Part shown: positions 1-64,000 of the stretch, piece by piece | Numbering within the stretch: position 1 is the first letter of the stretch | Layout: each line of letters begins with the position of its first letter | Source of the DNA: Diphasiastrum complanatum | Taxonomy: Eukaryota; Streptophyta; Lycopodiopsida; Lycopodiales; Lycopodiaceae | Assembly (NCBI GenBank): GCA_029204225.1 | Contig: CM055100.1 | Coordinates: 24,125,106-24,189,105 of the forward strand | Direction of reading: 5' to 3' | DNA: 64,000 bases | Notes under the pieces: model-generated | What the model was told of the DNA's origin: nothing | The model's input: the letters and a program-made list of their open reading frames with translations, nothing else | Databases searched by the model: none | Position numbers and translations under genes: made by a program

Positions 1-87
1 GTTCAGAAAGAGTTACAGCAAATTATGGCAAAGGCAGAATACCTCCGTATTGTGCGCACAAACTCTGGACTTGTACCACTCCCTTAA
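1..87 (+). CDS. possible last exon of an unidentified gene (5' part outside window)
   Basis: The first frame is open from base 1 to a TAA at 85-87 and encodes 28 residues, ending in SGLVPLP. The residues are a mixed, protein-like set (charged and hydrophobic alternating), and the DNA is less AT-rich than what follows. I recognise no family. No splice acceptor can be seen because the window starts here. It could equally be a chance open stretch. Confidence 0.25.
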   Translation, partial: VQKELQQIMAKAEYLRIVRTNSGLVPLP

Positions 88-1543
88 AATGAGAAGACTG
101 TTATAATCGTTTTCATTTCTGATGCCTATGGTCTGAAAGAGGTGAAGGACCGATTGTCTCTGCCTCTGCTAGGAGCTCTCTGTCAAAGAGCAGGGTTGCA
201 GTATTTGTCATCTTTTCTCATGCTTCACACCGAATTGAAGATCAAAGTGCTGGAGCATTTACCTGCGCTTTCCTTTTCTCTCTCTCTCTCTCGCTAGACT
301 GTTGGGACTAGACTGTTGGGACTGATGGGTTAATACCTAATAAAAGCCCTAATCAGTATTTAGCTTGTAGTTATGGCTTGGTTTTGATACAGTTGCTGTG
401 TTACTTGTGAGAAGTGATTCCTATGCTTTTCCCTTCTTATGATTCTGATGATCTGTAGGAAATTGCTGATTTTGTTGTTGACTTGGTATTAGAGCCTCGG
501 TGGCAGGGAGAATCATCGTTGGCCAATAGATTCATGGCTTTAGGCTGAATAGGGATTACCAAAGCCAAATCATAGACAATAAAAAATAATCTAGACAATT
601 TCTGGACAAGCTGAGCGGTTTCTTTGCTAAAAGCGGGTTTAATAGTCTTGAAAACTACGAATCACTCATTCTTGCTTGATACTTACTGAAATTTGGTGAA
701 ATTTGAGTCAGAACAATTGTTCCCAGCTAGAGCAGGGTATCTACATAATTTCCCAGGGTGCTGGGAAGCATTATAGCTGATTTGAAGTAGCAAATATCTG
801 TTGTAAGGCACACTTTTAGAATTTTCAAGAAAAAGTGCTTCAAATCATCTTCTTTCAACAAGTCTGCTGGTAGAAATTATACATATCCCTCAGACAGGCC
901 AGCGCGACCTCATAACGTAGAAGCCCGGCTCATGGAGAGAGAAAAGAGAAAGCGTTGTGGAGCCCTAACCCTAATCACCAAAGGGAAAGAAGAGAGAGAA
1001 GCAGCCGGGCCTCGTGCAAGCCCAATTGAGCTATGCAATCTGTGAAAGAGTGTCTCGTGCCTCTAAGAATCCAGCTCGACGCACAAGATCTTTGTGGACC
1101 GCTGGATTGAGGGTTATCGAGATCAATGGCCATGATCGAGAAAAAATAAACCCTTGGATCAAAATCAACGGCCAAGAAAGAGGTGAAAGGGCCCAAAGGC
1201 TAATGAAGGCCATTCCAGCCTTCAATTTCATTGATAAAAGTTCCATGAAGTACAGATTCATTTGAAGAGTGAAATTTCTTAGCCATGAAAAAATAGTTTA
1301 AAAACTCAAAAAGCCCTTATTTTCTTGTTATAGCCTATTTTGACCGAACAAAGGGTGGTGACCTCCAAATGAAAAGCGCCTGGATTGTACCTACAAGCAC
1401 AATGTGCAAAAATGGAGTGATTACCATGAAGAAAGTGCTCAGTGGACTTCCAAAGTGATTTGCCCCTTTTAGAGAGGACTTGGTTGCAGATTTGCCACCT
1501 AAGCAACTAGGGGGGCATGGTAAGAAAATTTATCAAATCATTA
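88..1543. other. no gene seen; short repeats only
   Basis: No coding exon can be supported here. A 14-bp unit (TAGACTGTTGGGAC) is repeated head to tail at 295-308 and 309-322, just after a short CT run. Both strands stay open for about 230 bases around 1014-1265, but neither translation resembles a family, so I do not call it. Confidence 0.5.
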
Positions 1544-2479
1544 TTATGAGCTTCTGACATCACAACTGTACTCGCTTATATGAATCTTCCGTGTCGTAGG
1601 ATTCAAACACCTATGTCCTATGATTCTTTTTGTCATGGCCAAAAAATACACATTTGATGGAGTTTTGCCTCCACGTTGTTTCTCTCTTCCTTTGGCAAAT
1701 ACACATAGGCCTTGCAACATAAGATTCAAAACTTTTCAATTTTAGGCTTAACACCTGTGAACGCCTCTTCAGGAGTCACATTGGGAAATGCAAGAGTGGG
1801 GCTACAATTTTGCAAGAAGGTTGTAGTGTTACAAGCTTCATACCAATAGAAGTTTCATAGATTCATCCGCTTTCTCACACTTTCTACTATAATGCGATTT
1901 TCCTTTTTGCAACTCCATTACTATGAGGAGTATGCGCTTGTGTAAGCTGCCTCTTGATGCCATTTTCCTTGCAAAAAGCTTCAAATTCATCTCATTTGTA
2001 CTCACCCCCTCTATTTTGATCTTAGCACCATGATTCATGCATCCATCTGGTTCTCCACTAAAGCCTTAAGCTATTTGAAACAAGCCAGCACGTTTGACTC
2101 CTTCAAAAAATAGATCCATGTCTTCCTAGAATAATCATCTCTGAACATCATGAAGTGATAGGCATCACCCAATGGGTATGTTGTTGTTGATTGAGCTCGT
2201 AATGTAGATGATAGAATATCACCCACATGGTATGCGCATGTTAAATTTGTTGAGTAATGAAAGAGCATATTTAGATTGACAAATGAAAACATAATCTAAA
2301 GTTCTAAGTACTTCCATGCCCAAGATGAAGTGCAAATAGCCGAGATCTACCAGCTTGAATTCCTTGTATAGATCTTGCTTGGTTTTTTCAATCCCTTCTA
2401 TGTCATCTCCACTAAGTATGATATCATCAACATAAAGTAGCAAAAGTACAATTCCTTGTGCACTAAATCTTATGTACAA
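1544..2479 (-). mobile_element. decayed Ty1/copia pol: RT and integrase fragments in swapped order
   Basis: On the minus strand, 2479-2260 encodes a copia reverse transcriptase piece with the YVDDI catalytic motif, followed by the DLG...ILGMEV block typical of copia RT. About 2250-1544 then encodes integrase: DYSRKTWIYFLKE from the core, a frameshifted stretch corresponding to the core end, and the C-terminal block with CLNPTTRKIHIS. Several frameshifts break it. In intact copia elements integrase precedes RT, but here RT comes first in the direction of reading, so the copy is rearranged or consists of two joined fragments. No LTR is seen on either side. Confidence 0.8.
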
Positions 2480-3167
2480 GGTATCATCATACTCACTAGG
2501 ACTAAATCTAATAGAGATGAGAAAGATAATAATAAGATGTTAACGAGGATTTGAAGAAGACTCCTGCTTAATAACATTTCTGCTTCATCAAAGTGATGAT
2601 ACTTCTTGATAATGTAGATAAAGCTCATACCTAAATAGAGGTGGATGCGTTATCCTGTGAGGATGCCATAATGTATTCGCTACTATCGATTCTTCATGCA
2701 TTACCACAACAATACCTTTAAAATGAGTTCATATCATTGAAGCTATAACCAGAAATATGAGACATTTGCAAACCACTATTCATCATGAACCAATGCCAAT
2801 GCTATCTATCATCGTAGTATGATAGGAAAATGTTGGGCACATAGTGGGTCCCGCCACTACAGTACTACTGGCTAAGCTTAGGCCCTCCCAAAGTACATTG
2901 TACAGGTAGAGTAATAAGTGCGAGGCAAATGTTCACAGATTCTCACAGACTCGAACAGTTCCTGAGAGGTATACACCTCAATCTTTCTAGACTTCATCCA
3001 AAGATCCAAAGACTCTAGCCGAAGCTATTAACTCAGGATGCTGTGAAGTGGCAAGAAGTTATTGAAAGCAAAGTACAACTCACAAAAGTTCTTTCCAAGA
3101 TCAAGCACCAAAAGTTCTTCAACATGCTGAACCTGTCGAAGACATTCAAGGCACCAACCATGACCTT
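2480..3167. other. non-coding; probable 3' internal part of a plus-strand LTR element
   Basis: No long frame is open. The end of the stretch runs into a purine tract and an LTR start at 3168-3177, so at least its last part is probably retroelement internal sequence on the plus strand. Nothing else is recognised. Confidence 0.35.
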
Positions 3168-4090
3168 AAGGGAGACTGTTGGAAATTAAACTCACAATTT
3201 TCTTCTTATTTCTATTTCAAGATTCTTCCTACACATTTTTTTATCAATGATCTAGAGTCAGATGCAACCTCTTTTGGGTTCTATGTCTACTCATCTGATA
3301 CCTGCTGGAATCATAAAGTTTCCTATTTTGTTATTCTGCAAAATTACTCTCATTTTGTGGCAGAAACAATGTCTGGTAAAATGCACGGGGTTCTGCAAGC
3401 AGTTCGACAACCTACAATTTCTACACAGAATCAAATCGAATCAGCCAATCTATTTGAAAGTCACCCTATTTGAAAGTCGACTTCATCAACTTTTTGGCTA
3501 ACCTACATCAAAGGGTATCCATTCTCATCTAATTCTACATTTGAATGTCAAAGCATCATGAAGAACATCGAAGGCCTGATCGCCCACGATTTCTTCAACA
3601 ATCAACTCATTTGACACCGAAGTCTTCGAAGTCTCCGACAACTTCGTTCATCAACCGAAGTGTCTGACTTCTTCGCCAACTTCGTTCATCAACCGAAGTG
3701 TCCGACTTGTTCCATCATGCGAAGAGTTCGAAGTATCAGACTTCTACAACAACTTCGCTCATCAACCGGAGTGTCCGACTTCTTCGACAACTTCAAGAAA
3801 GTCACTATTTCTCGACAACAACTTTTTTTCAACCATTTCAAATAAGTAAACTTTTTGTCGACTTTTTCGACTTGTTCACCTTCGGCTTTTTCGCGAAAAA
3901 TGTGAAGTGAGAGAAAAATACAAAGGTTATCTATTTCAACGAGAAACGTCTCCAGCCACTCCCCGAAATATGTGAAGTGAGAAAATACGCGACGTTCCCA
4001 TCTCGTAGCCCTTCAACGACCACTCTTTGATGAGCGGAGGTATACTTTATTTTAATCAATTTTGTACATTTATTTTGTAGAAGTGTTTTA
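3168..4090 (+). mobile_element. probable 3' LTR with polypurine tract
   Basis: A purine-rich tract (AAGGGAGAC, 3168-3176) is followed at once by TGTTGGAAATT, the usual layout of polypurine tract and 3' LTR start in copia elements. The LTR body carries a CTTCG-rich minisatellite (3642-3790) and a TTTTTCGC-rich stretch near 3880-3900 that recurs in other LTR-like stretches of this window (near 6550, 24310 and 49700). The right end is not certain; 4090 is an estimate. Confidence 0.45.
3642..3795 (+). repeat. CTTCG-rich minisatellite, unit about 38 bp
   Basis: Units starting CTTCGTTCATCAACCGAAGT lie at 3642 and 3680, and a related unit at 3753. The 73-bp gap between the second and third fits one degenerate unit between them. 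It lies inside the presumed LTR. Confidence 0.7.
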
Positions 4091-4159
4091 GCATTATGTG
4101 ATATGGAAGGCTGTTACATGGCTACACCTGTCAATTAACAAAATCAAACCCTATTATGC

Positions 4160-4600
4160 ATGATGGCACAATCAAATGAACAAATGATATTATTTGTCAG
4201 ATGCGTTAGTTTATGGTTTGATGGTGGTAGTAGAATGCAAGGAACCATTGGAGTGGTTCTGAAAGATGACCACGACTTACTGATAGCGCATTTGGGTGTC
4301 TACGGTAAACACTATACCTATAACTCAGCGGAGGCTAAGGCTCTAATAGTTGGATTGATGATAGTTGGATAAAAGTAGGTAACTCACTTATTAATGTTCG
4401 ACGATTCTGCATTGATCTGTAACTTGTCAACCCGCCTGTGGACTGTTAGGAATAACATCCTGACAGTTTATGTCAAAGAAGTACACACTTTGATGAAATA
4501 GTTCACTTATGTAACAGTATCTCATATACGACGACAATAGAATAGTGAAGCGGATTGGTTGGCTGACCAAGCTTTTGACCATGATGTATTTTACAATTGT
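4160..4600 (+). pseudogene. retroelement RNase H domain (RVT_3-like), decayed
   Basis: From 4160 a 70-residue frame encodes LWFDGGSRMQGTIGVVLKDD, then a YNSAEAKALIVGL block. These match the first two acidic blocks of the plant RNase H fold (RVT_3 type, cellular or retroelement derived). After a stop at 4372 the similarity continues, broken by stops and frameshifts, to about 4590, where a SEADWLADQAF block (third acidic block) can be read. It is probably the RNase H of a gypsy or LINE-type element. No complete gene surrounds it. Confidence 0.7.
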
Positions 4601-4899
4601 GACCGGTACTAACAGATGCTGAGTTTTATGCAAATAATCAAGATGCATGGAGAACATTGAAATCTTATCTGCATTTTGGTGTGAGATCGCTGAAAGTAGC
4701 TATCCAAATATTGAGCTACTTGAATCCCAGAGCCATTATGAAAGTAGTTCAAGTTGTGAAGAACTATCAAAAGCTTATCCCATCAGTTGGGCCATTGGAG
4801 AAAAGTCTGTTCTGGATGGGGGTTTGAAAGGTCAGAGTAAAGGACTCCATCACCTAATGGATAAAACATTTGGCAAGCGTAACCAATGAAGAAACAATT

Positions 4900-5705
4900 T
4901 GTTTCGAGCCACAAAGCTTTGCTAGCTTTAGTGCTCGAGTCTGCAAAAATGCAAGGGAGCTGCCTGGACGCGAAGACCAGGGATTCGAGTACTGACGACC
5001 CAAAGATGACGGTCAAATGTTTGTTGACTGGAGGATACCCGAACACGAAGAACAAATGTTCGTGGACCCAGAAAAGCTCAATGGCAAGGACGAAAGACGA
5101 AGAAGACATGAAGATCGAAAGGTGGCGGATCTTCACGCTTCAAAGTACAAGAATGACGTCACCCTCCGCAGACAATCTGGATACCATTAGGACATGCTTA
5201 ATCAGCAGTTCTTGTAATCTCAGATCAGATTAAACCTTCTTCTCTCTATCTATATAAACAGATCAAACATCAGGTTGAACATCAACTTGGTTGAATGCCA
5301 AAGTGAGCTAAGCACAGTGTTGCTAGCCGATGTTTAGAAGTCCGCTAGTAAGCGAGACGAATATATACAGTTTGTGAGAGAGAGAGTGCCTCTCACACTG
5401 ACGCACTATGTGGGTTTGTCACAACAGCGCTCAAGAAATTCACTAATAATGTTGTAGATGTTGTAGATGATTTTCATATCTTAGATGTTATTGAATGTCA
5501 TATTGTCAGATTGATATATGTTTCGTTATCAGCTGTTTACTATTCCTTCCGCACACTGGTTTCATCGAATGCTAAAACAAGTTACAACATAGGTCGGCAG
5601 TGCTTGTCCATGATATGGAGGATTGTAGATCTGTTGTAGTTGGCAATAGACCAGCAAAGATAATCGAACTCACATCCAGGCTTATTACAACCTCTTTTTT
5701 CATCA
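4900..5705 (+). mobile_element. copia LTR (family A), 3' end at the primer binding site
   Basis: The right end is fixed by a tRNA-iMet type primer binding site at 5707-5719. A TATA-like TATATAAA lies near 5250. The stretch around 5340-5415 (GCTAGTAAGCGAGACGA, a GA-rich run, then GACGCACTATGTGGGTTTG) has a clear relative on the minus strand near 36640-36710, so both are LTRs of one family. The left end is not defined. A 115-residue open frame inside (4886-5233) is not a recognised protein and I treat it as chance. Confidence 0.6.
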
Positions 5706-5706
5706 G

Positions 5707-5719
5707 TGGTATCAGAGCG
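5707..5719 (+). promoter_or_regulatory. primer binding site, tRNA-iMet type
   Basis: TGGTATCAGAGCG is complementary to the 3' end of plant initiator methionine tRNA. It follows the LTR end (TTCATCA) with one base between. Reverse transcription of a copia element would start here, but the internal region is cut off soon after by a second LTR-like start at 5757. Confidence 0.85.
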
Positions 5720-5756
5720 TTTAACGTTCTAGATATTAGATTTTGTCATCAACCAA

Positions 5757-6860
5757 TGTTGGATTATTCCCTTTGTTAAACAATTGTAAATCATAAATAA
5801 AATAACACCCATCTAGAAACAGAACGTGGCTGAGAGCCCTTTAGCCTTTGCCCATACTTGGTTTCTATCATCACTTTTTGTTTTTCTATAACTGTGAATA
5901 GAACTGGCTTTTATGCTGCTGAAAAATTGTAAATTTTTTTGCTTATAGATATGTTACAAAAGTTTCTTTTCTGACACAACAAAACACAGCTTGTTTTAAG
6001 ACTTTCACAAACGAGAAACTTCTATGCTATACTCGTGCAAAATTTAAACATACCAACCATCAAGTCGACTAGATTTGAAGCAAACACAAGAAGTACCAAA
6101 CAAGAGCAAGAACAACATTCAATCCCCTCTATTCCAAAAACATTTCAATTGCTTTGCCTACACAAGTACCCATCATATTTAGTATTTTGAAGGCTAAAAA
6201 TTTCCAGCATTAAAAAAGGCTATAAATTTGCCTATTGTCAAAAGGCTACAATAAAAGTGTTGGATTATTCTCCTTTTAACTACTCGACTAATCGGTTTAA
6301 TCTTCATCCATTGTTTATCCAGTTCTGCGGATTTTCCCGTGTTCTTTTACAGTCTGCAGATTTACAAGTATTTCTACACAATCTGCAGAAATACACGGAG
6401 TTTGACTACAGTGTCGCTTTCGCATTTTCTCTCACTTCGCATTTTTTGCCTGTCAGGATTTGCGAGTAAATATGCAGTGTTGCATTTTTTGCTTTTTCCA
6501 AAGAGTCTGAAATGTTAAGGAAATGACTCTAGCAAAGCGTGTGGCAGCCCTAAATGAGTTTTAAAGACACTATCACCTTTTTCGCATTTTCCGTGAAAAA
6601 CCCTATCGCTTTTTCGCGACAATGTCGCCTATGGCTGTTTTAGTTCATTGCTGCAGAGCTACAGTTTTGGTTCATTTATGCAGACAGACTGTTTACAGCC
6701 AATTTCACCACTTATCAGCAATCAAGGACAAGGAACCGGATGGATGCCAACGGAGATCAGCCAACTAGCAATCGCAATTGACGACCTAATTTCTTAGTAC
6801 AAATAGCTGTTCATATTCATAAGTTTTCATGATCAAAAGTAATCATCAAGTTATCAGAAG
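5757..6860 (+). mobile_element. LTR fragments of a TGTTGGATTATTC family (family B)
   Basis: TGTTGGATTATTCC starts at 5757 and TGTTGGATTATTCTCC at 6258. The second copy parallels the LTR at 16847-17756: cagttctgcgg-type text after about 60 bases, then GGATGGATGCCAACG and CCAACTAGCAATCGC, then a TTAGTACAAATAG stretch near the TATA position. The first copy looks truncated at about 6257. No internal region follows. Confidence 0.55.
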
Positions 6861-6876
6861 AAGCATTTGAATAGTT

Positions 6877-6879
<3 letters not shown>

Positions 6880-6969
<90 letters not shown>
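6880..6969. repeat. (CT)n microsatellite, about 90 bp
   Basis: Uninterrupted CT dinucleotides. It follows the family B LTR fragment directly. Confidence 0.98.
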
Positions 6970-6972
<3 letters not shown>

Positions 6973-7997
6973 GGAGAATATGTGCACTTTTTTTTATGAC
7001 CTTCATTTGGCTGAGGGAAATGTCAAATATAAGAGGTAACTGTGAGATTCATGGCTACATGGTGTTACAACTGTCATAGATCTTTGATAGCTTTGAAGGC
7101 TGTCACACACCCCATACAAGTGACGACGCATCGTGACCACCAATCTGTAGGGTCACTACCAACCCACCCCCATGCACTGGTGTTACTGACATCGTCATGC
7201 CCGATTAAGCCTCCAACAATAATTGGCGTCTCATACCACCAGCCATCACCTTCGGCTCTCCCTAGCATACATCTCTTGGCCTGGAGATACATCTTGGCTA
7301 CTGCACGTGGTCTCCATCCACCAACTCCCGAGTAGACTGAGTGAATGGCAAAGGGATACCCCACCTTTATTTAGACATAGTACAAGTAGGTCCCATCAAG
7401 CATGGTCCCGCCGCCGACATGTGACCACCTAGGATGGTGACACATGGCACCCAAACATGTCTATAACACCATATCTGCTTCTTACCCCTTGCAAGGGCCA
7501 TCACTTAAGAGTGTACCGTTATGGTACATAACACATGGTAAGCTTCACACATACATTATATATTCTTTGAAAATCAAGAATTAAATCATTCCAAAGGATG
7601 GACCCAATAAAGACATTGTTAGAGCTTCATAGTACGTGAGATTCATCGAGCCACATAGGTTCCATGGGTCAAAGAACCACGTATCATGGATAATTTTCCA
7701 TTTACCAATAATTTATGTGTACATATTTATAGTCTTTAACACGAGATACTAACAAACAAATTGATCTTTGAGATCACAACAAGCTTTGCCTCAAAGTGAA
7801 AGAACAATTTAGATGTTGAATGATTCAAAGAAATATTTCAACTTCAAATGTTTTAAAAAACAACTTTCGAAATTCTCAATCTCTTTGGATGACTATGATG
7901 GGTCAAGTCACACATCAACTTAGTCAAACAATTATATAAAAGTTGTGTAAGATGATACCAAATGTAGCAAAGGAATCCTATGGAGTCCAACTATAGA
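6970..7997. other. no gene seen
   Basis: The stretch 7042-7440 is richer in GC than its surroundings and is open in several frames on both strands (up to 97 residues), but no translation resembles a known protein. This is common in LTR-like DNA. The rest is AT-rich and closed in all frames. Confidence 0.4.
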
Positions 7998-8075
7998 GTC
8001 TTAGACCATCAATTTCATCATGCATGGCATAGACCAAATGCTATGCCATGCATGATGAAATTGATGGTCTAAGAC
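7998..8075. repeat. perfect 35-bp inverted repeat with 8-nt spacer
   Basis: The left arm 7998-8032 begins GTCTTAGACC and ends GGCATAG. The right arm 8041-8075 is its exact reverse complement. The spacer is ACCAAATG (8033-8040). A transcript of either strand would fold into a perfect 35-bp stem. It could be a foldback element end, a young hairpin RNA locus or a palindromic duplication. No LTR or gene is attached. Confidence 0.95.
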
Positions 8076-9578
8076 AAATGCAAAAACATATGTGCACATT
8101 AGTTTTCATACATTTGTACAATCAGCACTTGATGCATATCTCCATTAGTACATTAGTACGAAGAAAATTTAATGGAGCCACAGAAAGGCCTAAGACAACA
8201 GAGTTGAAGAAGCATAAAAAAATAGCATGTGAATCACCATACATCATATTTGTTCCTTATTCTACTATTCCTAAGATAACATATGGTGGCAAGCTATATG
8301 CTATTTTTCTTGTTAGCATTCTTTTGGTAGAAGCCTGATTTATAATAACAATATTTATGAGCGTGAATTTTGACATTAAAACTTAGTTGTGACATCATTC
8401 AAATGTGTGGTCTCCAACATGAAACTAAAATGTGACGTCATTCAAATGTGTGAATGTGCGCTCTCCAACATGAAACTGCACAATGCAAACTTGTAAAGTT
8501 TAGATGTCTGTTACAAATGGTAAAATGTAGCACATTTATGACAAAAAGTTGATCGAAGAGTCAACCCTAAGTACTTACATTCTACTATGACACATAATGA
8601 TGGTATACCATAAAATGAACATTTGAAAAAGTGAAATAAAGTACCAAGTTTGCAACACTATCTTAGGTAAAGGATATGTTATTTATCATCCTTTAAACTT
8701 GTATCTTAATGAATGTTTAAAACTAAAAAGAAACACCATTCTAGAAAACAATAGAAAATGAAAAGCCTCATGGCACAATTTCTAGCTAAATTTCATTTTC
8801 AATTTGTACTTTCATCTAAAAAAATTGACCTTTGCTAAAAAATATACATGGATTGAAGGGACCTTTAAAACTTTGTGTACCACAATAGCTTTCTAGAAAT
8901 AATTACTACAATTGAGTGGTAGATTTTATTTTGCTATGTGGCATATGTCAATACGAAGTTAGTTGTGAATCATTTTTTCAAAAAAATGTAATAGACTCAA
9001 ATTTTCAGAGGAATCAACCCCCACTTTGCTAAAAAGTCTTGAGACAAGGAATTTATGATAGACATGATTACACCAAAAATCCTAATATATAGTTTTAACT
9101 TTCAAATTCCAAAAGTCCATATCTTACATTCGACTATATATGCACAATCATAATCCCACAAGCTTACTTTCATATGAAATGAGATGCTCTTTCATTGAAA
9201 TCAAAATCTAATCACTATCTTAAAAAAGCTTACAAAATCGAAGATTAGGTTTTTTCCCCATGGATGAGAGTTTTACCCATTTGTTGGATGGACCTAGGCG
9301 TGAATCTTGATATAGACGTAACAACCTATTGATTTTTTTGTAGTGTATTTTTGTGAAACCTTAAAAGCCACAATATCACACCTGCATTTATTATTTCAAG
9401 ATTTGGAGAAGTAATAAATGTGCAATGCATCATTACTATTTTTAGACACAACCAAAAGTGCATTACACTTTGTAAGGTACTTTTAAAAAGTATGTTTTAA
9501 AAACTTGAAATCATAAACTTTCTATTTTTAATAAATCACGGGCTATTTTTAGCCAAAAAAAGAAAAAAAAATCAGCAA
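8076..9578. other. AT-rich, no gene; one short tandem duplication
   Basis: A frame on the plus strand stays open for 96 residues from 8048 across the right arm of the inverted repeat, without similarity to a family. A unit of about 43 bp (TGTGACATCATTCAAATGTG then CTCCAACATGAAACT) is duplicated at 8388-8427 and 8431-8477. Otherwise nothing is recognised. Confidence 0.5.
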
Positions 9579-9760
9579 TTGTCACGGCAGGGGAAGCCCC
9601 CAGCCTGGGGGCCTTCCATGTCTGGGATGCGCCTCAAGCTGCCGCCCTCGAATGCCTCCAGGCGCAAAAGGCCCCTGGATAGGGGCCTTACCCTATACAT
9701 ATATATAGGAGCCCGTGTCAAAATTGGCGAAATTGCAAATTGCAAAACAAAACAACGTGA
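9579..9760 (+). promoter_or_regulatory. GC-rich block with two hairpins and a TATA box (LTR-like promoter)
   Basis: After more than a kilobase of AT-rich DNA the sequence turns sharply GC-rich at TGTCACGGCAGGGG (9579). GCCCCCAG and CTGGGGGC form a hairpin at 9596-9612. AAGGCCCCT and AGGGGCCTT form a second at 9668-9689. TATACATATATATAGG follows at about 9693. The TG start, GC-rich upstream part and TATA box fit the U3 region of a gypsy-type LTR, but I find no matching second LTR, primer site or pol. Confidence 0.35.
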
Positions 9761-9901
9761 TCTTAAAGTTCGCAAGAAGCTTTGTCGAATATGTTGCCAA
9801 ACAAGTGTACGCTCAAAATCAAAAAGACATTTCCTCATTCCGAAAGGGGGTTAAAAAAGGTTACAATATAGAGCGATTCAAAAAGATATTAGTTCACATA
9901 T

Positions 9902-10305
9902 CATGAGTAAAAAATATGAAAAGATCCTCATTACTCTACTCACCAAGCAACCTTTTGCCTTTTCATCACAATAGCTTACCACTTCGTGACAAAGCTTAGA
10001 AAAAGGCAAGTTCTCGAGGTGCATGAGTGAAAAATATGAGAAGATTTTCATTACTCAACTTGCCAAGCTTTTTGCCTATCATCACAATAGCTTACCACTT
10101 TGCAACAAAGCTTAGAAAAAGGCAAGTTCTCTAAGCATGAGTGAAAAATATGAAAACATCTTCATTACTCAACTTTCCTACCAAGCTTTTTGCACATCAT
10201 CACATCACAATAGGTTACCCTTCGCGACAAAGCTTAGAAAAAGGCAAGTTCAAGAAGCATGAGTGAAAAACATGAAAACATCTTCATCACTCAATTCAAC
10301 AACCC
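9902..10305. repeat. tandem repeat, unit 114-122 bp, about 3.4 copies
   Basis: Units begin CATGAGTGAAAAATATGA at 9902, 10022, 10136 and 10258. Each holds ATCACAATAGCTTACC and ACAAAGCTTAGAAAAAGGCA. The last unit is partial. Copies differ by a few substitutions and small indels, so the array is not very young. Confidence 0.95.
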
Positions 10306-11112
10306 ATGCATTAGACATTTCAGGGTGAAACTGGAACTGTTGCATATACTACTAGAAAAAAACTGCTCATGATTTCTATGAAAGGATCTTCCCCATTAGT
10401 GGTAACTAAAGTACGGTGTTCTTACAGAAAGCATGAAAGGTACTGAACATGAAAGATATTGTACTTACATTTTGTAGCTGAAAATACATTTCACTCAAAC
10501 ATAATGTCTTTCTTAGCTTGTTGATCAAGAGCTGGTAGCTTTGCATCTTGAATCTTGAGCAAGCTGAAGTCTGAAGCTCATAAATTATGCTAAGAAACTT
10601 TGGAATGCAATAAAAACTGGTTGCCTTTTATGTTTGCTATTTTTGTACACATCCAAACCCTAGTTTTATGCAGGTTGGGATGAGCAAGTTCAAATAGTCG
10701 AAAAACCAGATTGGAATTCTGAAATAGGAAAGAAATGGACAGAGAGCAAGTACATGATCACTTTCATTCTTTTTTTTCTGCTTCTGTTGGACAGAGTGAC
10801 AGAAACCATGCATACGTCAATGAAAATCGTGGTACAGATCTCGCTACAGACAACGTTTATTATGTCCGTTGATGTCAATGTTTCTTGCAAGGCAATTCAC
10901 TTCCTTGTAATGTTACACATTTTCCAACAGCAGCTACTCACATCAGTTTCTGCATGTCCTTTTACGACCATGCTTTTTCATGCTTCCTTAGTCAATCAGG
11001 TCACGCAGATCTTGTCAAACTCTGTAGTCGAATAGTTGCACAATAGTTGTGATAAAGCTCATATTTATGTGCATTTGGCTTCTGTGGACTCAAATAAATA
11101 CTCGTCAGAAGC
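10306..11112. other. no coding exon seen; 3' flank of the ynfA-like gene
   Basis: A plus-strand frame of 93 residues (10754-11035) is open but resembles nothing. The part nearest 11112 is the likely 3' untranslated region of the minus-strand gene at 11113-11460. Confidence 0.4.
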
Positions 11113-11460
11113 TCAGCGTGGCCGTGGAGCAAACATTATTATGCAAACGCCGACCAAAGCAATACATGCACCGAGTATATCCCACACATCTGGCCTCGAC
11201 TTTTCAGCAATCCAGCCCCACAAGAGAGCAAGAACGATGAAAAAACCTCCATAGGCAGCGTAGATACGGCTGAATATCTGCCGCTGCAGTGTGGGAATGA
11301 CCCCATAGACGACTAGCAGAATGCTGCCGAGCAGCCCAAAAGCCCATTGCCATCCTTCCTTCCTCCACTTCCAAACCAGCCACCCACCTCCTATCTCGCA
11401 AACTCCAGCTACCACCAGCACCAGCAGCGCCACCACCACATCCCTCCCATCAAAGCTCAT
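11113..11460 (-). CDS. YnfA/UPF0060-family small membrane protein
   Basis: This single open frame of 115 residues starts at ATG 11460 and ends at TGA 11113-11115. YnfA (UPF0060) proteins are 105-115-residue inner-membrane proteins in bacteria with four transmembrane helices, related in fold to small multidrug resistance transporters. Seen here: helix 1 with the family CEIGG block (about residues 8-27), a WKWRKEG loop, helix 2 (about 37-56), then the hallmark RIYAAYGGFFI motif (about 66-76) leading helix 3, a short polar loop (EKSRPDVWD), and helix 4 rich in G, A and I (about 93-110). Length and order match the family. I chose ATG 11460 because the frame extends upstream only through non-ATG codons. 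It has no intron and lies between AT-rich repeat DNA and a GA-rich leader. Transport activity and substrate are not shown by sequence. A bacterial origin by transfer is possible but unproven. Confidence 0.88.
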   Translation of the reverse strand: MSFDGRDVVVALLVLVVAGVCEIGGGWLVWKWRKEGWQWAFGLLGSILLVVYGVIPTLQRQIFSRIYAAYGGFFIVLALLWGWIAEKSRPDVWDILGACIALVGVCIIMFAPRPR

Positions 11461-11612
11461 TCTCGCTGCTTTTCCCAACAAGGATCGCGCGCTTGTCTGC
11501 TCCCTCTCCCTCTCCCTTTTCTCTTCTCTTCTCTTCTCCCTCGCTCTCTCCTCCCTCTCTCCCTCTTCTCTTCTCTTCTCTCTCTCGCTGCTGCTTTTCG
11601 AGCTTTTGTTGA
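11461..11612 (-). promoter_or_regulatory. GA-rich leader upstream of the ynfA-like gene
   Basis: Read on the minus strand, 11600 to 11495 is almost pure purine (repeated GAGAGAAGAGAAGAGAAG and GGGAGAGAG). Such GA-rich leaders are common just upstream of start codons in plant genes and are known binding sequences for GAGA-binding BBR/BPC factors. Its position 35-140 bases before the start supports real transcription. No clear TATA box is seen. Confidence 0.5.
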
Positions 11613-13082
11613 GCCACTTTTAGTGCGAAAGAGTTACCGTGTGAAAACGCCCATTCGAGTTTTTTCGAGACCTTTTATTGAGCTTAGTAAGGAAGCAAAG
11701 GTGATAAGACACTTATGCGCCTTGTCGCCCCCTATTTAAATCACTATGGGGGTATTACTTTACAATATATTATTATTCTAGAACAATGTGGAGCCTTTTG
11801 AACAAAAAGCTAAATCCTGGCTTCATATCACAATGACACAACTCAATTAACCAATTTAAATTCTGGCTTCATATCACAACTCAACTATATCATGATCAAG
11901 TTGGTGTTGGGCGATTTTACCTAAACTGGAACCGTCATTCGATTCTGATCCAATGGTAGGGCTCACCAAGTTCTCGACGAACCCCACGTGGTTCCACGTT
12001 GCGGTTGCATTTGCATATCTTCAATTTCTTTCAAAGCTACATTCTTGGTGGATATCACCTAGCATGCCCGGTGCCACGTCAACTATAGGCTGGTTACAAC
12101 GTACCACGCTGGTGCCAAATCATCACTAGCCTCCTCCTCAAACATTGGAAACCACATGTTTTTTTCTCGTCAAATATTGAGAGCCACATATTGTTTGGTA
12201 GCTTGGCTCCATTCACTCATAACAAAAAAAAGGCAAAGCGATTGATATGCTCATTGGATGGGAGAGTCCTCACTTTGGTGACCAAGGTTTTATATTAAGT
12301 CCTCTTGTCAGATTACATGACATTAAGTTGCACAATGCACTCAAGTTCACTCAAATGGGATATAATGCTCTTAGCTACTCTAGCGCATAAAAAAACAAAA
12401 GGTAGAAAAACAAAACATAACTTGTTTACATTAGATAAAGCACCCAAGCTAGGGCATTTCAATCCCTTTGGGTCCCCAATCTCATGTAAGGGGCCCTCAC
12501 ACCCGGAATGCATTCAGCTCAAGGGGCTTCAAGTCTTGAAACCCAACAAAAATTGATGTCTTTTGAAAAATGATGTGTAATTTTTTTGAATTATGTTTTC
12601 ATGTATGTAGGTACAAATAGCAAGGAAGACCATTTCATGTAAGATCCAAGGGGGGGTAGTCTTTGAACCTCTAGTATGATAGGTTTCAAGCTGCAATTAG
12701 ATAGTCAACTATGAAAAAAAACTTTCTTCAATGACATCCCACCAATTTCATCAAAAGGCCCCGAATGTCTCCACATGAAAAACTGTGACTTTAAGCTTCA
12801 TCAAGGAGAACATCATATAGTCCACATAACTTTGGTAAGCAGAACTACTTCAATGATTATCGAAGACTAGTCGTGATAATAGCAATGGCACACCATGCAC
12901 AAACTTCAAACATGATTACAAAAAGATAAAAGATAAAGTAAAGTTGTAAACATAAAGAGTCAATTGAAAAAGTCTAATGCTATAATGTATATTGTAATGT
13001 GTATTTGCAAGTTTCAAAGTACACTTTTCATTATCCAAATTGGTAACGGTTTTTTTTATTGATTATTTATTATTGAGAAATT
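11613..13082. other. no gene seen
   Basis: The upstream part may include the promoter of the minus-strand ynfA-like gene. A slightly GC-richer stretch near 11935-12125 holds several CCACGT and GTGCCACG words (11985-12080) without a TATA box nearby. Frames near 12305-12556 are open on both strands but look like nothing known. Confidence 0.4.
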
Positions 13083-13445
13083 ATGAGTACTAACCGTCGA
13101 CAAGTCTCTTTGTTTAACATGCCTGGATTTGAGAAATCTGCTGATGCATGTAAACATCGTCGTCGAGAGTCTTATGATGATGAGTCTTCTGAAATTGTGT
13201 CTGATGTTCCCATTGATTTGAATTCTAATGAAAAACCTGAGGATGAAATTCTGCGTATAAAAAGGGCTAACAAGGCTTGGTTTTTGAAGTGGGTTGATGA
13301 GTTCGAGTGGATAAGGTCCGATCAACAACTTGGTCACATGTTTTGTAAGTATTGTGAAAAAGCCCGTAGTCGAAGGAAATTTGGTCTTACGGGCTCGGTT
13401 AATATTCAACTTAGCCTCTATTTCAATTTTTTTGTGCAAGAGTAG
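13083..13445 (+). CDS. N-terminal exon of a transposase-type zinc-finger protein (hAT/KIAA1586-like), truncated
   Basis: ATG 13083 opens 120 residues. The first 60 are charged. Then comes NKAWFLKWVDEFEWIRSD, followed by MFCKYCEKARSRRKFGLTGS. This pattern, an aromatic helix and then CxxC with a KF..GS tail, is the N-terminal TTF/BED-like zinc finger of hAT-related transposases and of KIAA1586-type proteins derived from them. The usual histidine after the CxxC block is missing, because the frame runs into low-complexity sequence (LYFNFFVQE) and a stop before a C run at 13453. No transposase core follows. It is a broken 5' end of a DNA transposon gene. Confidence 0.6.
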   Translation: MSTNRRQVSLFNMPGFEKSADACKHRRRESYDDESSEIVSDVPIDLNSNEKPEDEILRIKRANKAWFLKWVDEFEWIRSDQQLGHMFCKYCEKARSRRKFGLTGSVNIQLSLYFNFFVQE

Positions 13446-13990
13446 CATTGTTCCCCCCCCCCCCCGAAAAAAATAAAATAAATGATAGGGACAAACTTTT
13501 TTGCATGCATCAAAAGAATAACGTAGATGAGCCAAGAAAATTAAAAAAATTCTTCATATATGGTTTGAGTGGATAAGGTTCGATCAACAACTTGGTCGCA
13601 TGTTTTGTAAGTATTGTGAAAAAGCCCGTAGTTGAAGTGAATTTGGTCTTACGGGCTCGGTTAATATTAAACTTAGCCTCTATTTCAATTTTTTTGTGCA
13701 AGAGTAGCATCGTTGCGCCCGCCCCCCCCCCCCCCCCCCCCACAAAAAAAAGCGACGAAAGATGGGAGCCGGCGGGTCACAGGGCGCACCACCCACACAC
13801 ACGACCCCCGCCCCCCCAAATAATAATAATAATAATAATATTGAATATAGGGACAAATTTTTTTCCATGCATCCAAAGAATAACGTAGATGAGCCAAGAA
13901 AATTAAAAAAATTCTTCATATATAGTTTTTAAGTCTCCAAGTAGATGAGCCAAGAAAATTAAAAAAATTCTTTATATATAGTTTTTGAGT
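13310..13990. repeat. imperfect duplication of the zinc-finger exon end, with C runs
   Basis: The text from GAGTGGATAAGGTCCGATC (about 13303) to the CATATATGGTTT stretch (about 13563) recurs from 13567 to 13930, including the FCKYCEKARS coding part, now with a stop. A 40-base piece starting AGATGAGCCAAGAAAATT occurs three times, near 13524, 13888 and 13942. Each long copy carries a C run (13453-13465, C13; 13722-13741, C20) at the same relative place. Confidence 0.85.
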
Positions 13991-14150
13991 CTCCAAGTGG
14001 GTAGCACTTCCTGGAGGACCCAATTAAAATTTGTATCCCAACAATAACCCAAATGTGAAAAAAATTTGGACCTTCAAGCAAATAGCAGCGATGCTACCCT
14101 CTGGGAAGTTCTAAATTTTGAAAGTATTTCAACAAAATAACCTTAATGAA
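13991..14150. other. no gene seen between the duplicated exon end and the C/A run
   Basis: AT-rich and closed in all frames. The stretch leads directly into a homopolymer block and holds no recognised element. Confidence 0.4.
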
Positions 14151-14192
14151 CCCCCCCCCCCCCCCCCAAAAAAAAAAAAAAAAAAAAAAAAA
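14151..14192. repeat. homopolymer pair C17 then A25
   Basis: Seventeen C followed directly by twenty-five A. It is unusual in composition for the surroundings. A C-to-A step of this kind might mark a mobile-element tail or an assembly error. Confidence 0.95.
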
Positions 14193-14267
14193 TTGAATTT
14201 CAAATGTTTTGCGCCACCCAAAGGTAGTGTCGACGCAAGCCCCTCCACTCATAAAAGGGTAAATAAT

Positions 14268-14328
14268 CTAAGGCTTGGCACACTCGGTTACCTTGGCATC
14301 TAAAGGTTACCCTTTGGTCCCAAGTTTA
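14268..14328 (+). mobile_element. decayed tRNA-derived SINE head
   Basis: GCTTGGCACACTCGGTTACC, then CTTGGCATCTAAAGGTTACC, then CTTTGGTCCCAAG parallels the SINE heads at 38287 and 38912, including the GGCATC-AAAG and TTTGGTCCCA words. The B-box part is mutated beyond use. Confidence 0.45.
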
Positions 14329-15656
14329 AAAAACCAATATGCATAAAAGTGCACATATGACTAAAAGAAATGGTGAAGATTTTAAGATATAAATTTTTGA
14401 AAAATAATGCTGATCCCATACCTATACTTTGCTAATTGTCCTTAGCACTTACACCTGTAGCTGGAAGAAGATGGCAATCTATAGGAAGATCACCAGATTT
14501 CCTTAAGGACTAAAGAATAGACAAGAATCATGCCTGCTCCCCCTGCAGCAAGAGAGAGCCTAGCTGCACAACTACCCCCTTCTTCCAAGAGAATCAAGCA
14601 TTTCTATTCCCAACGTTGCATACAACAATCTATCCCTGCACAAGCCTGGGTGAGATCTAGAGATCCTTTCAAGTTTCAAGCACTAACTCGGGGCTATGCT
14701 ATCCGTGCCAGTGCCATGATCCATCTGTTTTTTTTCTGACAGATCCAATTTCCAGCTTCGCAGACAGCATCGTTGCCCAGGATCAAATGGGCAAGAAAGA
14801 CTCGATTTATTATGTAGCTTGCTCCCACTGGCATTAGCTAGGGGGATAGTTCTCCCCTGAGACACGGCTTAAGCAGTTGTTTTCTGCTGAGATTAACACA
14901 AAAATTTCTCTCTTCGTTGCTGCAAAAGCTCGTATCGATATGGGATCAAGCTCGTGTTGAACGAGTCCTAGGTTTCCTAGAGAAATCGAAATAACGTCCA
15001 CTCCATCAGCCAAGTCAAGGCTTGATCAAACTCCCCGAGATCAATGGCAGAATTATCTTCATATCTGCTTCTTAAACTGTCAATTCATTTCAATACAGAG
15101 CTCAATAGTGGTGCCACAATCCACTTTTCGTAGAGAGCAGCTGCAAAACTATGTCCGTGACTTTTCGATGACCAAAACAAACTGAAATTCTCCAGTAAGC
15201 TTAGACTAACATGCCAGAAACCACTCAAAACCCAGGATGAGTTTCAATTTGAAATAATAATAGCTCAGATTGAAACTCGCTCACATCTGAAACAAAAAAA
15301 GGCGCTGGCCAAGTGTTAGCTTGGGCATTTTATTATGAAGCCTGCTCCTTCCATACTAACAGGTGTTGTCGTGCAAGGTTTCTTCCTCCTCGTATTCGTG
15401 TTCGTGCTAATGATAGTGTGATTGCATGGTATGAGAGCTTTTATGGTCTTCAAATGCCTACTCAATGGATTCAACTTGTCAATGCCTTTGAAATGAGGTG
15501 AGATGGTCCCTCACTAGAGGTGAAAGTTTGGAAAATGTTTGCGCAATTTGCAAGTTATAGAGAATCATAGAAGGTGTATAAACACTCTATTGGCAAAGAC
15601 TCACGCATCTGCTCATTCTCCTCTATCCTCTGAGGACACTGGTGCTTCTAGAATTT
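14329..15656. other. no gene seen
   Basis: Short frames on both strands (up to 69 residues) are open near 14530-14870 and 15313-15501, with no recognised family. The GC content near 14530-15060 is higher than average, so an unrecognised exon or old LTR cannot be excluded. Confidence 0.35.
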
Positions 15657-15934
15657 GAGTCATGGCTCCATTGGTGAGTGAGCTAATTTACAATCAGATT
15701 ATATCTTATCAACATATTGTAAATGTATCTGTGTTGAGTAATGTAGATCAACTTCTGCTTCCTGTCTCTTTGGATTTGAATACCTAAACAATATTGAGTC
15801 ATGGCTCCATTGGTGAGTGAGCTAATTTGCAATCAGATTATATCTTATCAACATATTGTAAATGTATCTATGTTGAGTAATGTAGATCAACTTCTGCTTC
15901 CTGTCTCTTTGGATTTGAATACCTAAACAGTATT
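15657..15934. repeat. tandem duplication, 139 bp x 2
   Basis: Copies 15657-15795 and 15796-15934 start GAGTCATGGCTCCATTGG and differ at only a few positions. The second copy abuts the decayed copia RT on the minus strand. Confidence 0.97.
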
Positions 15935-16562
15935 GAGCTTCGCCCAAATCTGTCATGTCGAATTTCAAAGACAACATTTGTTTCTCATGTTTTATTAGTT
16001 TGACATTGTTACTGAAGAGAAGTGTGTCGTCCACTTACAAAGTGTAATAATAAAAGAATGTTGCACTGACTTGAAGTAGACGTTAGAGTCTGAAGTGCTT
16101 GGTTCATAGCCATGATCAATAAGAAAAGTGTTGATCCTTCGGAACCATGCTCTGGCAGATTGCTTCAAGCCGTAAAGTGCTTTATGGAGTTTACGTACAT
16201 GATTATTTTTTTCTTCGATAATTTAACATTTGGGTTGTATCATGTAGATATCTTCTTCAATAACTCCATTCAAATAAGTTGCTTGTACATCCATCTGATA
16301 TATCTCTAGATTGGCAGCAGCAGCATATGACAACAGTATGCTGATTGAAGAATGCTTAACTATCAGACTGAAACTATCAGTATAGTCGACATTCTCTATT
16401 TGTGAAAATCCTCTTGTGACATAATCTAGCTTTTCTTCGATCAATGATTCCATCCACCTTGTATTTGATTTTGAATATCCATAGCTTCCCTTCATAGCTC
16501 GAAATCAGGCTGACTAAGTGCAGCATGTCGAGATCGGGAGATGATGAGAGGCCGAAGTACAA
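15822..16562 (-). pseudogene. Ty1/copia reverse transcriptase, decayed
   Basis: Read on the minus strand from 16495: LDYVTRGFSQIENVDYTDSF, then VKHSSISILLSYAAAANLEI and DVQATYLNG, which are the fingers and first palm block of copia RT. The GLKQSARAW block follows in another frame near 16170. Then from 16034 MDDTLLFSNN (the second catalytic block, with DD) and DLGEAQYCLGIQIQRDRK follow. Frame changes separate the parts. The YVDD signature survives only as MDD. It is most similar to the fragment at 50690-50890. Confidence 0.8.
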
Positions 16563-16846
16563 GAGGCTACCTCCTTTAGGAGATCCTTACTAGCATTCAT
16601 TTTGATACAATGTAATGTTAGTCTTGCCTTCTTTTTGTACTTTACCAACTCTTGTCCTCCAAGAAGTTCATCCTCAAAAACTGAATGGATATATAATGAG
16701 TTTGCATTAAATTCCTACCAAATTTCATCAAAAAATCAAAGATTTTGGACAAAAAATGATCCTATCTCACTCCTTCTTGATGATCCAAAAGACCTATAAA
16801 ACCACTTTCAAGAACTTGTTCTTGTTATATTATTCTACTATTTGAA
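16563..16846. other. no gene seen between copia RT remnant and LTR
   Basis: AT-rich and closed in all frames for more than 65 codons. Probably old element sequence. Confidence 0.4.
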
Positions 16847-17756
16847 TGTTGGATTATTCCATCATCGGAGTGGTTCAACCGAATAATCGATCTTTAATTT
16901 TCATCCACTTATTATCCAATTATGCAGTTCTCTTTGTGTTTCTACACAATCTACAGAAATACTTGAGAATCGCTCTACAGGTGGCTCTGACATATCGGAC
17001 ATCATCCGACATATCAACGTCCCCAATGAAAGTCAAAGACCTCGGCCATGTCGATGAAAGACAGTTATTGTTCCACTTGAATTGAAGCTAAAGACTTGCC
17101 CTAATTGAATTGCAAATAAATTTTCGGGAAGTCCTAACTGGATGGATGCCAGCGCATTACGGCCAACTGGCTATCGCGATCTATGACCTAATAACTATCC
17201 TACTGGATACATGTCAATTGCTTAGTATAAATAGTTGATCATCAAACATTTCATCAGCTCGTTCTTTGGCTTCAATTCTATCTTAGCATAGAGCTCTGTA
17301 TTGCTATTCGTGCTTACTACTTATTAGCGAAAGTACATCAGACAGTTTTTCAGTTACTTAGAGATAGTTTAGAGTACGCGGTTTCTATTTGCAATTGTCT
17401 TATGCTCATCATCATCTGATTTGTACATGCTACATGCTGAATCAATCTACTCATTTTATTGCGTTTAGTATCATGTCAAAATGTATGCTTCTTTGTGATT
17501 GTTTGTAATTGATAATCTCTTATTGTCTTGTTTGATAATTCAATACTTCATTGTTCGGCTACAAAATCACTTTAGTGCTAGTGATTTCAAAGTTAGTTGC
17601 TAAAAAATTGAACGTGACTTATGTTATTATGTTTTGTTCAATATTGATAATCATAGTCATGCATTAGAAAAGAAGGCCTTATTCCACTGTGCTCGATAAG
17701 TCGCTCAAAGTCTTCGACTTGTCGAACCGACTCACTTCACCTCCCTCTTTCTAGCA
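16847..17756 (+). mobile_element. copia 5' LTR (family B), 910 bp
   Basis: It starts TGTTGGATTATTCC and ends CTTTCTAGCA. A degenerate primer site (TGATATCAGAGT, two changes from the tRNA-iMet type) follows at 17757-17768. A TATA-type TAGTATAAATAG lies near 17222. The same family appears at 5757 and 6258. A gag gene follows in the expected place. Confidence 0.75.
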
Positions 17757-18830
17757 TGATATCAGAGTGTACCTTCATGATATTAGAGCATATGCTAGTA
17801 TAATTGGAGTCTAATACTTAATATCTTTTGTGATATCAAATCAATATCATTAGATACTTTTCATAATATCATATTCTTCAATTTGTAATATCAAATTTTA
17901 TTATCAGATAGTTGATTTTCTATTGTAACACAACACGACATCATTCTTAATGTCATCAATTTATCGACAAACTAAAGTTCCAGATGGATTCTCAAAGTAA
18001 ACCGGTCTCATCGTAGGCAAGCTGAATGGATCCCATTTCTACTTGTGGAAATTTAAGATGAAGACCTTGCTAATCGCCAACGAGTTGTGGGATGTTGTCA
18101 TAGGTATCGAAGTGAAGCTTGAAGACAACACATCCGACTCAAAGTGGAAGTTGTAGGATGGTAAAGCTTTTGCACTTATTATTCTCAGTATATCAGACAC
18201 TCAGATTCGTCACATATATGAAGCTCAAACTTTGAATGAAGTATGGGACATCATGAGCTAACTATATGATGTGAGGGACGTAACTTCCAAGTTACATCTA
18301 AGAAGAAAATTCTTTACTCTCAAGATGTCGAATGGTGGTTCACTTCAGAATTACATTAACCAGTTTAATAATCTCTTGCAATAGATGGTTGTTGTCGAAT
18401 CGATCATAGACAATCAAGACACAATTATGACATTGCTTTCAAGTTGGTCCTCTACATACGAGAACTAGATGATGATCATATCAACACAAATTTAACTCTT
18501 ACTAGAGCTATCACTATGGTTGCAAGAAGATAATCAAAGAATTCAAAATGCTTCGTCGTCTTCATCATCTCATGCTCTATATGTCAAAAAAGGCTCAAAA
18601 CAACAAAGCAGAAAAGCTCTAAGCGGTCCGCATCAAATCAGAAACCAACACAAAGTCAAGAACAATTATCAAATTCATAGTCGAAGAAGAAGATTTTTTG
18701 TAAGTATTGCAAACGCACTAATCATGAGATCCAAGTTGTAGGGTGCTCAAAGCTAAGAATGCCAACAAGCAACCAGATCAACATGCGAAACATGGGATTC
18801 ATCAAAGGAAATCTATGAATCCAATAACAC
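17757..18830 (+). pseudogene. copia gag, decayed
   Basis: After the primer site, a gag frame can be read from about 18018: KLNGSHFYLWKFKMKTLLIA, then WDVV, a block of the UBN2/DUF4219 gag type. It runs on with several stops to about 18460 (region LHLRRKFFTLKMSNG...YINQFN). Near 18690 FCKYCKRTNHE followed by C at a widened spacing is a decayed zinc knuckle (CCHC). A family B LTR copy with its own gag thus sits upstream of a second copia remnant. Confidence 0.75.
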
Positions 18831-18959
18831 CTCTAGAGTACTCAAGCTTAGAAATCAAATCTTGCAAAGTATGATAAATAGTGGTGAGACTGCACAAGAG
18901 TATGTGCTTAAAATCAAATCTCTTAATTGCTTCAATAGGAGACAAAAATCTTGATAAAG

Positions 18960-21126
18960 AACTTGTACAAGTGGCTAGGAGGTGAGTTCTCCAATCTGGT
19001 TCAAAGCTTTGCCATCCAAGAAGCCGATTTCTCATTCAAAGGCAAATAGAAGACCAAGGGAGTCAAGAAGAATCAAATCAAGGAGGCCAAGGAGGAGGAT
19101 CAAGCATCAAGTTCGAAGGGAAAATGCAACAAGGACAAGACCAAGCTAAAATGCTACAAGAAGAAGAATGCACAATGAGAGAGAGAGAAAGGAAACCTTG
19201 CACATGAAGAGGATGATGATGAAGGAGACTCATCCTTGATGGCATCTACATCCTCACCAACAAGCAAAAGCAGCTCAAGAGAATCATGGTGGACGGATAG
19301 TGGGGCTAGCTCCCACATGACTTTCCAGAAGGACTATTTCTCTACTCTACTCTCTTTCAATGGTGCTAAAAAGTCTATCTTTATTGCAATTGATCAAGAT
19401 TTTAGTATAAACTGTTTAAATTGGATGTTAATGTTTCTATTAAGAGTGTCAATATGGAAAAGGAGAAGATCACTCAAGTGGAGCTATGGCACAAGACGTT
19501 AGGCCATCCTAACTTCAATTCAATGGAGATCATGTGTGAAAAGGAGCTAGACCTCAGCCTCCCATTAATTTGTCAAAGTGTGATAAGTGATGTGAGGCTT
19601 GCAGTCTCTCAAAGACTGAAAAGCAATCTTTCCCAAGGTCTTCCACTCCTCTGGAGGTTAACATTTAGATGTGCATAGCTTCTCTCATATATCTAATGGA
19701 GGTGCAAAAGTGTATGTATCATTTATAGATGATCATTCGAGGTATGCTTGGATCTATCTTTTGTCTATTAAGAGTATGATGTTTGATTCATTTGTGAAGT
19801 TCAAAGCTCTAGTTGAAAATCAACTTAATACTAGGATCAAAGTATTAAGATGTGATAATGGTGGAGAGACATCTCCAATAATATGATAGAGTTTTGTGAA
19901 TCCAATGACATTAAGAGGAGTTAACATGTCCTTATACACCTCAACAAAATGGAGTGGCCTAGAGGAAAAATAGATCTCTTTGTGAGTGCTCTAAGTCCTT
20001 AGGCTAGATGCCTCTCTTCCAAAACCATTTTTGGGTGAAGCCATTACATTTGCTAATTTTCTATGTAATAGGTTGCCAAACAAACCCATTGGAGGGAGCT
20101 CTATATGGTAAGAGGCCAAATCTCAAAGATTGAAAATATTTGTATCTCCTTGCTATGTTCACCAATATTTGGAAACAAGAAAAAAGGAAGATGTTATATT
20201 AATCAAAGGTATATTTGTTGGGTATAGTCAATCTAGAAAGGGATATAGAGTCTTCAATCCCATCACTTATAAAATCATAGTGCCAGAGTAGGGATGTTTT
20301 ATTTGATGAAGGAGATGTTTCTCAAGTGATTGAAATTGCAACTAATCATCTTTATGTCAAGGATATTGCTAGGATTGAGGAGGAGCAACCAAATGATGAA
20401 GATCTTGAGGATCCACCTCAAGACCCTAGAGCTCCAAGGAGGTCTTCAAGAGCAAGGGTTGAGCCTTCAAGGCTCACATATGTTGGCAAAGGTTATCAAA
20501 GGGAAGGCACTCAACCATTCACTTCTTACACTCTTTTAACTTCAATGCTTGATGAACCAACTTGCTATGAAGATGCTTGTAAGTCACAAAGTTGGATAGA
20601 TTCCATGCAAGTGGAGTATAATGCTCTCGTGCAAAATCAAACTTGGGATCTTGCTGATCTTCCTCAAGGAAAGAAGCCACTTGGTTGAAAGTAGGTGTAT
20701 AGATTGAAGTATTATCAAGATGGGTCAATGAGTAAGTATAAGGCAAGGCTTGTGGCAAAAGGATTCCTTCAAACAAAAGTCATAGATTATGATGAAACTT
20801 TTGCTCTTGTGGCTAAGCTAGTAACTATAAGATTGATCATATCTCTTGCTACTACTTTCAATTGAGTTGTTTATCAAACTGATGCCTTCCTCAATGGCTA
20901 CTTGGAGGAAGAGATTTACATGAGGCAATCTGAGGGCTTCATCAAGAAGAGATTTGAAGACAAGGTGTAATTTTGCAAAGTAGTTTTTATGGACTCAAGC
21001 AAGCACCTAGAGCTTGGTACTCTAGGCTCAATATCTTCCTAAACTCTATCAACTTTGTTATGAGCTCTTATGCTCCTTCTTTGTATATAAAATTTAATGA
21101 TGGCAAGATCATTTTGCTTGTTTGTA
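18960..21126 (+). mobile_element. Ty1/copia pol remnant: protease, integrase, RT, cut by a gypsy LTR
   Basis: In order: a lysine-rich gag end (19040-19200), the protease block WWTDSGASSHMTFQKDYF (about 19285, catalytic D in DSGA), the pre-integrase LWHKTLGHPNFNSM (about 19480; the frame starting 19421), the integrase core with SFIDDHSRYAWIYLL and LRCDNGGET (19671-19886), the integrase C-terminal GYSQSRKGYRVFNP (about 20220), the linker with RAPRRSSRARVEPSRL, and RT from 20580 (DSMQVEYNALVQNQTWDL) through KARLVAKGF, QTDAFLNGYLEEEIYM and a frameshifted GLKQ block. Stops and frameshifts are frequent. Similarity ends at IILLVCM, just before the RT catalytic YVDD, where an unrelated LTR starts. 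Confidence 0.9.
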
Positions 21127-22098
21127 TGTGTGGAGGCCTATGATCCCACATTATCCAGATTTAATGTTTTATATTGTAAAAATTTTCAAATTTAGTACAT
21201 GAAAATATGCTATAGTACCTAAATTCATGTAAAGGCCTATTTGCATTTTGTAAATTCATCTTAAGCAGAACTCGCAATGTTTTGTGCGACGTCCTATAGC
21301 GACACATTAGTGGATCCTAGCCGACATCTTAATGGTTGGTGATCGACACTCAGGCCGGTGTTCGTTCCTATAAGGGTGACACTCAAAGCCATTCTACATA
21401 CGCAGAGATTGAGCTATCAATAGAGAGAAGAGAGCCAGTTCTTACGGCCTGTGCATTCCTTTCCTCTGTTATTTGTAACAGTTGCACTTCTTATCAATCG
21501 AGCGAACACACTTTGAGTTAGTCTACAACACAACTGATTCTGATAGACATCTGTTGTGACAATCTTCACTTGTACTGAATTCCAGATTCGCTAACATGGA
21601 TTTGTAGGCGACATATGGGAACACCAATTCTAACTAATGTGTGCAGAAAATTAGCCGAAGCCTTAAGCTTAACTCTAAACAGAACCTCTCTTAAATTTGA
21701 ATGAGCTATGTGCTCAGATAAAGAACTTAACTGACATTCTGCTTTGTTTGCTTGCTGTGATAAGAAATAATTTCTTGTGCTTGTTAAGAGGGATCAAAAG
21801 TCGAATAGATTCTGTGTGAAGGATCTTTTTGTTTGTTGCTATCAAGCTATTTGCTTATTGTTGTTCTAAGAGCTTGCAAGATAGTGTACCCTTCTTTAGA
21901 CCTTGACCAAATCGTTTCATCATTGGTGTTTCTGGACGCCAATTTACTCAATATGAATATTACATTCACCATCTGTCCATCATCCTTTGTACACTTATCG
22001 ATCCGAAAGAGGAGATTTCTCTCTCTCTTGGGGAACGATCAAACCTTTTATACTACTTCATTGATTTTGTGGAAATCTATAACGACTAGGCTACCACA
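21127..22098 (+). mobile_element. Ty3/gypsy 5' LTR
   Basis: It begins TGTGTGGAGGCC at 21127, inserted into the copia RT coding text, and ends CTACCACA at 22098, five bases before a gypsy-type primer binding site. Its length is about 972 bp. The left boundary is fixed by loss of copia similarity. No complete 3' LTR was found downstream. Confidence 0.65.
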
Positions 22099-22103
22099 TA
22101 ACT

Positions 22104-22122
22104 TGGCGTCATTGCCGGGGAG
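22104..22122 (+). promoter_or_regulatory. primer binding site of Ty3/gypsy (Tat/Athila) type
   Basis: TGGCGTCATTGCCGGGGAG closely matches the TGGCGCCGTTGCCGGGGA primer site common to plant Tat and Athila gypsy elements. It separates the LTR from the gag region. Confidence 0.8.
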
Positions 22123-22187
22123 ACGAATCTTCATCTTTTTATGATTTTTAAGTGTACTAAGACTGTTGAATCTTATTCATGTAATGT

Positions 22188-22846
22188 ATGCCACAAATTC
22201 AACCATGCACAACTATTGAGCAGAAACGTTTAGAACGAACACAACAATCAAAAGCTTATAGAAAGACATGCGATTTATATTTTCAGAATCTACGAAATTC
22301 ACCAATAAGAGTAAGATTAAGTCATGAAGCATTTCATAACCTTTACAACACTTCTGTAGCACTTGTAAATACATTTGAATGAGAGCTTGTCAATCCATCA
22401 AATCCATATGAATCTTCATCTTTGGAGCATAGATCTAATTCTACTTTTGAATCTGAGTTCGAGCAAGACCCTGATTCACCTGATCCACCATTAGAGCCAG
22501 AATCTGAACAAGAACGTGAACCATCTTTGGAAACTACATCTATACCATCTGAACATACTTCTGAGTCATCTGATCCACCTGATCCGCTACCTAACCCAGC
22601 ACCTGATAATATGGCGAACGTAGCACCACCCACATCTACCAAAATCAGATATGATTTTTCAAAGGTCATCGTCTGATGATGCAGATAGCTATTTATCACA
22701 GTTTGAGTCAATTACTATAGCCAATAAGGAAAACACTGATGAGGATGAAGTTAGAATCCTACCAGGTCTTTTGCGCAAGCAGGCGAGAATTTGGTATAGC
22801 CAATTGGTTTTGAAAACAGTTAAATCCCCAAAAAGTGAAATGTACT
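22188..22846 (+). pseudogene. Ty3/gypsy gag fragment
   Basis: A 64-residue frame at 22188-22382 ends in a stop. An acidic proline-rich frame follows (22422-22676: DPDSPDPPLEPESEQEREPS). A frame change then gives DADSYLSQFESITIANKENT and DEVRILPGLLRKQARIWYSQL, which matches the start of the retrotransposon gag domain (DADxYLxxFE...RxLPxxLxxxARxWYxxL). The rest is cut off by a low-complexity insert at 22921. Confidence 0.75.
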
Positions 22847-22920
22847 AACAAAAGGTACAATGAAAAATGGGCTCTTTTTTTTGTACCACCAAATTATGCT
22901 TTTAGCCAAAAAGCAAACTC

Positions 22921-23491
<571 letters not shown>

Positions 23492-23815
23492 GAAGCTGAG
23501 TATGTGACAGTTTCAAAGAATGCAAACAAAGCTGTGTGGCTGAGGCAGTTGTTGAGTGAGCTTGGGGAACAACAATCAGAACCTACTATCATGTACATGG
23601 ACAACACCAACGGAATCTCCATGACTCAAGATCCGTTCTTCCATTCCAGGACCAAACACATACCACTCATATATCATCATGTAAGAGATCTTATGCAAAA
23701 ACAGGAGATTCAGATTGAATATGTGAAGACTATAGAAATGACAGCTGATGTTCTCACAAAAGCCCTCGAACAACAACTGTTCAAAAAACACAGAAAGAAT
23801 ATGGGAATTGGTTGA
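23492..23815 (+). pseudogene. Ty1/copia RNase H, 5'-truncated
   Basis: EAEYVTVSKNANKAVWLRQL opens the block. MYMDNTNGISMTQDPFFHSR (third acidic residue), RTKHIPLIYHHVRDLMQ, TADVLTKALEQQLF and a closing KHRKNMGIG with stop follow. This is the complete C-terminal end of a copia RNase H. It starts abruptly after a GC-rich patch, so the rest of pol is missing. A purine tract and LTR follow. Confidence 0.9.
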
Positions 23816-23830
23816 AGGAATCTTCAGTTC

Positions 23831-24295
23831 AAGAGGGAGTTTTGAAAAATGAACTTCACCTTCCTTTATTCCTGAAGGCTTCCGCATGGCATAGTCTACT
23901 TCAACAAAGAAAGACGGCCACAAGTACAGTCTGCTTAAATAGAAGCAGACAATTGCAACTAATCAACGCTTAGTGCAACCATTGTTTACAAGAGTAGCTT
24001 AGAAGAAAATGTAAAATAGAAATAAATGTGCCTACAAAGTACACAAAGAATGAGAGAGATAGCAGTCAGAGTAAGTAATAGAACGAGAGCAGAAAATACA
24101 GAATACTTGTAAGCGGATATGCTGCAAGCAATGGACGCTCATCCGAGAATAGGATTTAGAAATAAATTGATCTTGTCCAGTCTTACTCTGCATAAATATG
24201 TTATTTGTGTACGTACATCTATTCTGATGAGATATATGATTAATCTTACAATCAAAATTTAGCTGCATGTTTGCAAGCAAGAAAAACTAAGTGTC
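23831..24295 (+). mobile_element. polypurine tract and 3' LTR of the copia remnant
   Basis: AAGAGGGAG (23831-23839) is the polypurine tract, 15 bases after the RNase H stop codon. The LTR probably starts TGAAAAATGAACTTC at 23843 and includes a TTAAATAGAAGC stretch near 23935. The right end is not certain. A TTTTTCGC-rich stretch of another element follows at 24310. Confidence 0.55.
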
Positions 24296-24499
24296 AGAAA
24301 CGTTGTCGGGTTTTTCGCATTTTTCGCATCTTCTCTTCTTTAGGTTTTTCACATTTTCTCATAGAGGTAAAATGTGCCGATATGCATGAATTCACTAAGT
24401 TTCACATTTTTTGCAATTCCCAAAAAATGCGACAAATGTAAAAAAATGCACGTTTCCACATCCTTGACATTGCTAGCTGCAGCTGAAGCCGAACCGATC

Positions 24500-24863
24500 A
24501 ATTCGCTTCAATGCAAGGACTGAAACCGGCAAGATTTGCTATCAAACTGGCAGATCAGGCTGGTATGAAACCTAAGGGTGTTTCCCAGTAAAGATAGCGG
24601 GATTGTAATTCATAATCACCTTCGTGGTGATGGAAATTTTGGAGTCTCCTTCTGCCTATCGAGTTTTACTAGGGAGACCTTGGTTGAGAGTCGCGCAAGT
24701 GGTTCATAACTTTGGAACAGAAAAACTCACCTTTGAAAATCGAGAACAAGCTGTAAAGGTAGATCCAACCAGATGGGTATTCGAACAATTTTCGACTAGG
24801 GATTGGTCTAGCCAAATGCCCCAGCGAAGGAAGGGCCCACACTGTCCTTACGTGAGTAATTAG
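24500..24863 (+). pseudogene. Ty3/gypsy retropepsin end
   Basis: From 24624 the frame encodes MVMEILESPSAYRVLLGRPW with LRVAQVVHNFGTEKLTF, the LLGRPWL block that closes plant gypsy proteases. The 120 bases before it fit the flanking pol text in other frames. It is probably part of the same gypsy element as the LTR at 21127 and gag at 22188, with the copia remnant and microsatellite lying between. Confidence 0.8.
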
Positions 24864-25404
24864 AGTCTACAATCCTGGGCGGGCCCATTGATTACCCCAT
24901 ATTCCTCGGTCAATGAGATTTTTCCAGGCTCTCAGAGATATGACCGTAGAGAGATTGTCTCTACCATGGTGTTTACATGAATCCAAGGGCAGCTAATGTA
25001 GAGTATGTATACATAACGAATAGACGACGTGCTACCCAACGATGGCAATCTTCTTGGGATGACTAATGATATCACCTTGTGTTGAAGGGAGCAAGATCTA
25101 GATATGATACGGCTACTGTGAGCTTCGTTCCAAGTTTATGCTTCTCGTAGACCTCAATCATAGCACATTGGGTGAGTGTGTCAAGCGTGATCACAGGGTA
25201 TGTCTCTTAGAATGCCGGTCCTATCACATAGCGTAGGTGATTTTTGATCATCTTATTATGTTCCAAAGATTGGCGTTTTTTTTGTGCAAAACCCCTTGTA
25301 TTGTGTCTTGCTTTCTCCTCTTGTTTTTCTAGAGAAGTTCCCTTCTTACTAAATAGTGGTGATGTTAGCCCCACTTCTAGTTAGGCTTGTCATACATATC
25401 CCTC
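24864..25404. other. no gene seen
   Basis: Closed in all frames beyond short runs. It may hold further decayed gypsy pol, but nothing could be aligned by eye. Confidence 0.4.
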
Positions 25405-25512
25405 CTTTCCAAATTACACATCATCATGGCGTGACCAATATTCTCGAACATTGGACGACCGGTCTACCATATTAGGACTATTCCAGGTCCTTAACCGAAT
25501 ATGGCCATAACA
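25405..25512 (-). mobile_element. truncated 3' LTR of the 25.4-31.7 kb element
   Basis: About 100 bases, from CATCATGGCGTGACC to GGCCATAACA, match the right LTR (31615-31707) closely. On the minus strand the LTR starts TGTTATGGCC at 25512 and is preceded by the purine tract AAGGAGGGAAGAA (25513-25525). The rest of this LTR is lost or too diverged. Confidence 0.75.
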
Positions 25513-28500
25513 TTCTTCCCTCCTTAAACTGCTTCTATCCTTAGAAGCTCCTCAAACAGGAAATAATTACAAGAACAGTTCCTTTGAGTTTAAATATTAA
25601 CCGAGAAAATCATTATCCTTAGTCTGACTTCCATATCAAACAAGTGGTCACAGATAAACCTATTTCCAATCGTTAATCTCTATTCTGGAGTACAAACTCT
25701 GGTTTGAAAAGTATACTAAGCGATAAATTTCTCGACTGGATTACACTCACCACAAGTTAGTAACATCACCTTCATGTAAAACACTTACATGAACACTGAG
25801 CAAAATATTGCCTAACTTAGGAGATTAAAGTTAAACAAAAATAGTTATAATTACAATCTAAAATTATCCACAAACTCTGGCAGACAATTTAATAAAATGC
25901 TTCCAAGTACAACTATCCTTAGAATCCTATTCTAAGATATGATAATTCATTTAACTAGAATCTCTGGGAGAATCATTAAGGTATAGAATGATAAAAACTC
26001 AATTCTGAGTATCCAAATACTCTTTTGAGTTAAATGCTCCTGTTTCTAACACCAAATGCAAGAAAATAACATTCATTCGTCTTAATAGACTTGTTTGTCT
26101 CCTATGATAACTAGAAAACCAATCAAATGAAGAACTATACTCAAGCATCTGCAGACCATAAACTGAAGTAGAACAACATCCACTAGATTAATTAGATTAT
26201 CCACATATAAGATAACTTATCTTGTGAGAATATCTGTGTGATCCATAGGCCCTCAATAAGATACTGGAGTAGAGAGATTCAAAACACTGATCTGAATTCT
26301 TACTCAAATAATAGACCAAGACTTAATCGTCTCACTTAAGAATCATCACAATTCCTTTAATCCATTGACAACAATTAAGGAACTATTTATGATCCGTCAA
26401 CCATAAATATTTAGATTCATATGATTCGTCAATCATAATTTTCTGGAATCCAAAATCGTACTTAATCATTCACAAAATATTGGAGTATATGTTCCACATA
26501 ACTCAGAAAAGTAAGAATCATTCCAAAATCCTTCCACTAAGAAAATACTGGATTTAGGAATATTCTTCAATTAGGATTCTTTAACTAAAGTGCAAGATTC
26601 AAGTTCTATAACCACTGGTAATTAAAGATTGAATGCATACCAAAATGACAATCATCTTCAACTGCAAAAACTTTAGATTACAATCTAGAATCAAATCTAG
26701 ATATCCAAAGTCCTGCAGAATATCAATTCAAATATTATTCTTGGATTCATTATGATTCGTTATCCAATTGAGCACTCTGGGATACAATCACTAATGAGCT
26801 GAGTCTATTCCTTAACTAAGGAATACTCTATCCCAAGAATACTGTATAACCAACGCACACAATTTTAACTGACGAACCCAAATGATTCACTAATCATGTG
26901 TCTCACAAGCAATATAAAATAAAACTATCAGTTTCTGGTGAATCCTCATCAGACTGATCGACCAATTAACTTCATCCTGGAGTAATCAACTACTCAAGTT
27001 AATTGTCTATGATTCAAAAATCTCAATGTCCAGGTGCAGCTTTTAATTATACATGTATAACACCACATTTAGATCCTTATCCAAATCATTTATTAGTTAG
27101 CTCATAAATCTTAGATAGAAAGATCCGTTAACTCTACAAGTATCTGTCAAAAACAATATTTGATCATATGTTCATGTTCACCGACTAGGTTAAGTGCACC
27201 AAATAACTCTAGTAACCAGGAATACACAATAGATTCATATTGTGCACATATGTGAATAATCTCACTATGACCCAGTACATAGATACATTCTTAATTGGCA
27301 GATTCTTCCAAAACCCACATATGCTACTCACATATCTCACTGAGGTCTTGTAACTCAGCTACAAAAGATTTTCTATTTCTCATGAGTAAATAACATATCC
27401 GAGAAATCTTTGAGACAAATAACATTCAATCTCAACAGTTTTCCAATCCAACTTATCTCTAATTACATAATTTCATCTACTCAATCAACCCCTCTCTGAT
27501 CCTAGTACCCAAACTAAGATTAGGTTGATCCAATACAGAACTCTCAGATTTTAAATTCTGATCAAACTTACTTCTATTCCAACCAAAGTGAAATTAGTAA
27601 CCCTTGACCTTTTACTATACTACTTATAGTAAGTGATTCAAATTTCAAACATGTTCTAGATCCAGATTGTCCACACAACTCATAGAGAATTCCTCTTTTT
27701 TGAAAAGTTCCAATTAGGTATCTTACTCTAAATCTATCCGAAATTACTTTCAAACCAAATCTCATTCCTATACCACAGTTGGTTTTCCAAAAACTATGCA
27801 ACCTACAGATTTTCAAATAGAATTTTATCCCACCACTTCACCCTCCTTTTAAAAAAATTATAAATTTCAATAAAAGTTAGCTAGAAAGATGATATATGAA
27901 AATATTTAAATCCAAGAAAAGTCAGCAATAAGTGCTTCCAATAAAAGATTCACTCTATTACAAACAGAACTTTTCCTTCAAATATTTTCAACCCGAGTGA
28001 TAAAAACTACCATTCCATCGAAATCCATTTATGCACAAAGGGATATTCAAGGTCTAAGAAATTGAAACACTTTAACCTTAGAATTTATCTGAATTCCAAG
28101 TCTATTCACACAAGTAGTAATTTATATGACATAACAGTCTTTCAGAAGAATAACTTCATGCTGGAAAGAATTCATATAAACCAGTCCAATGTCTTATATT
28201 CAAGAAATTATTAAGAAGTAAGGGATTTATTAAAAAAATGAGAAATAGATTTGAGGGCCTCTGATTTTGTAAATGATGAGATACCACAATGATATCTAGA
28301 TTAAACCTCAAAATTTTCCAAAATATCCCACATTTGATTGAATGGTTTTCTTTTTCCCATATTGCAACTAGGTACTAAAATACACCATTGATCATCAGAT
28401 CTTACAGTCCTAGAATTTTCTTTCCAAAATTATTAATGTCCCATACCATCAACTCTTCCTTTCAGAAAACCCTTAGCTGCCTTATCTGATATTCTAGAGA

Positions 28501-31226
28501 TCCACTGATCATCTAGATGTCCTATAATCCACATAGGATATTATCTCTTGTTTCCATACTCTGAAGAATTCCTTTATTTGGATGACTGGCATGCCTATCA
28601 GATGGATATCCAAATCCACACCTGATCTTGTGATCTAAACAGAAGGATTAACATGGTTCCTCATTACATTCTAATCTTTTCTGGTTAATGATGAGCTTCG
28701 AATCCCACTAGATTCAAGAGCATTAAATCTAGGGACAAGCTTCTATTAATTAACAGATCCAATGTAATCCATGTATCAAATTTCTCTTTTAACATCACAA
28801 TTGAAATCCAAAACTGTGGATAACTCAATGGTTTCAAAGATATTAGTTATGAATTCAACTAAATGAATTCTATCCAGAAAATCAATATTCGATATTAAGC
28901 GATTATTTATAAGCATTAATATAATCCTAACTGCGAAATACATTTATCGATCACACTTACTACCTCTGATGTCCACTCTTCTTCCCTCAGAATTTTCAGT
29001 TTCCTAAAAATCTATTTCAGCTAAGGTACTAAGAAGACGTAACGACATTAGTAAATGTTTAAAATTATTTACAGTAGGAAAAAATCTAAAACAATTTCAT
29101 TTCTATCCTATACCTGGGTTGAATAACTGATATACCAAAAAGTCATCTACTAGTATGAAAACACTACTAGTTTGATATTTTGAATGAATTCACCGGATTT
29201 AACTGGAAATGAAATCAGTTTTTTATTAATTCCTATTATTACGATTTTTTCAATAAAATTAGACTGTTCTCCCTTTTCACTTACTGGCTTAAGAATTACT
29301 TCGTTAAAGCTATCTATAATTAATGGGAAATAATATTTGGATTCGGATACTTTTTCTACACTGTATTCACTCCAGATAATTTTGTCAAATAAAGAATTAC
29401 TTCCAAATACCATGCATTTTCCTCCATTGATTATTTAACAAGTATCTCAAAAGCTTTTGGCCCGTTCAATCTTAATGATTAAAATCATCAAGAACCCAAA
29501 ACCAACTGATCGGTGTTCCACCGACTTGAAAAGGAGAAAACAAAACACAATTTAACTCCATGTACTGGGAGTATCAATACTCCAGAGTTAAATGGTTTAA
29601 AATGCATAATACCAAGGAATCGAGTTCCTATACTGGGTATATGCTTGAGAACCATACCATTTCTTTCGTTTCGTCAAGATCCAACAGTACAAAAGCTCCT
29701 AACTAGCTAAAAGAAAAAAGCCTAGAAAACAACATGCAAAGTAAGTACATGCAAAGAGCCACGCAACCCAGAGTTTGGTCGACCCGTTAACATCTGCATG
29801 AGTCCAAAAGCCCCCAGGAGTCTATTTCCATCCAAAAGAGAAGCTAAAAAGCATATTCCATTTTTAAGGTCAAAAACCCTAAAGAGGTTCCCTCAATCAA
29901 TGCATGGAAAAGAGCAAGACTCATTTTGTTGGCTTGATAGTTGCTATAGCCGCATCATCCCCATCACGATCCTCTTCAAAATCCTTCATCGCTAGAAACA
30001 TAATCAACTGCCTCACTGTTGCACGAGTACTTGTGTGAAAAGATAGGTCTGCATCGCTCAACTGCTGCCATTGCTAGGAAATGGATCCATGGCTGCAGTT
30101 ATGCCACACACAGTTCAACCACAACATTCATCATATATGAAGTGTGGCTTCCAATCATCAACAAGTCACGGTTTCAACAACAACCCTCGTTGAAGCAACA
30201 TGGAATAGTTGTGTCATATCAACCAAGGTTTTAACAGCTTCACGCCTTGATATCAAGACAAGCACGCCTGTCTAGAAGTAAATTCCTCAATCAACTGTCT
30301 CCAACAATCAATCCAACAAGGTCGATTCATGTCCTATATCTGGTGAGCTATCCGAAATCTGGACTCTTGGGATAAGAAGACAGCCTTGTGGCCAAAGAAC
30401 AGTGATACTTGAAACAAACTAGTTGCAACAACTTTTCACAACAGTAAATTATAAACAGCAGACAATGATCTATTTCAAAGGTTTAAACAGAGTTACCACT
30501 CTCGATCTCTCAGAAAGAGAACTCATTCTTGAAGAAGGAATGAAACATGCATTAACTACTCCAAAATGTTTCCACAGATCCTCCCAAGCTTTTATTAAAT
30601 GCTTTAACAAAATCAAGAAATCCGCCAAACACTCTTTTATAGGGAATAGTTCATTCACAGCAGATGGCTGAAGTCTCCAATTTCCCTGTTTGCTTATTAA
30701 TAGAGAGTTTATTACATTCTCAATTCCATTCTGTGTTCAAAACCACAGGTTCCACAACAAGATTAGCGTAGGAGAGCACACCACATCCCCAATATGTAGT
30801 TTGTTAGACTCAAAATAGCCTTAAGTTGTTTATTCTTCATGGATAAATCAATTCAAAACCAATCTATCAATAAACATAACTAGCCACTTGAATCCAACAC
30901 CTTGAACATTATGGACATTTGCATGCAATCACAAACTCCATTAGTATGCAAAAAACAAGCCACACGATTTACACATGCATATCATTCCTCAAAAACCAAA
31001 AAATTCAAAATGAGCACAAGACTAATTTTTAGCTTCTCCTTCAAAATTAAACATAATGTTAAGAACGTTACCAACAATCTTGAAGAGCTCCAAGAATTAA
31101 CAAATTCAATTCCAAACCTCCTTTGAGAATTCAACACTCCAAACCGAGATATAACTCCAAGTGCTTTAATCTTCCAATCCAATGTAGAGCTTGCTGCCAC
31201 TCCTATCCAAGACTGCATCTTATCTG
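25513..31226 (-). mobile_element. internal region of a non-coding LTR element (LARD-like), minus strand
   Basis: 5.7 kb between the polypurine tract (25513-25525) and primer site (31227-31239). No frame on either strand shows gag, protease, integrase, RT or RNase H motifs. The longest minus-strand frames (27574-27816 and 29150-29413) resemble nothing. The text is AT-rich with recurrent GATTC/GAATC words. This fits a large retrotransposon derivative, moved by proteins from elsewhere, or a coding element decayed beyond recognition. Confidence 0.6.
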
Positions 31227-31239
31227 GGCTCTGATACCA
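31227..31239 (-). promoter_or_regulatory. primer binding site, tRNA-iMet type (minus strand)
   Basis: The reverse complement reads TGGTATCAGAGCC, with one base between it and the LTR end. It fixes the orientation of the element. Confidence 0.85.
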
Positions 31240-31240
31240 A

Positions 31241-31707
31241 TGTAAAGACCCTAGAGGATTGCCCCTAAGATGAGGATAGCAGAACACAATAAGAGAGACT
31301 ATGGAGCCAAACCGCCCAATCAATCCTAGATCTAGCCCCCAAGCCATGCCATGTGAAGCAAGAGGAGAAGAGAGAAACTGGTAACCTAAACCCAATATGT
31401 TGATGGGAGAATCCCTACCTCATTATATAGAGAGTAGAGTCATGTGCATGAAACCATGCAAGCCCCATGCAGGTCAACTATAAATAGATCACTTCACTTC
31501 ATGCAGCCCTCCTGCCTATATCCGTCACACGTACATACAATACTCCACATGTCTCAATTAGAGTGTTTGGGTCATCTCAAGGTTATTAGTCACAAACTAG
31601 CCTTGACATGGAATTAAATCATGGCGTGACAAATAATCTCGAACACTGGAGGGCCGGTCTACCATATTAGGACTATTCCAGGTCCTTAACCGAATATGGC
31701 CATAACA
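31241..31707 (-). mobile_element. 5' LTR, 467 bp, of the non-coding element
   Basis: On the minus strand it starts TGTTATGGCC (31707) and ends GGTCTTTACA (31241), with the usual TGT...ACA ends. A TATA-type ACTATAAATAG is visible in plus-strand text at 31469, and minus-strand TATATAATGAGG lies near 31425. The partner LTR at 25405 is truncated. Confidence 0.8.
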
Positions 31708-31928
31708 CTCTATATTCCAAGAGGTTGGAGTACAATAATCATCATAAGCCGTTAGTCACAAATTATTCACATGTATCATACACATGCTATCAAAACGTCA
31801 TTTCAAACTCACGATTTAAGTTGATGTGACACACATTTTAATTAAACATTGAACTTTACTGAATAGAGGCATTCCATCCCTATTGAGCATAATGTTAGTA
31901 GTCCATGTGAAAAACTGGCTACGCCTAC

Positions 31929-33416
31929 TGTGAAAGATTCAACTAGATGGATCATTTTGTCAACAATTCCATATTTGGCATATTGAGGCCAAAACTTGTT
32001 TTAGACTTAGAGAATAACTTTTCAAAGTTCATTAGTCTAAATTTCATTTGAATAAACACTTTTTGAATGTGTGGAAAAGTTTGGAGGCGAGTTTTAGAAA
32101 ATTCAAATTTGAATAGTTGGGTACATTGAATCTAGACCAAAAATAGTAGGGTTAGCATTTTGGAGGGAAATCCAAGTGGCCGAATAGGGTTTGGACCTGT
32201 TATAAATGGATGTAGCTCGTGGAGAGAGTTATCTTCTCTCTTCTCTATCTCATTTCATGCTTATACATGGTTCTCTTGGGTTCTACTATCCATTGGTTTT
32301 CATGTGGATGTGTGCAGATTGTCAAGATACGGTAAAACTAGCTACATTGGTGAACATTGTTTTGATGTTGGATTTGTACTAGCATTCTTGGCTGGTTTTG
32401 CTGATGGAAATGAAGCTATTGGAGGTTCATTATGTCACTCATTGATGGTCGTCATCAAGGCTTGATGGCATCTTATGGCAAGATGGAGATGGAGGCTCAT
32501 TCATGGAGTATCATGGTGGATACATGCCAACAAAGGACAAAGAAGGAGGAGACATGCAAGCAAAAGTTGATCACTCACATTTATTGTTTGTTTACTGTAT
32601 TTTCTAGAGAGTTCAAAGTTCTAAGCATGGTGGAATCATTTCATTTACATTCTATTTGATTCTTCATGTACTAGTTACTTCTTGACATTTAAAATTGATG
32701 TAAGAAATAGTGAAGCATCCCAAGTGGACACTATTCTCTATATTAATTATGGTTGTTTCTATTTTTAGAATTACATGATCATTGAAAGGAGATCTATTCT
32801 TAGGAAGAAAATCATTCTTATGATGGATCAAAGTTCTATTGTCAAAAACCATGCTAGAAGCAAGCATATTGAGGTGCAATATCATTTTGTGAGGGAGCAA
32901 GTCATTGCAAAGGAGGTGGAGCTTCAACATGTGGCTTCAAGGGAATGTGTAGCGGATATCTTCACCAAAGCATTGGAAAGGACTTGTTCATGAAGCATAG
33001 GACATCACTTGGAGTGTAATCAAAGTCTATGCTAAACCTAGTTGAAGAGGGAGTGTGAAAGATTCAACTAATTTGATCATTTTGTCAATATTTTCATATT
33101 TGGCATATTGAGGCCAAAACTTGTTTTAGACTTAGGGAATAACTTTTCAAAGTTCATTCATCTAAATTTCATTTGAATAGACACTTTTTGAAAGGCTGGG
33201 AAAGTTTGGAGCCGAGTTTTAGGAGATTCAAATTTGAATAGTTGGGTACATTGAATCTAGACCCAAAAATAGTAGGGTTAGCATTTTGGAGGGAAAGCCA
33301 AGTGGCCAAATAGGGTTTGGACCTACTATACATGGATGTAACTCGTGGAGAGAGTGATCTTCTCTCTTCTCTATCTCATTTCATGCTTATACATGGTTCT
33401 CTTGGGTTCTACTCCA
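31929..33416 (+). mobile_element. internally deleted copia element: LTR, RNase H end, LTR
   Basis: LTR copies 31929-32292 and 33054-33416 both start TGTGAAAGATTCAACTA and end ...TTCTACT(AT)CCA. They differ by scattered substitutions. The right copy follows the purine tract GAAGAGGGAG. Only about 760 bases lie between. The end of copia RNase H is readable at 32775-33020: HARSKHIEVQYHFVREQV, HVASRECVADIFTKALER, then in another frame LFMKHRTSLGV and a stop. Everything from gag to RT is missing. Confidence 0.85.
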
Positions 33417-34859
33417 TGTGAGGAGAAGGGGACCAATCCCCAACACATTTTTCCAGAGTTCAAGGGAAGATCCAATACTTCAGCATGGGATGACATTCTT
33501 AAGCTCAAAAGGGAAACTCAGCACCTATGTCACAAGAGCATGATAGGAGATGGCAACCTAAAGCCATAACAATCAGTTTCAGAACATGTTTAGGAGTAGT
33601 ATGAGATTGATAGTGAATGGGAAAAACAAAAGCTCTCTCTCTATGCAACACGTTCTCCTTTCTTTATAGGGATGAGGCCCTGTCTCTTATTCGTTTTGCC
33701 ATCTTGCTTCTTTCTTCATCTTTTCTCAGCCATGCACTAGTCACCTCTAAGGCATTAAATGTTGATTTAACCTTCAAACCCCTATGATAAAAGCCCCTCA
33801 TGCCTATTTGTTTTTGCAAATGGGCTCTTTGCTTAACCAATTCCTCAATTGAAAGCCCACCTTCTTGTTTTTGCATTAAAAGTGGCTTGGCTTTCTTAGC
33901 AATGGAGTTAGCCTCTTAACTAGTGCCATCTGCCTCTTAATGATGCCTCAACTTAAGGGTCTTGGCATTTCCTAGGAATTTAAGATTGGTTTATCCTTTT
34001 CCCCATGTGGCTATTAAAAGGTCCCATGGCTAATTTTTTTAGCCTTTGGTTCATTGTCCATGTGGTCATAAAGCCATGTTCTTTTCTCTTTTCTTTGGCA
34101 TTGGTCCCCTTATTGATGTTGCACTTTGTGGATCTCTTAGCCTTAACCATTTGATTTTTGATTCGCAATTCCGCAATTGTGGTGACTGATCCCCCTCTCC
34201 CCATTGAACAGCAACTTGAAAACACAGTACTTCTTGTTTTTATATTAGTATCCAAGATCACAATACATTGGCGTAATAGCCAAAACTATACTATAGGCCG
34301 ATTTTTTTTAAAGACCGTCAAAAACTTTAAGGGCCAATTTTAAGGCCAAAATTTCCTCTAGCCACATTACGGGCAGAGCTGAGACCCCTATCTATTGGCG
34401 ATTTTTAGCCATTTTACATTGAAATTTTGTGGCTTTTACATGCCGATTTCTATATCATAGCAAAATTAACTTCAAAATTAGCCTGATTTTTGGTGTCAAA
34501 AATTCGGCTAACAATGGGTGGTGAAACCTATTACACTCAAGGCTGATGACGCAACATCCGATCCACCATAGATCACACCATTGATAGCCCAAGGAAAGCC
34601 AAGGGGGGTCATTATGAGTCTCAAACGGATATTGTGCATTGGACGAATGCTTTAGCAACAGTTGATTGTATGGTGGACATGCATGTCAACCATATTCATG
34701 TACAGAACCCAGCACTTCATCATGGAAAGATTACACACTTGACACACCAATAACTTATGGGATGAACATGATCAACGTGGCATGGTTAGCAACAAAGCCC
34801 ATACCAGAGCAATTTGAAGATGACTTAGTGCCCTAGCAACTTGCCTTTTCATACAACGA
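33417..34859. other. no gene recognised
   Basis: Minus-strand frames of 70 (33664-33876) and 93 residues (33980-34261) are open and lysine-rich, but match no family I know. The plus strand has nothing. The last 300 bases probably belong to the copia element that becomes readable at 34860. Confidence 0.35.
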
Positions 34860-35857
34860 AGAAGCGGAGCTGATAGATGAACAGGTCCTGCAACATATGG
34901 ATCCTGAATGTTTTGGTGGTTCTGGACCAAGCAGAGCAGACAAAGGCAAAGGCATAGCTGTCCCAGGAGGATCTCCCAGAAGGTCGACAAGACCACAAAG
35001 AGCGCCAACAAGATATGTGCCAGGCAGTTCAGCTTCCACATCAGAAGAGTTCTGCAGATTCAATGGCGAACCATAGACTGTCGAGCAAGCGATTGACAGT
35101 CCAGAGAAGGACAGATGGATCCAAGCCATAAACAAAGAGATGGAGTCTATGAGGAAGAACCAGGTATGGACGTTGGAGCCATTACCACATAAGCGCAAGA
35201 CTGTCAAATGCAAATGGGTTTTCAAGCTCAAATACGGACCAGATGGAAACATCACGAAATACAAGACAAGACTGGTAGTGAAAGGTTTCTCTCAGAGATA
35301 TGGTATTGACTACTCTGAAACCTTCTCTCCCGTCGTCAAACATTCGTCCCTACATCTGTTATTTGCATATGCAGCAGCTTATGACCTCAAGATCCACATT
35401 GTGGATGAGAAGACAGCCTTCTTGCATGGCGAATTGGATGAAGAGGTCTACGTGGATCAACCCCCAGGATACGTCTCGAATTCACTTCCTGACTATGCAT
35501 GCAAAATGCACAGAAGTATCTACGGTTTGAAACAATCAGCCCAACAATGGTACAAGAAAAAAGATCAAGTCCTGAAATCATTAGGATTTATTGGCTGATT
35601 CTAATGTATATGCCAGAGTTACAGATGGGCAGATCATCATAGTGGCTGTATATGTGGACGACACTCTGATACTTTGCAGGAGTGAGCAGCTAATTGCTGA
35701 AGTAAAGGCAGACATCTCGAAACATTTCAAGATAGTGGATCTGGGAGAAGCGAGGTGTTACCTAGGCTTACAAATTGAAAGGAACTACGAGGGAGGTAAG
35801 TTATACCTTCACCAGTCCAGATACACCCAGAAGATCCTCGCGATAGATGTTAGCTGA
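34860..35857 (+). pseudogene. Ty1/copia integrase-RT linker and reverse transcriptase
   Basis: The linker holds RRSTRPQRAPTRYVPGSS (about 34990). A stop falls at about 35076. RT starts with EKDRWIQAINKEMESMRKNQ and runs openly to 35598: KCKWVFKLKYGPDGNITKYK, VVKGFSQRYGIDYSETFSPV, DEKTAFLHGELDEEVYV and IYGLKQSAQQWYKK. A frame change with a small deletion at about 35590 leads to VAVYVDDTLILC (catalytic YVDD) and DLGEARCYLGLQIERN. Similarity stops at 35857, so the RNase H is missing. The part 35140-35598 is the best preserved RT in the window. Confidence 0.9.
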
Positions 35858-36292
35858 TGTCATTCCCTGAGGTGTCAATGTAGAACCTCTCCACTCAAAA
35901 GGGCTTCTAGCAGAGATGAAGTTGAGGGCCGAGTCTGAGAGCATGAGAATTGTTAGTGTTGGGCTATATTATACAGATGGTACGTCCTAAAAGATGGATA
36001 GCCATGTGGGAGCTAGCAAATTAGATTATCTCAACTTGAGTCATGTTTTTTAAAATAAAGAGGCCTCCTATTATCAAGTAAGAGGTGTAACTCAAATCAT
36101 TATAGATTGGGGTTCACTCAAAAATAAAAAGTGGACTCCAAAATAATATGTAATTGGGTTCAACAGCTCGTGGCTGATATAGGCCTCCACCACGAGTTTC
36201 AAAGCATATAATGTACTGAAATGTTGTTGCATTGTTAATTGAAGATCATTCTACTTGAATTTCTTTCCATGCTCCTGAAGAGAATGTGATAT
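35858..36292. other. no gene seen; internal start of a minus-strand copia element at the right edge
   Basis: The primer binding site at 36293-36304 on the minus strand means that at least the bases just below 36293 are the 5' internal part of that element. No gag is readable. Confidence 0.4.
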
Positions 36293-37240
36293 GCTCTGAT
36301 ACCACTGAAGAGTGTGAATGAATCAGCCGTCGCAAAGCTTTCGCGAAGGAACCACGACTCTCTTGCCCTCGGATGGAGTTCAGATGCGATCATTGGACAC
36401 TGCCATCTGAATCACTCCTACAGTCCTCCAGAGTGTAGTCAGGCACTACTGATCTACATTTATAAAATTAATGCAACATTCAATATAGTTTCAACCAAGG
36501 TGCGGAATTCAAATGAACAAAGAAGCTTAGACACATGAATAAACAACAGATGCATTTGCATTTGAGATCAGACACAACAAGAAAATCATCTATATTGATC
36601 TTTCTCTGATTTCTTCAAGCACTGCATGCAAATCCACGCAGTGCGTTGGCATGGGAGAAACACAGTTCTCTCACGAGCAATCGTCTCGCTTTACTAGCAA
36701 ACAGTTGGATCTACAAATCCTAGACAGAATTGTCTTCGCACGCAGGCGGACATGTATTCTGTATTTTCGTCTTGATTGTACTTGCATCAGACTACTACAT
36801 TACATTGTATGTGTACTCTGTTGATCTATATGTCAAGTATCATCCAGTAAGTATAGTCGCTCTATGTAAATCTAAGACTAGAGTGACTAAGCATCTACAA
36901 CTAATCAGGGAAATACAAGAGTGGCAGATTAGCCACGACCTAAAATGTATCTGCTGATGTCATGCCATCAGATCAGATATCTGTACTTCTGGGTACTTGC
37001 ATGATCTCGCTGGTACTCTCTGGAGCGTGGAGGGCAGGAGAAGGTTTCGTTTTGGTCATTTGCCTTCTCTCGTACTGGACCGCAAAAGATTCTCATGCCA
37101 GACCGCAAAAGATTCTCATTCGTGAAATCTTTCGTGTTCGCGAAACTTTTCGTGCTTGATGTCTCCTGACTTTCGTGTTCGCGAACATCTTCGTCAGGAT
37201 GAGGGTTGAAAGCTAGCAAGGCTTTGTAGTTAGAAACATT
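36293..37240 (-). mobile_element. copia LTR (family A) with primer binding site, minus strand
   Basis: The reverse complement of 36293-36304 is TGGTATCAGAGC. After one base the LTR end (ACACTCTTCA) begins at 36306. Near 36640-36710 the minus strand parallels the plus-strand LTR at 5340-5415. CGAACACGAA-rich text near 37100-37200 parallels 5040-5060. The outer end is not fixed; 37240 is where gypsy RT text begins on the other strand. Confidence 0.6.
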
Positions 37241-37244
37241 TCGT

Positions 37245-37660
37245 TTCTGCGGGGTTCATCGAAATTGAACACACTGAGTGGGTGTCACCCATTATGATTG
37301 TACCTAAAAAGAATGTGAAGCTCTTCATATGTGTGGTTCTCAAAAAGCGTAATGTAGTCACAAAAAAAGATCATTTTTTCCTCCCATTCACCGAGGGTGT
37401 ACTAGAATGAATAGCAGGAGAGGAGTATAGCTTCTTGGATGGCTTTAGTGGGTATAAACAAGTGCAAATTTTGCTAGAAAATTAGCATAAAATGACTTTG
37501 CAACCACTTGAGAAACGTATGCGCTCAATGCGATGCCATGTGGACTATGCAACGCCCCCAAGACTTTTTAGCATGTTATGCAATATGCCTTCAAGGAATT
37601 CCTCCATACATTTCTAGAAGTTATTTGCAAAGTGTTGAAGAATCTCAAAAGATAAAATAG
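37245..37660 (+). pseudogene. Ty3/gypsy reverse transcriptase fragment, decayed
   Basis: Readable blocks: EHTEWVSPIMIVPKKN, then KLFICV, VTKKDHFFLPFTEGVL, and YSFLDGFSGYKQVQI. These are the fingers and first palm motif of gypsy RT. Stops and frame changes follow, and the YLDD-type second palm motif is not readable. No LTR belongs to it in this window. Confidence 0.85.
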
Positions 37661-38286
37661 AGGTGAGTAGGGGTATGATTGATTCCAACACTTCTAACTT
37701 ATTAAAATATGATTGTTGTAGGTGCACAAGATTTTGAGGAGAAGAGAGCTACCCGATTAACAATATTATAGTGATAGGTGTTATTGGAAAAGATAATTTA
37801 TCAGCTATAGACATCATGAGTTTATAAAACCATTGCATTACATTTGTCAAAACTATAAGAGATTATTGGGGAAAGAGTCATTTTACACATTGTATGGTAA
37901 GTTCATTTTTATAAATTATTGATATGATGTTTCAAAAAAATATGATGTTTTATTAATATGTTTTTACGATGTACGGTGTTTTAACATTCTTTAATAGGCA
38001 ACATTTCATGCTACATTTTTTGGCAAAAGAGTATGGGAGTTCAAGTTGCTATATTCCTGCATGGAAAAGCCACATTGGAATAACTCAAAAAAAATATCTA
38101 GCTCAACTTTTTCAATGGTTTTATAGACAAGCACAGTTTGGATATCGAAAAGCCCAAAAAATGTAATGTTGTTCTACAAAGCATTTAAATTTGTAACTAA
38201 AGTGAGATCTTTGTAAGAAAAGCCGACTATATTATGAAATTGCATAGGTAATACATTGTTTAAATATATTTCTCATTCTTTAGTTA
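37661..38286. other. no gene seen
   Basis: AT-rich. A 65-residue frame (37969-38166) is open without similarity to a family. Confidence 0.35.
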
Positions 38287-38372
38287 AACCCAACGAGGTT
38301 GGCTCAGTTGGTTGGCTTGGCATCCAAAGTTTCTTTGGTCCCAGGTTCGAGCCTCCCCTTGGAAACCAAGAA
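38287..38372 (+). mobile_element. tRNA-derived SINE head
   Basis: GGTTGGCTCAGTTGGTTGGC resembles a tRNA 5' part with an A box (TGGCTCAGTTGG). CCCAGGTTCGAGCC holds a B box (GGTTCGAGCC) about 50 bases further on. This is the internal RNA polymerase III promoter of a SINE. The 3' body runs into AT-rich sequence. Confidence 0.75.
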
Positions 38373-38911
38373 GCATTCTTTAGTTAGAATAAAAGCAGAA
38401 TTACTATGTTACTATATTGTGGGTCTAGTCAGCTATACTAGTGCCAGACTCCAGTACTCTTGCAATAATGGCATAAAATTCATTTTCCCATGAAAACGTG
38501 TTTTATATCTCGTCCATGTAAATCTTCTTCCTACTAAAACATAGTCACATGATTGCCAACATTAAGAAGCGCTACTTGTGTAAAATGTGGTTGTTAACAA
38601 AAGGGAGACCTTTCATGTGATAAAAACAAAAAATTCATGAGCCATTTACAAGATGTGGTCATTGGAGTGCTATTTCTATTGGGATACAAAATTCTATATT
38701 TGGATGGAATATTCTAATATTAGTCACATAGAATCTCCTTCATTCATTATCAAAATAATGTCCTTTAACTATAAAATAACAATCATGAAGACATAACCAG
38801 CCTCACAATGCATGGATTTGAACATGACATGGATAGTGACTATATGTTACAAATACGTTTTGTAGAATTATTAGAACAAAAGACATAGCAAGGGCAATTT
38901 CACTGCACCTC

Positions 38912-39001
38912 GATGCTTCTTGGTTTCCAAGGGGAGGTTCGAACCTAGGACCAAAGAAACTTTGGATGCCAAGCTAACCACTTGAGCCAACCCCATTGAG
39001 T
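38912..39001 (-). mobile_element. tRNA-derived SINE head, inverted copy
   Basis: On the minus strand it reads as the SINE at 38287 (GGTTGGCTCAAGTGGTTAGC, then CATCCAAAGTTTCTTTGGTC and GGTTCGAACCTCC). The B box is intact. The two copies face each other about 540 bases apart. Confidence 0.75.
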
Positions 39002-39794
39002 TCACTACACCTCGATGAAATGGCCCAATTTCATAATGACATTGTTATGCATCTTGACCAAGTAGGGGCGCATATTGCTCATAAAAATTTGTCCTAACCA
39101 AAAAAACCTACCAAATGTGAGAAACAAAGTTCCACGCATTGAGATACTAATAGTGAAATGACAAGTTAAAGAATGCACTTAGTGCACTTGTAGTCCCCAC
39201 CTGATTGGATAAGAGTGTTGGGTGTGGCAATGCAGACCCGAGCTCGAACCCTAGTCTTTGCATGGAATAGGGATGGGTAGAAGCGAGCGGCCTCCTCGAG
39301 TATTGGTTTGGCCTAATAATGTGGGCATAAATTAAGTAATATGGTTGCAAAAACTGAACTTAAGACAATTATGTGTTAGACTTTGTAAGGTAGACCACAT
39401 TCTTGCCATGAAAATGTTTCAAGATTAGCTCTTCTCAAAGTTAGGGTGAAATGGCCACCATAGAATTAGCCAATCCCATGCCATTTGTAAAGCTTTGAAT
39501 CAATTCTCCACCATGTCTTCTTCTTTGTGAGTGGGTAGGCTTGATGTGACTTGTGATCATGTACCTTAAGGGAACTTGATGCTTTCTCAGCACACGTAAA
39601 GCTCTCCTGGCCAGCCCAGCAATTTGGAGAGTGCTGCACATTTGCATGGCTCCATGTTTCCTTTGTAGTTTCCAAAAGCTTGCAATTTTGATCCTTTGTG
39701 TTTGATTTGGGTTTATGTTCTCATGAAGGATGTAGATTCTCTCGAAGCTAACTGTTTAGTCTTAGAGGGTAATTATCATTCAATTCTGTCAAAT

Positions 39795-39800
<6 letters not shown>
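39002..39800. other. no coding exon; upstream region of the KDM2-like gene
   Basis: Around 39190-39290 a second SINE-like stretch holds GAGCTCGAACCCTAG and TGTGGCAATGCAGACC. It parallels intron text of the KDM2-like gene at 42615-42695 (GCCAAGCTCAAACCCTGCCC). The rest shows no exon. The promoter of the downstream gene probably starts near the end of this stretch. Confidence 0.4.

Positions 39801-39840
<40 letters not shown>
39801..39840. repeat. (CT)20 microsatellite in the upstream region of the KDM2-like gene
   Basis: CT dinucleotides about 335 bases before the start codon. Another CT-rich tract lies at 40073-40092. CT tracts near transcription starts are common in plants. Confidence 0.97.
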
Positions 39841-39844
<4 letters not shown>

Positions 39845-40136
39845 CATCCAACCATTCAAGTGGGCACTTAAATAATATGCAAAAGCCCATATCTTTGGGA
39901 TTAGATCCTTCTTGTAGCTCTTTTCCCTGGGGATTTTGACTCCTCTCAGATTTTCACAAATTTCTGTTTTTGGATTTTCTGCTGTACGATTTGTCCTGTT
40001 CTTTACTTCTGTGTCCCATCAAAATTCCTTTGGTTTTGTGGGTTTGGCTTGTTGATTCTGTCCAATTGCTTCTTCTCTCTTTCTCTCTCTGTTGTTGTCA
40101 GTCAGACTATCCACCTCACAGGAACTGAACAGAGTG

Positions 40137-40160
40137 ATGGCAGGAAGCTTGGGTGGCTAG
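40137..40160 (+). promoter_or_regulatory. short upstream open reading frame before the KDM2-like gene
   Basis: An ATG at 40137 opens seven codons (MAGSLGG) and a TAG, 15 bases before the main start at 40176. If the leader is unspliced here, this frame would lower translation of the main frame. Confidence 0.5.
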
Positions 40161-40175
40161 CAGTTGCAAGCAGGG

Positions 40176-43100
40176 ATGGAGTCAGTCCGACGATCCAAAA
40201 GGCAAAGGGTGGCAGTAGATTATGCTCGCTTGGATGAATCCGGATTTGATGACTGCGTTCGCGTTCAGTATAAGCAATTGGCAAAGGCGGTGCTCAAATG
40301 GCCCCGATTTTATCCTGAGCAAGCTGGTGGAATTATAGATGATCACCATGTTGTTGCGATTGTTGCTGCTGAGCGATTGATTGAGCACGCTAGTGAGACG
40401 GGATTCCGCACCCCATGCATTGTCAGGGCATCCGAGGAGTCGGCCGCAGTTCTGGGGATCAGGTGCGAATTTGCCATGCTTTGTCTGAAGTTGTGGTCTT
40501 GTGGCTTATTTTTTGGCTGAAAATTTGGAAATTATTATGCTCTGTTTTTTGGAATCGTTTTAGATTGCAGATCTAGAATTGGTGTCTTATGTCTTTTTAT
40601 AGCCTGCGGTGATAAAGCTCAATTATCAAGACAATCAGTGAAGATATCTAAAGTTAGTGTTAGTACTATTTACGGAATCATGTTCTGGCCCATCTATTCT
40701 CTCTCTCTCTCTCTCTCACAAGGAGGTGAGCATGTTCCGAACAGTCAGACTTTGATTCTTGAACAGAAGCGCAAGCTATACTCTGGGAGTATCCCTGAGC
40801 TTGGAGCTGTGTGCGTGCACAACACAAGCTTTCTAGTAGGTGTAGAGACACCACGGGGATGCACAATAGCATGAGGTTTGTCCTTTGCAACATTCTACAA
40901 GACAATCTGGGGCTAATTGCTGCCAAGCAGCACAAAATTTTGCAACAGAATGAAAAATCATGGAACCAATAGCTCACATCCTCATCCAGATTATGGTGAA
41001 AATAACCGCTTGGATCAACCAACGGAACTGACGAATGAGAGTTTCCATATTTGATTCAACCTATCTAGTTTTCAACAAGATTGCAATTGAAAAGTTTATG
41101 GGCTTTGGAAGGTTCAGGCTTGAAGATCTTAGATCTATAGCTTTAGAAATTCCCAAATATTTTTCATGGAATCCTTGCGTTTGCATAGAATATCCGTTTT
41201 ATGCCTGGCATACTGTTTGCCTAAACAAGATGTTAGTAGCCGATTTGAGGAGTTGAAAAACCAGAAAATTTTGACTGCAAGGGTCCCATTTGAAATTCTG
41301 GCGAGTATCTAGTCCCATCACAAGGTTTATATTTTTTCACCAAGATCAATGACGTTCATATGTGATTTCTGAAATGATCCAGTTTTGAAGTTTTTTCCAC
41401 TCTTTGGTCTACGTTTGCATTTTTTATAAAAACTCTTTCTGCATGTAAGTCATATCCTTTCAATTTGACCGATAAACCATGGGGTTGTTGACAACAAAAA
41501 TGAGCATGTTGCATTTGTAGATTCATTGCGACTGTCCTATTTCAAAGATGGGAGGATATGTCAGCATTGGGTCTACATAAGAGAATCCAGATTTTCTTGA
41601 AACCTACTAGGCAACTTATACTTGGGTACCATTTAGACCATGAGACGGCAAGTGATACTTGCTTGATAAGACTCGTTTTATTTACGTTAATGGTTTGGCA
41701 TTAGATTTTCTCTTTTCAAGTTTTATTACCATCATAGAGCAAGTTGATGTATTACACATATGCTTCAGAGGCCTGCTTTCTACTTGTTATTTCAAAAACT
41801 TGTTTCATCCTTGATTATTACGTAGGCTTTCTAGTGTGGTGAAAAGTCAGGTGATAGATATTCCATTTCTCTTGAGAACTGATCCTAATAGGATACATCC
41901 ACGCAATTATGTTTGACTGTTATAGTAATTGCCTTAAACTGCAAAGCTAAACTATTGCTTGGAATGGCAAAGTTATTTTCTCTTTAGTAGTTTCATTTGA
42001 AGGAGAAGACTTACAAATAAGTAACAATATTGTCTTGTTCATCCAATTGCAGATTACCACAAGGTAAAATGACCATCGAATCTCTTGGGAAATATGTTGG
42101 CATGGACAGGGAAATTGACACAATAGATGTCTCTACTCAGGTGATAAGTTGTTGCATTAAGATTTTGTTTTTGCTCCTTAATTTGAACGTTTAAGCCCTC
42201 CAATTACCAATCAATCTAGAAGCACTGTTTGTGACCACTGACCACAGTTGTTCTGCCCTTCAATTGCTACTAGTACTGCTTTCTGCAAGTGGTTAATACT
42301 TGCCAGACCATGTTATCAATGATAATGATTTGGCAAAGTTGATGTTACAAGGTTACCCTAGTATTCAATAGTTTAGCATTTGAATATTCCCAGCCTCAGA
42401 AAGTTTCCTGATGCCTTGAGCAAGTATCTCCCCCAGTTTGATTTCCAACACTGTTCAGCTCTTTATACATTTTGCAGTTATAGTCGTAGAAACTTATTTG
42501 ATTATTGTTAAGTCTAGCACTTACCCTGTTCAGTACATCTAGTTTATGATCCTAGCATCGTATATATTAAATCTTTCTAGGACTTTGTTTGGTGTATTTC
42601 ATGTGGATGATTCGCCCATGTGTGGTGTGGTGTTAGAGGGTTCTTGGTGTGGGATTGATCAGCCAAGCTCAAACCCTGCCCACACATGGCCAATATCCAA
42701 GGAAAAATAAATAATTTGATTTGCATGCTTCTACGCAAATGCAGTCAGAAGGACCTGCATATACTATGGAAGAATGGGTCAAATACTTTTCCACACCAAG
42801 TCCCAAAAAACCTTTGCTTAATGTGGTTTCCCTGGATCTTGCTTCCACGAAACTTCAGAACCTGGTAAGTTTTGCTTTAAGGATGTATACAGTTGTCCAA
42901 AGGAGCATGTGAGCTGGTTTCAAGTTCAGAGTTAGATTGGGTTGAAGCTGTATATTCTTATAATTTCTTTCTTACTGTTCAAGATGGACTATCTCTGATA
43001 GATCTATTGAAATTCAATTACCTTGATGGTGGCTCAGATCAGTGCTCCTTCAGTAGTAAAGCAACTGGATCTAGTAGAGAAAGTTTGGCCTCGGAGTCAA

Positions 43101-46100
43101 CTTCCTATACCTAAGGTACTATAATGAAGTTTAGATTCCTTTTACACTGATGCACCTATTATGACGGTAGACTCACTTACCTCCACAAAACTAAAGGCGA
43201 GAGATATTGTAATCTGAATCAATCAATACATTACGAAATTTTGGAGTATTGCTTTGCTCTTGTAAGTGTACTACATTTTTGTAATTTCGAGGACTAAAAT
43301 TCACCAATTTTCAGATCTTCAAGATTCAAATTGTAGACCTTACCATTCAGATTGTAGGTCTATTTTTCAGCCTTAAGAATATCCCCCAGCTAGTTACAGA
43401 GCTGTGGACGAAAAAGTGAAGCTACCGCATCTTACAGTTTGTTTGAAAAGGTTCTGGATGAAGAATTGATAGCATGTTGTGCCATCTTGTTTTTTATAGA
43501 TTTTTATCAAGTCCAAGGATTCGGTCTGTTATGAAACTGTTTTTCTTTTATGTGCAGAAGTGGAAATTCACTCCAAACCTTGATGCTAAGAAAGATGATG
43601 TTAAACGCTAGACCACATCCTAGGAGCCTGTCATGAGATTTTTGTGCAATAAAGGAACGGTTTAATGATCTACCTCTATTGTGTAACTTGGCTTTCCTTT
43701 CAACTGGCAGGTCCAGCTATATGCGATTATGAGCGTCGCTGGCTGCTATATGGATTTTCATCTTGACTTTGGAGGTTCCTCAGTCTGGTATCATGTGCTC
43801 AGGTTTGGAAGTTCGCAGAAAGTGTTGTAGTTAGTTTTGTGCCTATATCTAGCTTGAGTTTGCACTTAACAATTCTACTTTCTCTTGTTGTTTGAAAACG
43901 CCACGAAATGTTACTGATTCTTACATTGGTAGAGATGTCTGAATGTGTTAAAAGGGAGACTGTGCGTATGTCTTTTTCACTATTAGTATAAATAATATCT
44001 TTCAACATTAAAATAATGTCCTGTTCTCTACGGTATATCTATCAAGGTCTCAATGAACTACATGAATTCGCAGTATATAGACATCGTCGTTGCAGACTGA
44101 GCTTGTTGCATTTGTTTTGCTGACAGCGGACGAAAGGTCTTTCTACTAGTACCACCTACAAAAGAAAACCTTATGGCTTTTGAGGAATGGGCTTCATCCG
44201 ATAAACAAGTATGTTTGAAACAAATATATTCTTTGTAACTGGATTACTGTTTGCCCGCTGTAGCAGCTACTCCGTGGCTGATGTTTGTAGCTATTTGGAG
44301 AATGCTCAGTTAGTTTGAAACGTCTGTCTGAATCCTTTTGCCTCTAATAATCACAAAGCGGGAGAAGCTTCATGAGTACATGATGATCAGGATGTTATAC
44401 AGGACTATGTTCCGAATGTTATTCTAGATTTTTAGAGCTTTGCAAATACCTTTGATTTTTTTTCCCTAGCTCTCTATTCAAGCTATGATCTTCAATGTCA
44501 ATATATGAGACAGTTTATTTTTGACAATGTAAATTAGATTGGCACAGGAATTCCCGGCTCCCTGACCTATAAATATCTAAAGTTTGAATTCAGTGCTTTT
44601 CAACAAAAAGCTGTATTGACAATCCCTCGACTCTTAATGATCATCTCATAAATTGAAAGAATCAATCACGGATACGAAACTCCTTTGATTATTAGCTGCT
44701 GTTTCAGAATAGTCTTTCTTGTAAGATGTCTCGGAGGACTACGATATGCTGAATATTTGACGCCTTTGCCACCACTTCCTCTTGTCATAGTCGTACGCTC
44801 TTCGTTATCAAGGATTTAAGGGTTTAGGGTTCTCAAGGATTTCGTCACCGTGTCACGTTGTGTCAACTTTGGATTGCTTTTACATGGCACACCAGTGACC
44901 ATTAATACACCTTTAAAGAAAGAATCTGACGTGAAGTAGCAGAGGCCACAAACATGAGTGGAGCTTACTTGAAAGTTGCTATTAAAAACATAGTAGTGTT
45001 TAGAAGTTGCGTATCATGTAACCTATGTAAATGGAACTTCTTTCACAGTTTCTGGACGCTCGTTCAGGTGTAAGTGCTTTTTCAGTTGTTCAGATCTTTC
45101 GCTTTTGGATTAACTGAGTTCAATTTTTTGTAAAGCTCCTCATCTGTTGCTTTGTATCGTTTACTTGGAAATACAAAAGCTAACAAAATCTAGACAAGGT
45201 GTACCTAGAACTGTGGCTTTTGAATTATTAATGCTCGTTTAGTCATTATCTGCAGAACACGAATTTTGGCCGCATAAAGTGCCCCGTAGAAAAGTTATGC
45301 CAGAACCCTTCATTTACAACATGTACCTGAGATTTCAGTCTATTCGTAAAAGGTCGTTCAAGCTAACCACATCTTCTTAGACTCCATAAGCAGGCCGCCC
45401 TTGTCTGGTTTCATGTCGGCTTGCAACCTGTATTTTCTGGGGGAAGAATAATGGAGATTTGAAATGACTTCATAAAATTTGTTGCTTCCTCGGCTTTTTT
45501 AAGTTTCAAAAGGAACATTTCATCTTTTGTCAGGCTAGGCTGTCTACACAAAGACTGGGCTATTGTGATATGCGAGGAGAGTTCGTACTGGAAATTTGAT
45601 ATGCAATTTCGAATGTAAATTTTGAACTTAGAAAAGTCGAACTACATGCTGTAATAATGTGCTTTATCCGGTGCAGGGAACTGTTTTCTTCGCAGAGCGA
45701 GCAAGCGGATGTCAAAAAGTAGAGCTCACAGCAGGAGACACGTTACTTTTGTGAGTCATGTCTGCGAGTATTAGAAAAAAAAATTTAGGTAGACCCAGAT
45801 TCATTGATTTCAACCAAAATGTACTTTGGGACGGAGATTGAATCTGCAGCCTTTCGCTGTAATTTTTAACATGGTGCATCCTCTGTTGGAACCATCTGTT
45901 CTTCGAAGGTCTTTGTTTTTAGAATCCAAATTTCATTGTCTACATATGTTGAGTTGTTATCATCTGGTCTAAATATATGCAGACCGGGAGGTTGGCCACA
46001 TTGCGTTGTCACGCCCATAGACTCTCTAGTGATTGGCGGAAACTTTTTAACAGGCAGTAATTTGTCTCTTCAGCTTGAAGTATATCCACAAAATTTCTTC

Positions 46101-47980
46101 TTTTTCTTGAAGCAAGCAGAAAGCTTATAAATTTTTTCTTCTAGGACAAGCCATCCATTCACCAACATGAACTGTAACTTTCTGCAAGTAAGAAGTTGAG
46201 AAAGGTACAGTCGCTTTTGTGATAGAGATTGTATTAGAACCTAGGTTTTCGAGGCTTCACTTCTCCTTGACATGTTTTGGTCGACACTTGGCAAATGGAG
46301 GAAAGGTTAAGAGTCAGAGCAAAGTTCCGTTTTCCACTCTATAGACAACTCATGTGGTACTTCTTGATCTTTACAGTTCTGGTTTTTAGAGCGACTTAAA
46401 TTTCGTTTTTCCTTTCACTCTTTTCTTTTCTGGCACCTGCAAGTTACAGGAACATCGAATTTTATACGGATGGCCTTCGGCTGTAACGTCTAACCTAAAT
46501 TATTAGTTCAGTTCTAGAAGTTCGAACTATATGTTACTCCAAAAAGTAACAGTTCTGAGGAAAGGTGAGCTCGCAGGCACACTGCTTTGCATTACCATAA
46601 ATTGCTGGAGGAAGCCGTGGGCGAAGGTGCCGAGAAGCTGAGCAAATGGGAGAAAGAGGGCCTTCGAAGTCTTTCGAGATGCCTCAGTTTGTGGTTGCAA
46701 CAGGTTTTTACCTCCTTGGGTGTCTAGGGTGCACCTGATGCATCCTTTCATTTTCGGCCGTCGGTCACAGATTGGCTGGCCTTTATTGCTATGCCTTAAA
46801 AAGTCTCTGATGGTCTAAACGTTTTCACTTAGCACGTCATCCAAGCAAGCCCAGAAGCTTCTAAGATTTAAGATCCTGATGTGTTGATGACAGTCTAAAG
46901 ATGCAGGGGAGGTGCCAAAACAGATCTCGAATCCTGAGAGCCTTGTCGAAGGGATCAGAGATTACTTGAAGGTATATCAATTCAAAGGTTTATGAAATTT
47001 CACTTCTAGCTTTCTTGGCCGTGAAAATCGAAAATAAAACTCTCTTTAATATTGCCTTGCTTACAATATGTTACAGAAAGATACTGCAGGATCAAAGAGA
47101 ACTGGATCGACAAGAGTACGTATAATGGTAAGAAAACTCGATATCGATATAGAGCATGCCTAGGATATAAATTTCTTATCAGAAACTGGAGAAGGCAAGC
47201 CAGTATCTGATGCATGTTCCATTTGATCTGTTGGCCTCACCTAAGTTTTTGCTGTAAAGAAGGGCTCTTGTTTAAGCGACCTTGATAATGATCGAGTAGC
47301 TGAAACTTCATATACGGTGTTTCTGGATGAAAAACAGCTAAGAAAAACGCATTCCGCAAACAGCAGAGCCGCAGAAAGTGTATGTTCTGAACTTTCAAGC
47401 AGATGGGAGGTCTACTTAGTGGTAAAGCATGCACATTATTAGCATCAAAAGGTTGCCAAGCACATGTCTGCTGTGTCAGCTTGTTTGGGCACTGAAATTG
47501 CAGGTGAAAAGGTTACTCGACAACAATGACAAGGATTTTGATGTCAAGGGAGAAACTGAGAGCGATTCAGATGAGGAGAATGTGATGAATGAGCATAGTT
47601 GGTCTAGCAGACAACCAAAACCAGCTTCAACAACTTTCAAGGTATCGGGCTTTCACAATATACATCCTTTTCGCCGTTTGTCTTCAATGACAATAAAAGT
47701 TTCAACTGTATTCATGTATCCAGTGAGGCTTTTTTGTTCTAGCCGAATCTGAGCTCCATGGTACTTGCTGCAGGAAGTAAAGCACTCCAAGACTGCTTTG
47801 AGAACATCAGCATCTGTGCATGTGTCACACAGTTCAACCAAAAAGCCTGCCAAGTCCAACACCACTGTTAGAGATCGCTTACTGAAAAAACTTGGTTTTG
47901 ATCCCAAACTCCCATTGGTAAGACCAAAGTTAAAGTCTAAAAAGCTAGATGATGAAGCAGCTCAGCAAACAGACCAGTGA
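40176..47980 (+). CDS. KDM2/JHDM1-like JmjC histone lysine demethylase, 17 exons, 555 residues
   Basis: Exons: 40176-40462, 42053-42140, 42745-42864, 43038-43115, 43558-43599, 43711-43802, 44127-44208, 45049-45069, 45677-45750, 45983-46079, 46301-46356, 46577-46703, 46894-46971, 47077-47115, 47338-47379, 47504-47641, 47774-47980. All introns are GT-AG and all phases agree without a stop. The start ATG is the first in frame ([12 protein letters not shown]). Family blocks in order: [16 protein letters not shown] (about 109-124), [42 protein letters not shown], then the JmjC core [20 protein letters not shown] with [28 protein letters not shown], and [11 protein letters not shown] with IGGNFL. 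Fe(II) ligands are H222, D224 and H301; K239 is a likely 2-oxoglutarate contact. [11 protein letters not shown] follows, as in KDM2/KDM7. The C-terminus (about 415-555) is charged and ends in a [12 protein letters not shown] block. No PHD, CXXC or F-box is seen, unlike animal KDM2. Nuclear demethylation of histone lysine (H3K36 in the family) is inferred. The weakest junctions are around 46079-46301. Confidence 0.9.
42610..42698 (+). mobile_element. SINE-like fragment in an intron of the KDM2-like gene
   Basis: GTGTTAGAGGGTTCTTGGTG, then GGGATTGATCAGCCAAGCTC and AAACCCTGCCCACACATGG parallels the stretch at 39190-39290. It lies in the second intron, 46 bases before exon 3. A B-box-like word is present but weak. 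Confidence 0.4.
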
Positions 47981-49527
47981 TCTTCTTGTCTGCTTCAGAT
48001 GGGCGATAACCCATCAAATCTTTTGTACAATAGTAACTTCTGAAGCACTGATCGAAGCCACAAGGACTTTCTGGTGCAGAAATTTATGTACATTGGCAAA
48101 CTGATAACCTTGTTGGAGTTGTGCTGCTTCAGCTATGAGAAATTATGTCACAAAATGATATTTTTGTAAGGAATTACCAGGCATATCAATCTCTTCCAAT
48201 TAGCATGATAGTGTCCTTGTGTCAAAAAAAGGGCTGTGGTCAAAAAATTGAACACACACTTAATTAATAGGTTGGCAAGACTTAGGGTGGTTTCACACTT
48301 CTTGGAGACTCCCTTTGCCTCGGACTTTCTCTTGCCACCCATTTTTAAACAAGTGAGATGAAAAGCCATGGATAATATCTCTTTCACACCTTGACAGTAA
48401 GCCTTGAATGGAGTGTTACAAGCTGATTGACCCTATTGAATCGTGCCATGTGATTACTCTGTTTTTTTAAGTTGCCCTTAGCAACTCAAAACATTCCAAG
48501 CACGGTCCCTAGGTCCAAAAAACACTTTGTTTGGCTTTACGTTGCAAAGGGGGGCCATGCCACATCATGTGTGGCATCATGACAACTCAAAGTAAGTGTG
48601 AAAGAGAAGGGGGGCAAGGGGGGTGTCAATGAACCAATTGGGGGGACTCCATTTAAAATAGGAGATTTGTCAATTGTGAAAACATTCATAGATATTTCAA
48701 GAAGTCTAAGCATCAAAGCATTGGCATATTTTCACTTTGGGATCAACTTTTGTAAGCTAATACGAAAAATATCCTTTTTATGCCTAATATTTAATATCAT
48801 AATTTCATTCATATTGTGTCTATCACATTGTCTTTCTATAAAAAAAAAAGTGTTAAATTGCAAGAAGTTGTGTATCGCACACTGTCTTTGTAAAGAAAAA
48901 GTGTTGAATTGCACAAAAGTGGTGTATCTGCATAGGGAAATATGCTAAGGCTGAAAATATGCTATAGAGCGAGTCCTAACGCTGTTTCTATACACTATCG
49001 ACTTAAGAAAGTAAGAGAGAATTTGTTATACAATGAGTCCTAACGAAAACTTTTCAAACACTTAGTATCTATATTAGGTCTTGCAAGATTCTACATTCAC
49101 CAATTCAATCCAAGAAAAATTGAATATAGAAAATTACATGTATTTATGTCTAGAAAAAGGCAAGAGTTAGTCTTGTTGGATATGAACCATGGCATGGTCA
49201 TTTGGCCTACTTGTTCTCATATATTTGTGGAGGATCATTTAATATATGGCTTGTGTATTGTTGAAGTCAAACTGTGGGGCTAACTATAATTCTAGTCTTC
49301 CCTTCCATTTATGCACATCACTTTTTAATATTATAGCTAGTTCATGAGGAGTTTGGGTAGTATAGAGTAAAAAGTGATTTGATGAGATAATTGAATCACA
49401 CAATATTTAATTAATCATGTTTTCCATGTGGCATAGTGGCTTCTTTATTAAATCTAAATCGAACTAAGATATGATTGATCTAGTATTCATACCGGTTTTG
49501 GCCATTGAACATTGCCTTACATCATTC
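47981..49527. other. 3' flank of the KDM2-like gene; no further gene seen
   Basis: The first 150-200 bases are the likely 3' untranslated region. A 116-residue plus-strand frame (48598-48948) is open and hydrophobic but lacks any family resemblance and is AT-rich in codon use. The rest is closed. Confidence 0.45.
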
Positions 49528-50345
49528 TTGTTAGATTCCTTATGCTCAGCCTTAAACAAATCGTTCAAGTAATGAGCATCTTAAAAAACCGAAGGCCGAC
49601 TACATGTTTTCGGACCTTCACATTTTTCCCTTTGAGATTTTTTATGCCTTAACCATTTTTAAGGCACCTTCGCGAAAAATGCGACACAGTGACCAGAATG
49701 CCTTAGAAACCATTTTCAGGCACCTTCGGCTTTTTCGCACTTTCGCAAAAAATGCGACACAGTGGCCTTAAACGTTTTTAAGGCATCTTCGGCTTTTTCT
49801 CATTTTTCTGCCTTCGCTCTAGAGGCACCTTCAGGAATTACATAACTTCAGTCTAAGGGCACCTTCGGGTTTTTATATACCTTCAATCTAAGGTCACCTT
49901 CGGGTTTTTCGAGATTTCGCTACATTGGCAGACCAACGTCGACAACTTATCATCAACCCTAAAAACAGCTGGACAACCAAATATCCCAAGGGCGGTTAGC
50001 GGTTACCAACTTTTGTACATATACAAACTGGAGTAAAAGGCATATTTGTCTCTTGACACTTGTAAATATATATACTAGCTGAATCAAGCTATGTAAGTAA
50101 GTTCTTTTTCAATCAGAGTTATCTGTAGCCAGCGTTATCACGCTCAGCAAGCTGAAGTTATTACTTCAAGCCATTGTACTCACTGTTGATATTAATCAGA
50201 GTGCAATTTTTGTCTCACTACTGTGTTGTTCAATTGCGCACTTCTGTATGAATCATTCTTCTTGAATATTTCTGCTACTAACTGTTGTGTTTCCGTTCCT
50301 ACACGCCTACGCTCAAAGCTTCGAGCTTCCGCTGCCGGTCATCTC
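49528..50345 (+). mobile_element. LTR-like region with GGCACCTTCGG/TTTTTCGC repeats
   Basis: A possible start is TGTTAGATTCC at 49528. Between 49600 and 49920 the words AAGGCACCTTCG and CTTTTTCGCA...AAATGCGACACAGTG recur at irregular spacing of about 65-90 bases. The same TTTTTCGC words occur near 3880, 6550 and 24310. A TACATATACAAAC stretch and pyrimidine-rich downstream text follow. It is probably an LTR of the same broad group; the ends are not proven and no pol follows. Confidence 0.4.
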
Positions 50346-50689
50346 CACGTTTTACGACAATTTTAAATATCAATACTAGCTTAATTATGTTGTCTATGTG
50401 TGTTGGCCACTCAGTCCCATCTTGGACATAAATTTTGTTGGAAAATAAGTTGTGCAACAGTCGAATAACTATTCGGTAATGAATTAGTAACTAAATAGTC
50501 CATAGTAGCAACAATAGTTAATGTGATAACAAAACCAATTCACTACTATCACAAGTACAACTAAACTATCATTCACAAGTGCGAAAGATGAATGACAATT
50601 AGATCATTATGCCAAATAGATCAAATCAGAAACGTAGATCATAATAAGCGAAAATAACATAAGCAATAGAACTGATAAAAATTGTGAAG

Positions 50690-50900
50690 GAGATGTTGTC
50701 CTCAAAATTTGACGTGACAGATCTGGGTGAGGCTCATTATTATCTAGGTATTCAAATCCACAAAGACAGAGAGCAGAGGTTGATTTACATCACTCAATAG
50801 AGGTACATTTACAATGTGCTAATCAGATATAATTTGATAAATTACAAGTTAGGTCACTCACCAATGGACCAGGACTCAAATTGTCGAAGGACCAATGTCC
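50690..50900 (+). pseudogene. Ty1/copia RT fragment
   Basis: SSKFDVTDLGEAHYYLGIQI is followed by HKDREQRLIYIT, a stop, and RYIYNVLIRYNLI. It matches the copia RT block after the second catalytic motif and is closest to the minus-strand fragment at 15822-16034. About 70 codons only. Confidence 0.85.
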
Positions 50901-50937
50901 TCAGACAAAAGAAGAGGAGTAGATGTGAGCGTATGTT

Positions 50938-51400
50938 GGGGGTATTCCCAACAAAGTGTAAATAAATAAAATCATCCAATAAAATGGTTGCGAGGGCATG
51001 GCATCCTGCGTGTACAAGCCCATGGCCCAATGAGCACGCAAATAAAGTTGTAAATAAAATAAACATGACTTGGGCCTTGGAATTAAAATAAAACTAGAGG
51101 CCCAATGTCATTTTTGAACTTAGAGATCACTTTTTAGAGTTGGGTCCAAGTTGGGACTCACATGAATCTTGTGATTTCTAATGTACTTTTTGTGGACCCT
51201 TGGATCAAGTTGGGCCCAAGATGAATGGATAGGATCATTGTGAATAGTAGCCAATAGGATTGAGGGGCAAGGGCCTTCCCCATTTTATAAAAAGGCACCA
51301 TTTGTACACTATTTCCATGTTTAATGAGAAGGAGGAAACTCTACCATTTTTGGAAAAGAAGCATCCTCATTTGCTATTCACTACTTGTTAATGCTCTTGA
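50938..51400 (+). mobile_element. possible solo LTR
   Basis: TGTTGGGGGTATTCCCAACA (50938-50957) is a nearly palindromic LTR-type start. TTTTATAAAAAGGCACC near 51284 would be its TATA box. The right end is not identified. Confidence 0.35.
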
Positions 51401-52233
51401 TTGTGTTTTCCATTGCTTTCTATTTCCATGTTTATTGTTTGCCATAGTGAATGCTTTTCCATTAGCAAGCATAAGGAGCATTTGAGCTAACCTCCACCCT
51501 CACTCTCTAACTCTCTCTTTTTCTCTCTTCTCTTCTCAACCTCTTCTTTTCTATCCCTTCCCTTCACCGAAATCATGATGAATGTTAGTGTAGAGGAGTA
51601 GAGTTAAAGGAGAATAGTGTTAGTGGTGATTAGAGTTAAGGGAGAAACTAAGAAATTAACTAAAAGTAGCATCTATGCATAGTTAGAAATGCGTAAAAAA
51701 CAGCGCGCGCATTTTTATCAAGCTGTTCATGGAGTTAGGTTCTTGGAGAAGCGATGTTCATGAATTGTTTTTGAAACAATATTTTTGAGTTGCATTCAAC
51801 ATTTGGATCAAACAACGAACTAAGCATGAGGTACTTTTCGTTCTTAAATTACTTTTCATTCTATATTTTATTGCATTACTTCATGTGCATTATGAATGAC
51901 AATACTTTATTGCATTGCTCTATGCACATCATAAATTTCATTTAGATTTCTATATATGATATTGACTCTTGTTTTGAAATCCGACATTGCACATGGTTTT
52001 GAATTCTTAGTTGGTTATTACGTCAATCCACATCCCGAAATTCGACATTGCAATTTTTGAAAAAAGAACATTGCACATATAAAAGCAATGGCAATATAGC
52101 ACGATCATTTGCAATAATAATATATTCATAATATCAACCAATGTATTACAAAATTAGTGCTCTAATTTCGCATGAGTCTTTCTAGATCTAACATCAACCA
52201 AAAAACACATCAACTAAAACGTATAAACCTAAT
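51401..52233. other. no gene seen
   Basis: A CT-rich stretch lies at 51505-51560. The rest is AT-rich with no readable family. The part after about 51840 resembles intergenic DNA next to the minus-strand gene below. Confidence 0.4.
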
Positions 52234-52988
52234 CTACTCGTCGTCGTCGTCGTGACGTCTAGTCTGCATTAACACAAACAAACAAACTACATTAATATTA
52301 AATGCTTGATTGTGTTAAATTAAATAAAATTGACGTCGAAATACAAACCACATTAGTATGCATACAAAAACTAGCACTTACATTTGGAGGATGACTCTCG
52401 CTCATTAGTTTGTCGACTAATGTCTCGTATGATTCCCTGAAGGCAAATTCGTACTCCTTACTTGGTAGACGTCCATAGTCCGCCAACTATTTATGCATTC
52501 AATTTAAGTTGAAATTAATTTAGGGCTACGTTGGAGTAGCTAGTCATAATGCATATTTAAAAATAAAAGCATATGAAATCAAAGATAGACTATAAGATTA
52601 GTGTAGGTTCACTTACCATGCTTGCTTGCAATCCCGCCTTTCCGCTCGAGCCCAACCTAGGATTGCCTATCCCATGCATCCTAGCACTAGCGGCATCTTT
52701 CTAAATCTTGTATTTATCTGGTGTTCATTCATCCGCTTTTACACGGTTCCAATCACTTCTTGAACACCAGGAGGGTTTGGATTGCCCGTCCCTATAAGCT
52801 CGTCGTGCCATATCACGACGATGTCTAATCCATAAGCTCATATGCTTATGAATTTGCTTCTTCTCGAATTCCTCTTCTTGTTGAAATTCGTCATGAAGGG
52901 TACCAATAACCCGTCGTTTATCGGCGGCAGGTGGAGGACTCTTCGGTGGGGGCGGGAGCCGCGGCCGCTTGTGAGAGACCACCCTCAT
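52234..52988 (-). pseudogene. three-exon gene of unknown family with two in-frame stops
   Basis: Minus strand. Exon A is 52988-52617, beginning MRVVSHKRPRLPPPPKSPPP, then a KKQIHKHMSLWIRHRRDMAR helix, and CSRSDWNRVKADE. The frame meets TGA and, eight codons later, TAG, then continues (KDAASARMHGIGNPRLGSSG) to a GTAAGT donor. Exon B is 52486-52382 (LADYGRLPSKEYEFAFRESY ... SESHPPN), also with a GTAAGT donor. Exon C is 52263-52234 (TRRHDDDDE, stop). All junctions are phase 0. The first exon may not be the true first. Its layout recalls plant transposase-associated proteins of the En/Spm (Transposase_24) type, but I cannot name the family. Both stops could derive from tryptophan codons by G-to-A change. 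Confidence 0.6.
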
Positions 52989-53639
52989 CTCGGCTAAGCA
53001 TACTTTGTAGTTGTGCTTTCTGCTCAGGAATTAATTATTCATATAAATTTTTAACATAATCTCCCGAGCTTTCACCACTGCTTGACCCCAACATGATTAC
53101 TACATTCATCAACATACAATACACTACAGTAGACCCTAATATACTGAAATGAAGTAGAAAAGAAAATCGACTACAGAACTTTAATGCATATTGGAGTGGG
53201 ACTTTCATACATGTGATAACAAAAGAAGAGATAGAAATGCTATTGTCACTTGAGCTAAGGAGTCGAGCACAAAAAAAAAATAGCACAAAAGAATCTTCTC
53301 ACAACAGCAGCAGTTGACGATGCCATTTGCAATCAACAAAGCTCTCAAAAAATAGCAAACAAACCAAGATTTACGAAGAAATTGAGAGCTCTAGTTTTCT
53401 CTTCTCGATCCAAGGCAAGTGAATGATTTTTGAGGTCTTTATTTTAGATAGCCAGAAAGAAAAAAGTGCCTTGACTCTCTCTTCTATAAGACAAAAAGGG
53501 AGGCTAAAAAACTAAGAGGTCTTCAGAGAATTAAGATAATTGAGTCTAGCACTTCTAAAATACAAAGTTTAAAATGAGAACTAAGCAACCATGCAGTATT
53601 TATGGAGTTTATTTAGAATAATAGGACTTAAACAATGAA
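52989..53639. other. no gene seen
   Basis: A minus-strand frame of 83 residues (53035-53286) is open but has no known relatives. It may include the 5' flank or further exons of the minus-strand gene at 52234-52988. Confidence 0.4.
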
Positions 53640-54035
53640 ACAAATGAGAAACCTATGGCATGGATTGATGAGCTGTACACAAACAAAAAATGAAAAACGT
53701 AGATTGGCTCTGTGAACTGTATTGAAATAAGAAATGAATTCATGGATTCATGAGCTGTCACAAACTAAGAATCGTAGGCAAGGATTGATGAGTTGTACAC
53801 AAACAAGAGAAAAATGAAAAATGTAACATGGCTCTGTGAACTGTATTGAAATAAGAAATGAAGACATGGATTTATGAGTTGTCACAAATTGAGAATCGCA
53901 GGCAAGGATTGATGAGCTGTACACAAACAAGAAAAAAAATAGAAAACGTAGCATGGCTTGATGAACTGTACAGAACTGAGAAACGCAGTCATGGATTGAT
54001 GAGCTGTACACAAATTAGGAATACATAATAAGCTG
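53640..54035. repeat. minisatellite, higher-order unit about 120 bp
   Basis: GGATTGATGAGCTGTACACA occurs at 53662, 53782 (one change), 53906 and 53993, giving spacings of 120, 124 and 87. Each large unit is built of about 40-bp sub-units ending in AAGAATCGTAGGCA-type or GAAAAACGTAGC-type text. Confidence 0.95.
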
Positions 54036-54420
54036 AGTCATTTCAATCCACATTATTTTAATCCAAACTTGTATTTGAGAGGCTTTTGTTCAAGTAGTTG
54101 CAAATCATTTTTAAAAGTCGTTTTTTATTCTCGTTTACCTTATGTATATGTTTTGAAAATGTGTTGAGGAAGGAGTAGCCATAAGGTTAGGGCAGCTTGG
54201 AGGGAGATTCAAGCCTCCCCAAAGAAATTCAAACCTTCCAATACTGGCAACTTAGGAAGGGGATTTAAGGATCTTAAAAAAAAAAGGTTGAAAGCTTTTT
54301 ACAACTTTTTAGAAAAAAATTTCAATTGATTTTTTAACCTCAATTAGTTTTTCAACAGAATTAGTTTCTAACTTTAATTAGTACTGAAACAAAATTTATT
54401 TAAAAATATTTTGGATGGAA
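54036..54420. other. no gene seen between minisatellite and palindrome cluster
   Basis: AT-rich DNA with long A and T runs near 54280-54330. No frame, palindrome or known element is readable. Confidence 0.45.
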
Positions 54421-54483
54421 GTCCATCCGCCGTGGCGGATGGACCCCCTCTCTTAGATAAAGTTTGATAGTTGGAATAAGCTG

Positions 54484-54562
<79 letters not shown>

Positions 54563-56831
54563 GGCGAATGGCTTTCTCCATAATTTTTTTTGCTTTTTCC
54601 TTAAAAAATCTTGTTTTTTTTCAAAAAATGTAGAACTGAAACTTCTTACGATTTTGTAAAGAATAACATCAATGGATGAATGAAATTTATGATGAATCAG
54701 ATATTATTTCTAAGAAAAATCTAAAAAAAAAAAATTCATAATAAAAAACAATTGGAGGAAGGTCCATCCGCCACAGCAGATGGACCCCCCTCAAAATATT
54801 CCAATGTAAACTTTTTTTTAAAGAAAAATTTATTATTTTTCAAACAGACTTTATTTCTAAGAAAAAACATTAAAAATCAATTTATGAAAAAACAAATTTA
54901 GATTAGGGTCCATCCGCCCCCATGAAAATTTTTCAAATTCCAATTTTCTTCAAATTTTTTTTTATTATTTCTCAATCAGACTATGTAGATAGTTGTCTCT
55001 TAGATAAAGTTTGATAGTTGGAATAAACTGGGAAGAGAGAAAGATATATAGAGAGAGAGGTGGGGGGGAGGGAGGAGTAAGGACTAAGTTTGAGGCCCCA
55101 CTTATCTTTCCAAAGGGGAATCCTACCATAAATAATACATGGTCCCTTAGACCAATTATTTTATGGCTAAGATGATCTAGTGAGAAGATCACTTGAGAAT
55201 CTCTTAAAGATGATCAATGTCATCCAAAATGTGGTTTAAAAAAGAAAACAAAAAGAATTGTAGAGAAAGCCATCCGCTGCGGCGGATGGCTTTCTCCACA
55301 AATATATTTATTTTTTCTTTAAGAAAATATTGTTTTTTTTTTCAAAAAATGTAGTACTAAAATTTTTTACCATTTTTTAAAGGGCAAACATCAGTGGATG
55401 AATGAAATTTATGAAAAATCAGATCTTTATTTTTAACAAAAATCTTTTAAAAAAAATTCTAAGAAAAAAAAATTGGAGAGGGTTCATCCACCGCAGCGGA
55501 TGGACCCCCCTAATCAAATTTCAATATCCACTTTTTTTTTTAAAAGAAATTTATTATTTCTCAAACAGACTTTATTTCTGAAAAAATCTTTAAGAAAATT
55601 TTGAAAAAAAAAAATTGGAGGGGGGGCCCATCCACTGCGGCGGATGGACCTTTCCCCCCCCTAAAAAAATTTCAATATCCAATTTCTTTTATTATTTCCA
55701 TCCGCCGCAGCGAATGGAGAGGCCAACAGAAATTTTAAAATCCAACTAAAAAAAATATTCAAGACACCCTACTTATGTTCCCTTTAGTCACTTTCCAAGA
55801 TTGAGTATGGGATAATTGGTATTCCACGTGTCAGCACCATGTGCATTTCTTATTATAAGCAAAAAAAAAAAATTTGTGGCCTTTAAATGAGAACCCATTT
55901 AAAAAAAAATTGGCTACAATTGTTGAGAAAAACACTATTTTAAGTTTTTATATATAGCTTGAAAACATTCCATGCTTAATTAAATGCTTATGGGATAAAT
56001 ATTTGAACTTAATGGTCTCTCCTCATTCCTTCTTATAACTATATTGCCGAAACCTTGAAACAATATATTGCCAAAACTTAAAACAAACTATATTGCCAAA
56101 AAACTAAAAACAAACTAAAAACTAAAATAACAAAATATAATAAAAAGAGAGAAAGATATATAGAGAGAGAGGTGGGGGGGAGGGAGGAGTAAGGACTAAG
56201 TTTGAGGCCCCACTTATCTTTCCAAAGGGGAATCCTACCATAAATAATACATGGTCCCTTAGACCAATTATTTTATGGCTAAGATGATCTAGTGAGAAGA
56301 TCACTTGAGAATCTCTTAAAGATGGTCAATGTCATCCAAAATGTGGTTTAAAAAAAAAAACAAAAAGAATTGTAGAAAAAGCCATCCGCTGCGGCGGATG
56401 GCTTTCTCCACAAATATATTTATTTTTTCTTTAAGAAAATATTGTTTTTTTTTTTCAAAAAATGTAGTACTAAAATTTTTTACCATTTTTTAAAGGGCAA
56501 ACATCAGTGGATGAATGAAATTTATGAAAAATCAGATCTTTATTTTTAAGAAAAATCTTTTAAAAAAAATTCTAAGAAAAAAAAATTGGAGAGGGTTCAT
56601 CCACCGCAGCGGATGGACCCCCCTAATCAAATTTCAATATCCACTTTTTTTTTTTAAAAAAAATTATTATTTCTCAAACAGACTTTATTTCTGAAAAAAT
56701 CTTTAAGAAAATTTTGAAAAAAAAAAATTGGAGGGGGAGCCCATCCACTGAGGCGGATGGACCTCCCCCCCCCCCAAAAAAAAAATTTCAATATCCAATT
56801 TCTTTTATTATTTCCATCCGCCGCAGTGAAT
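54421..56831. repeat. cluster of GC-rich palindromes (core CCATCCGC...GCGGATGG) in AT-rich DNA
   Basis: Palindromes at 54421-54444 (11-bp perfect arms), 54761-54786, 55263-55296 (15-bp perfect arms around TGCG), 55482-55506, 55627-55650 and 55697-55718, with second copies of the last four at +1112 (about 56375-56408, 56594-56618, 56739-56762, 56809-56830). Half sites lie near 54565 and 54907. Each is flanked by A runs on the left and T or C runs on the right. All carry the core TCCATCCGC or its near variant. I know of no family with this pattern. No coding frame lies between them. Confidence 0.9.
54487..54561. repeat. (GA)n microsatellite
   Basis: About 75 bases of GA with one AAAG interruption near 54545. 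It lies inside the palindrome cluster. Confidence 0.97.
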
Positions 56832-57257
56832 GGAGAGGCCAACAGAAATTTTAAAATCCAACTAACAAAAATATTCAAGACACCCTACTTATGTTCCCTT
56901 TAGTCACTTTCCAAGATTGAGTATGGGATAATTGGTATTCCACGTGTCAGCACCATGTGCATTTCTTATTCTAAACAAAAAAATAAAATTTGTGGCCTTT
57001 AAATGAGAACCCATTTAAAAAAAAATTGGCTACAATTGTTGAGAAAAACACTATTTTAAGTTTTTATATATAGCTTGAAAACATTCCATGCTTAATTAAA
57101 TGCTTATGAGATAAATATTTGAACTTAATGGTCTCTCCTCATTCCTTCTTATAACTATATTGCCGAAACCTTGAAACAATATATTGCCAAAACTTAAAAC
57201 AAACTATATTGCCAAAAAACTAAAAACAAACTAAAAACTAAAATAACAAAACATAAT
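55034..57257. repeat. tandem duplication, 1112 bp x 2
   Basis: Copy 1 runs from AGAGAGAAAGATATATAGAG at 55034 to about 56145. Copy 2 starts at 56146 and ends near 57257 (ACAAAACATAATAAAA against ACAAAATATAATAAAA). Differences are few single bases and run-length changes. Each copy carries four of the palindromes. Confidence 0.97.
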
Positions 57258-57986
57258 AAAAATAAAATTATAGAAAACTCAAAGTTAAAAATAAATAATG
57301 AAAATTAAAAAATGAACAACAAAAATTCAAAAAATTATAAATAAATCTAAAAATTAAAATTTGAATAATGAAAAATCATAAAACTATAAAACAAATGTAA
57401 ATATTAAAAAATAAATATAAAAATTAGAAAACAACTATACATATCGTAATTTTTTTAATAAAAAATCAAACAAACTATAAACTAAATCTAAATATAGATA
57501 TAAAAATAAAAAAACAAACTAAAAAATCTAAAAATGAATAAGAAAAAATCAAAAAACTATAACATGAATCTGGAAATTAAAAAATGCATAATAAAAAGCC
57601 AAGAAAATATACAATGAATCTGAAAATTAAAAAAAAAAATAGACTATAGAATAAATTTAAATATATTAAAAAATCTCAAAATAAAATAAAGCCAATATAG
57701 AAATTGCAAAATGAATATTAAAAAATAAAAAAAACTATATAATAAAGCTATATACTCCTCATATCTTCATTTATTCTACATTATTAAAGTAAAAAAATAA
57801 GTAAAAGACATTAATATATTGTCAAATCCTTGAAAATGCAAAAAACTAAAAAACAACCTAAAAATTAAAAAAAAAAACAAAACATAATAAAATTTAAAAA
57901 TAAAACAAACTCAAAATTAAAAATAAATAATTTTAAAAATAAATAACAAAATGTCAAAAACCTATAATTTAAAATTGTCTTTGCAC
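57258..57986. other. low-complexity A-rich stretch
   Basis: Almost only A and T, built of irregular repeats of AAAATAAA/AACTATAAA words. No frame is open for long. It separates the duplication from the DUF7869-type region. Confidence 0.9.
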
Positions 57987-57994
57987 TATAAAAA
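57987..57994 (+). promoter_or_regulatory. possible TATA box upstream of the DUF7869-type region
   Basis: TATAAAAA stands 93 bases before the ATG at 58080, after 700 bases of A-rich DNA. In such AT-rich sequence a chance match is likely. Confidence 0.25.
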
Positions 57995-58079
57995 GAGAAA
58001 ACATGTATCGTTTATTGAACCATTAAGTGAGTGATTTACATATTATTCTAGTGGTTAAAAAAAGAGCAACATCAAGAAA

Positions 58080-60602
58080 ATGTTGGCCCGCCAGCTTGGT
58101 GGTTCAAAAAGCATCCAAAAAATGTCGACAAGATCAGTATATAATTCAAATTATGTAAGTGGTGTAGAAGATGTCAAAAACAGATCCGCCGACTACAATC
58201 CAACAAAGTCATTGACAAGTAACTATAACTCATATATTTTGACAATAATCGAAGATATTTCTCATAGTCGTAATATGTCAAGATCAGTGTATAACTCAGA
58301 TATCTTAACAAATGTCGAGAATGTGGTTACTCGTAATACATCTGCATCAGTATACAACTCGGATATTCTTATAGGTGTGGAAGATGTTGGAGAGGCTGTT
58401 GATAACAATAAAAATAAAAAAACGTCATTTTCAAATCAGCATTCAAATAAAATGTACACCGAATGCGTCAATTTTAGCAAGTGCAAATGCATTCAACTCC
58501 CGTAATTCAGATTTTTTGAAATTCGATTTCGATGAACATGATTACACAAGCAACATATTACATTATGCTACAAGTTTCATGGAAATACCGGCACATTCAG
58601 ACAACATGGACACTCTTCAAAAGGGAGCCCTAATGCGTGGGATTTCGGAAAAGCATGTGTTGCCTCAACCACATCTTCAACATAAATCAAAAGATGGCGT
58701 TGTTATTTGCAAACATCATCTCCCACTCGGCATACATAAACGTGATGTCTTCAAAACTATAAACACACATCTTAAAGATACGTGTATTCCTGAAGTTTCA
58801 AGATTTACTCTACAAGATGTGGAGACAAGAGTTTGGACATGTCAAGACTCTAACAAGACAAAGAATGTCCAAATGCAAAACATGTGACGACCTTAAAAAT
58901 GCAATAGAGACAACTTCTGACGCTAGGATGCATGATCGCTATATTGGATTGAGAGGTAGTCATCTACATCATGTTTTCTATTCCAGAAAATTGTATGCAT
59001 ATCGGAAAGAAAAGTCAAGATCCCATCCTGAGCAGTCTTTGTGTCTTATCATTGATGAAATGGATCAAAATAAAACAACATTATCCCGTTTCAATAAGAC
59101 TCCTCCCAGATTAGAGAGAATCATTTTTTGAAAACACATGTTTGTGGGGTATTGGTTCATGAATTCAAGTTGCTCAGTGATGTTTGGATCGATACCTTGC
59201 ATGCTCATGATAGCAATCAAGTTGCCAGATCAATAATGCGAGCAATAAGAAAGGTACAAGCATCACGTGATAACTTACCTCCGATCTTACGTATTCAAAC
59301 TGACAATTGTTGGAGAAAAAACAAGAACAAATTTATTTTTGGTCTTTGTTGTATGTTAGTGGCACATAACATCTTCCAAAAGGTAGAAATGGGATTTCTT
59401 TTGGTTGGCCACACACATGAAGACATAGATCAGGTTTTCAGTGTCATATCCAAGGCTTTGAAGTCCAAATCAGTTCACACAATGCTAGATATGCTAGCAC
59501 GAATTGGTGAAAAGATAGGTGGTGGTCGTATCGAAAACATTGAAGTAGAAATACTGAACGAATGGTAGACTGGAAACAATTTATAGATTTTTGTATTGCT
59601 CAAGAAAATGACGGCTTAGAAGGACACACCAATCTCACTCTTTTTGTTTTCAAATGGTGAATGGTGATCCAACCATGCAATGGAAATACTATTCTAATGA
59701 TGGAGACAACGCATGGAGTGAACCTTTCAAATTGTTGCAGCGTGTACCTTCAAAAGATGAAGCCATCTTTCTAGCATCCACGAAGGATCTGGATCCAGAT
59801 GAAATAAAAGGAATAATGTCTTTTATTGATTATTTGTGGTTCATGAGCCAGAGGTTTTCAAAATACAAAAGATCGCAATAATGTATGTATAGTGAAAACC
59901 ACAAAACTTGTCGAATATCTTTCCAAAAAACAAATGTTATTAGGATCAATGTATAGCCAAGAGGCTTTTTGGCCACAATCCTTGCCAACCACTTTTGATT
60001 CATCTGTATCAATTTCGATCAATGAGGTCAAAATGGATGTAGAGTTATTACTCTGGAGGTTTTGTGGGCGAAAAGCTGATGCACCTCTGATTGAATTCAT
60101 CTCACGTAAAAAAGTTGTGTTGGACAAGTTCGCCCCAGATGAAGATGTTGTCGAGAGTTCCATACCTATTTGGTTGACAAAAGTTGTCGAAGTGAAAAAA
60201 CACTCAAAAGGCTTGGCCACAAAGTTTAAAGCATTATGGTATGAACCAAAATCTAATCAACGGCGTAGAAACCAGAGACAAGATGACAATTCGGAGCTGC
60301 ACAAAAATTGCTTAGAAAAAGAATGGATTCTGAACAACGACGGACCACAATATATGGATGTAGATACAATTGTTCATGCATGGAAATCAAAGGCGAAAAA
60401 AAAAATTAAAGCACACGGCTATACTGTGGAAAAATCAATATCTATTCCGAAAATATCAGTGGCACACATTAAAGAATATCTGTCCAAATTATTCGATGAA
60501 TGTGTAGTTGATATTATGAGTAGAGTTTATGATTGTAGTTGTAAAGTCCTTGTTACAATCTCTGTCGCCATAATTATTGGACTTGTAATGTATTTAATTT
60601 AG
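58080..60602 (+). pseudogene. DUF7869-type (putative transposon-derived) protein, frameshifted
   Basis: Six open blocks in changing frames (58080-58505, 58375-58887, 58811-59131, 59122-59568, 59565-59650 and 59654-59881 then 59892-60602) read as one protein. The N-terminus has four imperfect repeats around SVYNSDILxxVEDV (about residues 19-105). Next come the CPxxSxFY region, SKCKTCDDL (CxxC), LCLIIDEMDQNKTTL, WIDTLHAHDSNQVARSIMRA, LRIQTDNCWRKNKNKFIFGL and FLLVGHTHEDIDQVFSVISK. The last three blocks are the hallmark of the DUF7869 family, found in animal and plant proteins and thought to be transposon-related. The aspartates in IIDEMDQ, QTDNC and HEDIDQ could form an RNase H-like triad (my inference). 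A lysine-rich part and a hydrophobic tail (SVAIIIGLVMYLI) close it. Frame changes are near 58440, 58805, 59122, 59563, 59650 and 59885. No introns explain them, so it is decayed or misread. Confidence 0.8.
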
Positions 60603-60940
60603 TGAGTGTTGACAGATTCCGAATCTGTAACAAGTCCAAATTTGGCTTCAAAAGATGTGTAATTCATTTTGTAGATTCAGTTGTAAATCCAGCTTGGCAA
60701 TTTTGTAGAAAGCTAACTTTTTGTATGCTAGGGTGTGGCCATGTCACTCTATTATAAGTAAATCATATTGTTAAACTATTTTCTAGCAAGGGATTGATCT
60801 AACTAGAAATGTTCAAATGGGGAAATCAGCGAAATCAAGTATCAGATCTCACTTTATGCGAGTATCGATGATTCTCTATCAGTCATTCCTGAATCTTTAT
60901 AGGATACACCGTATTTATATAGAAGAGAATTCCAAACTCT
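60603..60940. other. 3' flank of the DUF7869-type region
   Basis: AT-rich, no open frame. No terminal inverted repeat matching the 5' side could be found by eye. Confidence 0.4.
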
Positions 60941-61204
60941 TCACAAATGTAACGGGGCTAAAATAGAATAGCTACCTTCAGGTAACAATTCAGTAATAGT
61001 TTCACTAATCTCACTATCTACTGTAGCCCAGCATTTTTCGTCTAGTGTGTACTCAATGTTAATATATATGTGAATGATCGATTCTTGATAGTATAGTTCT
61101 GATATAGAGTTTAGTACACTTCTACGATCATGTTCAATAATTTGATGAAAGTCCCAACAATTTATAGTCATAGACATCCCATCTTTGTTTCCCAATATCT
61201 CCAT
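60941..61204 (-). CDS. unidentified 87-residue open frame
   Basis: ATG at 61204 to a stop at 60941. The product is acidic and rich in I and E (MEILGNKDGMSM ... SELYYQESIIHIYINIEYTL). It has no signal peptide and no membrane segment, and I recognise no family. The frame is longer than expected by chance in such AT-rich DNA, but nothing else supports it. It may be an exon or a remnant of a mobile element. Confidence 0.25.
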   Translation of the reverse strand: MEILGNKDGMSMTINCWDFHQIIEHDRRSVLNSISELYYQESIIHIYINIEYTLDEKCWATVDSEISETITELLPEGSYSILAPLHL

Positions 61205-62584
61205 ATTAGTTCATTATTACAAATTGTGTGTTCCAACAATTTTGGATATAGTATTCAGTTTGGGTGTTCCAACAAACTGATATTTATATAGTATAGACTT
61301 ATTACATATATTGCAAATTATGGCGTGTTCTTTATTAGGATACTGATCACTTAATAACTTTCAAACAGTTTGCCAAAGTTCAATTTTTTACTGCAAATGG
61401 ATTTTACACAAAATTTTGCTCACTTTTGCTTTTTAGAGTGTTCAATTCCGATGTAAAACAAACAAGTTATAACCATTGTAAGTTCGGTTGTAATTTTTCT
61501 TTATATAAAATTTTATAAGGCCCCTTGTAAGTTATAAAGCTTTAGGAAAACCATAAATGTTGTTTTCATAGATAAAGCTATCAGTTCCTTAAGTTTTCAC
61601 AATTCAAAAGCTATGACTGTGATTCAACTTTTTAATAAATCAAACTTCAGACTGTAAATTACATACAGTCAAGAAACCGGTACCAAATATAGTCAGAATA
61701 AAGATTATGGTAAAATCGGTAAAATTATTGGCAGTTCATTATTTTCATTTTTTGCATTCATTTTCTCTACTCGTAGCAACTTGTCTTCACAGGTCTGTAA
61801 CCACACGAATCAGTGGGCAATGCACCATGGCTTCAAACTTCACAGTTCAATCCTTCACGGATTCCTTCTAGCACAGATCAATTCTTTTCATGGTAATTCT
61901 GAGTGTGATTATGACTCAGACGGATCACGCATTCATCAGGAAAAGATTCACGTTCCTATCAGAGGCTGAGCGAACTGACGGCTCATGCACACAGGAACTC
62001 TTGCTAGTCTCTCCTCTAACGATTGCAAAATGAACAAGAAACTCCTTGCGTTTGTCTTACTCATTCTCGTGAGAGAGAAGGTGCATTTCATGACCTCCTT
62101 TCAATTCATAATTTCTTAGTATTTGAAAAACACTAATTCTTCAAAATGAAAAATAAAGCTCTCATGTTCATTTTGGCCTCCATTTGGCTTTTAACTTTTG
62201 CCATAGCCTGACCACCATATAGGTCTTGTAAATACTTGTGGCTTTTTCCACTTATCTATCTGGTTTCATTTCCATCTGCACACACCCTCGCTTAAAGCTT
62301 TACATCATCAACTGTAATTCCGAACTCAACCTTCGGATACTCTTTAGTGAGTAATCAACAATTGCTCAAATTCGAGATGGCGTAACATTTATTGAACTGC
62401 TTTTCATCAGAAACTGCAACTTTTGTCGCTCGTCTTCAAACCCTTAACCTTAGGACACCCACTTAAACTTTAAGGCAATAATTGAAATTATCTGGGCATT
62501 TTTTATTAACAACAAGAAAATGAGTACATTTTCATACCACAGTCTCGGCAATGCCGAAAAACCGTAAATTCTAATTAACGTTAA
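61205..62584. other. no gene seen
   Basis: Closed in all frames beyond about 60 codons. Short TTAG and CTAA words recur near 62300-62520, without a clear repeat. The last part may belong to the copia element on the minus strand. Confidence 0.4.
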
Positions 62585-63002
62585 TTATGCCAATTGAAAG
62601 GCATGCTTTCTAGCTTGACTAGTCCACATACAATGAACTATATCCATGATGGACCTAATCTTGATATCAAAGACTATCTTGATCTTTTTTAGGCTAGTTA
62701 CTCTCTCAAGGATGTAAGTGTCCACTTTGGATGCTTCACTTAATCTCAAGAGGAGTTTACAATTTGCCTCAAAACATGTGAAAACATGATTTTCAAAAAA
62801 GTGAGTACCAAGCTCAATCTTGTTCTCACTAGAACCAAGAGCATACTTTTGACAATACAATATCTTGCTTTCAAAAAGTATTGGAAACACATCCAAGTCA
62901 ATAATGACAAGAAACATGTCCATACCATAAGCATCATACAAAACTAGTATAGTTTTTCTTGAACTTTGACATCCAAAAAATTCAATGAAGCAAGATAGCA
63001 TT
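62585..63002 (-). other. downstream part of the copia element, not identified in detail
   Basis: A minus-strand frame is open from 63151 to 62585, overlapping the integrase frame in another phase. It does not match RT or RNase H blocks convincingly. A short SEASKVDT stretch near 62730 parallels 32708-32735 in the deleted copia element, which suggests related element sequence. Confidence 0.35.
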
Positions 63003-63998
63003 TCAAGCGAAGGAAGAAAAGCATATATGAATGTGTTGTAGTAGATACAACATGAAATATGCCCCTCTTTGCCATGTAAGGTGGTCCATAAAGACTCGGC
63101 CATGCATCTTGAAGATCTTCTTGAAATCATATGAAGAAGAAACCTCCTCACACATTGGCCCCATCATAACTTGAATACCTTCAAAAAGGATAACTTGTGA
63201 TGCTTCTTGAGAAGCCTTGATTTCGGCCACTTCCAAGATTGAATCTTCATGCAATATGACATCTCTATTCACCATCACATTTGAAATAGAGAGTGTAAAG
63301 ACACTAAAGGCCTCCTTGATGGATGAGTATCCAATCATGATCCATGAGCTTGGATCATCCTTCCTTCTTGTTTCCAAGGGAATATATGCAAAGCAAGCAC
63401 TACCAAGTTCACTAAGGTGATCAACCTTAGGCTTCATCTCGAATAAAACTTCATATGGTGCTATTCCTTCAAGAGCTCCAATACTCCTCAAAGCTTTGAT
63501 CTTCAATGAGAATTTCTCCTCAACATATGCTTTGAATAATAAGGAATAATCATACACCATAATACTTGAAGAGAGAAGATATGTGCATCTTGTGTAATCC
63601 TCCTCTTTTGAAATATTGGAAATATAAGAAACATCAAGAGAGTTTGCACTCTCACTTGGATCAAATTTGTAGATGCCTTCAAATCTTGATCCATATGCAA
63701 GGATCTCACCATCCTTCTTAATCACACAATTGTCAATATGGAAATTGACATCAAAGCCACTATCAAGAAGTTGGCCAACACTTAAGATGTTCTTTGTAAG
63801 CTTTGGGACAAAAAGAACATTGTTGAGAAAGAGATCTTTAGAAGATGCAAGCTTCAAGGGAATAATCCCTACTCCTTCAATATTGCACTCATGCTTACTT
63901 GCAAAGTATATGGTCTTCTTGACTCCATCATAAGGCATAATAGATGAAAAAAAGTGCTTGGAGCCACACATATGCGAAGATGCTCCACTATCAATATA
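63003..63998 (-). mobile_element. Ty1/copia protease and integrase C-terminus, in-frame deletion, runs off the window
   Basis: Read on the minus strand from the window edge: YIDSGASSHMCGSKHFFSS (protease, catalytic D), then the block FLNNVLFVPKLTKNILSVGQ and DNCVIKKDGEILAYGSR typical of the protease-integrase junction. After a spacer (SLLFKAYVEEKFSLKIKALR) the frame jumps directly to PYEVLFEMKPKVDHLSELGS and WIMIGYSSIKEAFSVF, which are integrase C-terminal blocks. The pre-integrase LWHxxLGH and the whole catalytic core with its D,D,E residues are absent, yet about 330 codons stay open. RT is not readable after 63003. Confidence 0.85.
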
Positions 63999-64000
63999 CC

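Follow-up and report, generated by a model that had tools for sequence, protein, structure and literature searches.

Does the 64-kb stretch of DNA analysed here (the window) encode a histone demethylase of the KDM2/KDM7 type, and how would such a gene fit with what is reported of plants? The available portion of Zhou and Ma 2008 (PMC2579438) describes KDM2 as animal specific and leaves the plant H3K36 demethylases open; its subfamily tree covers human, Arabidopsis and rice, with 14 moss JmjC genes collected in Table 1. The accessible text of PMC9029850 sorts 332 JmjC genes from 21 green plants into five branches without a KDM2 branch among them, and the available parts of PMC6599366 and PMC10538959 make no mention of a plant KDM2.

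Gene modelling within the window revealed a spliced gene on the forward strand, running from an ATG at 40176 to a TGA that ends at 47980. It shows the order of motifs, and the iron ligands (H/D/H), that an initial sequence-only reading had described. That reading had counted 17 exons and 555 codons, where our model has 14 exons and encodes 529 amino acids (Table 1). The ATG is the first after an in-frame stop, the frame being open from 40161. Each of introns 1-8 was exactly recovered with at least one of the two reference proteins (KDM2A and PHF8) in spliced protein-to-DNA alignment. Exons 12-14 follow from splice signals and an open frame only, and an additional in-frame exon at 47338-47421 is possible. 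An alternative intron 9 (46382-46610), as joined in the PHF8 run, gave 34.9 bits for the Jumonji helical domain (JHD) against 37.8 for the chosen join, which is thus only slightly better. All 529 codons are free of frameshift and stop, and 12 of the 13 introns are GT-AG, the remaining one being AT-AC with U12-like signals; both points speak against a pseudogene in decay, which we hold to be very improbable despite a change in the catalytic site at residue 205 (see below).

Table 1. Features of the modelled gene and rejected cassettes, in window coordinates.
Feature	Position	Strand	Content and evidence
Exon 1	40176..40462	+	Start codon, basic N-terminus, beginning of pre-JmjC region
Exon 2	42053..42140	+	PHF8 spliced run exact for 3' end only
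Exon 3	42745..42864	+	Exact in PHF8 spliced run
Exon 4	43038..43115	+	VEKVWPR..PIPK; exact in PHF8 run; filler mini-exons in KDM2A run
Extra cassette, 14 codons (rejected)	43558..43599	+	Spliced alignments, cassette counts, alignment scores
Exon 5	43711..43802	+	Fe ligands H208, D210; Met205 at 2-oxoglutarate-contact position; spliced alignment
Exon 6	44127..44208	+	2-oxoglutarate lysine K225; spliced alignment
Extra cassette, 7 codons (rejected)	45049..45069	+	Spliced alignments, cassette counts, alignment scores
Exon 7	45677..45750	+	Spliced alignment
Exon 8	45983..46081	+	Fe ligand H280; spliced alignment
Intron 8, AT-AC, candidate U12-type	46082..46287	+	Donor ATATCCAC, branch-like TCCTTGAC, acceptor ..GACAC
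Exon 9	46288..46356	+	Jumonji helical domain begins; Pfam
Exon 10	46577..46703	+	Helical domain continues; intron 9 joined differently in PHF8 spliced run
Exon 11	46894..46971	+	Helical domain ends; Pfam
Exon 12	47077..47127	+	Basic tail; splice signals and frame only
Exon 13	47504..47641	+	Acidic tail; splice signals and frame only
Exon 14	47774..47980	+	Basic C-terminus, stop codon; splice signals and frame only

Two extra cassettes, when added to the model, give 550 residues and return the ligand numbering of the sequence-only reading (H222/D224/H301), though its 555 codons are not fully reproduced; in the model without them the same ligands are H208, D210 and H280. Both cassettes were rejected. 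Spliced protein-to-DNA alignment skipped them whichever of the two references was used, although in the KDM2A run two different mini-exons, themselves doubtful, were placed in the variable loop where the cassettes lie. With both added, the local alignment to KDM2A scored 611 instead of 637, that to PHF8 548 instead of 579 and that to PHF2 442 instead of 477. AG..GT cassettes of 12-150 bases that are in frame and free of stops are frequent in this part of the gene; intron 4 holds 28 of them and intron 6 holds 50. Counter to this rejection, the Pfam Cupin_8 score is 34.3 bits with the cassettes and 32.0 bits without (+2.3), although JmjC scores 27.4 either way.

The join between the GGNFL and FRFP motifs is best fitted by an AT-AC intron, as predicted from its sequence. 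In the portion of PMC2831892 available, the U12-type consensus consists of a ATATCCTT donor, a TCCTTAAC branch site and an AC acceptor; intron 8 agrees at 6 of 8 donor positions, at 7 of 8 branch positions and in the acceptor. With a GT-AG intron in its place (46080-46300), which is possible, five residues drop out of the alignment, the JHD scores 24.9 bits instead of 37.8 and the KDM2A score is 615 instead of 637; this join was discarded. The AT-AC, candidate U12-type character of this intron is absent from the sequence-only reading.

To which family does the encoded protein belong? In a PDB sequence search its 14 best matches were all KDM2/KDM7 proteins, led by KDM2A (E = 9e-74, which excludes a chance origin), KDM7A (2.3e-71) and PHF8 (1.5e-69), with PHF2 (7.1e-55) and nematode KDM7 (1.3e-45) lower down. 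The next match was JMJD6, with four chains at E = 0.05, and a profile search gave the same order. PHF8 as query showed a similar gap (KDM2A 3.3e-87, JMJD6 4.6e-06). Plant JMJ13 and JMJ14, rice Os05g0196500 (which we take to be JMJ703) and the KDM4 and KDM5 groups, all represented in the library, gave no match at E<=10; nor was any match to KDM3 or plant JmjC-only proteins listed at that threshold, in a library that may hold none of them. A JmjC phylogeny, suggested earlier as a check and built here from eight sequences, placed the window protein with KDM2A, PHF8 and PHF2, split 100/100 from the remaining four, JMJ13, JMJ14, JMJ703 and KDM4D. Placement within the KDM2/KDM7 clade, apart from the comparable plant JmjC proteins, is thus strongly supported at the sequence level, as the sequence-only reading had proposed. 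As to its narrower KDM2/JHDM1 label, core identity slightly favours KDM2 over KDM7 (46.9% to KDM2A, 43.3% to PHF8 and 34.0% to PHF2), but the eight-sequence tree leaves this fork open. The protein adds a member to an established clade, and does so in an unexpected place.

An unexpected place may also be reached by horizontal transfer or by contamination of the assembly, with a fungal or animal KDM2/JHDM1 gene lying in or beside a plant genome. The description of KDM2 as animal specific (PMC2579438) and the lack of a KDM2 branch among the plant genes of PMC9029850, as far as the available parts of both go, would agree with such an origin. Against it, the window protein is nearly equidistant from KDM2A and PHF8, and these two are closer to each other (54.0%) than either is to it, which argues against a recent copy from an animal near them, in a comparison that covered animal and plant proteins. 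The gene moreover has 13 introns, one of them AT-AC, and shares its 64 kb with copia fragments and a UPF0060 gene. We consider transfer or contamination improbable.

Elsewhere in the window, the copia fragments and the neighbouring UPF0060 gene fit a non-seed plant or an alga. An AT-rich region at 26-30 kb was considered as plastid-like and rejected, as three ORFs within it had no Pfam match (E<=0.1) and one of them, searched against the PDB, gave weak chance matches. No tRNA genes or Rfam families were found at gathering scores within the 64 kb. Beyond the window, two core-protein scans and two alignment scans of viral and prokaryote contigs returned 7, 92, 24 and 42 pattern-matched stretches, with 0 confirmed as homologues; as eukaryotes are scarce in such collections, the null result tells little about plants.

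Pfam matched the window protein to the JHD, JmjC, Cupin_8 and, weakly, Cupin_6, with no CXXC, PHD, F-box or LRR at E<=1. The sequence-only reading had likewise seen no CXXC, PHD or F-box, but had overlooked the JHD (PF17811), which is present at residues 300-391 (1.4e-8, scoring 35.5 bits where the cut-off is 23.4) and is found in all four alignment members, the other three being animal. The JmjC model scored 24.9 against a cut-off of 24.0, so that a standard family search barely catches the gene, and others of its kind may well escape notice in this way.

The gene had been called intact, and in the alignment all three Fe ligands are kept, along with the 2-oxoglutarate lysine K225, N151 and Y218. 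The description overlooked a substitution, however: Met205, three residues before the first His, replaces a Thr present in KDM2A, PHF8 and PHF2 (3/3 aligned animal members, on which three any clade-defining status of this Thr rests); a change of Thr to Met here takes no more than a single base. According to the accessible text of PMC9029850, two residues bind 2-oxoglutarate and this position (Thr/Phe185) is one of them, so the substitution may weaken cofactor binding. The same text gives a non-polar Phe at the equivalent position in the plant KDM4 and KDM5 groups, and Met may therefore be tolerated.

These observations bear on whether the protein is a KDM2/KDM7 fold with catalysis lost or weakened, acting as a chromatin scaffold. 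Catalysis-poor scaffolds may exist elsewhere in the clade, namely PHF2, without the second His ligand, and fission-yeast Epe1. Our alignment places Tyr at that His position in PHF2, and the loss of Thr in the window protein, one plant sequence set against three animal ones, would point the same way. In mouse cells, according to the available part of PMC6753492, KDM2 demethylase activity is largely dispensable for gene expression. With the three Fe ligands and K225 all retained, and with Phe accepted in plant KDM4/KDM5 (PMC9029850, as available), we regard a scaffold as rather unlikely.

A core-only H3 demethylase of the KDM2/KDM7 clade is the reading we consider probable. The protein consists of a basic N-terminus, a pre-JmjC segment, the JmjC domain, the JHD and a charged tail, a layout that would amount to the catalytic core only. 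It is predicted to demethylate lysines of histone H3 with Fe(II) and 2-oxoglutarate; H3K36 demethylase activity is plausible, with H3K36me1/2 as the likeliest substrate. Its recruitment to chromatin would depend on the charged ends or on a partner protein.

As to origin, the gene, apparently complete and lying in a genome that looks plant-like and may be non-flowering, would descend from an old eukaryotic copy lost in flowering plants. Its presence there suggests that an enzyme of the KDM2/KDM7 type, seemingly missing from flowering plants, has persisted in, or returned to, some other plants. H3K36 activity was later assigned to other plant JmjC proteins. We tentatively propose that a non-flowering land plant or streptophyte has retained, since its common ancestor with animals, a minimal KDM2/KDM7 protein made up of JmjC and helical domain, whose gene has an AT-AC intron; that this protein is dedicated to erasing H3K36me1/2 and has a changed 2-oxoglutarate pocket; and that flowering plants lost it and passed the task to other JmjC groups. 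If true, a plant KDM2/KDM7 gene turns 'absent in plants' into 'lost in some plants', and opens a direct test of H3K36 methylation erasure outside flowering plants.

Among known systems, KDM2A/FBXL11 (JHDM1A, PDB 4qwn) is the nearest by sequence and has in common the Fe ligands and a JmjC domain followed by the helical domain. The window protein differs from it in having no CXXC, PHD, F-box or LRR (Pfam), in being 13 residues shorter ahead of the PKVQ motif and in carrying Met205 for Thr. The KDM7 group also matches by sequence throughout (KDM7A, PHF8, PHF2 and nematode KDM7); PHF8 and PHF2 share the helical domain and group with the window protein at the 100/100 branch, whereas the PHD finger that precedes JmjC in animal KDM7 is missing from the window protein (Pfam, E<=1). 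Plant JMJ13, JMJ14 and JMJ703 have the JmjC fold and the H..D/E..H ligands in common with it, yet fall on the opposite side of that branch. Within the clade, KDM2 enzymes act on H3K36me1/2 and KDM7 enzymes on other lysines (H3K9/K27/H4K20). Fungal Jhd1, which the title of one published study connects in yeast with H3K36me2, represents the KDM2/KDM7 clade beyond the animals as an H3K36 demethylase that carries few additional domains.

The revised gene model comprises 14 exons on the plus strand, from the ATG at 40176 to a TGA ending at 47980, and encodes 529 residues. The open frame of exon 1 starts at 40161, directly after a stop, making 40176 the position of the first ATG in that frame. Of the 13 introns, 12 have GT-AG ends and the remaining one has AT-AC ends; GC content is 37.8% in introns and 45.5% in exons. 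Spliced protein-to-DNA alignment against KDM2A and PHF8 covered introns 1–9 and used a purpose-written aligner that considers dinucleotides only (GT, GC in the setting G/GCA, and ATATCC paired with AC), without other splice scoring. Every one of introns 1–8 was recovered exactly with at least one of the two references. With KDM2A as reference, intron 2 was displaced and two filler mini-exons were placed in a loop that has 13 more residues in KDM2A; with PHF8, intron 1 came out split and intron 9 received a different join. Exons 12–14 are based on splice signals and frame, and an additional in-frame exon at 47338–47421 is possible. By eye, a C-terminal segment encoded by exon 14 (47774–47980, plus strand) resembles a short conserved motif.

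The sequence-only reading had proposed 17 exons and 555 codons, with Fe ligands H222/D224/H301. This numbering is reproduced once two in-frame cassettes, 43558–43599 (14 codons) and 45049–45069 (7 codons), are added to our model, although the resulting 550 residues do not fully explain the 555-codon total. Inclusion of both cassettes raises the Pfam Cupin_8 score by 2.3 bits. However, each breaks an otherwise gap-free alignment stretch (PKVQ and KQG), both together lower the local alignment score (KDM2A from 637 to 611, PHF8 from 579 to 548, PHF2 from 477 to 442), and both are skipped in spliced alignment with each of the two references; the exon count is thus revised from 17 to 14. Stop-free in-frame cassettes of 12–150 bases are plentiful in the cassette-bearing introns (28 and 50).

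Intron 8 is a strong, though not proven, candidate AT-AC intron on sequence grounds. First, the best GT-AG path between LQLE and EERLRV costs five residues, while the AT-AC join costs none. Second, the AT-AC join scores best in both spliced runs despite its heavier penalty (500 versus 480, and 423 versus 404), and raises the score of the Jumonji helical domain (JHD) from 24.9 to 37.8 bits. Third, the donor ATATCCAC and the branch-like TCCTTGAC agree with the U12 consensus given in PMC2831892 at 6 of 8 and 7 of 8 letters, respectively. ATATCC occurs 22 times on the plus strand of the entire window, where four pairs of ATATCC and TCCTTRAC lie at most 600 bases apart, one of them being the intron 8 junction; the minus strand of the window has no such pair.

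A search of the protein against 177,635 distinct PDB sequences returned 19 matches at E≤10, of which the best 14 are all KDM2/KDM7 chains (9e-74 to 1.3e-45), followed by four JMJD6 chains (0.05) and one unrelated kinase (0.19). JMJ13, JMJ14, rice Os05g0196500 (JMJ703), KDM4 and KDM5, all in the PDB set, gave no match at E≤10. A profile built from the protein with KDM2A, PHF8 and PHF2 retrieved the 14 clade chains first; JMJD6 followed at 6.6e-07, and the rows after it were at chance level. Pfam reported the JHD (1.4e-8), which is absent from the sequence-only description, as well as Cupin_8 and JmjC, the last barely passing (24.9 bits against a cut-off of 24.0). In a maximum-likelihood tree of eight sequences, in which the four proteins on the opposite side are represented only by their JmjC cores (149–163 residues), our protein groups with KDM2A, PHF8 and PHF2 (100/100). 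The main idea of the earlier reading, a KDM2/KDM7-clade gene, is therefore upheld, although its narrower "KDM2/JHDM1" label is not decided, as branching within this side does not separate KDM2 from KDM7. Core identity is 46.9% to KDM2A, 43.3% to PHF8 and 34.0% to PHF2, compared to 54.0% between KDM2A and PHF8. Judged by sequence, the predicted protein holds as a KDM2/KDM7 member differing from the plant JmjC proteins compared (JMJ13, JMJ14 and Os05g0196500).

In PMC2579438, KDM2, KDM4 and KDM6 are termed animal specific on the basis of a tree built with genes from human, Arabidopsis and rice; 14 genes from moss were collected as well. The same paper describes the identity of the plant proteins that demethylate H3K36 as unclear. 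PMC9029850 sorts 332 genes from 21 green plants into five branches, none of them KDM2, and in PMC10178440 the queries were Arabidopsis genes. Among the matches listed (titles and abstract openings, with subscription journals mostly outside), we found no paper describing a plant KDM2/KDM7 gene, which does not prove absence; such genes may well already have entries in sequence databases.

Pieces of several Ty1/copia elements lie on both strands of the window. The zinc finger frame, presumably BED-like, is likely a transposase remnant, and the open-frame run with DUF7869 is probably a piece of an uncharacterised mobile element. The stretch 55300–57927 is very AT-rich (GC 24% in 56001–58000) and dense in short tandem repeats; arrays at 56032–56117 and 57148–57233, ~1.1 kb apart, have identical repeat units. 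A table in PMC3111387 gives UPF0060 a count of one for each of a moss, poplar and two green algae, but a count of 0 for the seed plants maize, rice, grape and spruce. This pattern is in keeping with a non-seed plant or algal source of the window, though it is no proof of one.

Intron 8 and other features, in window-relative positions
Feature	Position	Strand	Detail
Intron 8	46082-46287	+	AT-AC join, between LQLE and EERLRV
Copia reverse transcriptase fragment	2222-2539	-	
Copia reverse transcriptase fragment	16226-16504	-	
Copia reverse transcriptase fragment	35077-35595	+	
Copia Pol piece, other	19179-19499	+	
Copia Pol piece, other	63006-63998	-	
UPF0060/YnfA-type small membrane protein, single-exon open frame	11113-11460	-	Pfam 3.2e-36, covering 2-106 of the 107 profile positions
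DUF7869 domain	59098-59565	+	2.2e-46; within overlapping open frames 58059-60602
C17orf113-type zinc finger ORF	13077-13442	+	4e-8

Clade membership predicts an Fe(II)/2-oxoglutarate demethylase that acts on a histone H3 lysine. Since KDM2A is the closest relative, H3K36me1/2 would be the first guess for its substrate, with KDM7-type marks second. No known targeting part (CXXC, PHD, F-box or LRR) was found in the protein, so recruitment to chromatin would need its basic ends or a partner. H208, D210, H280 and K225 are retained, as are the active-site residues N151 and Y218. PMC9029850 gives two 2-oxoglutarate contacts, the lysine and a Thr/Phe at the position matching residue 205, three before the first His; a non-polar residue there need not be fatal, because the plant KDM4 and KDM5 groups have Phe at this position (same paper). 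A Thr codon altered at one base would account for the Met at 205 in this single sequence; the Met may be fixed, allelic or an error. At this position the predicted protein departs from the relatives compared, as KDM2A, PHF8 and PHF2, the three animal members aligned, all have Thr.
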